A stretch of 42,213 nt of DNA from IMG/VR virus record IMGVR_UViG_3300025118_000036, positions 1 through 42,213 of that record, one strand, 5' to 3'. The translations under genes and the position numbers were made by a program. The stretch's first letter is position 1; every line of letters starts with the position of its first letter. The notes below the pieces were generated by a model, which worked only from the letters and a program-made list of their open reading frames with translations, had not been told where the DNA came from and did not search any database. Shown here piece after piece: positions 1 to 42,213 of the stretch. Source of the stretch: a virus.

Positions 1-76
1 CGTTTATGTCTGCAATGCACAAGGCGTATGGTACACCTACACCGACCCCAAGGCACCAGCCGTGCAGGTAGGGTAG
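1..76 (+). CDS. C-terminal end of an incoming gene (5' truncated)
   Basis: The reading frame starting at base 2 is open from the window edge to a TAG at 74-76 and encodes 24 residues ending in TDPKAPAVQVG. The peptide is aromatic-rich and compositionally ordinary (VYVCNAQGVWYTYTD). The G-rich non-coding repeats begin directly after it, so this looks like the tail of a real gene whose start lies outside the window. Function cannot be assigned. It is not in frame with the partial gene leaving at the right edge, so simple circular joining of the two ends does not fuse them. Confidence 0.5.
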   Translation, partial: VYVCNAQGVWYTYTDPKAPAVQVG

Positions 77-92
77 CAGACTTCCCCCTTCT

Positions 93-265
93 AATAGGGG
101 GGGTTGTCGTTTATAAATAGGGGGGGTTGTCGTTTATAATGGGGGGGTGCTGTCTTCCATGACCAGGAGGGGGTGACACCGACCACAGTGGGGCGGCTTA
201 GGTCGTTGTCATAGGGGGGGGTTGTCGGTTTCGACAAGTCAATGTCCAAAAACAAATAGGGGGGG
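93..265 (+). repeat. G-tract repeats, 23-bp unit
   Basis: Two perfect tandem copies of a 23-bp unit (AATAG7TTGTCGTTTATA) lie at 93-115 and 116-138. Three degenerate copies, each with a G7 or G8 run, follow at 138-155, 211-231 and 255-275. The G tracts are at 97-103, 120-126, 141-147, 214-221 and 259-265. The strand bias of the G runs is complete over this stretch. Such spacing would permit G-quadruplex formation on the + strand or iteron-like protein binding; neither is demonstrated. Confidence 0.8.
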
Positions 266-340
266 TGTTCGTCCGAGGAACCTGGGTGACACCGACCCCT
301 GTGTTGTAGTACTTGCTTACTTAGTGGGGGACACCGACCC
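175..340 (+). repeat. GACACCGACC direct repeats
   Basis: The 10-mer GACACCGACC occurs at 175-184, 288-297 and 330-339, always preceded by a G-rich segment (GGGT or GGGG). A near copy, TACACCGACC, lies inside the end of the incoming gene at 38-47. Spacing is irregular (113 and 42 bases), unlike a simple tandem array. Function is unknown; protein binding sites are one possibility. Confidence 0.7.
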
Positions 341-518
341 TTGGTTGTGCTGTATGGTTGCTATGTTGGTCGCTGTCCCTGTTTGGTGTAGCTGTAGGCT
401 TGGCGCCGAGCGCGACCATCCTGTGCCTACTGTATGGTTGGTGCGGTATGGGTCGCGCTCCCACTACCTTACATTGATGGGTAGCATCTATAACCTGTTT
501 TGTGTTACTATGTTTATA

Positions 519-538
519 GGTTAGCAAGGGCGCTAACC
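519..538. promoter_or_regulatory. Perfect inverted repeat GGTTAGC-N6-GCTAACC upstream of a small membrane gene
   Basis: GGTTAGC at 519-525 and GCTAACC at 532-538 form a 7-bp perfect stem with loop AAGGGC, 29 bases before the ATG of the membrane-protein gene at 568. The same heptamer recurs as single copies at 1384, 1463, 1546, 1596 and 1620, on both strands. It could be an operator half-site family or a leader hairpin. No U-tract follows, so it is not a terminator. Confidence 0.4.
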
Positions 539-567
539 ACAACCACTAACCACCCAAGGACTATAAA

Positions 568-795
568 ATGACTTCCCTACCCTTCGCTATTGTTACAACT
601 GCCATTAGTGTATTTGGTCTTATACTTTTTAAAGACTTCTTCCCCAACGATCTTCGCCTGCTTCAAGGGAGTCGCCGTTTGGTGGTTTCTACGGCGGCTC
701 TACTGCTCGGTGCTACTGGCATCTTGAGCGGGTCGGCGGTTATTGTTGAGGAAGTTGAACCCACGGAGAACCAGAAGGTAGACTGGATCGAGTAG
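568..795 (+). CDS. Small two-helix membrane protein, unknown function
   Basis: This encodes a 75-residue protein with two hydrophobic stretches, about residues 6-25 and 38-60, separated by a short polar loop containing KDFFPND, and an acidic C-terminus (EEVEPTENQ). AAGGA about 8 bases upstream of the ATG is a usable ribosome binding site. The gene stands alone between two repeat-rich non-coding regions. The topology would suit a holin-like or superinfection-exclusion protein, but no family is recognised. It is far from the lysis genes at the right end, which argues mildly against a holin. Confidence 0.5.
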   Translation: MTSLPFAIVTTAISVFGLILFKDFFPNDLRLLQGSRRLVVSTAALLLGATGILSGSAVIVEEVEPTENQKVDWIE

Positions 796-992
796 TGGAC
801 GGCACTGACAAACAGTGCGGGTGACCTTAACGGCTTTGGTAGCGTCGTTGGGGTCACCCTTTTACTTATAAATAAAGACGGCGACCTTTGGGCTGGCGTT
901 TCAGGAAGACCAAAGCCAAGGAATAAGGACGTTCGCTTGTCGTGTTTGTCTTGCAAAGGTCGCCAAAAAAGTAGGCCGCCAAAAAAGTCACG

Positions 993-1070
993 GGGAATAA
1001 GACCATCCACGGGGAATAAGACCACCGACAGCGACCTTTGTTGGCGACCAAGACCACAGGGAATAAGACC
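993..1070 (+). repeat. GGGAATAAGACC repeated three times
   Basis: The 12-mer GGGAATAAGACC occurs at 993-1004, 1012-1023 and 1059-1070. A related AGGAATAAGGAC lies near 918. It is interleaved with GCGACC words (for example GCGACCTTTG near 868 and 1031). The spacing of the first two copies is 19 bases. No function is assigned. Confidence 0.7.
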
Positions 1071-1164
1071 GTGGACAGCGACCCCAAAACTAAGGCGACC
1101 AAAAAAAATAGAAAGCGACCTCGCGGCAAAACGACCCTATTTTGCATTATTTGTACTATTTTGG

Positions 1165-1254
1165 CCTAAACGCTGTACTGCAAGCCTGCGGCACCCTAAA
1201 CGCTGTACTGCAAGCCTGTTACCTTGTAAACGCTACACTGCAAGCCTGCTGCAT
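1165..1254 (+). repeat. Three tandem 30-bp repeats (iteron-like)
   Basis: Units start at 1165, 1195 and 1225, each 30 bp. The first 24 bases are conserved: TAAACGC, then TGTACTG or TACACTG, then CAAGCCTG. The last 6 bases vary. A fourth copy lies 450 bp away at about 1685-1711 and matches unit two over TGTACTGCAAGCCTG plus TTACCT. An imperfect copy (GTACAGTGCAAGCCTG) is at 1270-1285. Regularly phased repeats with distant isolated copies are typical of iteron-type initiator sites, but binding is not shown. Confidence 0.8.
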
Positions 1255-1256
1255 AG

Positions 1257-1308
1257 GTACTGCACAGGCGTACAGTGCAAGCCTGTACAGTACTGCACAG
1301 GCGTACAG
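1257..1308 (+). repeat. 19-bp direct repeat, spacing 33 bp
   Basis: GTACTGCACAGGCGTACAG occurs at 1257-1275 and again at 1290-1308. Each copy starts with GTAC and ends with GTACAG, so it carries its own short symmetric ends. It directly follows the 30-bp repeat array and shares its GTAC/CTG vocabulary. Confidence 0.75.
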
Positions 1309-1821
1309 GTAAAACTTGGCACGATCTTTGATCTGGCACGTGCCTTGCTACACTGCAAGCACCGTGCCAACTACCACGTTTTAGGTTAGCCGTTTAGCTA
1401 CCTGTACAGGTGTACAGTATGCCGTTTACTGGCGCTGTGTGGCCTTGTGTTGGCTTGTGCTTGCTAACCCTTGCCGTGGTACCTGTTAGGCTGTAGCCGC
1501 GATCAGGCTACCTATACAGCGTTTAACAGCTACCCTAAAGATCGCGCTAACCTTGTGCCCTATATGGTGGCCCCGATCGGGCACCTATAAAGATCGCTAA
1601 CCGTTTATAACCGTTACTGGGTTAGCTTTGCGCCGTTGATCCGTGCAGATCTGGCAGTTAGATCAAGCCCTAAAACAAAAATAAAAACGTTGTACTGCAA
1701 GCCTGTTACCTAAAATAAAACCGCTAAAATAAAAATAATGGTAGCCTAAACGGATCTAACGGGTGTATAACCCTTACATGGTTAGGCACTACCGCTTAAC
1801 CATTTACAAAAGGGTGCTAAC

Positions 1822-2424
1822 ATGGCAAAAGCCAAAACAACTACCGCTAAAACTAAAACCACTAATAAGGCTAAAAAGGTAGCCGCTAAAACTAAAACAA
1901 CTAACGCTAACAAGGTAGCCGCTAAGCCAACAGATCAACAGGTAGCCGCGCAACAGGCACAAGCCGATCTTTTGGTAGCTATGCAAGCCGCGCATGCAAG
2001 CCGCTTGCCAGCAGGTAAGGGTAGCAGGCATGGTAGGCACCTAAAAGCACGCATGCCTAACCGCAGTACCGTTGTAAAGCTTGCTAACGCCTTGCTAGCG
2101 GCTGTAGCAGGTACGGCTGGCAACGTAACGCCTAACGGCGATCGGCTGATCTTGCGCGGCTACCAAGCTAAGATCGGCGATCAGGTTGTTGGCGCTGATC
2201 CGTGGGTTGCGCTTTACAAAACTTGGTTGCATAACCAGCACGGCTGGCGCGTTGATCAAACATGCCAGCGTAGCGCTAACGCGCTTGGCTTTACTGGTAG
2301 GCTTTACAACGCCAGCACTGATCAACGGCACGTGATCCTTGCACCCATTGATCCTGCGGCTTTTAGTAAAGATCCCGCTGGCTACATACAAGCTAACCTA
2401 GCTACCCTGATCGGTACCCTGTAA
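1822..2424 (+). CDS. Unknown protein with Lys/Ala/Thr-rich histone-like N-terminal tail
   Basis: This 200-residue protein has two parts. Residues 1-35 are a low-complexity tail of K, A, T and N with repeated KTKTTN and KKVAAK words, resembling histone H1-type tails. Residues 70-200 look like an ordinary folded domain with W, Y and C residues (HNQHGWRVDQTCQRSANALGF). AAAGGG before GCTAAC and ATG gives a weak ribosome binding site. GCTAAC and GATC words are very frequent in its DNA, as in the upstream non-coding region. A strong hairpin follows the stop. DNA binding is suggested by the basic tail but unproven. I do not recognise the C-terminal domain. Confidence 0.6.
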   Translation: MAKAKTTTAKTKTTNKAKKVAAKTKTTNANKVAAKPTDQQVAAQQAQADLLVAMQAAHASRLPAGKGSRHGRHLKARMPNRSTVVKLANALLAAVAGTAGNVTPNGDRLILRGYQAKIGDQVVGADPWVALYKTWLHNQHGWRVDQTCQRSANALGFTGRLYNASTDQRHVILAPIDPAAFSKDPAGYIQANLATLIGTL

Positions 2425-2433
2425 ACCCTAACA

Positions 2434-2457
2434 GCCGCGCCCGTAACGGGGCGCGGC
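2434..2457 (+). terminator. GC-rich hairpin after the histone-tail gene
   Basis: GCCGCGCCC and GGGCGCGGC form a perfect 9-bp stem with loop GTAACG, ten bases after the stop at 2424. No U-tract follows, so it may act as an mRNA stabiliser or pause site rather than a full intrinsic terminator. Confidence 0.45.
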
Positions 2458-2474
2458 ACCATAAAGGATCTATT

Positions 2475-2537
2475 ATGTTACTTATTGTGTTTGCTACCGC
2501 TAACGTAGTTTTAGCTTGCTTTGCAAGCGTTACCTAA
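2475..2537 (+). CDS. Possible 20-residue hydrophobic peptide
   Basis: An ATG at 2475, preceded by AAAGGA with an 8-base spacer, opens a frame for a very hydrophobic 20-residue peptide (starts MLLIVFATANVV, ends CFASVT) and stops at 2535-2537. The size and composition suit a single-pass membrane micropeptide. It sits between the hairpin at 2434 and the terminator-like hairpin at 2550. The evidence is only the good ribosome binding site and composition, so it may be spurious. Confidence 0.3.
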   Translation: MLLIVFATANVVLACFASVT

Positions 2538-2549
2538 AACCTAAAACCT

Positions 2550-2592
2550 AAAACCAAAAAGCAAGGGGCGGCCTTTGCTTTTTGCGGTTTTG
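2550..2592 (+). terminator. Probable intrinsic terminator
   Basis: AAAACC (2550-2555) pairs with GGTTTT (2586-2591), and inside it AAAAAGCAAGG (2556-2566) pairs with CC-TTGCTTTTT (2572-2583) with small bulges. The loop is GGCGG. The hairpin ends in TTTT. It follows a short tandem array of CTAAAAC words (about 2533-2553). It would end + strand transcription before the convergent methyltransferase gene. Confidence 0.45.
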
Positions 2593-2680
2593 GCGCTGGT
2601 ACCATTTGCCTACCATCGCAGGATATTTCTCAAAAAACCCCCACCCTGTGCGCAGTGCTTTTTTTTTCTATAAAAATTTT

Positions 2681-2702
2681 GGGTTATTGCGGTAAATGAC
2701 CC
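2681..2702 (-). terminator. Probable terminator of the methyltransferase gene
   Basis: GGGTTATT (2681-2688) pairs with AATGACCC (2695-2702), 8 pairs with one wobble, loop GCGGTA. Read on the minus strand the hairpin lies immediately after the methyltransferase stop and is followed by AAAATTTTT, giving a five-U run. Position and orientation suit an intrinsic terminator for the minus-strand gene. Confidence 0.5.
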
Positions 2703-2704
2703 AA

Positions 2705-3229
2705 CTATTTAGGGCAAGGCCAGCTAACTACCCTTGGGCCTTCTGGGTATCCGTTGTGCGGTACGTGTGGTCTAAAAATAAGTATGGCGCTTCCTTTTGG
2801 TGCTGCGGCAGCTTTTTGGCCATTACTTCTTGTAAAGCTTACTCGGCCTTTTACTAGGCGTATTTCTGCTGCTTTCCATGCTTGATCGTGCCACCAGTTT
2901 GTATCTGTGCAGGCCATTACAATCATTACAACTGTTGCGCCTTGCTGTGCTTGTTCTTTGGCGTGTTGTACCCATTGGTTTACTGTTCTACCGTATGGTG
3001 GGTTGCAAAACACGGTACCGTTCCAGTGAGCTTTTAGGCTGTTACGTTTTGCTGGGTTGGGGTGATCAAGGCCAAGGTAGTTTTCACATTTTTTATTGTT
3101 TCGGCTTGCTGCCGCATCAAGTGTAAAGCCAAATTCCTTATCAAGTGCGTTGTATAGGGCTGCTGGTGTTCGCCATGCTTGGTCTTTACTACTGTGTAGT
3201 GTTTGCCAGATCTTGTTCGCCTTGGACAT
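2705..3229 (-). CDS. dam: Phage DNA N6-adenine methyltransferase (Dam type)
   Basis: This 174-residue protein fits the short phage N6-adenine methyltransferase family (Pfam PF05869-like). Visible features are TPAALYNAL near residue 21, the LDAAAS block at 38-43, catalytic motif IV NPPYG at 76-80, TDTNWWHDQ at 109-117, GRVSF at 128-132 and the closing PKGSAILIF block. It should transfer a methyl group from S-adenosylmethionine to adenine, commonly in GATC. AGGAGG lies 8 bases before the ATG. It is the only convincing minus-strand gene in the window, faces the GATC cluster convergently, and has its own promoter candidate and terminator. Likely roles are protection from restriction or control of replication and transcription. 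Confidence 0.9.
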   Translation of the reverse strand: MSKANKIWQTLHSSKDQAWRTPAALYNALDKEFGFTLDAAASRNNKKCENYLGLDHPNPAKRNSLKAHWNGTVFCNPPYGRTVNQWVQHAKEQAQQGATVVMIVMACTDTNWWHDQAWKAAEIRLVKGRVSFTRSNGQKAAAAPKGSAILIFRPHVPHNGYPEGPRVVSWPCPK

Positions 3230-3282
3230 AGTTGTTGCCTCCTGGTCGTATTTTTAGGGTGTTGTTTTGCTTCTGCTTACCT

Positions 3283-3312
3283 ATAATAAGGGTGTATTGG
3301 TGCTAGGGGTAA
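3283..3312 (-). promoter_or_regulatory. Candidate promoter for the methyltransferase gene
   Basis: On the minus strand, TTACCC (3312-3307) and TATTAT (3288-3283) are separated by 18 bases, placing a start about 45 bases before the ATG at 3229. The same spot read on the + strand contains a perfect TATAAT (3282-3287), so it may be divergent. The -35 match is poor. Confidence 0.35.
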
Positions 3313-3749
3313 CTTTTGCTGTCATTTATACATTATGCGTGTGTGTGCCGTAGCAGCTTGGCATTAGTTAATTTCCCTGGTGGTTCTAGCTGTGGCAACC
3401 CTAAAGCGGGGAAGATATACGCACCGCTTTGCTTAGCTTGCATGCATAGCAAGCCATGGGCCTGGAAACAGGATTAGCTAAAAAAGTAACGCGCAACCGT
3501 ATATGCCTATAGCGTTCTTGTGTTTGCAAGGGCGTTATAGTGCTTTTTGGAAAAAGTTAAAAACAATGGTAGTGTCGTACCAATAGTGGTTAGAACGGTG
3601 CGTTTTTTGTGGTGTACCACCTATAAGGGGTTGGTAACCCTACTTAGGGGTAAGCTCCCCGTTTTGCCCTTTGTGGGTTGCCTGCTGCATCAGCTTTTCC
3701 TTTTAGTGGGGTTTGGCTGGTGCGGCACCCTCCTACATTGGTAGCCAAT
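3313..3749. other. Intergenic region without a convincing gene
   Basis: About 430 bases between the divergent methyltransferase gene and the rightward gene series. Open frames exist but start with TTG or an ATG lacking a Shine-Dalgarno site. An inverted repeat GCTTGC-N7-GCAAGC lies near 3437-3456. A promoter for the rightward genes is expected here, and the TATAAT at 3282 is the best -10 seen. Confidence 0.4.
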
Positions 3750-4130
3750 GTGTACGCAGTGCAAGTAACAGAACGCGGATGGCCAGAGCAATTTACATTT
3801 GCCCACCACTGCCGCTTTAGGCGCAATACTCTTGTTAGCCTTAGCCGCAACAATAGCGTTGTTGTCAGTACCGTTGGCTACTATGTGCCTCCTGTGGTTA
3901 ATCAACCTACAGGAGGCACAGTAGAGCGTATTCCAGTATTTAACGCCTACTACCAAACATGCGTGTTTAAAGGTAAGCAAGCAGATACAATAACAGAAGC
4001 AACAGGACTACCAATAGACAAAGCAACACTAGATCAAATAGACAACCCCGCAGCAAACAACATGCACAACGCAATGGTCAACCGCTGGGTAAGCAAGCTA
4101 GAAAACCAAGGAACAAAAGCCTTAAAGTAA
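3750..4130 (+). CDS. Small conserved phage protein (YAVQVTERGW type), unknown function
   Basis: I start this at GTG 3750, giving 126 residues beginning with YAVQVTERGWPEQFTF after the initiator. That opening, followed by CRFRRNTLVS and VVVSTVG, resembles a group of small hypothetical phage proteins that begin in the same way (from memory, not searched). The frame is open to an ATG at 3678, but that start has no ribosome binding site and adds a compositionally different leader. The C-terminal half is polar and helical (NNMHNAMVNRWVSKLEN). It heads a run of small genes leading to the terminase. No enzymatic motif is visible. Confidence 0.6.
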   Translation: MYAVQVTERGWPEQFTFAHHCRFRRNTLVSLSRNNSVVVSTVGYYVPPVVNQPTGGTVERIPVFNAYYQTCVFKGKQADTITEATGLPIDKATLDQIDNPAANNMHNAMVNRWVSKLENQGTKALK

Positions 4131-4142
4131 AGGGAGCTAAAA

Positions 4143-4442
4143 ATGCCAGAAACCACAAAAGAGCCAACCGACCTTGATCTATGGTTAGAATCAAGTTGTG
4201 CAGGCGCAATAAGACTAGAACCATCAGCAGACTTCGACTACGCCATTTTAGGTGTAGGCACACAGTTTGACCAACAGCCCTGTATTGTGTACAGCATACC
4301 CAAAGTGTTAGAGGTGCTGCAAACCGCGCAAAGCATGAGCCAAGAAGAAGCCTGGGAGTGGTTCCACTTTAACATAGCCAATGCTTTTTATGGAGGGGTA
4401 CAGCCAATGTTTGTAGAACCAACCTGGAAGCCACAACCATAA
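4143..4442 (+). CDS. Small acidic phage protein, unknown function
   Basis: This 99-residue acidic protein follows the previous gene by 12 bases, with GGGAG upstream of its ATG. The motif MSQEEAWEWFHFNIANAF near residues 62-79, then a G-P-F-V run, matches a common pattern in small hypothetical phage proteins (two short blocks of the type 'sxEEAxEWxxxN'). Role unknown; possibly an early accessory protein. Confidence 0.65.
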   Translation: MPETTKEPTDLDLWLESSCAGAIRLEPSADFDYAILGVGTQFDQQPCIVYSIPKVLEVLQTAQSMSQEEAWEWFHFNIANAFYGGVQPMFVEPTWKPQP

Positions 4443-4462
4443 TAAGTTAGACTGGTACTACA

Positions 4463-4603
4463 ATGCGTAAAACCCTACCAGGACACCCAACAGCATGTGC
4501 TAAGGGCTGCACAAACAAGTCTACCATGTTGATCTGGGGCCACTGGGTGTGCGCCCAATGCGCCATAGCCTTGATTAACAGTAAAAAGGCCATACCATGG
4601 TAA
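4463..4603 (+). CDS. 46-residue zinc-finger-like micro-protein
   Basis: An ATG at 4463 opens 46 codons ending at TAA 4601-4603, which overlaps the next ATG (4597) in the sequence ATGGTAA. The peptide carries C12-x3-C16 and C30-x2-C33, a spacing that could bind one zinc ion. The ribosome binding site is weak. Support comes from the overlap arrangement, codon use like its neighbours, and the cysteine pattern. It would fill an otherwise empty 150-base gap. Confidence 0.5.
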   Translation: MRKTLPGHPTACAKGCTNKSTMLIWGHWVCAQCAIALINSKKAIPW

Positions 4604-5121
4604 AGCCAACATTCAGGGTAGTGTTTAGGGTTTCCAAAAAGGGAGCGCCTACTGGGCAGCCTTACTTCTGGCTTGAAATACCCGCCGCAGACAAAACAGA
4701 AGCGATCCTTACAGCATGGAAAGAAATGACTGTATGTGTAGGGGTATTGTTTTCTGTAGTACACAGGGTTGAGCTAGTAGAGCAAATAGGCCAGCCAAAC
4801 GACACCCACCTAATAAGCACCCCCATAGCGGCTAATACTTTCCTTTTCCGCAGGGACAGGCTAAAACTGCACGGCGTACCGTTAGAACCCTTAGCAAAGG
4901 GTACAAACGTATTCAAGGAGGAGAAAATGCCAATTTACGACTTTGTTTGTGGCAAATGCGAAAAGCAAACAGAAGTAATGCAAAAGTACACAGACCCAAA
5001 CCCAACCTGCTGTGGAAAAGAAACAAAGCGCATGGTTAGCAAAACCTCCTTTGCCCTAAAGGGTAGGGGTTGGGCATACGACGGCTACGGCGTTGGTAAC
5101 ACAAACCTACTTAAAAAGTAA
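4597..5121 (+). CDS. Unknown 110-residue domain fused in frame to an FmdB-type zinc ribbon
   Basis: The frame from ATG 4597 (AAGG 7 bases upstream) reads 174 residues with no stop before the FmdB-like part that begins at residue 111. The first 110 residues (opening MVKPTFRVVFRVSKKG, with YFWLEIPAADK) form an unassigned alpha/beta-like domain. A very strong internal ribosome binding site precedes residue 111, so two products are possible: the full 174-residue fusion and the short FmdB-like protein. Whether the fusion is a natural gene or a lost stop codon cannot be told from one sequence. Confidence 0.55.
   Translation: MVKPTFRVVFRVSKKGAPTGQPYFWLEIPAADKTEAILTAWKEMTVCVGVLFSVVHRVELVEQIGQPNDTHLISTPIAANTFLFRRDRLKLHGVPLEPLAKGTNVFKEEKMPIYDFVCGKCEKQTEVMQKYTDPNPTCCGKETKRMVSKTSFALKGRGWAYDGYGVGNTNLLKK
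4927..5121 (+). CDS. FmdB-family zinc-ribbon protein
   Basis: Starting at ATG 4927, with AAGGAGGAG at 4915-4923, the 64-residue product opens MPIYDFVCGKCEKQTEV, the hallmark of FmdB-type putative regulatory proteins (usually MPIYEYxCxxCG). C8-x2-C11 and C28-C29 are the metal ligands, and FALKGRGWAYDGYG near the end matches the family's FxLxGxGW box. FmdB-like proteins are small zinc-ribbon proteins of largely unknown role, common in bacteria and phages. The next gene starts directly on its stop (TAAATG). Confidence 0.8.
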   Translation: MPIYDFVCGKCEKQTEVMQKYTDPNPTCCGKETKRMVSKTSFALKGRGWAYDGYGVGNTNLLKK

Positions 5122-5430
5122 ATGGCAACACTGCGTGACCTATACACCCACCACCAAGCCAACAACGAGGTTGCTTTTTCGTTAACCTACTTGGGGCAAA
5201 CAGTTTGGTTTGGAATAGTAGGTGGCCCAAAGCAGGGGCTTTGGCTTGTTGAATACAGCCAAACCGCGCAAGCCGCGCAAACGGTAGACTGGGAGCTATT
5301 TGGGTGTGACGACCCAGCCAATTGGACAGGATGCCTTGCGCTAGTTTGCGCTGTGTTTAGCAAACTAACAGGTAAGGTTGCGCACGTTGAGCAACTACAC
5401 AAAGAAATAGCCATTGAAATAATGCCATAA
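5122..5430 (+). CDS. Unknown small protein
   Basis: This 102-residue protein starts on the base after the FmdB stop, so translation is probably coupled. It has TYLGQTVWFGIVGGP near residue 22, WELFGCDDPANWTGC at about 55-69, and a predicted helical end. I see no known domain or membrane segment. Its place in the run of small genes before the terminase suggests a phage-specific accessory role. Confidence 0.6.
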   Translation: MATLRDLYTHHQANNEVAFSLTYLGQTVWFGIVGGPKQGLWLVEYSQTAQAAQTVDWELFGCDDPANWTGCLALVCAVFSKLTGKVAHVEQLHKEIAIEIMP

Positions 5431-5486
5431 ATAGGGCATATAAAGTAAAAGCTACGCATCTTGCGCGGCCAAGCAAGGTAGGCAGC

Positions 5487-5852
5487 ATGAAGATCAACAT
5501 ATCAGCCAGTGACGAAGCAATAACAGTCAGTGAAAAAGATATTGCGCTGGTATTTAAAAAAGATGGCCTATACGCCTACATACCAAGCGAATACAACCCA
5601 GACACAAACCCAATACCAGAAATGGTTCCAAAGCATATTGCGCTTGGCCTAATGGCAATGTTTGTAGCCGAAAACCATGAAGACTTTATAGACGCAATAG
5701 AGCTTTCGCGTGTTGCTATGGTAGCAACCCAAATGACAGAAAAAATAGCAGAAGAGCACAGGCGTAGAACAGAAGGTAAGGAAAGCATACAACTACAACA
5801 AGCGCTAGAGGCAGTAATAAACAGCGTAAGCAGGAAAATAAGTGAAGTATGA
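5487..5852 (+). CDS. Unknown helical protein upstream of the small terminase gene
   Basis: This 121-residue protein is preceded by AAGGTAGG. The N-terminal half (opening MKINISASDEAITVSEKD) looks beta-rich with EYNPDTNPIPEMVPKHIALG. The C-terminal half is strongly helical and charged (IAEEHRRRTEGKES). Its stop TGA overlaps the next ATG (ATGA), implying coupling to the putative terminase small subunit. Function unknown. Confidence 0.6.
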   Translation: MKINISASDEAITVSEKDIALVFKKDGLYAYIPSEYNPDTNPIPEMVPKHIALGLMAMFVAENHEDFIDAIELSRVAMVATQMTEKIAEEHRRRTEGKESIQLQQALEAVINSVSRKISEV

Positions 5853-6796
5853 GCGGTAAAAAGAAAAAAGCCAAAAAGCCTGCCCCCACCTTTGCCAGCA
5901 AGGCCACAAACAGCCCAGAAGCTTCACCAGCGCCAGATCCTAATGCAACCACGCTAAAGCAATTCGAGCAGCTTGAGAGGGAGTCTGATAGCGCCTACGA
6001 GGGCATGTTGCTGTGGGCCATGCAAACCCCAGATGCCCGCAACCAACGGATGTTGGCAAAAGCGATAGGTGTAAGCGAAGGAAGCGTAAGGTACTGGAAA
6101 GCCAACTACGGTTGGGCTAACCGCATAGCCCGCGTAAAAGACTCAGAGTACGCTGCCTTACATTTGTTCCGTGATCGCCTAAAGCAGTACGTAGGAACCG
6201 ACAGGGCAGAAATGCTAAGGGCAGCGTTAGATATTGTCCTTTCTACTGCTGGGTATGCACGGCTAAGATCAGAAGTACGAAAACAACGTGTAGGCATAGA
6301 GCAAGAGCACCCAGAAGATAAAAGCAGGGCAACCGCCTATAAAAGCGAACTAACAATGGTTGAGCTGGATCAAATAGATCCAAGTAAATACATGCGTGAC
6401 CTGGCTGGTAGGATCAGGGCAAAGCACCTAAAAGAAGGTGACATAAGCAAACAAATAATGCTTATAGACGCCGTGCTTGGTCTTATTGCAAAGAGAATCC
6501 AAACTGGCGAGTTGCAGGTAAAAGTTAGCGACATACCAAGCCTACTAAAAGCACGAGCACTACTAACAGGGCTGCCAACTGAGCAAGTTGCCGTACATCA
6601 GCAGGTAGAGCACAGCCACAACCATAACGTAGTGGTAGACACAGTAAGAATGCAAAAAGCTAAAACAACAGGCGACGATCAAGCAGTAATAGAAGCAATG
6701 AAAGAAGATGTAGCTGAACTAAGTGTAATCTTGGGCGCAATACCTAAAGAAGCCAACATATTTGATGCAGAAATTATAGAAGTAATGGAGGGATAA
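5849..6796 (+). CDS. Putative terminase small subunit
   Basis: This 315-residue protein has a Lys/Ala/Pro-rich tail (1-30) and a helix-turn-helix at about 66-92 (AKAIGVSEGSVRYWKANYGW), of the kind seen in terminase small subunits. A long helical region follows (100-240), then a histidine-containing segment VEHSHNHNVVV near 256. The small subunit recognises the packaging site on viral DNA and hands it to the large subunit. The assignment rests on the helix-turn-helix plus position two genes before the large subunit. It is longer than typical (about 150-200 residues). Confidence 0.65.
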   Translation: MSGKKKKAKKPAPTFASKATNSPEASPAPDPNATTLKQFEQLERESDSAYEGMLLWAMQTPDARNQRMLAKAIGVSEGSVRYWKANYGWANRIARVKDSEYAALHLFRDRLKQYVGTDRAEMLRAALDIVLSTAGYARLRSEVRKQRVGIEQEHPEDKSRATAYKSELTMVELDQIDPSKYMRDLAGRIRAKHLKEGDISKQIMLIDAVLGLIAKRIQTGELQVKVSDIPSLLKARALLTGLPTEQVAVHQQVEHSHNHNVVVDTVRMQKAKTTGDDQAVIEAMKEDVAELSVILGAIPKEANIFDAEIIEVMEG

Positions 6797-6800
6797 GGCA

Positions 6801-7130
6801 ATGTCTTACCTAATAGACGCAATAAGGCAAAACCTACCCTTTGGAAAAGGTAAAAAGCTTCCAGGCCGAAAACACAGGCTCGTAAGTGAAAGGAAGATAG
6901 CAGGCCCAAATAGCGGCGCAGATATAAGAATGTACATGGACGCAGAAAGCCTAGCAAAGCTTTTAGACATAGCCAGATCAAGCGCAGCCCAACGTGTCCA
7001 AATGAACAACGTAGGGCTTTTAATAAACAAGTACCAAGCAGAAGACGGCCATACTTACGAGTGCTGGTCGCTTATTAGTGGCACGCCAATTCCAGAGCGC
7101 GTCCCGCTTATTGATGGCCTAACTAAATGA
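6801..7130 (+). CDS. Unknown small basic protein between terminase genes
   Basis: This 109-residue protein has a basic N-terminus (GKGKKLPGRKHRLVSERK) and a C-terminal half with AESLAKLLDIARSSAAQRVQMNN, a likely helical segment. GGAGGGATAAGG precedes the ATG. Its stop overlaps the large terminase start (ATGA at 7127). The position resembles the gpW/head-joining gene spot in lambda-type phages, but the sequence is not a clear match. Function unknown. Confidence 0.6.
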   Translation: MSYLIDAIRQNLPFGKGKKLPGRKHRLVSERKIAGPNSGADIRMYMDAESLAKLLDIARSSAAQRVQMNNVGLLINKYQAEDGHTYECWSLISGTPIPERVPLIDGLTK

Positions 7131-8797
7131 AAGATAAGAAAGGTAAAACACTAGCCCCAGTGGTGGCTAATATAAAAGAGAATTATCCGTTACTTGGTAA
7201 CGCGCTAAAACACCACAAAAGCACTCGTGGGACGCCGCTAACCTTTAAAGACAAACCGTATCTAATCGAATTGTATTGCGATGCCCCCAAGGTAGGCTTT
7301 GACGCAATGAAAGCAGTGCAGGTGGGGTGGAGTGAATTGCTTATCCAGTTGTGTTTGGAAAGGGCAGGCGAGGCGGGCCGAATTGCCGCCTATGTATTGC
7401 CAACGTATCAGCTACGTGATCGGTTTGTTCAGCGCCGTGTACACCCACCATTAGAGCAAGTGGCTTATTACCAAAAAAAGCTACCGAACAATGGGGATCT
7501 TGGTAGCTTGAGGATCAAGAAGTTTGGCGAAGGCGCACTGTTGTTTTTGGGTAGCAACACAGTAAACGACTTTATTGAGTTTAGTGCCGACGTTTTGATT
7601 GTAGACGAGTTTGATCGCTGTGTACAAGAAAACCTAGCTTTAGCTAAAGACCGCTTGCGTGCAAGCCCATACCCGCAAATGTATAGGGTAGGGAACCCAA
7701 CAAGACCGCATTACGGGGTAGCTGGCCTATACGAAATAAGTGATGGCCGCAAATGGCACCACCAATGTGAACACTGCGGCGAAAAGCAGCACCTAGAATG
7801 GGCGCAGCATGTTGTAGACAGGGACGCAAGTGGCCGCTGGGTAATAAGGGATAAAGCGCGAGCAGCAGGCGGTTGGATACGCCCAATTTGCCGAAAATGT
7901 GGCAAGCCGTTTGAAAGGGTAGCAGAAGGCGGAAGTTGGGTAGCCGAAAGGCCAGAACGCACAAGGCGCGGCTACTGTGTGAGCCGCCTAGACGTACTAA
8001 GCCAAGACATTAGGCCACTGTGGCACGAATGGTTAGAAGCGCAAGGTAGCGCTGTAAAGCTTTCTGCCTTTTCCACTAGTGTTATGGGTAGACCGTACGA
8101 AGCAGAAGGGGCGGCTGTTACTGCCCAGGTTCTTGCTAATGCTGCTGTTGGTGAGCCAATTGATGTTGCTGGGCACAAGTCTTTACAGGATGAGTTTGTT
8201 GTGGCGGGTGTAGATGTTGGCTCTAAAGCGCTGCATGTCAACATTGCCATACTAAAGAAAAATGAAGATACAGATAAGCGCACTAGGGTTGGGAGGTTTG
8301 TTGGTACAGTGGCAACATTTGACGACCTATACGATATGTTGCTTAGGTTTAGCGTAAATTCAGCAGTAGTTGATAGTAGGCCAGAAATGAGGATGGCACA
8401 GGCGCTAAGAGACAAGTGCATGGAAACAGGCGTATGTGATCTATGGTTATGCCAGTTCCACCCGACAGAACGGGTAGGGCGCGAAGCCTATGGCAGGCGC
8501 TTGGATTATGGTAGGCGCTTAGTAACTGTAGACCGTACACAATTACTAGATGCAACATTAGACGAAATGCGTACAACCCCACCGCAAAAGGTCTTCCCAG
8601 AAGATGTTTGGCACGTACAAGGGTGGCAAGATGAAATGGTTGCATCAAGACGTATGCTAAACGATAGGGGTGATAAGTTTATGTGGGACGAAGGTAACGC
8701 AGATGATCACTATAGATTTGCTGACGCTTACGAGCGTGTAGCTGCCGACATGTTAAATACATCAGGTAGCTACATTAGTGAAGATTGGGAATCCTAA
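7127..8797 (+). CDS. terL: Terminase large subunit, lambda GpA type
   Basis: This 556-residue packaging motor has an N-terminal ATPase. The deviant Walker A KAVQVGWSE at 62-70 closely resembles lambda gpA's KSARVGYSK. Walker B is DVLIVDEF (155-162), and VGNPTRP at 188-194 is a coupling motif. A zinc ribbon typical of the GpA family follows (C214-x2-C217 and C255-x2-C258). The nuclease part has GVDVGS (361-366), VVDSRPEMR (414-422) and DDHYRFAD (526-533), supplying acidic metal ligands. It translocates DNA into the prohead and cuts the concatemer. Length is slightly below lambda gpA (641). Translation is probably coupled to the preceding gene. Confidence 0.93.
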   Translation: MKDKKGKTLAPVVANIKENYPLLGNALKHHKSTRGTPLTFKDKPYLIELYCDAPKVGFDAMKAVQVGWSELLIQLCLERAGEAGRIAAYVLPTYQLRDRFVQRRVHPPLEQVAYYQKKLPNNGDLGSLRIKKFGEGALLFLGSNTVNDFIEFSADVLIVDEFDRCVQENLALAKDRLRASPYPQMYRVGNPTRPHYGVAGLYEISDGRKWHHQCEHCGEKQHLEWAQHVVDRDASGRWVIRDKARAAGGWIRPICRKCGKPFERVAEGGSWVAERPERTRRGYCVSRLDVLSQDIRPLWHEWLEAQGSAVKLSAFSTSVMGRPYEAEGAAVTAQVLANAAVGEPIDVAGHKSLQDEFVVAGVDVGSKALHVNIAILKKNEDTDKRTRVGRFVGTVATFDDLYDMLLRFSVNSAVVDSRPEMRMAQALRDKCMETGVCDLWLCQFHPTERVGREAYGRRLDYGRRLVTVDRTQLLDATLDEMRTTPPQKVFPEDVWHVQGWQDEMVASRRMLNDRGDKFMWDEGNADDHYRFADAYERVAADMLNTSGSYISEDWES

Positions 8798-8862
8798 AAG
8801 AACAACGCACGTTTTTTAGCCTTGGCTGCTATAGTATTATTAAAGTAGTGAAGGTAGTTGAA

Positions 8863-9183
8863 ATGAATGATCCGCTGGCTGAATATGCAAAATCTAGGGA
8901 GTGCCTTTTTTGTGGGAAAGAATGGGTGCAGTCGTGTGAGAATTGTCCAGGGTGCGGAGGGCTTACTGCCCCACACGCAAAGCACGGCGAAAAGTTACGT
9001 GTTTGGGGTGAGATGCTGCAATGCTTCTTAGAAGAAGGCTTTTCTAGGGATGAGGGAGTTATGCACTCCCCAACATTCCAACAACTTTATGAGGCTTCTC
9101 ATTACATGCAGCTTGAAGGTAAAAGGCAGGTTTTGAACGAGTGCGGGCCGCCACTTAAGCTAATAATTGGCGGCAAAGAGTAG
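8863..9183 (+). CDS. Zinc-ribbon protein after the terminase
   Basis: I prefer ATG 8863 (GAAGGTAG upstream), giving 106 residues; the frame is open to 8785, overlapping the terminase end. Cysteines at 14, 17, 25, 28 and 31 (CLFCG, CENCPGCGG) make a compact zinc knuckle. The rest is helical (EMLQCFLEEGFSRDEG). It lies between terminase and portal, where small head-joining or regulatory proteins sit in other phages. No family is recognised. Confidence 0.6.
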   Translation: MNDPLAEYAKSRECLFCGKEWVQSCENCPGCGGLTAPHAKHGEKLRVWGEMLQCFLEEGFSRDEGVMHSPTFQQLYEASHYMQLEGKRQVLNECGPPLKLIIGGKE

Positions 9184-9386
9184 CTACTCAACAGTGGTAC
9201 TCTTGAAAAATACAGAAAAACGTAACGCGCACAACCTTCCACATAAAGGGTGGCAGCGGAGCCTATTGCGTTCTACACAACATGTTGGTTTCTAACCACA
9301 AATGTAGTATAGGCACATTTATGTAAATCTTCTTTGTGCCGAAAAAGCCGCCTGCATGATACGATAAACAAAATCTTGGGTACGAC

Positions 9387-11783
9387 ATGTCTAAACTAAA
9401 AATCATCTCCTCACCTATTGTGCCTATGAAAAAGGCGCGTGAAGTCCGCCCTGGTGGTTGGCTTGCGACAGGTATGGCTAAGCCTAACAAATCAATCCGA
9501 GAGCGCCTTGGTTGGTCACATAGTGATGATGCGAATGGTACTGCGGTAGGGGGGATAAACTCGTTCTATGCTAACAATAGAAGTTTGTTTCCAGATCAAT
9601 ATTGGCAGCTATATAAAAGCACCCCAGACGTAAGGGCTTGTATTGATAGTATTGCTAGGCGCATCGCTACTTGGGATTGGTATGTAAAAGTAAACTCTGA
9701 TCCTAGAGATGAGATTGAGTACAGTAGGCTTAGTGAGCAGTCTGCGAAAGTAAGAAACTTCTTAGCCATGCCAAACACTGATGGAACTACATGGCAAGAA
9801 ATGATGCAAGCAATGGTTACAGACCTATTGTTGTATGATGCAGGTGTGATTGAGCTTGTAAATGATGAGTCTGGCCGAATGTCGGAACTGCAAGTGTGGC
9901 TTGGTAGCGAGTTCCTACCTGTAGTGGATGACCGTGGTCATTTGCTGTACTACGAGCAAGACCCAGGGGGTGCAACTGGTGAGTCAGTACAAATAGCACC
10001 AGAAGACATTGCTTATTTTAAGATCTATTCAAACACTAGATCTGCACTTGGCTTGCCAATGATGGAAACAGTGATCAATGAGTGTGTGACAGTAGTATTG
10101 GCTAGTGAGCACGCAATGTTGGCTTTAGATGCTGATGAGATACCTCCTGGGCTGCTTGTCTTAGGCGGTATTTCTGGGCCTGCTGCTGAGCGAGCAAGAA
10201 CAGACCTAATGGCAATGAAAGGTAAGGATCACCGTATTCGTGTAGTTACAAGCCCTCAACCGTCTGGGATTGATGCGAAATGGTTAGAGCTTAGGCACAC
10301 CCCAAAAGACCTGGAGCTACTACAAGTAGTAGCGGAAATGCGCCGTTCAATTTGGCGGGTGTTTGGTGTTATGCCTGTTGAGCTTGGTGAGACAGCAGGC
10401 ATCCCAAGAGCCGCAGCAGAAATACAGATGGACGTATCTAGTAGTCATTTGATTTCGCCAATACTTGAGCTTATCCAAGCGCGACTAAACGCTCAAATAG
10501 TTCCTAAGCTTGTTGATGCAGATGATATTGGTAAACTTTCATTCACATTTGATCGTATTGCCCCCTCTACTGCGGAAGAGAAGCTATCTATGGCTAAGCG
10601 GGCTGAGAGCTTGATTAGGCAGGGGGTTCTTACTGTAAATGAAGCAAGGTCAGAAATGGGCTTTATGCCTATTGATGGTGGCGACGTTGCAATGGTGACA
10701 ACGTCTTATGGCCCAATGCCGTTATCGCAAGTTGCTGCTGGGTATTCTCCTGCTGTAACAGTCCCAATGGGGGACGCTGCTTACGCATCGTTAGATGGGG
10801 GAGCTATAGCTACTGATGGTGGTGTAAGCACTGGCGGAACCCCTGATCCAGTATCAACTACCCCAGAAGAAACATTATCGGCTAAAAACCCAAAGATTAA
10901 TCGCACCCAAACAGTGAAGGTTACGGGTTGGCGGGGGGCCATGCTTTCAGACCCAGGGCTACCGAGCCACTGGGCAGATCCAGAAGCGTTTAAGGGTGAA
11001 AGGACGATTGATTTACGTAGCTTAGCGAACGTTGTTAGAGACTATACATTTGAAGTTGCTTCTTTATATGATGGCTTAGTAATTGAAGTTGGTGGCATTA
11101 TCTCCTCCTCATATAGGGGCGGCGCTATTAGCGTTGAAACTTCTAACCAATCAAAGAAACGCCTTAGTGAAGCGTTTGATGCTTTTGTAGTTAGGTGGGA
11201 AATGGCAACTACCCGCTACTATATCAATGCGGCAAGGCTCGGCTATGAAGCAGCCGTGGACTTTATGGAGAATGTGCCTGATATGTCCCCTGTGCAGGTA
11301 GCTCTTTCATACCAAAATAAAGCAATGCAATACTTGGTGGATTCAAGTGGGTTGGTTGGTACACTTAAACAGAAGATTGGGCGCATATTAGAGTCAGCTA
11401 CTTTATCTCAACGTGACCGCGCAGATCAAGTAAGCCCAGAGGATTCGGCTGGGGAAGTGGTAGCCCAAGTAGATAAAGAGCTTGAGGCGCAAGCTTATAG
11501 GATTAAGAATTGGAGCGGGAAGCTTGTTGCCTTGGCAAGCCTAGTCATGGTAAGCGCTCTCCGCAGTACAGTAACCATAGAAAACGGGAAGCCTGTTGTT
11601 TGGAAATATGATTGGAGGAGCCAGCCTGGTGATAATTGCGTCACTTGCACCACAGAAGGTTCGTCTGGCCCAAGATTATTAAGCGATATTTCTGCATACC
11701 CAGCATCAGATACTAAATGCGGCGCTAAGTGCCGATGTGTCCTTGTTATTTACAAATCTGACGAACTAACTGATGTTGAATAG
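9387..11783 (+). CDS. Portal protein with MuF-like C-terminal extension
   Basis: This 798-residue protein begins as a phage portal: DQYWQLYKSTPDVRACIDSI near residues 70-90, SALGLPMMETVIN, and FGVMPVELGETAG around 328-340. Portals form the dodecameric ring at one capsid vertex through which DNA enters. After about residue 450 a linker leads to a second region ending in C751-x2-C754, C778, C782 and C784 (CGAKCRCVLVI), resembling the Cys-rich end of Mu gpF minor head proteins. At nearly 800 residues it is much longer than a plain portal (about 450-550), so a portal-MuF fusion is the best reading. The ATG has no strong Shine-Dalgarno site; 200 non-coding bases precede it. Confidence 0.85.
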   Translation: MSKLKIISSPIVPMKKAREVRPGGWLATGMAKPNKSIRERLGWSHSDDANGTAVGGINSFYANNRSLFPDQYWQLYKSTPDVRACIDSIARRIATWDWYVKVNSDPRDEIEYSRLSEQSAKVRNFLAMPNTDGTTWQEMMQAMVTDLLLYDAGVIELVNDESGRMSELQVWLGSEFLPVVDDRGHLLYYEQDPGGATGESVQIAPEDIAYFKIYSNTRSALGLPMMETVINECVTVVLASEHAMLALDADEIPPGLLVLGGISGPAAERARTDLMAMKGKDHRIRVVTSPQPSGIDAKWLELRHTPKDLELLQVVAEMRRSIWRVFGVMPVELGETAGIPRAAAEIQMDVSSSHLISPILELIQARLNAQIVPKLVDADDIGKLSFTFDRIAPSTAEEKLSMAKRAESLIRQGVLTVNEARSEMGFMPIDGGDVAMVTTSYGPMPLSQVAAGYSPAVTVPMGDAAYASLDGGAIATDGGVSTGGTPDPVSTTPEETLSAKNPKINRTQTVKVTGWRGAMLSDPGLPSHWADPEAFKGERTIDLRSLANVVRDYTFEVASLYDGLVIEVGGIISSSYRGGAISVETSNQSKKRLSEAFDAFVVRWEMATTRYYINAARLGYEAAVDFMENVPDMSPVQVALSYQNKAMQYLVDSSGLVGTLKQKIGRILESATLSQRDRADQVSPEDSAGEVVAQVDKELEAQAYRIKNWSGKLVALASLVMVSALRSTVTIENGKPVVWKYDWRSQPGDNCVTCTTEGSSGPRLLSDISAYPASDTKCGAKCRCVLVIYKSDELTDVE

Positions 11784-11841
11784 TGTGAAATCCCGTATTA
11801 TCGGCTAAGTAACGAATCACTGTTAGCCTTGTGTCGGTAGA

Positions 11842-11885
11842 ACTAATATGATACATTCAGTTCATTGACGCCAAACAAGGTGCAG
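11842..11885 (+). promoter_or_regulatory. Shared leader element A, upstream of protease/scaffold/capsid
   Basis: This segment reads ACTAATATGATAC, ATTCAGT, CATTGACGCC, AACAAGGTGCAG. It matches block for block the leader of the tail tube gene at 24009-24066. TATGAT at 11847-11852 may be a -10 element with TTAGCC (11823-11828) 18 bases upstream. The conservation argues for a shared late promoter or leader, and against the TTG at 11865 being a start codon. Confidence 0.5.
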
Positions 11886-11897
11886 TTTTACTCGGAA

Positions 11898-14084
11898 ATG
11901 GATATGAAACTGCGTATAGAATTACCAATTGGCGAAAAAAAGTACACACTGGACTTTGATAAAGACAGTGAGGAAGGTGGCTTATCCAAGTGGGTGGGGC
12001 GTTGCCGTATCCCGTGTACGGGTTCTCTCCCAATGCAGGTTCGTCGTGTAGAACTAGCAAGCGAAGGCGGGGAAGAATCCTCTACAACTTTTAGTGAAGA
12101 AGGTGACGGCTCAATTTTAATTGAAGGGGTTGCTAGCTCAACCAGTGTTGATTGGCATGGGACAGAGATGAGCCTGACAGCCTTACACGGAATGGCCCAA
12201 CAATTTAAGGCTGGAGTACCGTATGTCCCAGGCCATTATGAAGATGAATGGGATCAGGTGTTTGGTGTTACTGTTGATGCCTCAGTAGAACAAGGCCAAA
12301 TAGCTAACGACGCCTTAGCTAAAGGTAATTCTGCTGGCTACCTACTCAAAGTTACTACCGCTTTATATAAAGAAGACAGCAGGGCTAAGCGGCTTTGCTC
12401 CTTATTAAGCCAAGGCGCAACCGTTGGTTGTTCCATCGGCGGGTGGTTTACGGAAATGGAAGTAATCACTAATTCTGAAGACGAAGTTGACCGTGTAATT
12501 ATTAACGGTGTGGAGCTTGATCATCTTGCTGTTACTCGCAGGCCAAGCAATCCAGATAGCTGGATTTCAGATGTGGCGAGGAGTGTGAGTGTGGCCGTAA
12601 AGGATTCACGTTCAGTTTTAGATGCTCCTAACTATGAAGTTAGCAATGAAGTTACTAAACGCTGTGGTACTTGTAGACATTTCAGTGGAACAAATTGGTG
12701 CGGCGCACATGAGTTTACCGCTTCCCCAGATTATGTTTGTGAATCATTGAGCGTAGAGAGCGGCGAAGAAATTATTGCACCAGCCGATCAAAATGTTGAT
12801 GTGGTTGTAGATGATGGGCCAGTAAATCCAGATGATCGCACTACCCTCCCACCCGAAGCAACAAGGGCAGCAACATCATTTGCTAATCTTCCGCTTGCAC
12901 CACCCGACGCCAAGTTCATCAAAAGCCCCTCTCAAATGGTAGAACTAAAAGATAACATATTGGGTACATTGTTCGGTGGTGATCCAGACTGGGATCGGTA
13001 CCGTAAGGCTTTCCTTTGGTTTGATGAAGAGCGTCCAGAAGAAAAAGATTCATACAAATTAGCAGTCGCTAGGATGTATGATCCAGATGCGCCAGATAAT
13101 GCCTCTTCACCTGACGGAACCTTGCATGTTTTTTATGATAAATTGCAAACCGTTGCTGAGAGGGTTGAATCGCAAAACCCTGGTATCCCAGAAGAAGATT
13201 TGGGTGAGGTAAAAGCTAACTTAGAAAGGTATATTGAAAAGTTTACTGCTGTAGAAGATGAAGATTTGCCGACAGGCGAAGACGAAGAAGCAGAGCTTTC
13301 TATACCCAGCCCGCAAGCAAGTACACGAGATGCTTGCGAAGAAGAAAATACGGTAGCCGATACAAATTCTTGCGATAGCGAGGATCTTGAAAAAGAGGCA
13401 CCTGAGTTCACACCAGAAGAGGCCCGCAATAAAGAGGACACAGTTCCACTTGACAGCGGCGTTAATATGGGTGAAAAATCTTTCAGCGAAGACGCACACC
13501 GAGGCGCAGAAGTGAAAGTTGATACAGTCAAAAACCTAAAACAAGAGGAACGCGCCATGAGCGATGTAAAAATCGAAGAAACCGCGCCTGTCACTGAGAA
13601 CCACGAAGCGAACACGCTAGAGGCAATTGCCCGCAGCATGGACGCTATGCAAGGACTTCTCGGTAAGCTCGTAGAGCGGGACATGGCGCAGACTAAAGAA
13701 CCCGTGCAGGAAACTGCACCTGAAACCAAAGAGGTTGATGGTAACGTAGAAGCAGAGCTTCGCGAGCGCCTTCAAGCTATGGAAGCTAAGATGGCACGGA
13801 TGGCGGCTCGCCCTGTTCGTAACGGATTTGCCCATAGCCCGAACGATATGCGTTCTTGCCAGCCTGGTCGCTTGGGTGAGTTTGTTCGCGCAATGGAAGA
13901 TGTGCAAGGTGGAGCAAGTGCTTTGGCTGCTGTTTGTAAAGAACAAGCCGAACGCCGCTCTATTGAAGGAATCGAAGAACTGCCGTCACGTGGCTCCCTT
14001 GAGAAAGACCTTCGGTCTGTACTTGAGGCTGCCTTTGTTGATGGTGTAATCACTGACCCTGACGCCCGTAACGGCTGGAGGTAG
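11898..14084 (+). CDS. Prohead maturation protease (S78-like) fused to a scaffold domain
   Basis: The product is 728 residues from ATG 11898; ATG 11904 and TTG 11865 are alternatives. Numbered from the TTG, the protease part has EGVASSTSVDWHGTE (87-101), VPGHYEDEW with a likely catalytic His (124), GATVGCSIGGW with the likely Ser (190), and ELDHLAVTRRPSNPDSW (217-233). This is the HK97-type protease pattern. A C267-x2-C270 ... C279 ... C292 cluster follows, then a DRYRKAFLWFDEE domain, an acidic stretch, and a coiled-coil scaffold (last 175 residues). The protease cleaves scaffold and capsid proteins during head maturation. An internal start for a separate scaffold is listed next. Confidence 0.85.
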   Translation: MDMKLRIELPIGEKKYTLDFDKDSEEGGLSKWVGRCRIPCTGSLPMQVRRVELASEGGEESSTTFSEEGDGSILIEGVASSTSVDWHGTEMSLTALHGMAQQFKAGVPYVPGHYEDEWDQVFGVTVDASVEQGQIANDALAKGNSAGYLLKVTTALYKEDSRAKRLCSLLSQGATVGCSIGGWFTEMEVITNSEDEVDRVIINGVELDHLAVTRRPSNPDSWISDVARSVSVAVKDSRSVLDAPNYEVSNEVTKRCGTCRHFSGTNWCGAHEFTASPDYVCESLSVESGEEIIAPADQNVDVVVDDGPVNPDDRTTLPPEATRAATSFANLPLAPPDAKFIKSPSQMVELKDNILGTLFGGDPDWDRYRKAFLWFDEERPEEKDSYKLAVARMYDPDAPDNASSPDGTLHVFYDKLQTVAERVESQNPGIPEEDLGEVKANLERYIEKFTAVEDEDLPTGEDEEAELSIPSPQASTRDACEEENTVADTNSCDSEDLEKEAPEFTPEEARNKEDTVPLDSGVNMGEKSFSEDAHRGAEVKVDTVKNLKQEERAMSDVKIEETAPVTENHEANTLEAIARSMDAMQGLLGKLVERDMAQTKEPVQETAPETKEVDGNVEAELRERLQAMEAKMARMAARPVRNGFAHSPNDMRSCQPGRLGEFVRAMEDVQGGASALAAVCKEQAERRSIEGIEELPSRGSLEKDLRSVLEAAFVDGVITDPDARNGWR
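13557..14084 (+). CDS. Nested scaffold protein, in frame with the protease 3' end
   Basis: ATG 13557 is in frame with the protease and is preceded by AAGAGG with an 8-base spacer. It would give a 175-residue protein opening MSDVKIEETAPVTENHEAN, rich in E, A and heptad-like helices (ELRERLQAMEAKMARM), as scaffolds are. This mirrors lambda gpC/gpNu3, where a protease gene contains an in-frame scaffold gene. The scaffold would fill the prohead and be removed by the protease. The capsid gene follows two bases after the stop. Codon use shifts toward CGN arginine from about 13550, consistent with higher expression of this part. Confidence 0.7.
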   Translation: MSDVKIEETAPVTENHEANTLEAIARSMDAMQGLLGKLVERDMAQTKEPVQETAPETKEVDGNVEAELRERLQAMEAKMARMAARPVRNGFAHSPNDMRSCQPGRLGEFVRAMEDVQGGASALAAVCKEQAERRSIEGIEELPSRGSLEKDLRSVLEAAFVDGVITDPDARNGWR

Positions 14085-14086
14085 AC

Positions 14087-15088
14087 ATGAGCGGTATTAT
14101 TTCCCCACAATGGGCTAACTTAGACAACAATCGTCGTGAGGCTTTTCAGCGTGCAATCAATGTATCGACTGCTGGAACCACACTTATCCAGAACTATGTG
14201 AATAAGATCATTCAGCAGCTTACTCTTCGTGAGTTTGGTGCCCTTGGTACTTTGCAACGTCGTCCTGGCCAAGGCTCGCAAGCAATCATCAATCGCCGAA
14301 CTGGTTCTTTGATGACTTCTGCGAGTGTTTGGGTTGGTGATACGGCTACAGTAGCTGAATCTACTGGTACTTACACACAGGCCACATTCACGTACCAAAC
14401 CCTTGTTACTCGCGGTAAAGTTACCCGCAAGATGCGTGCCCGTGGCCGCAGCTATGTGGATATCCTTGCAGAAGAGATGACTTGGAAGCTTGATGACTTC
14501 AACAATAAGCTTGAGTCTGCACTTTTCATTGGAGACAGCGCCACTGTGACTACACAGATTGATGGTATGCTTTCTCTTGTCGGTGCAGTTTCTGGTCAGG
14601 TTGTGGCTAACACCACTGCTGCGGCAGGCGACAGCTTGACGCTTGCAAAGCTTGACTCTGCCATTGATAAGGTCAAGGGAAGTGGATCACGCGCCGATCT
14701 TGTTATTTATGCGTCTTACTCAGGAGCGCGTAAGCTTAATGCTGCGCTTTCTGCCCGTCAGCGCTTTGATGACATGGTTGATATTGCGGCTGGTTTCCGT
14801 GTCCGTTCATACGACGGTATCCCAATCGTAGTTTCTACGGGTGTGCCTGATGATATGACTTGGTCTGGTAGCGCTATTACGGCGTTTACTGGTGAAACCA
14901 CAAACCCAACTACAGCGCTTATTGTAATGAACAAGCGCTACAACTGGCTTGAGGAGCTTACCCCAACGACAATGATGCCATTGGCACGCGATGATTCTCA
15001 ATTTGAGCAGTTCGATCTGTTCTGGGATGGAACGCTTGTTTTCGGAAACACCCTTGGTGGTGCTATCCTTGGCGGTATTGACGTATAG
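14087..15088 (+). CDS. Major capsid protein (HK97 fold)
   Basis: This 333-residue protein directly follows the protease/scaffold gene, with GGAGGT before the ATG. It has an N-terminal helix, a beta-rich E-loop-like segment (VGDTATVAESTGTYTQATFTYQTLVTRGKVTRKM, about 83-116, read in pieces), helix YVDILAEEMTWKLDDFNNKLESALFIGD, and the closing LFWDGTLVFGNTLGGAI. These, with the position, indicate an HK97-fold coat protein without the long delta domain. All arginines use CGN codons, unlike most neighbours, as expected for a very highly expressed gene. A strong terminator follows. Confidence 0.85.
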   Translation: MSGIISPQWANLDNNRREAFQRAINVSTAGTTLIQNYVNKIIQQLTLREFGALGTLQRRPGQGSQAIINRRTGSLMTSASVWVGDTATVAESTGTYTQATFTYQTLVTRGKVTRKMRARGRSYVDILAEEMTWKLDDFNNKLESALFIGDSATVTTQIDGMLSLVGAVSGQVVANTTAAAGDSLTLAKLDSAIDKVKGSGSRADLVIYASYSGARKLNAALSARQRFDDMVDIAAGFRVRSYDGIPIVVSTGVPDDMTWSGSAITAFTGETTNPTTALIVMNKRYNWLEELTPTTMMPLARDDSQFEQFDLFWDGTLVFGNTLGGAILGGIDV

Positions 15089-15112
15089 TAAGCAGATTGT
15101 TTACTACCATAT

Positions 15113-15153
15113 AGACCTGGCTAACTATTACGGTTGGCCAGGTCTTTGTGTTT
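15113..15153 (+). terminator. Intrinsic terminator after the capsid gene
   Basis: AGACCTGGCTAAC (15113-15125) pairs with GTTGGCCAGGTCT (15133-15145), 13 pairs with one wobble and a 7-base loop, followed by the T-rich TTGTGTTT. It lies 25 bases after the capsid stop and would limit read-through into downstream genes. Confidence 0.75.
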
Positions 15154-15174
15154 CTGATACAGTTAGATTACAAT
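15146..15174 (+). promoter_or_regulatory. Candidate promoter upstream of the winged-helix gene
   Basis: TTGTGT (15146-15151) and TACAAT (15169-15174) are separated by exactly 17 bases, directly after the terminator and 19 bases before the next ATG. The -10 matches the consensus at five of six positions, the -35 only at the first three plus spacing. It would restart transcription after the capsid terminator. Confidence 0.45.
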
Positions 15175-15192
15175 CAGCATTGGAGGTTAGAT

Positions 15193-15684
15193 ATGCCCGC
15201 TATTACAACTACAGTCCCTAAAGAAGAATCCTACAATTACGTTGTTGGACGAACAGATATAAATACTGAATTACATGACGCACAGGCGTATGAATTCCAT
15301 TCATACACTGAAAACCAAGACAGCCGATTGATTGAGTTTGGCTCTACGATTTACCACATGCTTTTCTTGCGAACGAGAGAAGCCAAAGAACGCGCTTGCT
15401 GCACTGGCTGGATGGATCTTACCCCACAGTGGAATGAGAAGTTAAATTCAATCCGCGTAGAGGCTACAACTGATAGTCAGCGCCAAATCTTGGCTGCGCT
15501 TGGAGATGGCGAGTGGCACAACAAGAAATTCATTACAAGCAATAGTACATTCAAAGATACTGAATGGAGAACTGCTATCAAAACATTGATGGATCGTAAA
15601 TTAGTTGAATGCAACATTTACGGCATGATGAAAGGCCGCGCTTCTAATCGTGGGTACAAGTACAGACTAGTCGTTAACGACTAA
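15193..15684 (+). CDS. Unknown protein with C-terminal winged-helix-like domain
   Basis: ATG 15193 with GGAGG 6 bases upstream gives 163 residues; the frame is open to 15148 but without a binding site. Residues 95-160 read as a winged helix: SQRQILAALGDGEWHNKKF, a helix DTEWRTAIKTLMDRKLVEC, and a basic wing ending GYKYRLVV. The first 90 residues are unassigned. It sits between a terminator and the connector genes with its own promoter candidate, so it may be a late regulator rather than a virion part. It could alternatively be a decoration protein, judged by position alone. I favour DNA binding. Confidence 0.55.
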   Translation: MPAITTTVPKEESYNYVVGRTDINTELHDAQAYEFHSYTENQDSRLIEFGSTIYHMLFLRTREAKERACCTGWMDLTPQWNEKLNSIRVEATTDSQRQILAALGDGEWHNKKFITSNSTFKDTEWRTAIKTLMDRKLVECNIYGMMKGRASNRGYKYRLVVND

Positions 15685-15695
15685 CAGGGGGATCA

Positions 15696-16262
15696 GTGGC
15701 AGACTTAACAACAAGGGTAAATGTAAAGCGGTTACTGGGTGTTCCCAGTGCTGTGACCATGCACGATGGTCTTATAGATACTTTGCTAGAAGTTGCTGAT
15801 GAACAAATCATTGCCTATACAGGCATGGCTGCCCTGACCCAAACTACTGTTACAGAGAAGTACAATATTGATGGGTCTGCTGAAACCCAATTTACATTAC
15901 GCAATTTCCCTATTAGCGCCGTTGCGGCAGTAAAAAGCGCAGGGCAAACATTATCTACTGACAGTTGGTATTTTGAGCCGCGTAGTGGCTTATTGGCCCT
16001 ATCAGATGCAAGCAGGTTCTTCGCATCAGGTAGACAAAACGTAGAAGTAACATATACTTATGGCTATAGTAGCGTACCAGCAGACCTGACTTATGCTGCA
16101 TCTCTTATCTGTGCCTATCATTTTAATGTTGGCAGGCACGCAGGTATGAGAAGCGAATCTGGGGGTGGGTACTCTTACAGGGTTTCTGAAAACTACCTAC
16201 CAGCAGCAGCAGAAGGTATTTTAGCTAAATACAAGAGAATTTTCCCAAAGGAGGGTAACTAA
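15696..16262 (+). CDS. Head-tail connector (gp6-like adaptor)
   Basis: This 188-residue protein starts at GTG 15696 with AGGGGG upstream. It opens like connector adaptors: a helical N-terminus (TRVNVKRLLGV, LIDTLLEVADEQIIAYTGM), then beta strands ending VEVTYTYGYSSVPADLTYAASLICAYHFN. The pattern 'VTYTYGYxxVPxDLxxAxxxxxxxxF' is characteristic of gp6/gp15-type adaptors that attach to the portal ring. Its stop overlaps the next ATG by one base. Confidence 0.8.
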   Translation: MADLTTRVNVKRLLGVPSAVTMHDGLIDTLLEVADEQIIAYTGMAALTQTTVTEKYNIDGSAETQFTLRNFPISAVAAVKSAGQTLSTDSWYFEPRSGLLALSDASRFFASGRQNVEVTYTYGYSSVPADLTYAASLICAYHFNVGRHAGMRSESGGGYSYRVSENYLPAAAEGILAKYKRIFPKEGN

Positions 16263-16735
16263 TGCCTTTTTACGTAAGAAGAATTGAAGAAGGTGATCCT
16301 TCTGGCATTTTGAAAGTGTTTTTACCAACAGCAGTGCTTAAAGCTAAGCGAAACAACGGCCAATGGTATGTTGAAGCTAACTATAGTGGCGTAGTAAACG
16401 CATTGCGTGATAATGGTTGGCGCAAAGCAAATGATAAGCGTCAAGCCCAACTGCAAGGCCCACAAAGCTCACCAAAGCCTAAGGCAGCAGCACCTAAAGC
16501 TAAGCCACCAGTGAAAAAGGCACAGCCTAAGCCTAAGCCTAAACCAAAAGCAAAGCCAAAGGCTGCCACACCACCTGTGGAATTAAGCCTGCTTGATAGT
16601 AGTGTTAAAGTGATTGAAAAATTGCTGCGTTCTGGCGATTACGATGCTTATTTGCAGCCACTTTTAGATGCAGAAAACGCTGGCAAAACTAGAAAAAGCG
16701 TTGTCACGCTGCTTGAAGACAGGTTGAGTAAGTAA
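16262..16735 (+). CDS. Unknown protein with Pro/Lys/Ala linker
   Basis: This 157-residue protein has a small N-terminal domain (1-60; MPFYVRRIEEGDPSG), an extended P/K/A linker (about 65-103, repeated PKPKPK), and a helical end (108-157; SVKVIEKLLRSGDYDAYLQPLL). The C-terminal helical unit resembles short modules in other phage structural genes, but I cannot name it. Both ends overlap the neighbours by one base, so it is probably coupled to the connector gene and the sugar enzyme gene. A link between virion parts is possible, based only on the linker architecture. Confidence 0.6.
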   Translation: MPFYVRRIEEGDPSGILKVFLPTAVLKAKRNNGQWYVEANYSGVVNALRDNGWRKANDKRQAQLQGPQSSPKPKAAAPKAKPPVKKAQPKPKPKPKAKPKAATPPVELSLLDSSVKVIEKLLRSGDYDAYLQPLLDAENAGKTRKSVVTLLEDRLSK

Positions 16736-17757
16736 TGAACGTGTTGGTAACAGGAGGCTGTGGTTTTATTGGCCAGCATTTAGTTGAGCGTTTGGCCGCA
16801 AACCCCTATGTCACATCTGTATGGGTCTTAGATATCTTAGATAAGACAGCTACAGGTAAGACTCGTATTTCAGAAATTTCAAAGCTGGTCATTGGCAATG
16901 TTTGTGACCCTGACTCTGTAAACACAGCTATCGTATCGGCATATTCAAACGGGACTCCGATTGATTTAGTTATGCACTTAGCAGCCCAATCACATGTGGA
17001 CGAAAGCCTGAAAGACAGCTCAGGTACAATGTATGTGAACGCTGTTGGTACTCAGGTAATAGCGACAGCATGTTCTTATCACGAAATCCCAATGCTTTAT
17101 TGTAGTACTGATGAAGTGTACGGCCCTTCAGCTATCACTGAGAATGGTGAAGTTGAAAAGAAAGGAGAAGGTGATGCCTTACTTCCAAGCAGCCCGTACA
17201 GCGCGGGGAAAGCGGCGGGCGAATTGTCGGTTCGCGCAGAAGGCAGAAGCTTTGGTTTGCAGTTTGCTATTACTAGGGGTTGTAATGCTTTCGGCCCAAA
17301 TCAATTCCCCGAAAAGTTAATCCCCATTGCTTGCCAAGCACTACAATCACACAGCAAAGTCCCACTGCATGGCGGTGGCAGCCAAATTAGGCAATGGGTT
17401 CATGTTTCCGAGTTTGTAGAAACTTTAATGGCGGTTGGCTCTAAGCTTGTAGCTGGAACCTTAATTCACGACACTTACAACATCGCAGGCCCAACAAGCA
17501 CAACAGTAAGGGAGCTTGTAGAGGGTTTAGCTCTCGTATCAGATTACCCAGAAAGCATGGAGCCTGGTGAAACCGTTGGTGATCGACCAGGCCAAGATGA
17601 GGCTTATTACGTTTGCGGCGATAGGTTTTTTAATGAGTTTGGCTGGAGGCCAAAGCGATCTATTTTAGATGAATTCGAGCTTTCAGCGCTCTTGGATTCA
17701 TATAAGGATATAGAAAGCGTATATATCGCAAACTACACTGTTACACCTATAGCATAG
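16735..17757 (+). CDS. NAD-dependent sugar-nucleotide dehydratase (dTDP-glucose 4,6-dehydratase-like)
   Basis: This 340-residue extended short-chain dehydrogenase has the Rossmann motif TGGCGFIGQ (6-14), HLAAQSHVDESL (81-92), STDEVYG (124-130) and the catalytic YSAGK (155-159). NAFGPNQFPEKLIP and HGGGSQIRQWVHV complete the match to RmlB-type enzymes. The Asp-Glu of STDEVYG are the residues used for dehydration in 4,6-dehydratases, so conversion of an NDP-hexose to a 4-keto-6-deoxy sugar is likely. It starts one base inside the preceding gene. The setting, between a head-tail connector and later structural genes, is unusual and suggests supply of a modified sugar for the glycosyltransferase downstream. 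Confidence 0.88.
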   Translation: MNVLVTGGCGFIGQHLVERLAANPYVTSVWVLDILDKTATGKTRISEISKLVIGNVCDPDSVNTAIVSAYSNGTPIDLVMHLAAQSHVDESLKDSSGTMYVNAVGTQVIATACSYHEIPMLYCSTDEVYGPSAITENGEVEKKGEGDALLPSSPYSAGKAAGELSVRAEGRSFGLQFAITRGCNAFGPNQFPEKLIPIACQALQSHSKVPLHGGGSQIRQWVHVSEFVETLMAVGSKLVAGTLIHDTYNIAGPTSTTVRELVEGLALVSDYPESMEPGETVGDRPGQDEAYYVCGDRFFNEFGWRPKRSILDEFELSALLDSYKDIESVYIANYTVTPIA

Positions 17758-17765
17758 GAGAAGAC

Positions 17766-18317
17766 ATGCTTTTTTATAGAGGAAATGAATACATTGGGGT
17801 TATCCCTGCGGGGGTGGAATTAAAAGGCCGCCTTGCAGATGGTTTGAGTATGGCAAATTGTGTAGTCAGTTTTGATGATCATAAAAAAGCTGTTTGTGTT
17901 GGGAAAATGGGTTTGCTCGAAGAAGGTAAATCCTCGTTTTATAGCGGGGAAAAATTCTTAGTGGTTTGGGGTGATAACGATAAGCAAATGGCAGAACATC
18001 TTTCTAACCGACCTAGGCGCTGCATTGTTTATGTTGGTAGTAAGCCCGCTGGGGCCACATCTGAAGCGATGCTTAAGCTTTATGATAAAGATCCATCCCA
18101 TACTGTTTACCGTTTCGATAATCCAAGCAAAGCAGTACGGGTTGTTGTCTTGTCAGATGAAGATCCAGTTGCCCAAACATACGACGGATCTAAATGGGTA
18201 GGCTTAGTAGATAGTAAGCCAAAACCTAAAGTTGTAGCCCCAAAACCCGCCACCCCAAAGGCAACCGACGTAAAGAAAGAAGAAAAGACAAAGAAAGTCG
18301 AAAAAAAAGAAAAGTGA
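17766..18317 (+). CDS. Unknown protein with Lys-rich tail in the sugar cassette
   Basis: This 183-residue protein has AGGAGA before its ATG. Residues 1-145 look like a small beta-rich fold (MLFYRGNEYIGVIPAGVELKG; RRCIVYVGSKPAGATSEAM; VRVVVLSDEDP). The last 35 residues are low-complexity K/P/A/E. The tail is like that of the gene at 16262 but shorter and more basic. Its stop overlaps the next start (GTGA). No enzymatic motif is seen. Structural or carrier roles are possible. Confidence 0.55.
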   Translation: MLFYRGNEYIGVIPAGVELKGRLADGLSMANCVVSFDDHKKAVCVGKMGLLEEGKSSFYSGEKFLVVWGDNDKQMAEHLSNRPRRCIVYVGSKPAGATSEAMLKLYDKDPSHTVYRFDNPSKAVRVVVLSDEDPVAQTYDGSKWVGLVDSKPKPKVVAPKPATPKATDVKKEEKTKKVEKKEK

Positions 18318-18937
18318 GACTAGATACTGCAAAGGAAGTGATTGATACTTTGTCTAAGTATGACAAGGTTATCGTTAGCGGTTGCCAAAGATCAGGTACA
18401 ACCATTTGTTCACAGATGTTATCTATGGACTTAGGCTGTACGTGGATTGATGAAACTGATGTCGCTAATGATTGGCGGGAGGTTTCACGCCTTTTGTTAG
18501 GCGGCGGTACATTCGTACTTCAAGCGCCAGCCTTGTCTTCGAAAATGGATCTTATACCTGAAGATCCAAAATGCGCTATTGTTTGGATGAGAAGACCAAA
18601 ACAAGAAGTTGTTCGCAGCATGGCTAGGATAAAGTGGAATGTGCATGAGAGGCAAGAGAAGTCTTCTTACATTGCAAGGTGGGGGTACCATGATGGGCAA
18701 CATATTTGGGATATTAAGAAAGATGCTTGGGAAACAAAACAAAAACCAGCCCTAAGTGTTGATTGGTATGAGATTGGGTACCATTCTGAATATGTAGAGG
18801 GCCACTTTCTTTTTAAAACAAAATCTTCTAGGGTGGGGCACCTTTGGCAAAATCCAAAGTTTACTAGCCACACAAAGCTCTTAATAGAAGAAGATCCAAT
18901 GACGGCTAGTATACGCCGCCACCACAAAAGGGGGTAA
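18314..18937 (+). CDS. P-loop sulfotransferase-like protein
   Basis: This 207-residue protein starts at GTG 18314, overlapping the preceding stop. VIVSGCQRSGTTICSQML (19-36) matches the 5'-phosphosulfate loop of PAPS-dependent sulfotransferases (typically PRSGTT). CAIVWMRRPKQEVVRSM (87-103) matches their 3'-phosphate motif (RDPRxVxxS). The enzyme would transfer sulfate from PAPS to a hydroxyl or amino group, often on a glycan. Other P-loop enzymes share RSGTT, so kinase-like alternatives remain. It lies between the dehydratase and the giant glycosyltransferase, fitting a glycan-modifying pathway. Confidence 0.6.
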   Translation: MRLDTAKEVIDTLSKYDKVIVSGCQRSGTTICSQMLSMDLGCTWIDETDVANDWREVSRLLLGGGTFVLQAPALSSKMDLIPEDPKCAIVWMRRPKQEVVRSMARIKWNVHERQEKSSYIARWGYHDGQHIWDIKKDAWETKQKPALSVDWYEIGYHSEYVEGHFLFKTKSSRVGHLWQNPKFTSHTKLLIEEDPMTASIRRHHKRG

Positions 18938-18939
18938 CC

Positions 18940-19572
18940 ATGGCTATAGCTTCTGGGCTTGCTTCACGTTGGTTTACTTTTAGTAGGCGAACAGCATACT
19001 TAATGTCCCCCACAACTGCTTCAGCAAGCATGTCTGCTACATACGCTATTCCAGGTGGCGGTAGTTATATAGAGGTAACTATCGCAAGCGGAACAACAGG
19101 GAGCGGTACAGTAACCATATCAGGAACAGACACCTCTTCTGTTTCAGCTAACCAAACACTCACCTTCACTGGAAACGGCACCCAAGTAACTACGACCAAG
19201 TTTGCCACTATTAGCGGGATCACTACAACAGATTTAGCCGACGAAACTTCTATAGCTACTGTTGCCTTGCAATCGGTAAGTGCTGATGGGACAGCAAATT
19301 TAATAAGTGTTGAGGTTGCTTCTAATCGGCCTGTTTGGTTTAACTTTTCTGGGCAACCAAACTATCCCGCCTTGACACAAGGTACGCATGAAATGGACGC
19401 AGCCTACCTGCGTATTGATCGTGAAGAAGTTTGGACTCCGCAGGTAGAAGACATTGCAACTGATATACAGACAAATGATCAATGGCTTGTTAGAGCAGTA
19501 CGTGATGTTCGTATCGGTTACGGTGCAAGAACAGAACATTACTTATTGAGAGCAACAAGATACACAACATAA
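18940..19572 (+). CDS. Putative virion protein, possible head closure protein with Ig-like insert
   Basis: This 210-residue protein starts two bases after the preceding stop, with GGGG upstream. Residues 1-25 (SRWFTFSRRTAYLM) and 130-210 (EEVWTPQVEDIATDIQTNDQWLV, ending HYLLRATRYTT, read in pieces) resemble the two halves of a small beta-barrel head-tail stopper. The intervening T/S/G-rich segment (25-128) looks like an Ig-like beta sandwich. If right, an Ig-like domain is inserted in, or carried by, a connector. It is the one structural-looking gene inside the sugar cassette. An alternative is a decoration protein. Confidence 0.45.
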   Translation: MAIASGLASRWFTFSRRTAYLMSPTTASASMSATYAIPGGGSYIEVTIASGTTGSGTVTISGTDTSSVSANQTLTFTGNGTQVTTTKFATISGITTTDLADETSIATVALQSVSADGTANLISVEVASNRPVWFNFSGQPNYPALTQGTHEMDAAYLRIDREEVWTPQVEDIATDIQTNDQWLVRAVRDVRIGYGARTEHYLLRATRYTT

Positions 19573-19598
19573 ATCACGCAAAAGCCCAGGAGGTAAGT

Positions 19599-22523
19599 GT
19601 GGAATTAGTCGCCAACTTCAAAAAAGATACAGTAAATCAATTTGATATTATTGTCCCAACAATGGGGTCATTAGATCTTATTGTCCCAGCTATTGAACGT
19701 ATTCTTTTTCACACTAAGAAATCAAAATTCAAACTTGTTGTCGTGAATAATCCAACAAGCAAGGGTAAAGCGGAAGCTGCGCTTTCTAAAAAAGAAGTTG
19801 AGAAGCTTTGTTCTGAATTCAACTCTACAGGATCTAATGGGATAGTAAACCAGTGTGTTGAGCTAAATTGGTTAGACATGGACTCACCCGCTGGGTGGGT
19901 TGGTGCGGTCAATTTTGGCTTATTTAGCATTTTACATTTTGCACCCACTGTCATCATTATGAATGATGATGTAATCGTCACTAATAAATGGGCCGAAAAG
20001 TTAGATAATGCCCTTAATACAGATCGCATTTGGTTTGAAAGTAAGGTGGATTTAGACGGTGGTTATTACGAATCAGATGGCGATTCAATTGCTTCCTATG
20101 GAAGGGTTGGCGCTGTTGGCCCACTGTCTACACAGGTTGCAGGGCAACAGTCTATTCAACAGGGAGATATACAGGGGAACGCTTTAGAATTTTATACGCA
20201 TGGTGCATACAAAGTCTTGGATGACTTTGTTCGTTCCTGGGAGCCAGGGAAATCTGGCCGCGTACTTAATACAGACTTTCTTTCTGGTTTCTGCGTTGCA
20301 TACAAAAGAGAGTGTATCGAAGAATTAGTCCAACAGGGTGAAGATGGTCACCCTTTTTTCCTAGACCCCCACTTTGGAATCGGAGGGTACGATGATAATG
20401 ATGTTGCAGCCCGCGCCGACCAGTCTGGGTGGAAATTAGGGGTTGCTTCTGATTGTTATGTCCACCATAAAGGTCACCAAACTTTAGACAAGCACTTCCC
20501 AGAACTTGAGCGCGGGCTTGCGAATGTTGGGCCTTACGTTGAAAAATGGGGCGCAGTCAATACAACCGATAAGAAGATCATTGGTTGTATGCGGGTAAAG
20601 CTCAATACTATGCACGATGTAGGCATGTTTTATGAGTGTGTTCGCCGTAATTCTCAAATGATTGATGGGCTTGCCGTTTTAATGACAGGCAACCCGTATG
20701 AGGTAACACAGGCGTTTGATTGGAATGGTAATGCCCTAGACCCAAATGCCCAAAAAATGATTGCTTCTTGCGGAGAAGCAAGTAGCCCCCAAAGTATTGC
20801 CAATGCAGTGAAAGTATGGCTAGAATCCGCAGTTAGTGAAAATGATCATGATGTGCCCGTTATTACTGATACATGGCACGGTAAATTTAATGAGCGAGAT
20901 GAGCGCAATAAGTCTATTGAAATGGCTGAGTCTCTAGATGCTGATTGGGTATTTTCTATTGATCACGATGAGTTTTTAGAAGATCGGGTTGATCGCCAAT
21001 TGTTTCGTCGGCTTATTGCCCACCCAAACCCCCTTGTAAAATCATTTGACTTTGGATGGCTAAACCACTGGGACACTACCCGTGTTTGCCGAGTAGACGC
21101 GCCTTGGTGCAATGGGTACGTTGGTGGGATGCACGGTGCTAGATTGTGGAAGGTTAATAAGTCTGAACACGCTAAAGGAAGGATTACAGGTGGTAGGACT
21201 GACGGTGAAAATGACGTTGGGCTGCACTGCGGTAATTCGCCAGACTTTACCGTCCTTTCTCGCCGTGTATCTGGTATTCGGTTTAGACATTTTGGGTACA
21301 TTCGCCATGCAGATCGTATTCGCAAGCACCAGTTCTATACAACGATTGATCCAAACCCAAACATGGTTTTAACTGGTGGGGGATATAGCCACCTTGTTGA
21401 CGAAGAGAACATGAAGCTAAGCCCTTATGTGGCTCATAATGGTATTGCTTTTTCTATGCTTCTCCATAAGGCTGATCAGATCGGCGGCCTTTATCGCTTC
21501 TTAGACCATACCTATGCCCTCTGCGATCAAATCGTATTGGTCTGGACTGGCCCTAAAGGCACAAAGCCCCCTGAGTCTATGAAGACTGTGGCCAAAGCGT
21601 TTGGGGCGTCTTGGGTCTACAAGCCGTTCAATAATGATCTTGCGGAAGTACGCAATGCTGGCCTTGATCATATCCGTGAAACCAAACGCGAAGCTACGCG
21701 GTGGTTCTTTACTATGGATGATGACGAGCATTTGCGGCAAGACTTTATGTCATGCCTCTCTTTACGCCGAATGGCAGAGTGCTCTAATACTTGGGGCTGG
21801 ATGTTGAAATTTAGAAATTGGCGTGACGACGGTACTTTCAACTACAGCGAAACAATTAGAATGTTCCTCATAGATCCTAACGGTGTAATGAAATACGCCA
21901 ACAGGGTGCATGAAAGCGTAGAAGCTTCAATCTTAAAGATTAAAAACATGGGGCTGCACCCACAAGTTCGGTTTGCACCATTTGAAGTTGATCATATTGG
22001 CTTGGGTCTTAGTAAAGATCAAATGCAAGCAAAGCTTGAGTTTTACACCAAGCTCTTGGAAATGCAGTTGTTAGAAGACCCAACTAATACTGGTGGGTGG
22101 TGTTCTTTAGGTTTGCAGTTTATGAATGATGGCCAAACAGAAGAAGCTAGGATCTGTTTCCAAAACTCAGTTGCGGTTGCTGGGGATTCTTACCTTGGGT
22201 TTAGAGAACTTGCTACTTGGCACCTACGGCAAGCATTCGGGTTGCTCATTGGTGCTGACGAACGCTTATCTCCAGCACACCCCGTTAAAGAATTGTTGCA
22301 CCAACAGCTTGCTTTCTTGAAAGAATTCTGCCCACCATTCCCTGTCTCTGGAAGCGCCTCTGAAGGCAATCCTATTAAGACAAATGTTGATTTACAGGCC
22401 CTCCAAGAAAGCTTTATTAAAGCAATGTCTGAGATTGCATCATTTGATACGGGGGATACAGAACTTCAGATCCCAGACGACTTTGGTGATACAGTAGTAG
22501 AGTCTACTGAAAACAGGGTGTAG
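19599..22523 (+). CDS. Giant glycosyltransferase with three GT-A-like domains and a TPR-like end
   Basis: This 974-residue protein starts at GTG 19599 behind AGGAGGT. Domain 1 (about 13-310) has FDIIVPTMGSLD, MNDDV at 121-125 and GIGGYDDNDVAARA (260-273), like family 2 transferases. Domain 2 (about 326-600) has RDERN (433-437) and DHDEF (455-459). Domain 3 (about 615-805) has EVRNAGLDHIRE and MDDDEH (706-711). Residues 812-900 hold helical repeats resembling TPR units. Each acidic cluster is a candidate DxD metal/sugar-nucleotide site. Such enzymes transfer sugars from nucleotide donors. No signal peptide is seen, so it should act in the cytoplasm. With the dehydratase and sulfotransferase-like genes it suggests assembly of a short glycan, possibly on virion proteins. 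Confidence 0.8.
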   Translation: MELVANFKKDTVNQFDIIVPTMGSLDLIVPAIERILFHTKKSKFKLVVVNNPTSKGKAEAALSKKEVEKLCSEFNSTGSNGIVNQCVELNWLDMDSPAGWVGAVNFGLFSILHFAPTVIIMNDDVIVTNKWAEKLDNALNTDRIWFESKVDLDGGYYESDGDSIASYGRVGAVGPLSTQVAGQQSIQQGDIQGNALEFYTHGAYKVLDDFVRSWEPGKSGRVLNTDFLSGFCVAYKRECIEELVQQGEDGHPFFLDPHFGIGGYDDNDVAARADQSGWKLGVASDCYVHHKGHQTLDKHFPELERGLANVGPYVEKWGAVNTTDKKIIGCMRVKLNTMHDVGMFYECVRRNSQMIDGLAVLMTGNPYEVTQAFDWNGNALDPNAQKMIASCGEASSPQSIANAVKVWLESAVSENDHDVPVITDTWHGKFNERDERNKSIEMAESLDADWVFSIDHDEFLEDRVDRQLFRRLIAHPNPLVKSFDFGWLNHWDTTRVCRVDAPWCNGYVGGMHGARLWKVNKSEHAKGRITGGRTDGENDVGLHCGNSPDFTVLSRRVSGIRFRHFGYIRHADRIRKHQFYTTIDPNPNMVLTGGGYSHLVDEENMKLSPYVAHNGIAFSMLLHKADQIGGLYRFLDHTYALCDQIVLVWTGPKGTKPPESMKTVAKAFGASWVYKPFNNDLAEVRNAGLDHIRETKREATRWFFTMDDDEHLRQDFMSCLSLRRMAECSNTWGWMLKFRNWRDDGTFNYSETIRMFLIDPNGVMKYANRVHESVEASILKIKNMGLHPQVRFAPFEVDHIGLGLSKDQMQAKLEFYTKLLEMQLLEDPTNTGGWCSLGLQFMNDGQTEEARICFQNSVAVAGDSYLGFRELATWHLRQAFGLLIGADERLSPAHPVKELLHQQLAFLKEFCPPFPVSGSASEGNPIKTNVDLQALQESFIKAMSEIASFDTGDTELQIPDDFGDTVVESTENRV

Positions 22524-22525
22524 TT

Positions 22526-23020
22526 ATGTCTGGAGTAACGCTAAAAATTAACTCTTCAGATATGGCTATCGCTAAAAGGCTTCTACGAAAGCTGCCCAAG
22601 AAAATGAAAGGTAGGATTAGTAAAGATGCCCTTACTAAGGGGACAAGCGTTTATGTAGAAAAGTTTTTAAAACCAGCTTTAGACAAGCGTGATCATACTT
22701 TGAGCCACCTTGCTGCACTTGGTCACCCGTATGCAAGAAAACACGGGTCAATACAAATACACAGCAAGAACCCTTGGGTTGTACACCGTAGGACTGGTGC
22801 TTTATACAACAGTATTCGTTCTGAAATTAAGACTTCATTTACGGGGCATTCAGTAAGGGTTTACCCTGACTTAGGTGCTGCGCCGCACATCAGGTATGTA
22901 TTTAGCGGAACCAGGAATATGCTGCCAAGAGATCCTTTTACAGGGGTGAAAAAGAAAGCTAAGGCAGATATTGAGTTTGCAGTTATCAATCACATAATGG
23001 ATGAAATGGATAAATTATAG
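22526..23020 (+). CDS. HK97 gp10-like head-tail/neck protein
   Basis: This 164-residue basic protein has the gp10-like pattern: an N-terminal helical stretch (RLLRKLPKKMKGR), WVVHRRTGALYNSI at about 89-102, and a C-terminal half with HIRYVFSGTRNMLPRDPF at about 120-137. Proteins of this family sit at the neck or tail-completion interface. It lies two bases after the glycosyltransferase stop, and its own stop overlaps the next GTG. This restores the standard structural gene order after the inserted cassette. Confidence 0.75.
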   Translation: MSGVTLKINSSDMAIAKRLLRKLPKKMKGRISKDALTKGTSVYVEKFLKPALDKRDHTLSHLAALGHPYARKHGSIQIHSKNPWVVHRRTGALYNSIRSEIKTSFTGHSVRVYPDLGAAPHIRYVFSGTRNMLPRDPFTGVKKKAKADIEFAVINHIMDEMDKL

Positions 23021-23448
23021 TGGCGCGTTTTGTAAATATAGAATCAACCAAGCTTTTGGTAAGATCGGTACTATTGGCCGATGCAAGTGTTTCTGCGCTT
23101 GTTGGAAACAGGGTTTGGGGGGCACACTTTCAGGACTCTGATGGTAAAACAGTAACATACCCAATGGTTATTATTGACTTTCAGGCTGGCACTGTTGGCT
23201 CTAATGGAGTGTATGAAGAAGTGTCCATGGACTTGTATGCTTATGGCAGAAAAAGTTCAGGGTTTACTTTAGAATTATACCAAGCGTGTTTTGAAGCATT
23301 ACAGAACGCCACTTTACGAAAGGATGGCATCCCTGTAGCTGGGTATTGTGTTGAAACATTGCGCCCTTTAGAAGGGTGGAATGAAAATGTACGCGCTTAT
23401 TTTGCACAAGGGCAGTACAAATTACGCATTTCACATAGGGAGTTATAA
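23020..23448 (+). CDS. Tail terminator-like protein (DUF3168 type)
   Basis: This 142-residue protein starts at GTG 23020, overlapping the preceding stop. LLADASVSALVGNRVWGAHF, then YPMVIIDFQAG, then a beta strand VSMDLYAYGR and helix YQACFEALQNATL form the small alpha/beta fold of tail terminators, which cap the tail tube and join it to the head. The position just before the tail tube gene supports it. Stop and next start overlap (TAATG). Confidence 0.75.
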   Translation: MARFVNIESTKLLVRSVLLADASVSALVGNRVWGAHFQDSDGKTVTYPMVIIDFQAGTVGSNGVYEEVSMDLYAYGRKSSGFTLELYQACFEALQNATLRKDGIPVAGYCVETLRPLEGWNENVRAYFAQGQYKLRISHREL

Positions 23449-23645
23449 TGAGAACCCAAGACTGGAGAGCGTCAAACGCGCCAAATGGGCCACAATCAAT
23501 TGTCAAATGCCCAGATTGTTCTAAAAATATTTTTGTAATAGAACGAGGCCAATCAATTTCCCTAAAAGGCAAAGGGGAACTTGTTGAAAAAACCTGCAAT
23601 TGTGGTTGCTCTATTAAGATTAGGATTATTGAAAATGCAAGCTAA
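23448..23645 (+). CDS. Small zinc-ribbon protein before the tail tube gene
   Basis: This 65-residue protein has C21-x2-C24 (CPDC) and C50-x-C52-x-C54 (CNCGC), a zinc-ribbon arrangement. AGGGAG precedes the ATG, which overlaps the preceding stop. It overlaps the following zinc-ribbon gene by about 11 bases in another frame. Function unknown. A nucleic-acid-binding regulator is possible. Confidence 0.6.
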   Translation: MRTQDWRASNAPNGPQSIVKCPDCSKNIFVIERGQSISLKGKGELVEKTCNCGCSIKIRIIENAS

Positions 23646-23994
23646 CCAAAAAAACCAACCGTACCAAGACGGTGTTTCAGAACGCCTTCAAAAAATGGAA
23701 ATGGTAATCCACGAGATTGACTCCCAGTTACAGCATGTGCAGGCTATGGTTATCGTTGCCAACAATTCTTCGAGCGAACAAGATGTTACACATGATTCAA
23801 AACACCCGATGCGGGATGATGTTTGGGCTTGCCAGAATTGTGGAGCTAGGTTGGGCATTTATAACAAAGAGCGCGAAGAGCTACGGGTAAGGTACAAAGA
23901 TTTTGTTGCTTATGTCACCCCTGGGGTTGGGGGCAAAACAATGGTGCCATGTCGCCGTTGTGGTGAACAAAATACGTTGAAAGACGAAAGATAA
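23635..23994 (+). CDS. Com-like zinc-ribbon protein
   Basis: ATG 23635, inside the end of the previous gene, gives 119 residues; the frame is open upstream to 23581 but without a binding site. The N-terminal half is helical (SERLQKMEMVIHEIDSQLQ). The C-terminal half has C66-x2-C69 and C106-x2-C109 (CQNCGARLG, CRRCGEQNTL). The layout resembles, in outline only, the Mu Com translational regulator. It directly precedes the leader element and tail tube gene, so a regulatory role is conceivable but unproven. Confidence 0.55.
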   Translation: MQANQKNQPYQDGVSERLQKMEMVIHEIDSQLQHVQAMVIVANNSSSEQDVTHDSKHPMRDDVWACQNCGARLGIYNKEREELRVRYKDFVAYVTPGVGGKTMVPCRRCGEQNTLKDER

Positions 23995-24008
23995 CCACAT
24001 GAATGTAG

Positions 24009-24066
24009 ACTAAAATACAGATACGTGGTATTCAGTATCTAAGCATTGGACGCCTAACAGGTGCAG
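24009..24066 (+). promoter_or_regulatory. Shared leader element B, upstream of the tail tube gene
   Basis: This segment reads ACTAAAATACAGATAC, ATTCAGT, CATTGGACGCC, TAACAGGTGCAG, repeating the blocks at 11842-11885 in the same order with small insertions. It is clearly non-coding here: the preceding gene ends at 23994 and the next ATG is at 24102. Both copies precede abundant virion proteins. A promoter, leader hairpin or binding site for a late regulator would all fit. Confidence 0.5.
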
Positions 24067-24101
24067 CATAATTTTGTAAACCATAACTAAGAGGCGATCC
24101 G

Positions 24102-24647
24102 ATGCCATATAATGTTCCCACTATTACAACCAACGATATTTCGTTTGGCCCTGCTGTTCTTTTTCTCGGCCCTGCTGGCGCTACCCCAACTGTAGATGTT
24201 GGCGCTATTGCAGAAGATGGCGTTTCTATTGAAATGTCTGCCGAAAAGAAAGTTATTACTCAGGGTAACCCTAAGTTGAATGTTTATACGTTCACTCAAG
24301 CACAGTCAGTCATGGCTAAGTTTACCAGTATTGAGTGGGACTTTATGAACATGGGCCGCGCCCTTGGTGCAGGAGCAACCCATTCGTCTGGTACAGAGCT
24401 TCGTTGGGGTGGTGATCCACTTGTTGAAGAGCTTGCCCTTCACATCCAACACTACATGGCAGTTACAGGCAACACCATGAACGTTTACTTGTGGAAGTGC
24501 GTTAGTGAAAGTGGAGTGTCTCCATCTTTCGGTGCAGACGAACATTCGTTTGAATACAGCTTCCAGGCTCTCCGCAGCACTACTGATTGGGCTTCTGCAT
24601 CGCTTCCAGCGACCGAGCAGTTAGTCAAGTTCAAGCGGGACGTATAA
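24102..24647 (+). CDS. Major tail tube protein
   Basis: This 181-residue protein has AAGAGG before its ATG. It is beta-rich with ISFGPAVLFLGPAGATP at the front, EDGVSIEMSAEKKVITQGNP at about 43-62, and a closing SFEYSFQALRSTTDW. These match siphovirus tail tube proteins, which stack as hexameric rings. All arginines use CGN codons, as in the capsid gene, fitting high expression. An excellent terminator follows, and the leader element precedes it. Confidence 0.82.
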   Translation: MPYNVPTITTNDISFGPAVLFLGPAGATPTVDVGAIAEDGVSIEMSAEKKVITQGNPKLNVYTFTQAQSVMAKFTSIEWDFMNMGRALGAGATHSSGTELRWGGDPLVEELALHIQHYMAVTGNTMNVYLWKCVSESGVSPSFGADEHSFEYSFQALRSTTDWASASLPATEQLVKFKRDV

Positions 24648-24681
24648 TATTTAGATTTAGCCTCTCAGCTAAATGTGCCAC

Positions 24682-24724
24682 GAAGGGGTGCCTGCTACGG
24701 ACAGCAGGTGCCTCTTCTTTTTTT
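24682..24724 (+). terminator. Intrinsic terminator after the tail tube gene
   Basis: GAAGGGGTGCCTGCT (24682-24696) pairs over all 15 positions (three wobbles) with AGCAGGTGCCTCTTC (24703-24717), loop ACGGAC, followed by seven T (24718-24724). It lies 34 bases after the stop and separates the tail tube gene from the chaperone genes. Confidence 0.9.
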
Positions 24725-24825
24725 GCCTGTTACTTTAGTCAAAAGTACGATATGGATATATTGAAGCCTATGCTATTTTAGTGCTTGTAAATAATACAGT
24801 CATAAACACGCCCTAGGAGGTGAAT

Positions 24826-25344
24826 ATGCAAGAGCAAACAGAGACTACGCCACCAGCAACCCCAACCGTAAACGGGGTAGTTGACGAGGTAGCACAAGAT
24901 AAGCAGTTTTTTGAGCAAATGGAATCATTGCTGTCCAAGCTTGTCCCACCAGATGAAGTGGTGCTGACGACTTGCACAGGCAACAAAATTACCCTCCCAG
25001 GAACGATTGCTGCACGCCAGCAAATCAAAGTATTCCGACTGATGCGGAGCTTGTTTGATGAAGGTGAGATCAAGAATATCTTATCTGCATTTTCGGGTGA
25101 AGCCGAATCAAGCATTATTGATATTGTCCTTTCCATTGCTACAAATGAAGTGATCGCAGAAAAGCTTGGTGAAATTTTCACTGCTGCGTACCCAACAGCA
25201 CTTGCTGGAGAAGACCCGCTTGATGTGTTGCCGCTAGAGGAGTTGATTACATCACTTGTCCCTTTTTCCGAACGCTTCATCAAGAAACTGGGGATGGGGG
25301 TAGCGACTCTAGGGAAGAACGCGATGGAGCTTCAGGAAAACTAA
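24826..25344 (+). CDS. Tail assembly chaperone, upstream frame (gpG-like)
   Basis: ATG 24826 with TAGGAGGT 5 bases upstream gives 172 residues (GTG 24820 is a possible but worse start). The protein is acidic and helical (QFFEQMESLLSKLVPPDEVV; IKVFRLMRSLFDEGEIKNIL), as expected for the first member of the chaperone pair between tail tube and tape measure genes. It would bind the tape measure protein and recruit tube subunits. A CCCTTTT slip site near the end allows a longer product including the next frame. The preceding 100 bases after the terminator must hold a promoter; TTTAGT-N17-TATATT near 24736-24764 is a weak candidate. Confidence 0.75.
   Translation: MQEQTETTPPATPTVNGVVDEVAQDKQFFEQMESLLSKLVPPDEVVLTTCTGNKITLPGTIAARQQIKVFRLMRSLFDEGEIKNILSAFSGEAESSIIDIVLSIATNEVIAEKLGEIFTAAYPTALAGEDPLDVLPLEELITSLVPFSERFIKKLGMGVATLGKNAMELQEN
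25260..25266 (+). other. Programmed -1 ribosomal frameshift site CCCTTTT
   Basis: In the zero frame the heptamer reads C CCT TTT, a perfect X XXY YYZ slippery sequence. After a -1 slip the new frame is open for 122 codons, through to TAG 25632-25634, fusing both tail chaperone parts into a 269-residue protein. Upstream-frame termination is 78 bases later at 25344. This is the standard lambda gpG/gpGT arrangement. Confidence 0.7.
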
Positions 25345-25634
25345 ACATAGAGGATTTAGAGAGGGGGCTTGGCTTGATGTTTGTATCAGGCTGGAAACTG
25401 GACGAAGTACTAGACCTCTCTTGGGAACAATTAAGGCTGTGTATTTACTGCATGGTTTCTTACAAAATGGAACAAGTAAATATGTTGGCCGAAATGGCGA
25501 CAACTGCTCTTGGGGGCAAGGTAAAGAAAAAAGGTAAATCGGGTACTAAAAAAGAGGCATCTAAAAAAGATAAAGCTTCAAAAGAACAAGCAATGTTACA
25601 CTCAATCAAATCTGCTGGGTTTAATTTTGATTAG
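25266..25634 (+). CDS. Tail assembly chaperone, frameshift extension (gpT-like)
   Basis: This region is read after the -1 slip at 25260-25266 as the C-terminal part of a fused chaperone. Between 25266 and 25376 the frame encodes plausible protein (NIEDLERGLGLMFVSGW) that continues into KLDEVLDLSWEQLRLCIYCM, then a Lys/Ser-rich stretch. ATG 25377 could also start it alone, but no Shine-Dalgarno site precedes it, favouring the frameshift. The final segment (KKKGKSGTKKEASKKDKASK) is strongly basic. It is followed directly by the tape measure gene, as expected. Confidence 0.7.
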   Translation, partial: FRTLHQETGDGGSDSREERDGASGKLNIEDLERGLGLMFVSGWKLDEVLDLSWEQLRLCIYCMVSYKMEQVNMLAEMATTALGGKVKKKGKSGTKKEASKKDKASKEQAMLHSIKSAGFNFD

Positions 25635-25699
25635 ATACAGTTCTGAAATATTGGTGTAAATGAGCTAATGTATAGTGGGTAATTCGGGGAAAATTTAAG

Positions 25700-28600
25700 G
25701 TGAGCATTAAAAATGAAATAGGCTTTGTCCTTAAACTCAGCGCTCAGAAGTTTACTGCTGGTGCAAGCGCAGCTACATCTTCGTTACAACAATTAGATAA
25801 TGCAGCAAAAAATATAGGTAAATCCTTAGATAAGCACACAGGGCGTGCTTTAAAGAGAACCACCCAAGCCTTTACTGGCTTGATGGCTGCAAGCGCAGTT
25901 GTTGGTGCTCGGTTTGATCGTGAAATGACCTTTATGGGTGCGATCACGCAAGCGACAAGCCAAGAAATGGAGGGGATGACTGAAAAAGCCAGGGAGCTTG
26001 GCCGCAGCACCATGTTTAGTGCGACCCAAGCTGCCCAAGCCATGCAGAACCTTGCTCGTGCTGGTATGACTACAAACGAGATCATGGAGGCTTCTGGGCC
26101 TGCGTTGATGCTTGCTGGTGCTGCTGGTACAGATATGACTACAGCAACAAACTTGCTGGCAGCAACACTCGCTCAGTTTAACCTTGATGCGACTGAATCT
26201 AGCAGGGTTACGGATGTATTCGCTACAGCAATTACAAGCTCTCTATTTGATGTAAACAGCCTTAAAGAGGCTATGAAGTATGCTGGTACGGTTGGTCAAG
26301 CTTTTGGCATGTCCATTGAGGAAAGTACGGCTGCTGTAGCGCAATTTAGGAATATTGGTCTAGAAGGAAGTTTGGCTGGTACTAACTTCCGTATGGCTAT
26401 GCAGTCGGCGGCTGTAGAAACGGAGAAAAAGCGCCGTACTTTGCAAAAACTTGGCCTCACAATGGCCGACATTAACCCCCAGTACCACACTTTTGGGGAC
26501 ATTCTAGAAACACTGGGTAATACATCAGCAGATGTTGGGGATTCTCTTGAGATCTTTGGCCGAAGGGCTGGCGCTAACATGGCTGGCCTTATTGATAATG
26601 CTAGGCAAGGAAACGACGAATACGGTGAACTTCTTAGTACACTAGAGTCTTCTGTTGGCCAAACTGATCGCTTGTACCAACAAGCCACAGACAATATTTT
26701 AGATCAAGCCATTATTGTAAAGTCAGCATTTCAAGACATATTGCTTTCGATCTTTGGTACTTACCAAGAACCTATGTCGAATATGCTTACCACAATAGCA
26801 TCTTCGTTAAACAAAACTTCAGAATCTATACAGGCAGATGCGGATAAAACGGAAAACGCCTGGACTAGGATGATGGAGCGCATTGAAGTCTACTTTATCT
26901 TAAATGCAGGCAATTGGGGTGAAATCATAACCAACCTAATGGTAAAAGTGGCGAACGTAGCCGTCACATTTATTAGGTGGCTGCCCATCCTTGCAGATAT
27001 CGCTACAGTTATGGCTACAATATGGGCTGTAAATAAAGTCCGAGCGTTTTCAACAGTGATAACTGGGACAGTAATCCCAGCTATGAGGAGTTTAGCTGTT
27101 GCGGCTACACAAGCGGGGACAGCCCAAAGAGGCTTTGGTGGCGCTGGCGCTATGTTTAGCAAGGCGGGCTTGGCTACCCTTGGAAAAGGGTTAGCGAAAG
27201 GCGCAATGAGGCTTACTGGGTACGGGGTGGCCATTTGGGGGGCGACTAAACTTGTAGGCCCGTTGACAAGCGGCCTTAGGAAGCTGTTTGGAATGACCAA
27301 TAATGTTGGTGATGCACAGGAGCGTGCTGCCCAAGCAATGCGGAGGTACAGAGAGCAGCTTGATGAGGTTAAGAAGGCAACGGATAGATTCTATTCCGTA
27401 GCTTCAAGTCAAACTAATAGATGGGCATTACAGCAACTAGAAGCAGCAAGAAGCGGGGACGAGCTTTCAAATTCACAAAGGCACGAATTAGAAACTTTGG
27501 CTGAGCTTGAGGCTGGGCAAGTAAGGGCGGCTATTGCAGCAGGCCAAATGCTTATAGTAAAGCGTGAATTGAATGGCGCAATGGTAGATCAAATTGCTAC
27601 CCAAAGGCAATTGGCTGACGCCATGGTTGCTGGTGAACAAGCAGGCGCTACAGATGAAGAGTTAGAAGCAGCAGCACAAGCAAATGTTGACCGAATAACT
27701 TACCGACAGACTTTAGAAGATGATTATTACAACGGAACTGCTAAGCAAGCAAGAGAGCTTAGGCAACTGCTTGAGGATCTTAACCAGCCCACACATACAC
27801 AGAGAAGGTATAGGGAACAAATTCTTCTATCGCAGGCGGATTCGCTTGGACTAGAATACGAAAGTGTAGACGCAGCTAGAGTGCTGTTAGAGTTGCTTAA
27901 TCGCAGAGCAGCAGAAGAGCGGGCAATATTAGATAACAACAAGCGACTTGCTGATCTTGAGCTAGAAAGGGCGAGAGCTAGAACACAAGCCGTTGAAGAT
28001 GCTGCTGCTGCTGAACAAGCCAGGGAAGACGAAGCAGCAGCTAAGAAATGGCGCAGTGCTTGGGAGGCTGCCCTTAAAGCCGTAGAAAAAGCTCACAGAA
28101 AAATACGCGAGGATTGGCGGGATTCAAGAGCAACTGACAATGAACTGATCGGGATAGAATTTGAACGTAGGGTTAGGGATTTAAGGGAAACCTACCAAAC
28201 AGCTATTGACCTAGTAGGGCAGGCTTCAAGAAGAGGGACGGCACTATTAGAACAATTCTATAGAGATGTCCGCAGGATGCAGCTGACATTGGCTAACGAG
28301 TATGTAAAGGCGGTAGCAGAAAGCAACCGTGAAGCTCACCAAGAACTAATGTTGTCAGAGCTTGTACATTCACAGGATGTAGCAAAAGAGCGACTAAGAA
28401 TCGCTTTACGTAATGAAGGAGATATTGCCCGTAATTCCTACGCTGCCGTTGAGGGTAATGCGGTTGCACAACGGCGTATATGGGAAGCATGGCTAGAACG
28501 CAAAGCTATACTGGAGGAAGAGACTGACGCGGAAATAGCTAATATAAATTATGAACACGCACTAGAAGCAAGCGAAGCCTATCTTGATTTATCTCAAGAA

Positions 28601-30793
28601 GGGGAAACCGAACGTTTTCAGATAGTGGCCAAGTGGTCAAGGAAGGTTGCAAATCTCCATGAGTCTGAAATTGAGAGAAGAAATACATACGAACGCACAA
28701 TGGCTCTTGAGCTTGCACGGTATGATCGTGAGCTACGTAAAGAAACGTATGAATATGTAGGGAGAGAAGCAGAAGCTACATTGATGGAGCTATACGATAA
28801 GCTCCGAACAGCAGCCGACATACAAAACGACATATTGCGCGGGCAATTTGAAGCGGTTGTTCTAGGCCAAATAGATGAGCAGAAGAAAAGGCTTTGGTTA
28901 GAGCAAAACTTTGGGTTTGTCTTAAATGAGTTGGGCGAGCTTGGTCAAGAGATAGCTTACAAATTTGCAGGGGTATTCAGAGGTATTGCCAATGCAACTG
29001 TGGGGGTATGGTCAGCGATCACCCCTGCCATCGGAAAGACTGTTGGTGGGCTGTTTAGCCTTATGGGTACTGGGGCAGAAACCCTTGGGTTCCAGATTAG
29101 GTTTGCGCTTGGAACCGCAATAGAGTCTGCATGGGATACAGTAAAAGGCCCGCTTGCCACAGGGTTTACCGTAGTTGCTAAAAGCGTCAAAGGCGTGGGC
29201 TTTGCCTTAAAGGCGGTAAAAGCCACCCTAGGGGCCATGGTGAGCATTGTAGGCGCAGTCGGGGGCGCTTGGACTAAGGTAACAGACATTGTTGCGCGGT
29301 TTACAGGGCTAAGCATTGACGTACTTGGAACCCTTAGTGAAGCCAGGGATCTAATGAAAGAACGCGCTGATCTGCAAGAGGAGATCAATAGCGGGCAGCT
29401 AACAGGTGATGACCTAACAGATGCCCAAGCACGTTTAGCAGAAATGCCAGCGTCAGCAGGCGCAGCAGCAGCCCAAATGATCGCAGATCAATTTACAGAA
29501 GCCACCAGCTTCTTTAAGAATCTTACCAACTCCCTACCAGCTATCTTTACTGAGATAATGGCTCAGGTGCCTGTATTTGTAGCTGCAATTGGGGAAACGA
29601 TTCCAAGCCTAATGGGTGTCGTTGCAAACAACATCGGGCCTCTAGTAAACGCTTTACTTGATGGTGTGCTGTCTCTTGTTGATGCTGTGATTGACTCTCT
29701 TCCAAATGTCATCATTGCTATTACAGACATGATTCCTGGGTTTATCGGGAAGCTTATGGACGCGGCCCCCCGTATCCTTGAGTTTGTATTTGAAGCTATC
29801 GCCTACATTATTGGGGAGATTCCAAAGTTTGTAGATGTGATTGTAGCTAAGCTTCCGTCACTCATTACAGCTTTAATGGATGGCCTTGTAGATGTAGTGG
29901 TAGCACTAATGCAAGCGGCTCCAAAAATCCTAAAATCATTGGCCGATGCTTTGCCAAGCCTGATTGGGCCACTCATGGAAGGTGTGGTTGCTATCATTAT
30001 TGGTATATCTGAGAACTTAGGGCCAATAATCATGGCGGTAGTAAATGCAATACCAGATATTGCTGCTGCGATTGTCAATGCACTCCCACAAATCGTGCTT
30101 GCTTTAGGGGAGCTTATGTTCACCCTTATTAGGGATTTGATAAAACTTACCCTTACCGTAGTCCCTGCCTTGATCATTATGATCCCAAGGTTCTTCGCAG
30201 AGGTCGCTAACAACTTCTGGGCATTGCTAGATAGTGCTTTCGGCAAGATCAAAGATTGGTGGAATAACTTTGACTTTAGCCAATTCATGGATGGGCTTGG
30301 CGATGCTATTTGGAATGGGCTGAAACAAATGGTTGGGTTCTTTAGAGACTTAATCAAAGAGATTGTAACTTTAGGGTATGCGGAAACACAGTCATTTGGG
30401 GACACCCCAGAAGTAATGACCGCTGGATCAGGTGGGGCGCTTACAAGGTTTGCTCCTGGCGATTTGTTCTTAGCCGCAAAAACTCCAGCAGGTTTGCTGA
30501 AACAACTTGCAGGATCTCTTGGCTCAATGGGGCTTAGCAGCCCATCAGCACCAGAAATGGATTTAAGCGCAATACCATCTATGGTTAGCGCATTAGGTAA
30601 CGCTGTTCTTACAACTGGCAGTTCGGGTGGCGGGGACTTAAGGGTAACAGTAGTTGCAGAAGGAAAAACATTAGACGATGTGCTTTATACCGCTGGAAAG
30701 CGTGGGCACACACCATCACTTAAGCAAGACTTGCGAAGAGCGTCGGGGGCCACTGTTGGCTTAGATCGCGGTCGCTTTTCTAGCCAAAGCTAA
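25700..30793 (+). CDS. Tape measure protein
   Basis: This 1697-residue protein starts at GTG 25700. The N-terminal 330 residues match the TP901-type tape measure domain: FDREMTFMGAITQATS, MFSATQAAQAMQNLARAGM, AMKYAGTVGQAFGMSIEESTAAV, and IFGRRAGANMAGL. Hydrophobic segments lie near 410-440. A long alpha-helical, charged middle (about 560-1100) and a hydrophobic repeated region (about 1290-1490; repeated 'LxxxxPxxIxxxMxxxxP') follow. The end has RFAPGDLFLAAKTP, a typical closing motif. It sets tail length; by the usual 1.5 angstrom per residue this predicts a tail near 250 nm. Confidence 0.92.
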   Translation: MSIKNEIGFVLKLSAQKFTAGASAATSSLQQLDNAAKNIGKSLDKHTGRALKRTTQAFTGLMAASAVVGARFDREMTFMGAITQATSQEMEGMTEKARELGRSTMFSATQAAQAMQNLARAGMTTNEIMEASGPALMLAGAAGTDMTTATNLLAATLAQFNLDATESSRVTDVFATAITSSLFDVNSLKEAMKYAGTVGQAFGMSIEESTAAVAQFRNIGLEGSLAGTNFRMAMQSAAVETEKKRRTLQKLGLTMADINPQYHTFGDILETLGNTSADVGDSLEIFGRRAGANMAGLIDNARQGNDEYGELLSTLESSVGQTDRLYQQATDNILDQAIIVKSAFQDILLSIFGTYQEPMSNMLTTIASSLNKTSESIQADADKTENAWTRMMERIEVYFILNAGNWGEIITNLMVKVANVAVTFIRWLPILADIATVMATIWAVNKVRAFSTVITGTVIPAMRSLAVAATQAGTAQRGFGGAGAMFSKAGLATLGKGLAKGAMRLTGYGVAIWGATKLVGPLTSGLRKLFGMTNNVGDAQERAAQAMRRYREQLDEVKKATDRFYSVASSQTNRWALQQLEAARSGDELSNSQRHELETLAELEAGQVRAAIAAGQMLIVKRELNGAMVDQIATQRQLADAMVAGEQAGATDEELEAAAQANVDRITYRQTLEDDYYNGTAKQARELRQLLEDLNQPTHTQRRYREQILLSQADSLGLEYESVDAARVLLELLNRRAAEERAILDNNKRLADLELERARARTQAVEDAAAAEQAREDEAAAKKWRSAWEAALKAVEKAHRKIREDWRDSRATDNELIGIEFERRVRDLRETYQTAIDLVGQASRRGTALLEQFYRDVRRMQLTLANEYVKAVAESNREAHQELMLSELVHSQDVAKERLRIALRNEGDIARNSYAAVEGNAVAQRRIWEAWLERKAILEEETDAEIANINYEHALEASEAYLDLSQEGETERFQIVAKWSRKVANLHESEIERRNTYERTMALELARYDRELRKETYEYVGREAEATLMELYDKLRTAADIQNDILRGQFEAVVLGQIDEQKKRLWLEQNFGFVLNELGELGQEIAYKFAGVFRGIANATVGVWSAITPAIGKTVGGLFSLMGTGAETLGFQIRFALGTAIESAWDTVKGPLATGFTVVAKSVKGVGFALKAVKATLGAMVSIVGAVGGAWTKVTDIVARFTGLSIDVLGTLSEARDLMKERADLQEEINSGQLTGDDLTDAQARLAEMPASAGAAAAQMIADQFTEATSFFKNLTNSLPAIFTEIMAQVPVFVAAIGETIPSLMGVVANNIGPLVNALLDGVLSLVDAVIDSLPNVIIAITDMIPGFIGKLMDAAPRILEFVFEAIAYIIGEIPKFVDVIVAKLPSLITALMDGLVDVVVALMQAAPKILKSLADALPSLIGPLMEGVVAIIIGISENLGPIIMAVVNAIPDIAAAIVNALPQIVLALGELMFTLIRDLIKLTLTVVPALIIMIPRFFAEVANNFWALLDSAFGKIKDWWNNFDFSQFMDGLGDAIWNGLKQMVGFFRDLIKEIVTLGYAETQSFGDTPEVMTAGSGGALTRFAPGDLFLAAKTPAGLLKQLAGSLGSMGLSSPSAPEMDLSAIPSMVSALGNAVLTTGSSGGGDLRVTVVAEGKTLDDVLYTAGKRGHTPSLKQDLRRASGATVGLDRGRFSSQS

Positions 30794-30802
30794 GGGGTAA
30801 AG

Positions 30803-33800
30803 ATGGCTTGGGTTTGGCATCATGGGTTTGAAACTGGTTTAGCTTACACAGGCTATAAAAACAGCATTTCTACAGGCGGGGCTTACGGGGCTTCTGGTTG
30901 GGTTGTAATCGATGATGGGTCTGGTAACTATCCTGACTTTGCAAGCACGACTGTACACCCTTCTGGCAGCGCTACAGGCGGTGCTGAAAGTGACTACTCT
31001 CTAAAATTAGATAGAGAGAACCAGAAAGCAGGCCCAATGGCGCTGCGATCAGATGCTTCTGGGACAGCAGAGGCGTTTGCTGGGTTGTCTATTTCGTTTG
31101 CTTTTAGAGCAGAAGGAACAGTAAGTACCAGCGGAAGCCCAATAACAGTCGTCAAAAGAAACGCTGGCGGTGCTTCTGCTGGCTTTTCTGTCACCCCTGT
31201 AGCTGGCGGGGGAGGGGACTTTTCCCTGGGCTTATCACTAGAAACAGATGGCACATCACCAGTAGCTAAGGCTACACCTACCGCACTAAGTTCAAACACT
31301 TGGTATTGGATTACAGTAGGAGCATCTAATTCTGGTGGAAACAGGTACTACAGGCTCTACATAAATGGTGTGCTTGAAATCCAAATCATAGATGCTGGAA
31401 GTGCTATAAACTGGCGTACATTTGAGTTTGGATGGCCAGGTTCAAGCGGCGTTCAAGATTTCTTTTTCGATGATGTTGTTGTTTATAATCAACCAGAGAT
31501 TTTCTCAGATATAGATTCGTCAAATACAGACTCTTGTAACCAAAGGCACCATATCTTTGGGCTTCCAACTGCAAGGGTTGTAGAGCGCGATTACTTTACT
31601 ACTGATTCAGGCGCAACAGGCGAAAGCGATCTACTGACTGCGCTTCAAACCAAAAACCTGACCACTTACCTAAAAGTAACAAGCGCTACAGCCAAGACGC
31701 TAAAGCTTAACGTAAAGTCTGCTTCTGCTGTAATTGACACAGAATATGTGCCGCCAACTATCGTGTCTGTTTCCGCCGCTGTTCCACTTATGATGGATTC
31801 TGTTGGTTCGGAATGTGGTGTTGTCCTTTTGCGTGATGGTGTTCAAAAATCCGCCACTGGTACTTATAGCGGATCAACCCGTACTGAAGGTTATGGGGGC
31901 ACTACAACATACGATGACGGCGTTTTAATGCAGGTGCCAGCATACGGATCTGGCTTTAGTGCAAGCGATGTTATTGAGCTTGAGGATATTGATCGGGCTA
32001 ATTTAACTTTAGAAGTCACCATAGCGCCGACAACCGCCTTTTCTATATCTAAGGTTTATTCTGCAATAGTTGAAGTCCTTTGGAATAAGAAGCGAAGAGC
32101 ATCAAAAGCATCTACAAGAACAGACATTGAGCCTAAAGCCGCGCTGATCTTCCAAGATCCAGAACTACTAAAAGACAACAAAGACGATACTACCGCTGCA
32201 ATAGGGTACAGCTTCACCCAAAGAAGCCCAATGCAAGGGGTAACATCACCAGATACTTCAAACGACGGCAGTATGCTTGCCTTCCTTCAGGGCGACTGGA
32301 ATGAAGATAAAGGTGAAGTTAACGCGAGAACACCACAAGACATTAACCTTCAAGTATGCCAAAGCGGTGGGTTGCTGTCTGGTTCAGAATGGATGTGGGG
32401 GTACAAAGAATTCCCAGAAAACCCAGCAAGCAGCTTCTATATGGGGTACAGCGATCCAAAGCTCCCTTGGACAGCTTATGAGCCATTTGCGAACGGCACA
32501 GCTACCCTTGGCGCAGGGGGCGGCGTTGGTGAATTTTTAGAGGTTGCATACTCTAGTAAATTTGATCGAGTGTTGTTCTTCAGGCTTAGGGCTGGACAAT
32601 TTGAAATAGCTTACAAAAACAACAGCATGTATGGGACTTACGACAGTGGGTACGAAACCATATTCAGCTACGCAAAGTTGTACCAAGACACTGCTGGCCA
32701 CCTAAATACATCTGGTACCAATGTCACCAATTATATGCGTGACCTAACTACCGACAATTGGGGCTTTAGTGTTGTAGAAACTGATGATGGTGTAATGCAC
32801 CTATTCATTGGGTACAAAACACCAAAGCACAGCCCCATGACGGCTGTCGGCGCTATAGATGCTTCTGATATTGCGAGGTACACATCTGATGATGGTGGCC
32901 TAAATTGGAGATTTGAAGAAGACGGGATCTTAGAGAAGTATTTTGAAGGGCCAACCCTTACCGACTTTTTCCAAGTAGCTGTTTCTGGGAACTGGTTTTA
33001 CATGGGGCTACTGGAAATTGGGATCTCTGAAAAAACAAGAGGTTTCTACTCACTAATCTCTAGCAACCAAGGTGCTTCTTGGGTGCAGGGTTACCCAGCA
33101 GATCCCAATACTGGAGCAGACGATCCAAATGCTCAAATAGTAGAAAAACAAGGATTCCCAGGAAACCTTTCAAGCAGCGCATTGGCTGATGTCGGTGCTG
33201 TTTTTAGCATTTGTGGTTCGCAAACAGGCGATGGAACATTCATCGTATATGCGGGGTATTGGGGAGCATCTCCAGACACAACGGTTGGTAGTAGGGTCAT
33301 ACAGGTGTTTACTGCTTACAGGACTGGTAAGCTACAAGCGGTAACGACTGGTTCTGTTTACCTTGGCACTCAATATTCGTATTACAATACGCTTTACACC
33401 CCACAAGCGATGTGTGCGGTAGCTGGGCCATCAGACGTATTCGTGTTTGCAAACGGCTATTTGGAAGGGTTTGACGCTTCTGCTGGAGCATTGACCGATA
33501 TGGGTTGGGTAGGTTCTACTTCAAGAATAATACCAATCAATAAGATTGAAGATATTTCGATCTTTGGTAATAATAATTCGTCCCCTTACGATATTGATAG
33601 ACGTACAGAAGGATCTTGGGCTGCTTATTCTGGTACCCAACAAAGGGATTATCTTGGGATGATGGGTAGCCAAGGCTACACCCCTTCGTTTATTCGCGGA
33701 GTATGGGCTGGGGATCGCATCATTACAGCCCATAGGGCTTATAATTCAGTGGATCAAGACATAGCCCTAGAAGGGACAAGAGCGCAAGAGTGGGGTGGTT

Positions 33801-35854
33801 GGTCTTACAAGCCACTAAGAGCAGAAAACTCTTGGGCAAGCCCGTTCCCTAACGGTATTGCATGTGCTTACTGGAACGCCTCTATGGGCGCTATAGACTG
33901 GACTACTGCTGATTCACCTACTGTTAGCGCTAGATTTTGGGACGTAGATGCTGATGGTACTGGTTATTCAAACGAAATTGATAATACTGATCTTACGCTC
34001 AAGTTCACATCTACTGTGGCTAACAACAACCGAATTTACGCTAGAAAAGATAATGGATTCTTAGTAAACTCAACATCAGCTTCTGCATTAACTCAAAGCA
34101 TAGGCTGTAGGGGACTTGTTGCTTGGTCGGTAAACCTAAAAGATATTCAGGACAGTATTCCAGCAAAAGGCCCAAGCTGGCAGGGGCCTCTTTTATCCGA
34201 CACGGGTCAAAATTTGACTGCCAATGGGCCAACGACAGGTGTTGTATCTAAAATAGTCAAGTACATGCCCACAGCCGCAACAACAATGGAAGCTATTGTT
34301 ACTGTAGACATGGTACGCAACGGCAGTAATTATGACTTCCATATTTATGACAATGTTGCGGGCACTTCTCTAGCTGTTTTCAGCAAGGCAACGTATGATG
34401 TAGCAATGGATTGCAGGCTGTCGTTGTATGATGATCAGCACTACAATGGTGCTGCTGGGACAACAAATCAATTTTGCGATTTGGCTGTTGGGTTACATGG
34501 TGTCCGCTACCCTGCGTGGGTTTCTACTGGCCAGCTTACTCTTTCATTTAGGGCTGTTTCATCTGGAACCACAGATGAGCGCGAAAATGTGTGGTGGGGC
34601 AACTTTGGTAACGGCACTGGTTTTAGTGTGAGCACACAATCTTCCAGGTGGTCACAATTCCTAGTATCTAGGTTGAACCAAGGTAATTCACTAAGCCAAG
34701 TTGATTGGGACGAAACTACCAACAATAGGGGCTTCCCATGCACCCCTTATGGGCAAGACTTAGCCCAAGGTATTTCTGCAAGGTGGGGCGGCGACGGGGC
34801 AATGGCTAGGGATAGCTTTGTTGGAAAAGCAGAATTCCAGTATGGAATGGCTAAGCTACCGCTCGCTTCCAAAAAATATGAGTGGCGCTCTAACAACCTA
34901 GGTGCAGGCGCAACTGAGACATTAGCGTGGCGTGCTGGAAATGCTGAAGACGATGGCTATGTTCACAGCTTTGCCCACAGAGCTTTTAGTGTGTGGGGTG
35001 CGAACACAAGGCTAATGACCCTAAGCTACCAATACCCAGGAGCAAGCACTAACATCTCTATCGACCTTACAGAGTACACAAGCTCTATAGTTAGCCTTGG
35101 GGATACGGGCGCTTCATCAACAATGAATTCTAAGCTATCGTTCCAAGTGCCAACCAATGATGCTAGGCGTTGGCGTGAAAATGAGTTGGCTGGAAAATAT
35201 GTTGATATTGAGGCTTTAGACGGCAATAAGCGGGCATATAAAATATCTGGAAACAGGGGTAATTTAGTCTCTATTACTGGCCTAAATACCCTTATGCAGA
35301 ATGTGATTTCACCGCTTTCTACCTTGTATATTTACAGCGGCAACAAAACAGTATTCTTTGATCAAGACATGGAATACAACGAAATGACATTAGCGATGAC
35401 AGCAGGCGGGACTACTGCCACTAATCCAAACCCACCAGAGGGTTACTTCAAAGTCAGCAATGTTGTTGCTGGCATGACATTGCCGTTCTCGGTTCCTTTA
35501 GATTGGAAATCAACCCTTGCCGAAAAAGGCAATGTGTCCCTTTATACGGCTAAAACTGGTGTTAGGTCAGCTTATAAGCAAGGCTCGCCAAGAAAATCCT
35601 TTTCTGGCCAAGTAAAGGGAGACATAGAAGAGTGGCGGAACAGCTTCAGATCTATGGTAAACAAGATTTCTGATTACAGCGCCAACCCACTGGTCTTATG
35701 TTTGGACACCTCATCATCAGATGATGAGAATACAATCTATTGTAGGTTTACTGGAGAAACAAAGGATCAAAACGTCGGGTGGGCTTACAGTGAAACTTCC
35801 AACAAGTGGTACCAAGTGGGGGACACAACAGTAACATTTGAAGAGGAAGTTTAG
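30803..35854 (+). CDS. Very large tail protein with lectin-like front and Asp-boxes
   Basis: This 1683-residue protein has AAGGGG before its ATG and follows the tape measure gene by 9 bases. Residues 1-240 read as a LamG/concanavalin-type beta sandwich (HHGFETGLAYTGY; WYWITVGAS; YRLYINGVLEIQI). Two Asp-box-like motifs, SDDGGLNWRF near 694 and SSNQGASWVQG near 752, are typical of sialidase-type beta-propellers. Further beta-rich repeats follow, and a C-terminal domain about 250 residues long adjoins the next tail gene. It probably forms a tail-tip or side structure that binds or cleaves host glycans. Catalytic residues cannot be assigned. Confidence 0.7.
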   Translation: MAWVWHHGFETGLAYTGYKNSISTGGAYGASGWVVIDDGSGNYPDFASTTVHPSGSATGGAESDYSLKLDRENQKAGPMALRSDASGTAEAFAGLSISFAFRAEGTVSTSGSPITVVKRNAGGASAGFSVTPVAGGGGDFSLGLSLETDGTSPVAKATPTALSSNTWYWITVGASNSGGNRYYRLYINGVLEIQIIDAGSAINWRTFEFGWPGSSGVQDFFFDDVVVYNQPEIFSDIDSSNTDSCNQRHHIFGLPTARVVERDYFTTDSGATGESDLLTALQTKNLTTYLKVTSATAKTLKLNVKSASAVIDTEYVPPTIVSVSAAVPLMMDSVGSECGVVLLRDGVQKSATGTYSGSTRTEGYGGTTTYDDGVLMQVPAYGSGFSASDVIELEDIDRANLTLEVTIAPTTAFSISKVYSAIVEVLWNKKRRASKASTRTDIEPKAALIFQDPELLKDNKDDTTAAIGYSFTQRSPMQGVTSPDTSNDGSMLAFLQGDWNEDKGEVNARTPQDINLQVCQSGGLLSGSEWMWGYKEFPENPASSFYMGYSDPKLPWTAYEPFANGTATLGAGGGVGEFLEVAYSSKFDRVLFFRLRAGQFEIAYKNNSMYGTYDSGYETIFSYAKLYQDTAGHLNTSGTNVTNYMRDLTTDNWGFSVVETDDGVMHLFIGYKTPKHSPMTAVGAIDASDIARYTSDDGGLNWRFEEDGILEKYFEGPTLTDFFQVAVSGNWFYMGLLEIGISEKTRGFYSLISSNQGASWVQGYPADPNTGADDPNAQIVEKQGFPGNLSSSALADVGAVFSICGSQTGDGTFIVYAGYWGASPDTTVGSRVIQVFTAYRTGKLQAVTTGSVYLGTQYSYYNTLYTPQAMCAVAGPSDVFVFANGYLEGFDASAGALTDMGWVGSTSRIIPINKIEDISIFGNNNSSPYDIDRRTEGSWAAYSGTQQRDYLGMMGSQGYTPSFIRGVWAGDRIITAHRAYNSVDQDIALEGTRAQEWGGWSYKPLRAENSWASPFPNGIACAYWNASMGAIDWTTADSPTVSARFWDVDADGTGYSNEIDNTDLTLKFTSTVANNNRIYARKDNGFLVNSTSASALTQSIGCRGLVAWSVNLKDIQDSIPAKGPSWQGPLLSDTGQNLTANGPTTGVVSKIVKYMPTAATTMEAIVTVDMVRNGSNYDFHIYDNVAGTSLAVFSKATYDVAMDCRLSLYDDQHYNGAAGTTNQFCDLAVGLHGVRYPAWVSTGQLTLSFRAVSSGTTDERENVWWGNFGNGTGFSVSTQSSRWSQFLVSRLNQGNSLSQVDWDETTNNRGFPCTPYGQDLAQGISARWGGDGAMARDSFVGKAEFQYGMAKLPLASKKYEWRSNNLGAGATETLAWRAGNAEDDGYVHSFAHRAFSVWGANTRLMTLSYQYPGASTNISIDLTEYTSSIVSLGDTGASSTMNSKLSFQVPTNDARRWRENELAGKYVDIEALDGNKRAYKISGNRGNLVSITGLNTLMQNVISPLSTLYIYSGNKTVFFDQDMEYNEMTLAMTAGGTTATNPNPPEGYFKVSNVVAGMTLPFSVPLDWKSTLAEKGNVSLYTAKTGVRSAYKQGSPRKSFSGQVKGDIEEWRNSFRSMVNKISDYSANPLVLCLDTSSSDDENTIYCRFTGETKDQNVGWAYSETSNKWYQVGDTTVTFEEEV

Positions 35855-37525
35855 GTGGCTGTAAACCTTTACACAGACCACCCAGCTTTTAGAGTCTGGG
35901 ATAAGAATAGGTACGGCGGCAAAATGCTTTTGAGCACGTATTGGGCTGACTACCTACGTGCTGATCCAGACCTTAGCCACCTAGTAATGTGTATAGATGT
36001 TGTGTTTGGTGTAGACAAGCGTGTCTTCATCTCAAGTAGGGAATGTAATACCACCTCTACAGAAACAGGGGCAGAGTACAACTACCTACCTGTTATGTCT
36101 TCCGAACCGCCTATCTCCAACAGCATTGATATTGGAAGCGGCAACAGTTCTGCCAGAAGCTTTAGTTTCACCCTGCCGAATGAGCTTGTAGATGCGGCAT
36201 CTTTAATCTCCAAAGGTAGGATGCTTGCTGGTGTAGCGGAGGTTTCTCTACAATACGATGGTGGGGATTATGACAATAGGCTTGTGCTTATGCGGGGTGA
36301 AATGGACAGTGGGGTTAACTTTTTCCCTGCTGACGGTGGTACGATAGAATTCAGCATTACAGATCCTAAAGAGTCAATGGATTTATCTTTACCGCCTTAT
36401 GTTGTGGACAATGTGGCATTTAGGCAAGCGCCAAAAGAGTCTATAGGCCGCAGGTATCCTATTGTAGCCAACAGTTATGAATGGGTTCCGTGTATTTGGG
36501 TGAGCGGGACAGCATCTCTGCAACAATTGATGGTGGGGATAGGGGATCTTGATGTGCAGTCTGGTGGTTCAGACAGCATCTATGTTGATGGCGTGGCTTA
36601 CGGGACAACAGATATTACTTACGGGTGGTCTGTGTTTCGTGGAAATGACGATAAAGGGGTGCCTTATACGGGTATCGAGTTTACTAACAATCCATCTACG
36701 GAATATACCGAAGCAGTATATGTGAAGGTTTCAAGGGGTGTTTCAAGCCAAAACCCAATCGGCCAAGCGCTGTACTTTCTTGAAGAGTACTCTACTTTTG
36801 GTAAAGCCAGCATAAACTATCAAGCCTTTTCTTTAGCTAACAATAAGGCTTCTTCTTTAAAGTCCACCACATTAGTAAATGCTGGAAGCGGCAATGACGC
36901 TACAACGCTTTCATTTATAGAACAAGGGTTGCTTGGTTGTTTCCCTATGGTTTCTATGGCTTGGATGCTGGGCGGATACGGCCCTGTATTTGTGGACAGG
37001 AATGGGGCTAAGGTTGGGTTTAAACTTAATGCCCAAACGCACCCTGTCATGGGGAGGGCTACAGCAGTATCCGAAACAGCTAAGAATAAGTCTTATAATA
37101 GCTTCACTGTTGAGTATAAATTCAATGCAATGGAGAATGTGTACGAAGGCGTTGTTTTAGCCGATCATACCAATAATGCTCTATGTAATGTAAGCGCACA
37201 GAATATCGGGCTAAGGCAGCACATTTCTATACAATGCCCGTACATCAATGACGATCAGACTGCTGGGCTAGTCGTAGACTGGCTTGTATCCCACTTAAGC
37301 TTGCCTTCGTATTATGTTGAGTATGAATGTATAGCCAGCGCTATGTTTTCTGTATCTTTAGGGGATAATATTTCACTAACTGATGATGAATTTGGTTGGG
37401 AAAACGAGTCTGCTACAATAGTTTCTATTACTTACCAATCAGGGAGGGTCGTTTTGGGCGCTCGTGTTTGGTCGCCGTACTATGCAAAGTTAGACGGTGA
37501 TGTTTCCACTTATTCAATAGCGTAG
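35855..37525 (+). CDS. Tail tip/hub protein
   Basis: This 556-residue protein starts at GTG on the base after the preceding stop. It is beta-rich, with PISNSIDIGSGNSSARSFSF near 87-106 and MRGEMDSGVNFFPADGGTIEF near 145-165. Its later part (VLADHTNNALCNVSAQNIGL; VSLGDNISLTDDEFGWENE) resembles phage hub proteins that close the tail end. The position, after the large tip protein and before fibres, fits a hub or baseplate component. No enzymatic motif is visible. Confidence 0.6.
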   Translation: MAVNLYTDHPAFRVWDKNRYGGKMLLSTYWADYLRADPDLSHLVMCIDVVFGVDKRVFISSRECNTTSTETGAEYNYLPVMSSEPPISNSIDIGSGNSSARSFSFTLPNELVDAASLISKGRMLAGVAEVSLQYDGGDYDNRLVLMRGEMDSGVNFFPADGGTIEFSITDPKESMDLSLPPYVVDNVAFRQAPKESIGRRYPIVANSYEWVPCIWVSGTASLQQLMVGIGDLDVQSGGSDSIYVDGVAYGTTDITYGWSVFRGNDDKGVPYTGIEFTNNPSTEYTEAVYVKVSRGVSSQNPIGQALYFLEEYSTFGKASINYQAFSLANNKASSLKSTTLVNAGSGNDATTLSFIEQGLLGCFPMVSMAWMLGGYGPVFVDRNGAKVGFKLNAQTHPVMGRATAVSETAKNKSYNSFTVEYKFNAMENVYEGVVLADHTNNALCNVSAQNIGLRQHISIQCPYINDDQTAGLVVDWLVSHLSLPSYYVEYECIASAMFSVSLGDNISLTDDEFGWENESATIVSITYQSGRVVLGARVWSPYYAKLDGDVSTYSIA

Positions 37526-37535
37526 CGCGTATAAT

Positions 37536-38414
37536 ATGGCGGCTGAAAAAGAAAGGTTAGTATTACTCAATCGGGCGCGGCACGCCCCGAAGTTGCGCGA
37601 TGACGTAACAAACGAAACCCCAAATGGGTACGTCTTAAAATGGGATCAGTCTAGCCTTTCTTGGTACCCATCAGCAGATTCAGAGGGTACTATAAAATCG
37701 GTTGTTGGTACAGCTAACCAAATAACGGCCAACACTGTCGATGGCGTAGTAACAGTTGGTCTTGATCCAAGTATAGAAACCCAGAGTATGAGCTTATCTG
37801 GAAATCTCGCTGTTTCTGGTAAGCAAGTTGCTGGCTACACTGTACCAGGGGATTACCCTTATACTGTCGGTGCGGCGGACTACATAGTTACCGTCAATAC
37901 TGCCGAGTCTGCTAAGTCAGTTACCCTTCCAAATGCGGCCACTGCTGGATCGGGTCGTATAATTCATGTTGTAGACCAACTTCCTGGTGGTGGCGGCGCT
38001 GGCGTAAATAAGATTACTATCAATGCTTCCGACCCTACGGGAAGCGGCGGTATCGGCATTGCTGGGGCTAACAGTAAAATAATAGAGACAAACGGTGGCT
38101 ACCTTTGCCTTGTGAGCAATGGGCTTGCTACTGGGAGTGGTGGCGGCTGGCTAATCATTAGCGCAAAGCTTAATGACTACGCTTTCTTGGAAATAGAAAA
38201 TGATCTTAGTGGCCAAGTAGATGGTGATCAGACTATATTCAATACAACACAAAGTTATAAAGCAGGAAGCTTGGTAGTGTACTTCAATGGAATGAGGCAA
38301 AGAACGGGGTCGGGGAAGGAAGTTGTAGAAACAACCTCTAGTTCATTCACTACATATTTTGGTGAAGCACCACCCGTTGGGTCTGTAGTTGTTGCGGTTT
38401 ATGAACCACTTTAG
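37536..38414 (+). CDS. Tail fibre protein
   Basis: This 292-residue protein has a short N-terminal adhesion segment (EKERLVLLNRARHAPKLRDD), G/A/T-rich beta-rich shaft sequence, and a compact C-terminal domain ending TTYFGEAPPVGSVVVAVYEPL. That ending shares its pattern (QTIFNTT, GSLVVYFNGMRQ, then GDxLxVxY-like) with the C-terminus of the fibre encoded at 38529. A fibre or its cap is the likely role. The ribosome binding site is weak. Confidence 0.65.
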   Translation: MAAEKERLVLLNRARHAPKLRDDVTNETPNGYVLKWDQSSLSWYPSADSEGTIKSVVGTANQITANTVDGVVTVGLDPSIETQSMSLSGNLAVSGKQVAGYTVPGDYPYTVGAADYIVTVNTAESAKSVTLPNAATAGSGRIIHVVDQLPGGGGAGVNKITINASDPTGSGGIGIAGANSKIIETNGGYLCLVSNGLATGSGGGWLIISAKLNDYAFLEIENDLSGQVDGDQTIFNTTQSYKAGSLVVYFNGMRQRTGSGKEVVETTSSSFTTYFGEAPPVGSVVVAVYEPL

Positions 38415-38470
38415 ATTAGCCGATTGACTTTAACAGTTTCAATATTAGGCGCAGTCTGATATTGATCACC

Positions 38471-38502
38471 ACAGTTTGCGATGGGGGTTGCAAACTGTTT
38501 TT
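38471..38502 (+). terminator. Intrinsic terminator between fibre genes
   Basis: ACAGTTTGC (38471-38479) pairs perfectly with GCAAACTGT (38490-38498), loop GATGGGGGTT, followed by four T. It lies between the two fibre genes, 30 bases before the next ATG, and could also act as a leader hairpin for that gene. Confidence 0.7.
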
Positions 38503-38528
38503 ACTAAACCCCACTACGGAGCATTATC

Positions 38529-40172
38529 ATGGCCCTTCAATTCGTCAGATCGCAGATCAAAGATCTTGCAATCGATACATCTAAATTGGCAGCAAACGCA
38601 GTCAACGCAACCAAAATGGATCTAACAGCAACCTATGACTTTACGGGCGGTACGCTTACGGTCGCAACACCTAGTGCTGATGCACAAGCCGCAACTAAAG
38701 GCTATGTAGATAGCATTGCACAGGGGCTTCACTGGAAAGACTCAGTAGCTGTTTGCGCTAGTGGAAATATTACACTTTCTGGTACACAGACCATTGATGG
38801 TGTTGCTGTCATTGCTAATGACCGCGTTCTTGTAAAAGGTCAGACAGATGGAACCGAGAACGGAATTTACGTTTGTGCTGTTGGCGCTTGGTCACGTTCA
38901 ACTGATATGAACGCGGCTGGCGAGTTCCTTGGGGCGGCAATGTTCGTTCGCGAAGGTACTGTAAACGCTGATTCTGGTTGGGTTTGTACTAACGATGCCG
39001 TGACTGTTGGCGTAACTTCTATAGCTTTCGCTCAATTCTCTGGCGCTGGACAGATTGTTGCTGGCCTTGGTCTTGCTAAGACTGGAAACACTCTTAGCGT
39101 GAACGTTGATGATTCTTCTCTTGAGATTTCTGGAGATAGCCTTCAGGTCAAAGCAGGCGGTATCACTTCTGCCATGATCGCTGATGGCGCAATCGTAAAT
39201 GCAGACATCAACGCTTCTGCGGCAATTGCATACAGCAAGCTGTCTTTGAACAACTCTGTCACTAACGCTGATTTAGCTGGAAGCATTGCTTACGGAAAGC
39301 TGGCTCTTGGTGGGGCTATCCTCAACAGTGACTTGGCTGGAAGTATTGCTTATAGCAAGTTGGCGCTTACTGGCGCAGTTCTAAATGCTGACTTGGCTGG
39401 AAGTATTGCTAATGACAAGCTGACCAACAACAGCATTACCATTGCTGGTTCTGCAACAGCATTAGGTGGTTCAATCTCAGCTTCAAGCATCTTGAATGTT
39501 GATATGGGAGGTGATTTCACGATTGGTACTCAAGGTGATGACAACGCCGTATTCAGTGGCAAGATCAAGGTTACTGGTAACCAGTTGCTTGATAATGCGA
39601 ACAATGCCGCTGTTTCATTTGATGGTGCTGGAAACATGGCCACAGGCGCTCTTCAGTTGAATGGTAACCTTATCAAAGCAAGCACTGGTGCTTCTGCAAT
39701 TACCTTGAGTGGTGCAGACGTAACCGTCGCTGGTGATTTGACTGTTACTGGTGATTTGACTGTTACTGGTGATGATATCACGATGACCACAAACACTGCT
39801 GGACACATGCTTGTTGCTGACGGTACTAACTACAACCCTGTAGCTATTAGTGGTGATGTTGCGATGGCATCTAACGGTGTCGTGACCATTCAGGCAGATG
39901 CTGTTGATCCTTCAATGATCGCATTCAGGCCACGTTACCAAGAATTCGCTGGTGATGGTACTGCAACTGTGTTCAACCTTAGCTTCCGTATTTTGGATGC
40001 TAACTGGCGTGTAGCCACTGTGTTCCGTAACGGACAGGCTCTTACCCAGGTTGCTTCTGGTGCTGATGATATAGATGAGTTCCAAGTTGCGGACAATGGT
40101 TCTGCTACTCAAATCACGTTTGGTGATGCACCAGAGTCTGGTGACGTACTCTACGTGACGTACTTAGCCTAA
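38529..40172 (+). CDS. Tail fibre with internal 20-residue repeats
   Basis: This 547-residue protein has ACGGAGC before its ATG. The N-terminus (FVRSQIKDLAIDTSKLAANAVNATKM) and ATKGYVDSIAQGLHWKDSV are typical of phage fibre or tip-attached proteins. Residues 217-300 contain four 20-residue repeats with the core DLAGSIAYSKLAL. An 18-bp tandem repeat makes GDLTVT twice near residue 402. The C-terminal 75 residues (EFAGDGTATVFNLSF, then GDVLYVTYLA) form a cap like the end of the gene at 37536. It should mediate host attachment. Terminators before and dense packing after suggest strong expression. Confidence 0.75.
   Translation: MALQFVRSQIKDLAIDTSKLAANAVNATKMDLTATYDFTGGTLTVATPSADAQAATKGYVDSIAQGLHWKDSVAVCASGNITLSGTQTIDGVAVIANDRVLVKGQTDGTENGIYVCAVGAWSRSTDMNAAGEFLGAAMFVREGTVNADSGWVCTNDAVTVGVTSIAFAQFSGAGQIVAGLGLAKTGNTLSVNVDDSSLEISGDSLQVKAGGITSAMIADGAIVNADINASAAIAYSKLSLNNSVTNADLAGSIAYGKLALGGAILNSDLAGSIAYSKLALTGAVLNADLAGSIANDKLTNNSITIAGSATALGGSISASSILNVDMGGDFTIGTQGDDNAVFSGKIKVTGNQLLDNANNAAVSFDGAGNMATGALQLNGNLIKASTGASAITLSGADVTVAGDLTVTGDLTVTGDDITMTTNTAGHMLVADGTNYNPVAISGDVAMASNGVVTIQADAVDPSMIAFRPRYQEFAGDGTATVFNLSFRILDANWRVATVFRNGQALTQVASGADDIDEFQVADNGSATQITFGDAPESGDVLYVTYLA
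39181..39420 (+). repeat. Four 60-bp tandem repeats in the fibre gene
   Basis: Units start at 39181, 39241, 39301 and 39361, each 60 bp (20 codons). The most conserved part encodes DLAGSIAYSKLAL. The later three copies are closest, the first is diverged. Such repeats are prone to recombination that changes fibre length. Confidence 0.8.
39731..39766 (+). repeat. 18-bp perfect tandem repeat in the fibre gene
   Basis: TGGTGATTTGACTGTTAC occurs twice in a row, at 39731-39748 and 39749-39766, adding six codons per copy (GDLTVT-type). A diverged continuation follows. Confidence 0.85.
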
Positions 40173-40633
40173 TGCGAAAAATACTAGTGCGATGGGATTC
40201 CCCAGATGGAACCGCTACTGTGTGTGCTGAAAGGGTTGGTGAACACCAATTACTCCCTTCGCACCTAGTATTATATAATGTGCAGGGGATGGCGGAATCG
40301 TCATTCCCTGCCGTTACTATTGATACGCTGGCTATCAAGCGTGAAGAAATCTCTTACATGGCGGAAGGGAATCAAGAACAAGAGACAAAGGGGGAAAGTG
40401 TTGCTACTGTTGAGCAACAGCCAGTAGCCCCTGTTCCTGTAGAAAAGGGAAAAGCGGAAAAAGCGCAAACTACTGAACAAACCGAAGAAAAGGCGGAAGT
40501 AAAAGTTCCAACTGATTCTGTAAAGAAACAAACTGCTGGGGAGCAATCAGAAAATGGAGCAAATAATAGCGTCATACGCCGCACTCGTCCTAAGCGCAAT
40601 CGTCGGACTAGATCACGTAATCCGCAGGTCTAA
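40172..40633 (+). CDS. Unknown protein with disordered acidic/basic tail
   Basis: This 153-residue protein overlaps the fibre stop by one base (TAATG). Residues 1-65 look folded (MRKILVRWDSPDGTATVCAE). Residues 66-130 are E/K/Q/T-rich and disordered, and the last 18 are very Arg-rich because they overlap, in another frame, the start of the gene at 40554. A fibre-assembly partner is a guess from position alone. Confidence 0.55.
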   Translation: MRKILVRWDSPDGTATVCAERVGEHQLLPSHLVLYNVQGMAESSFPAVTIDTLAIKREEISYMAEGNQEQETKGESVATVEQQPVAPVPVEKGKAEKAQTTEQTEEKAEVKVPTDSVKKQTAGEQSENGANNSVIRRTRPKRNRRTRSRNPQV

Positions 40634-40868
40634 AGACGACACTAAATCTTCGTTCGAAAAAACCGATGAACAACTAGTCTCGTTACGTTCATTTCGTGAT
40701 AGGATAGAAGGAGCCAACGCGCTTAAAAGGTTATCTAAGGTTGAAACTCTACAAAGGGCTGATGAAAATGCCCTAATAAGGATCGAGCAAAAACTTCAAG
40801 CACTAGAGACTATACTTACAGTTTTGGCTGAAGATATTAGGGAAATGGGAAAGAATGATGCAACGTAA
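40554..40868 (+). CDS. Membrane-anchored coiled-coil protein (lysis module candidate)
   Basis: This 104-residue protein overlaps the previous gene by 80 bases in a different frame, with GGGGAG 10 bases before its ATG. A hydrophobic segment at about 4-22 is followed by a charged helical region to the end (SLRSFRDRIEGANALKRL; RIEQKLQALETILTVLAEDI). One N-terminal helix plus coiled coil fits an i-spanin or holin-accessory layout, common beside lysis genes. No family is recognised. Confidence 0.6.
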   Translation: MEQIIASYAALVLSAIVGLDHVIRRSKDDTKSSFEKTDEQLVSLRSFRDRIEGANALKRLSKVETLQRADENALIRIEQKLQALETILTVLAEDIREMGKNDAT

Positions 40869-41034
40869 TGATCGAATGAGGCTGCTAGAGCTTCTAGATG
40901 CAGCTAAAAAAGAAGTTTCCGCTGCTAAGGTTGAAGTGGTGCATTGCAAATCTAATAGAGTCAATGGGCGAGTCCTATCAGACGGGGAATACTATACCTT
41001 TAGTGATAAAAAGGTTATAAACTCTAAAGTCTGA
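40855..41034 (+). CDS. 59-residue unknown protein
   Basis: ATG 40855 (or 40858) overlaps the end of the previous gene and runs to TGA 41032-41034. GGGAAATGGGAAAG upstream is a plausible binding site. The N-terminal half is an amphipathic helix (RMRLLELLDAAKKEVSAAK), the rest a short strand-like segment (GRVLSDGEYYTFSDKK). It fills the gap before the lysis enzyme gene, and codon use matches the neighbours. Function unknown. Confidence 0.55.
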   Translation: MMQRNDRMRLLELLDAAKKEVSAAKVEVVHCKSNRVNGRVLSDGEYYTFSDKKVINSKV

Positions 41035-41071
41035 CCATAAGGTTAGTGCTAACCCACCAGATAGGTGAATA

Positions 41072-41674
41072 ATGGGATACTCGTTACCCCCTGTTTTGCA
41101 GCACATTCAATCGCTTGGTTACCGAGTATTTACTACTGGTGCCTACAACCTAAACCTGTTTGGTATTCGTGGCAAAAACCGAGAATCTGATCAGTTTGAT
41201 GACTTACTTGGGTGTGCTTATAAAACCGAAGAGGGCGGGGGTTGGCATGTTCGTTATTGGCCAGCCACAACAGACCCAGGCGCATTCTGTTTGCAAAACC
41301 CAACTGTTTATGGGACTGAGCTTGGCACAGCCATTTATAAACCTGGACAATATAGAGGCGTATATGAGGTTGGTATGCACAGAGGTAAATACCTAGCACT
41401 TGTCCAAACAGGGGGTAAAATCAAAGTCTACAGGGATTCCGATAGGGATACTGTATTAGATATGAATGAGTCCTCAGTACAAGAGGGGTACTTTGGCTGC
41501 AATATCCATAAGGCTGGTAAGGAAAGCACTCGCGTTGGAAAATGGAGCGCTGGGTGCCAAGTCCACGCCACCGAAAAAGGCCATTTGGAAATGATGGAAT
41601 TAGTGGGGCTTCAATTGGGCCACCACCCTACATGGAAGAAAGTAACATATACGCTACTAGATCAGTGGTGGTAA
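41072..41674 (+). CDS. Putative endolysin: cysteine hydrolase-like protein with SxGC motif
   Basis: This 200-residue protein has AGGTGA before its ATG. NIHKAGKESTRVGKWSAGC at 144-162 combines a histidine (146) and S-A-G-C (159-162). This resembles the H...[S/T]xGC catalytic pattern of YkuD-type L,D-transpeptidases and related peptidoglycan enzymes. WHVRYWPATTDPGAF and KVYRDSDRDTVLDMNE are further conserved-looking blocks. No signal peptide is seen, so release would need the holin. Its place before a holin-like gene supports lysis. The fold assignment is tentative. Confidence 0.55.
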   Translation: MGYSLPPVLQHIQSLGYRVFTTGAYNLNLFGIRGKNRESDQFDDLLGCAYKTEEGGGWHVRYWPATTDPGAFCLQNPTVYGTELGTAIYKPGQYRGVYEVGMHRGKYLALVQTGGKIKVYRDSDRDTVLDMNESSVQEGYFGCNIHKAGKESTRVGKWSAGCQVHATEKGHLEMMELVGLQLGHHPTWKKVTYTLLDQWW

Positions 41675-41686
41675 AAGGAGAGAGAA

Positions 41687-41896
41687 ATGCCAGATAAACT
41701 CAAAAGTCGTAAATTTTGGTTCGCCCTGCTTGGTGCAGTGCTACCAATTATTGCTCAATATTTTAGTTCTGAAGTTGAACTAAGTGAAGCTCTTCAACTT
41801 AGTACAGGTGTCATTGCTGCTTACTTGTTTGGTCAAGGGTACGTAGACGGTAAAGCGTTGGAAGGTGTAGTGCCTGAACCGCAAAAAGAAGAGTAA
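41687..41896 (+). CDS. Holin-like membrane protein
   Basis: This 69-residue protein has AAGGAGAG before the ATG. Basic KLKSRKFW precedes a first hydrophobic helix (10-26), an acidic loop, a second helix (38-53), and an acidic tail (PEPQKEE). The two-helix layout and position directly after the putative endolysin fit a small holin, which forms membrane pores for endolysin release. Confidence 0.65.
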   Translation: MPDKLKSRKFWFALLGAVLPIIAQYFSSEVELSEALQLSTGVIAAYLFGQGYVDGKALEGVVPEPQKEE

Positions 41897-41920
41897 TTAT
41901 TTTCTCAACGGGGAGAAATC

Positions 41921-42160
41921 ATGAGTCTTAAAGATAAACTAGAAAAACTGAAAGCCAAGAAGCATTCTGCTGTTATTTGGACAGGAATCCTATTGATCGC
42001 AGTTGCAACCCTTCTTGCGCCACTTTGCATTGGTGGTGGAGAAGAAGTGCCACAGGCTGAGCCATTAGCGGCTGTAGAAGATCCAGCAGAAGCTGAAGAA
42101 GCTGAAGAGGCTGAAGAGGCCCCGCTACCAGAAGCGGAAGAAACTCAAGAGGCTGAATAG
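41921..42160 (+). CDS. Single-pass membrane protein with acidic repeat tail
   Basis: This 79-residue protein has GGGGAG before its ATG. Lys-rich residues 1-15 precede one hydrophobic helix (16-38). The rest is almost only E, A and P, made partly by a 9-bp tandem repeat near 42090-42118 (GCTGAAGAA/GAGG). It may be a second holin-type or lysis-accessory protein. The basic front and acidic rear suggest N-in topology. Confidence 0.6.
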   Translation: MSLKDKLEKLKAKKHSAVIWTGILLIAVATLLAPLCIGGGEEVPQAEPLAAVEDPAEAEEAEEAEEAPLPEAEETQEAE

Positions 42161-42162
42161 GT

Positions 42163-42213
42163 ATGCAAGAAGGCGTACTACTCGCCCTTGGGGCGCTGGC
42201 GGCTGGGGGTCTA
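42163..42213 (+). CDS. Start of a gene cut by the window end
   Basis: ATG 42163, two bases after the previous stop, opens a frame with at least 17 codons: MQEGVLLALGALAAGGL. The hydrophobic, Ala/Gly-rich opening suggests a membrane segment or signal. The upstream GAGG is a possible binding site. The product cannot be identified. Confidence 0.45.
   Translation, partial: MQEGVLLALGALAAGGL

What the first reader, a model, noticed from the sequence alone, without database searches (positions are those of the whole stretch)
16735..22523. Sugar/sulfate cassette inside the head-to-tail structural block
Seen: a 4,6-dehydratase-like enzyme, a lysine-tailed unknown, a P-loop sulfotransferase-like protein, a possible connector with Ig-like insert, and a 974-residue multi-domain glycosyltransferase, all coupled by overlaps and lying between a gp6-like connector and a gp10-like neck protein. 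Known: phage glycosylation genes usually lie beside fibres or in accessory regions, and some phages glycosylate their virions. Inference: this may be a dedicated virion-glycan system producing a deoxysugar-containing, perhaps sulfated, glycan on capsid or tail proteins, hiding the particle or binding hosts.
Basis: partly seen in the sequence, partly recalled or inferred. Interest (0 to 1): 0.82.

Follow-up and report, generated by a model that had tools for sequence, protein, structure and literature searches.

The report
Phage glycan-making genes between connector genes
A group of uncultured tailed phages keeps genes for a three-part sugar-adding enzyme, a deoxysugar enzyme and a sulfate- or methyl-adding enzyme between the genes that join head to tail, which suggests that they decorate their own particles with a tailored glycan, although this has not been shown by experiment.

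Summary
Window 16735-22523 encodes an RmlB-like 4,6-dehydratase, a Lys-tailed unknown, a sulfotransferase-like P-loop protein, a stopper-like connector and a 974-aa glycosyltransferase (GT), between a gp6-like adaptor and a Neck1-like gene. The order is kept in relatives, under purifying selection.

The GT has three GT-A domains plus a TPR region. Its third domain resembles SunS, ThuS and GmaR, which glycosylate proteins.

Of 20 GT clusters (90% aa), 15 have stopper-like and neck genes as the GT's nearest recognised neighbours. Of 12 close clusters, 11 keep the dehydratase (the twelfth contig is cut); tailoring genes vary: sulfotransferase only 3, methyltransferase plus sulfotransferase 2, methyltransferase only 6, sulfotransferase with upstream cut 1. 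Of 8 distant clusters, none has these enzymes beside the GT. RmlC- and RmlD-like genes lie elsewhere in several records.

Most likely a virion-protein glycosylation cassette with exchangeable tailoring. Main rival: glycosylation of modified DNA, since the 71-kb record of the same virus encodes a TET/JBP dioxygenase. Acceptor, sugar and sulfation are inferred; the sulfotransferase call is the weakest. New variant of a known kind.

The parts
15696..16262 (+). gp6-like head-tail adaptor, left border of the block
   Evidence: PF05135 3.4e-5; phrog_442 head-tail adaptor 3.8e-24
16262..16735 (+). Lys/Pro/Ala-rich protein of unknown function between adaptor and dehydratase; conserved ends, variable linker
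   Evidence: alignment A5; in relatives
16735..17757 (+). RmlB-like (dTDP-glucose 4,6-dehydratase-like) SDR enzyme; STDEVYG and YxxxK residues invariant in 6 sequences
   Evidence: PF01370 7.6e-45; ten best PDB sequence matches are named dTDP-glucose 4,6-dehydratases (two as putative or hypothetical), best 4e-56; TIGR01181 206.7 bits, below its cut-off 365.1; invariant columns of A12
17766..18317 (+). unknown protein with Lys/Pro-rich tail
   Evidence: no Pfam or PHROGs match; homologs in close relatives, only 18-23% alike in L020/L021
18314..18937 (+). sulfotransferase-like P-loop protein; GxQR[S/A]GT loop without the kinase Lys and an Arg with a Ser eight residues later in 8 of 8 sequences printed (L008 and L018 probably one genome)
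   Evidence: PF13469 4.2e-4, below cut-off; A11; motif listing; model pLDDT 81.8; fold matches to both kinases and sulfotransferases
18940..19572 (+). stopper-like connector by position, with a Ser/Thr-rich, by eye Ig-like, stretch; candidate acceptor
   Evidence: highest Ser+Thr fraction (26.7%) of the 37 window ORFs picked; no family match
19599..22523 (+). triple GT-A glycosyltransferase plus helical TPR-like region; borders read by eye from the model: about 10-320, 325-600, 605-800, helices 806-922
   Evidence: model pLDDT 86.4, pTM 0.85; profile A13 matches GmaR 5.1e-33, SunS 4.7e-26, chondroitin synthase 7.4e-14 and engineered TPR proteins; Foldseek SunS 2.8e-12, chondroitin polymerase 1.7e-11; VIA ThuS Z 18.4; acidic motif residues of all three domains invariant in 22 rows
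22526..23020 (+). Neck1/tail-completion-like protein, right border
   Evidence: phrog_5 0.0049; in relatives
23020..23448 (+). gp17-like tail completion (terminator-like) protein
   Evidence: PF11367 0.0042, below cut-off

Best explanation
The block is a virion-protein glycosylation cassette in the late structural operon. Shown by sequence or model: the dehydratase is RmlB-like; the large GT has three GT-A domains and a TPR-like region; its third domain resembles enzymes that put sugar directly on proteins (SunS/ThuS on Cys, GmaR on flagellin; these acceptors are recalled); the block is kept in place; the tailoring gene switches between sulfotransferase-like and methyltransferase. Inferred: the third domain with its helical region binds a virion protein (best guess the adjacent Ser/Thr-rich stopper-like protein, otherwise tail or capsid protein) and attaches the first sugar from a nucleotide sugar; the other two domains extend it; the dehydratase, with RmlC-like and in some phages RmlD-like enzymes encoded elsewhere, supplies a 6-deoxysugar donor; the sulfotransferase (with host PAPS) or the methyltransferase caps the glycan.
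For: Stopper-like and neck genes are the GT's nearest recognised neighbours in 15 of 20 GT clusters. Dehydratase in 11 of 12 close clusters; tailoring genes in the 12: sulfotransferase only 3, both 2, methyltransferase only 6, sulfotransferase with upstream cut 1. Third GT domain: GmaR 5.1e-33 and SunS 4.7e-26 by profile, ThuS Z 18.4 over 265 residues and SunS Z 17.4 over 252. Acidic motif residues of all three domains invariant in 22 of 22 rows. RmlC-like in 5 of 16 records by Pfam and a sixth by own profile; RmlD-like in 6 of 16. Low dN/dS. Scan of the cellular collection with the GT alignment: 245 pattern hits, none a relative.
Against: No glycan, sulfate or acceptor was observed. The sulfotransferase call rests on motifs and sub-threshold Pfam matches; its fold matches kinases slightly better (gluconokinase Z 10.1, TPST2 Z 8.4), and its profile's best PDB sequence hits are weak and to an adenylyltransferase (0.035) and a cytidylate kinase (0.24). 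The same virus encodes a TET/JBP dioxygenase. Domain 1 matches fit many acceptors. No PF00483 in 16 records and no RmlD-like gene in G001, so donor synthesis would need host enzymes. Five of 20 clusters depart from the stopper-GT-neck order, and unassigned frames lie between the recognised genes in some. Ser/Thr richness of the stopper-like protein is not general.
Confidence: 0.6

Rival explanations
1. DNA hypermodification: the phage makes 5-hydroxymethylcytosine with its TET/JBP enzyme, and the GT and deoxysugar enzymes build a tailored glycan on the base, protecting the genome from host nucleases.
For: TET/JBP (PF12851, over cut-off) in 3 of 10 records searched: G001 (71-kb record of the same virus), G004, G009; in G001 it stands near a ParB_N, a radical SAM and a cupin gene. 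DNA glucosylation is the usual reading of phage GTs (PMC12619734, passages; Pyle 2024 seen only in its reference list).
Against: The GT is in 10 of 10 of these records, TET in 3; G006 and G007 (75 kb each) have GT, dehydratase, methyltransferase, RmlC- and RmlD-like genes but no TET match (the 42-kb window record ends before the place where G001 has TET). Thymidylate-synthase-like: 0 of 10. In G001 TET is about 23 kb from the GT. Third GT domain is peptide-GT-like. Records may be incomplete.
Confidence: 0.17
2. Host-surface modification: the enzymes alter host glycans during infection, for instance to block superinfection.
For: Domain 1 and distant GT homologs match polysaccharide and rhamnosyl/fucosyl transferases; this role is proposed for GTs of freshwater actinophages (PMC10202952, passages). 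One 19-residue stretch of the window GT has mean hydropathy 1.75 (residue 103), a little over the customary 1.6 (threshold recalled).
Against: That stretch covers a helix and a strand of the GT-A core in the model, and nine other GTs reach at most 1.41. Placement between connector genes; peptide-GT-like third domain.
Confidence: 0.13
3. The P-loop protein is a kinase, not a sulfotransferase, so there is no sulfate (this can be true together with the best explanation).
For: Best structural matches are gluconokinase and shikimate-kinase-like folds (Z up to 10.1); a putative kinase ties with Teg14 for best Foldseek E-value (6.4e-4); weak kinase hit.
Against: The loop GxQR[S/A]GT lacks the Walker A Lys in 8 of 8 sequences (motif recalled). 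Sulfotransfer_3 is the best Pfam match in 3 of 3 sequences tested, each below cut-off (4.2e-4, 0.056, 0.0021). Teg14, StaL and TPST2 are among the structural matches.
Confidence: 0.25
4. Passenger genes in the structural operon without a role in the virion.
For: Distant relatives lack dehydratase, methyltransferase and sulfotransferase beside the GT.
Against: dN/dS 0.076-0.135; order kept across the close clusters; GT kept near the same place in distant phages.
Confidence: 0.05

Closest known systems
Mycobacteriophage virion glycosylation (Che8, Rita; Freeman 2023 not held, known here through passages of PMC11256854 and PMC12619734)
   Same: Phage glycosyltransferases tied to glycans on capsid or tail tube proteins.
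   Different: In the relative Maravista the GT genes lie near the 3' end of the genome (PMC11256854 passage). Here one triple-domain GT, a dehydratase and a sulfotransferase-like gene or methyltransferase sit among the head-tail connector genes.
SunS/ThuS peptide S-glycosyltransferases and GmaR flagellin glycosyltransferase
   Same: GT-A domain followed by a helical/TPR region; profile and fold matches to the third GT domain.
   Different: Here the unit is the last of three GT domains, and the acceptor is unknown.
Chlorovirus PBCV-1 and mimivirus autonomous glycosylation (PMC4691112, passages)
   Same: Virus-encoded nucleotide-sugar enzymes and a multidomain GT (a64r: GT-A plus methyltransferase domain) linked to virion glycans.
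   Different: Eukaryotic large DNA viruses with other capsids; no sulfotransferase in the passages seen.
E. coli K4 chondroitin polymerase (2z86)
   Same: Tandem GT-A domains in one protein; matches the N-terminal part.
   Different: A polysaccharide polymerase with two GT domains; no peptide-GT-like third domain (recalled).
Sulfotransfer_3 genes of marine OM43 phages (PMC10580990, passages)
   Same: PF13469 genes in marine phage genomes; that paper calls their function in phages unclear.
   Different: No GT is mentioned in that paper's main text (term count 0).

Membership tests
dTDP-glucose 4,6-dehydratase (RmlB) | Overall similarity to characterised RmlB | tested here: met
   Ten best PDB sequence matches, E 4e-56 to 1.8e-51, are named dTDP-glucose 4,6-dehydratases, two of them as putative or hypothetical
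dTDP-glucose 4,6-dehydratase (RmlB) | NCBIfam equivalog cut-off TIGR01181 | tested here: not met
   206.7 bits against 365.1; so only RmlB-like, nucleotide of the donor open
dTDP-glucose 4,6-dehydratase (RmlB) | Catalytic Thr-Asp-Glu and YxxxK (roles recalled) | tested here: met
   T125, D126, E127, Y155, K159 invariant in 6 sequences
PAPS-dependent sulfotransferase | Pfam gathering score | tested here: not met
   PF13469 21.1 bits against 27, PF00685 17.5 against 22; L020 and L031 homologs also below
PAPS-dependent sulfotransferase | RSGTT-type loop without kinase Lys, and Arg-x7-Ser motif (motifs recalled) | tested here: met
   8 of 8 sequences printed, one of them RAGTH; R94 and S102 invariant in 6
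PAPS-dependent sulfotransferase | Sulfotransferase fold rather than P-loop kinase fold | tested here: inconclusive
   Teg14 6.4e-4, StaL 1.9e-3, TPST2 Z 8.4; kinases up to Z 10.1
PAPS-dependent sulfotransferase | PAPS binding and sulfate transfer | not testable with these tools
   needs an enzyme assay
GT2-type (GT-A) glycosyltransferase | GT-A domains with acidic motif, three in one protein | tested here: met
   model matches; N122/D124, D455/D457/E458, D707/D709/E710 invariant in 22 rows; three PF00535 matches over cut-off in one frame in each of G012-G015
SunS/GmaR-like protein glycosyltransferase | GT-A domain plus helical repeats similar to SunS/GmaR | tested here: met
   GmaR 5.1e-33, SunS 4.7e-26; ThuS Z 18.4, SunS Z 17.4
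SunS/GmaR-like protein glycosyltransferase | NCBIfam TIGR04195 equivalog cut-off | tested here: not met
   window GT no match; three distant homologs 64-82 bits against 350
Phage virion glycosylation system | Glycan on a virion protein | not testable with these tools
   uncultured virus; needs virion mass spectrometry

The most novel reading that the evidence does not exclude
A dedicated neck-glycosylation machine: the triple GT modifies the Ser/Thr-rich, Ig-like stretch of the neighbouring stopper-like protein (by eye a similar stretch is present in the stopper-like proteins of distant GT phages), building a 6-deoxy glycan that lineages cap with sulfate or a methyl group, so that tailed phages carry an exchangeable glycan collar at the head-tail junction.
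Probability: 0.22. Interest if true: 0.82.

Novelty: new variant of a known kind. Interest (0 to 1): 0.62.

Why it matters
Virion glycosylation by phages is known from few systems. Here gene order ties a peptide-GT-like triple enzyme to the head-tail connectors across a wide range of uncultured phages, and the change between sulfotransferase-like and methyltransferase genes at one site suggests selection on the end group of the glycan. That makes the question of what a phage gains from a surface glycan testable with defined proteins. It would also give a role to phage sulfotransferase genes, which PMC10580990 calls unclear (passage).

Tried and rejected
Matches in named phages: megablast of window 14000-26000 against 50,697 phage records gave none; tblastn of the GT and of the sulfotransferase-like protein gave none; the capsid protein gave 5 distant matches. 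tblastn of a distant GT (L058) gave nine partial hits, none covering 80%, not followed. The scan of 84,980 cellular genomes with the GT alignment had 245 pattern hits and no confirmed relative; it needs exact short peptide patterns, so distant cellular relatives can be missed.

The model of the sulfotransferase-like protein did not separate kinase from sulfotransferase; its profile against PDB sequences gave four hits, best E 0.035. The RmlC-like L061:11093-11677 had no PDB hit at 1e-5 by single-sequence search, though it is over the Pfam cut-off.

Dropped or merged before counts: L022 (137 GT residues at 27%) was left out; loci of one contig were counted once, and GT proteins were clustered at 90% identity. 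L042 was judged from L043-L045, because a long frame in L042 scores as stopper ahead of the methyltransferase. Seventeen further loci without a GT, or cut short, were not in the GT count. L008 and L018 probably are one genome.

Literature: listings of searches showed no paper describing this cassette; that speaks of these searches only. Seven papers were seen in passages; none was read whole. Freeman 2023 is not held.
Full report
What is there. The window is a 42,213-base virus record with terminase, portal, protease, capsid and connector genes in the usual order, then tail genes (tape measure by length and position). Between the gp6-like adaptor (15696-16262) and the Neck1-like gene (22526-23020) lie a Lys-rich protein, an RmlB-like dehydratase, a Lys-tailed unknown, a sulfotransferase-like P-loop protein, a stopper-like protein with a Ser/Thr-rich stretch, and a 974-residue glycosyltransferase. 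Successive genes are spaced -1, -1, 8, -4, 2, 26, 2, -1 bases.

Relatives. Capsid, GT, sulfotransferase and stopper-like queries on the viral collection brought in near copies (L004: proteins 100%, GT 99.8%), close relatives (L005: dehydratase 82%, GT 83%; L006: both about 65%) and more distant ones (L020, L021: GT 41-42%; others down to 24%). Profiles from two to six seeds each were run over the loci. GT proteins fall into 20 clusters at 90% identity. In 15 of 20 the nearest recognised neighbours are the stopper-like gene upstream and the neck gene downstream. The five others: L051 (further genes between stopper and GT), L054 (GT before the stopper), L055 (no stopper recognised), L056 and L060 (no neighbour recognised). 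Unassigned frames of 130 aa or more lie between stopper and GT in some, for instance L038, L050 and L057. Stopper and neck scores in the distant group are weak (15-83 bits).

Cassette content. Of the 12 closer clusters 11 have the dehydratase; in the twelfth, L048, the contig starts at the sulfotransferase gene. Tailoring genes: sulfotransferase only in 3 (window/L004, L005, L006/L018), methyltransferase plus sulfotransferase in 2 (L020, L030 group), methyltransferase only in 6 (L021, L038, L040 group, L043 group, L049, L050), sulfotransferase with upstream cut in 1 (L048). The methyltransferase is over the Pfam cut-off in 4 of 4 sequences tested. In the six methyltransferase-only loci no frame near the GT has the GxQRxGT motif. 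None of the 8 distant clusters shows dehydratase, methyltransferase or sulfotransferase beside the GT; L058 has a dehydratase-like gene about 8 kb upstream, ahead of its capsid gene. In a GT tree the sulfotransferase-only group is one clade (100/100), the distant group is one side of a branch (100/100), and L048 (sulfotransferase) is sister of L050 (methyltransferase only), so tailoring genes have turned over unless L048's missing upstream part changes the picture. The methyltransferase-only group is weakly held (68/39), the backbone among L020, L021 and L031 is not resolved, three distant rows are long branches and ten rows have odd composition.

The enzymes. Dehydratase: PF01370 7.6e-45, PDB matches to dTDP-glucose 4,6-dehydratases, catalytic residues invariant in six, RmlB equivalog score under cut-off. 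Sulfotransferase-like protein: Pfam matches under cut-off in 3 of 3 sequences; GxQR[S/A]GT loop without the kinase Lys and Arg-x7-Ser in 8 of 8 sequences (meaning of the motifs recalled); model pLDDT 81.8 matching kinases (Z to 10.1) and sulfotransferases (TPST2 Z 8.4; Teg14 and StaL by Foldseek); weak PDB sequence hits are to an adenylyltransferase and a kinase. GT: model pLDDT 86.4, pTM 0.85. The best VIA rows are polypeptide GalNAc-transferases (Z to 19.1, aligned from residue 11 on, mostly domain 1). Residues 502-897 match ThuS (Z 18.4, 265 aligned) and SunS (Z 17.4). By profile: engineered TPR proteins 5.8e-46, GmaR 5.1e-33, SunS 4.7e-26, chondroitin synthase 7.4e-14. Acidic motif residues of all three domains are invariant in 22 rows; G012-G015 each show three PF00535 matches over cut-off in one frame. 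GmaR as a GT plus TPR protein: PMC3150276 (passages).

Sugar supply. RmlC-like genes (PF00908 over cut-off) stand elsewhere in 5 of 16 records, G001 among them; an own profile found a sixth in G004. RmlD-like genes are in 6 of 16 (G006-G011), not in G001. PF00483 (RmlA-type): 0 of 16. PF01041 aminotransferase: 1 of 16, the distant G013. Records may be incomplete.

Selection and acceptor. dN/dS for window against L005: dehydratase 0.109, unknown 0.130, sulfotransferase 0.135, stopper-like 0.103, GT 0.076; neighbours adaptor 0.037, Lys-rich 0.184, neck 0.170, tail 0.095. Synonymous sites are near or past saturation, against L006 mostly so, and the unknown reaches 0.337 there; these are rough. 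The stopper-like protein is the richest in Ser+Thr (26.7%) of the 37 window ORFs picked, but in other close clusters it is 13-26% (the lowest from an overlong frame) and in distant ones 15-19%, so the richness is not general. It is my best acceptor guess, no more.

Rival: DNA. Thymidylate-synthase-like genes: 0 of 10 records. TET/JBP: 3 of 10 (G001, G004, G009). In G001 TET stands near ParB_N, radical SAM and cupin genes, about 23 kb from the GT. This points to a modified genome and lowers my confidence. Against it: G006 and G007, 75 kb each, have the sugar genes and no TET match, and the third GT domain is peptide-GT-like.

Verdict. The best reading is a virion-protein glycosylation cassette with exchangeable tailoring; sugar, acceptor and sulfate are inferred. 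It is a new variant of phage virion glycosylation, known from mycobacteriophages (through PMC11256854 and PMC12619734, passages) and suggested for phage XacN1 (PMC5852040, passages).

Noticed in passing
L070:12765-13643 (G001, 71-kb record of the same virus), with L070:12103-12768 and L071:384-1755: TET/JBP dioxygenase near ParB_N, radical SAM/SPASM and cupin (mannose-6-phosphate isomerase-like) genes: a probable DNA base-hypermodification locus.
   Followed up: partly
L061:7876-10699: MoxR-type AAA ATPase followed by a VWA-domain protein in the phage genome.
   Followed up: no
window 23448-23994: Two overlapping small Cys-rich ORFs (zinc-ribbon-like by eye) between the terminator-like and tail protein genes, with homologs in relatives.
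   Followed up: no
L008 (contig 3300035204_001160) and L018 (3300035204_001041): Two contigs of one sample both end inside the sulfotransferase-like gene; probably one genome split by assembly.
   Followed up: no
L051:2464-6616: In this distant phage two tail-protein-like genes and a 990-aa unknown lie between the stopper-like gene and the GT.
   Followed up: no
record G013 (L053): 2917-4083 and 77231-80077: A distant phage with the triple GT also has a DegT-type aminotransferase, a further GT2 and a dehydratase-like gene elsewhere.
   Followed up: no
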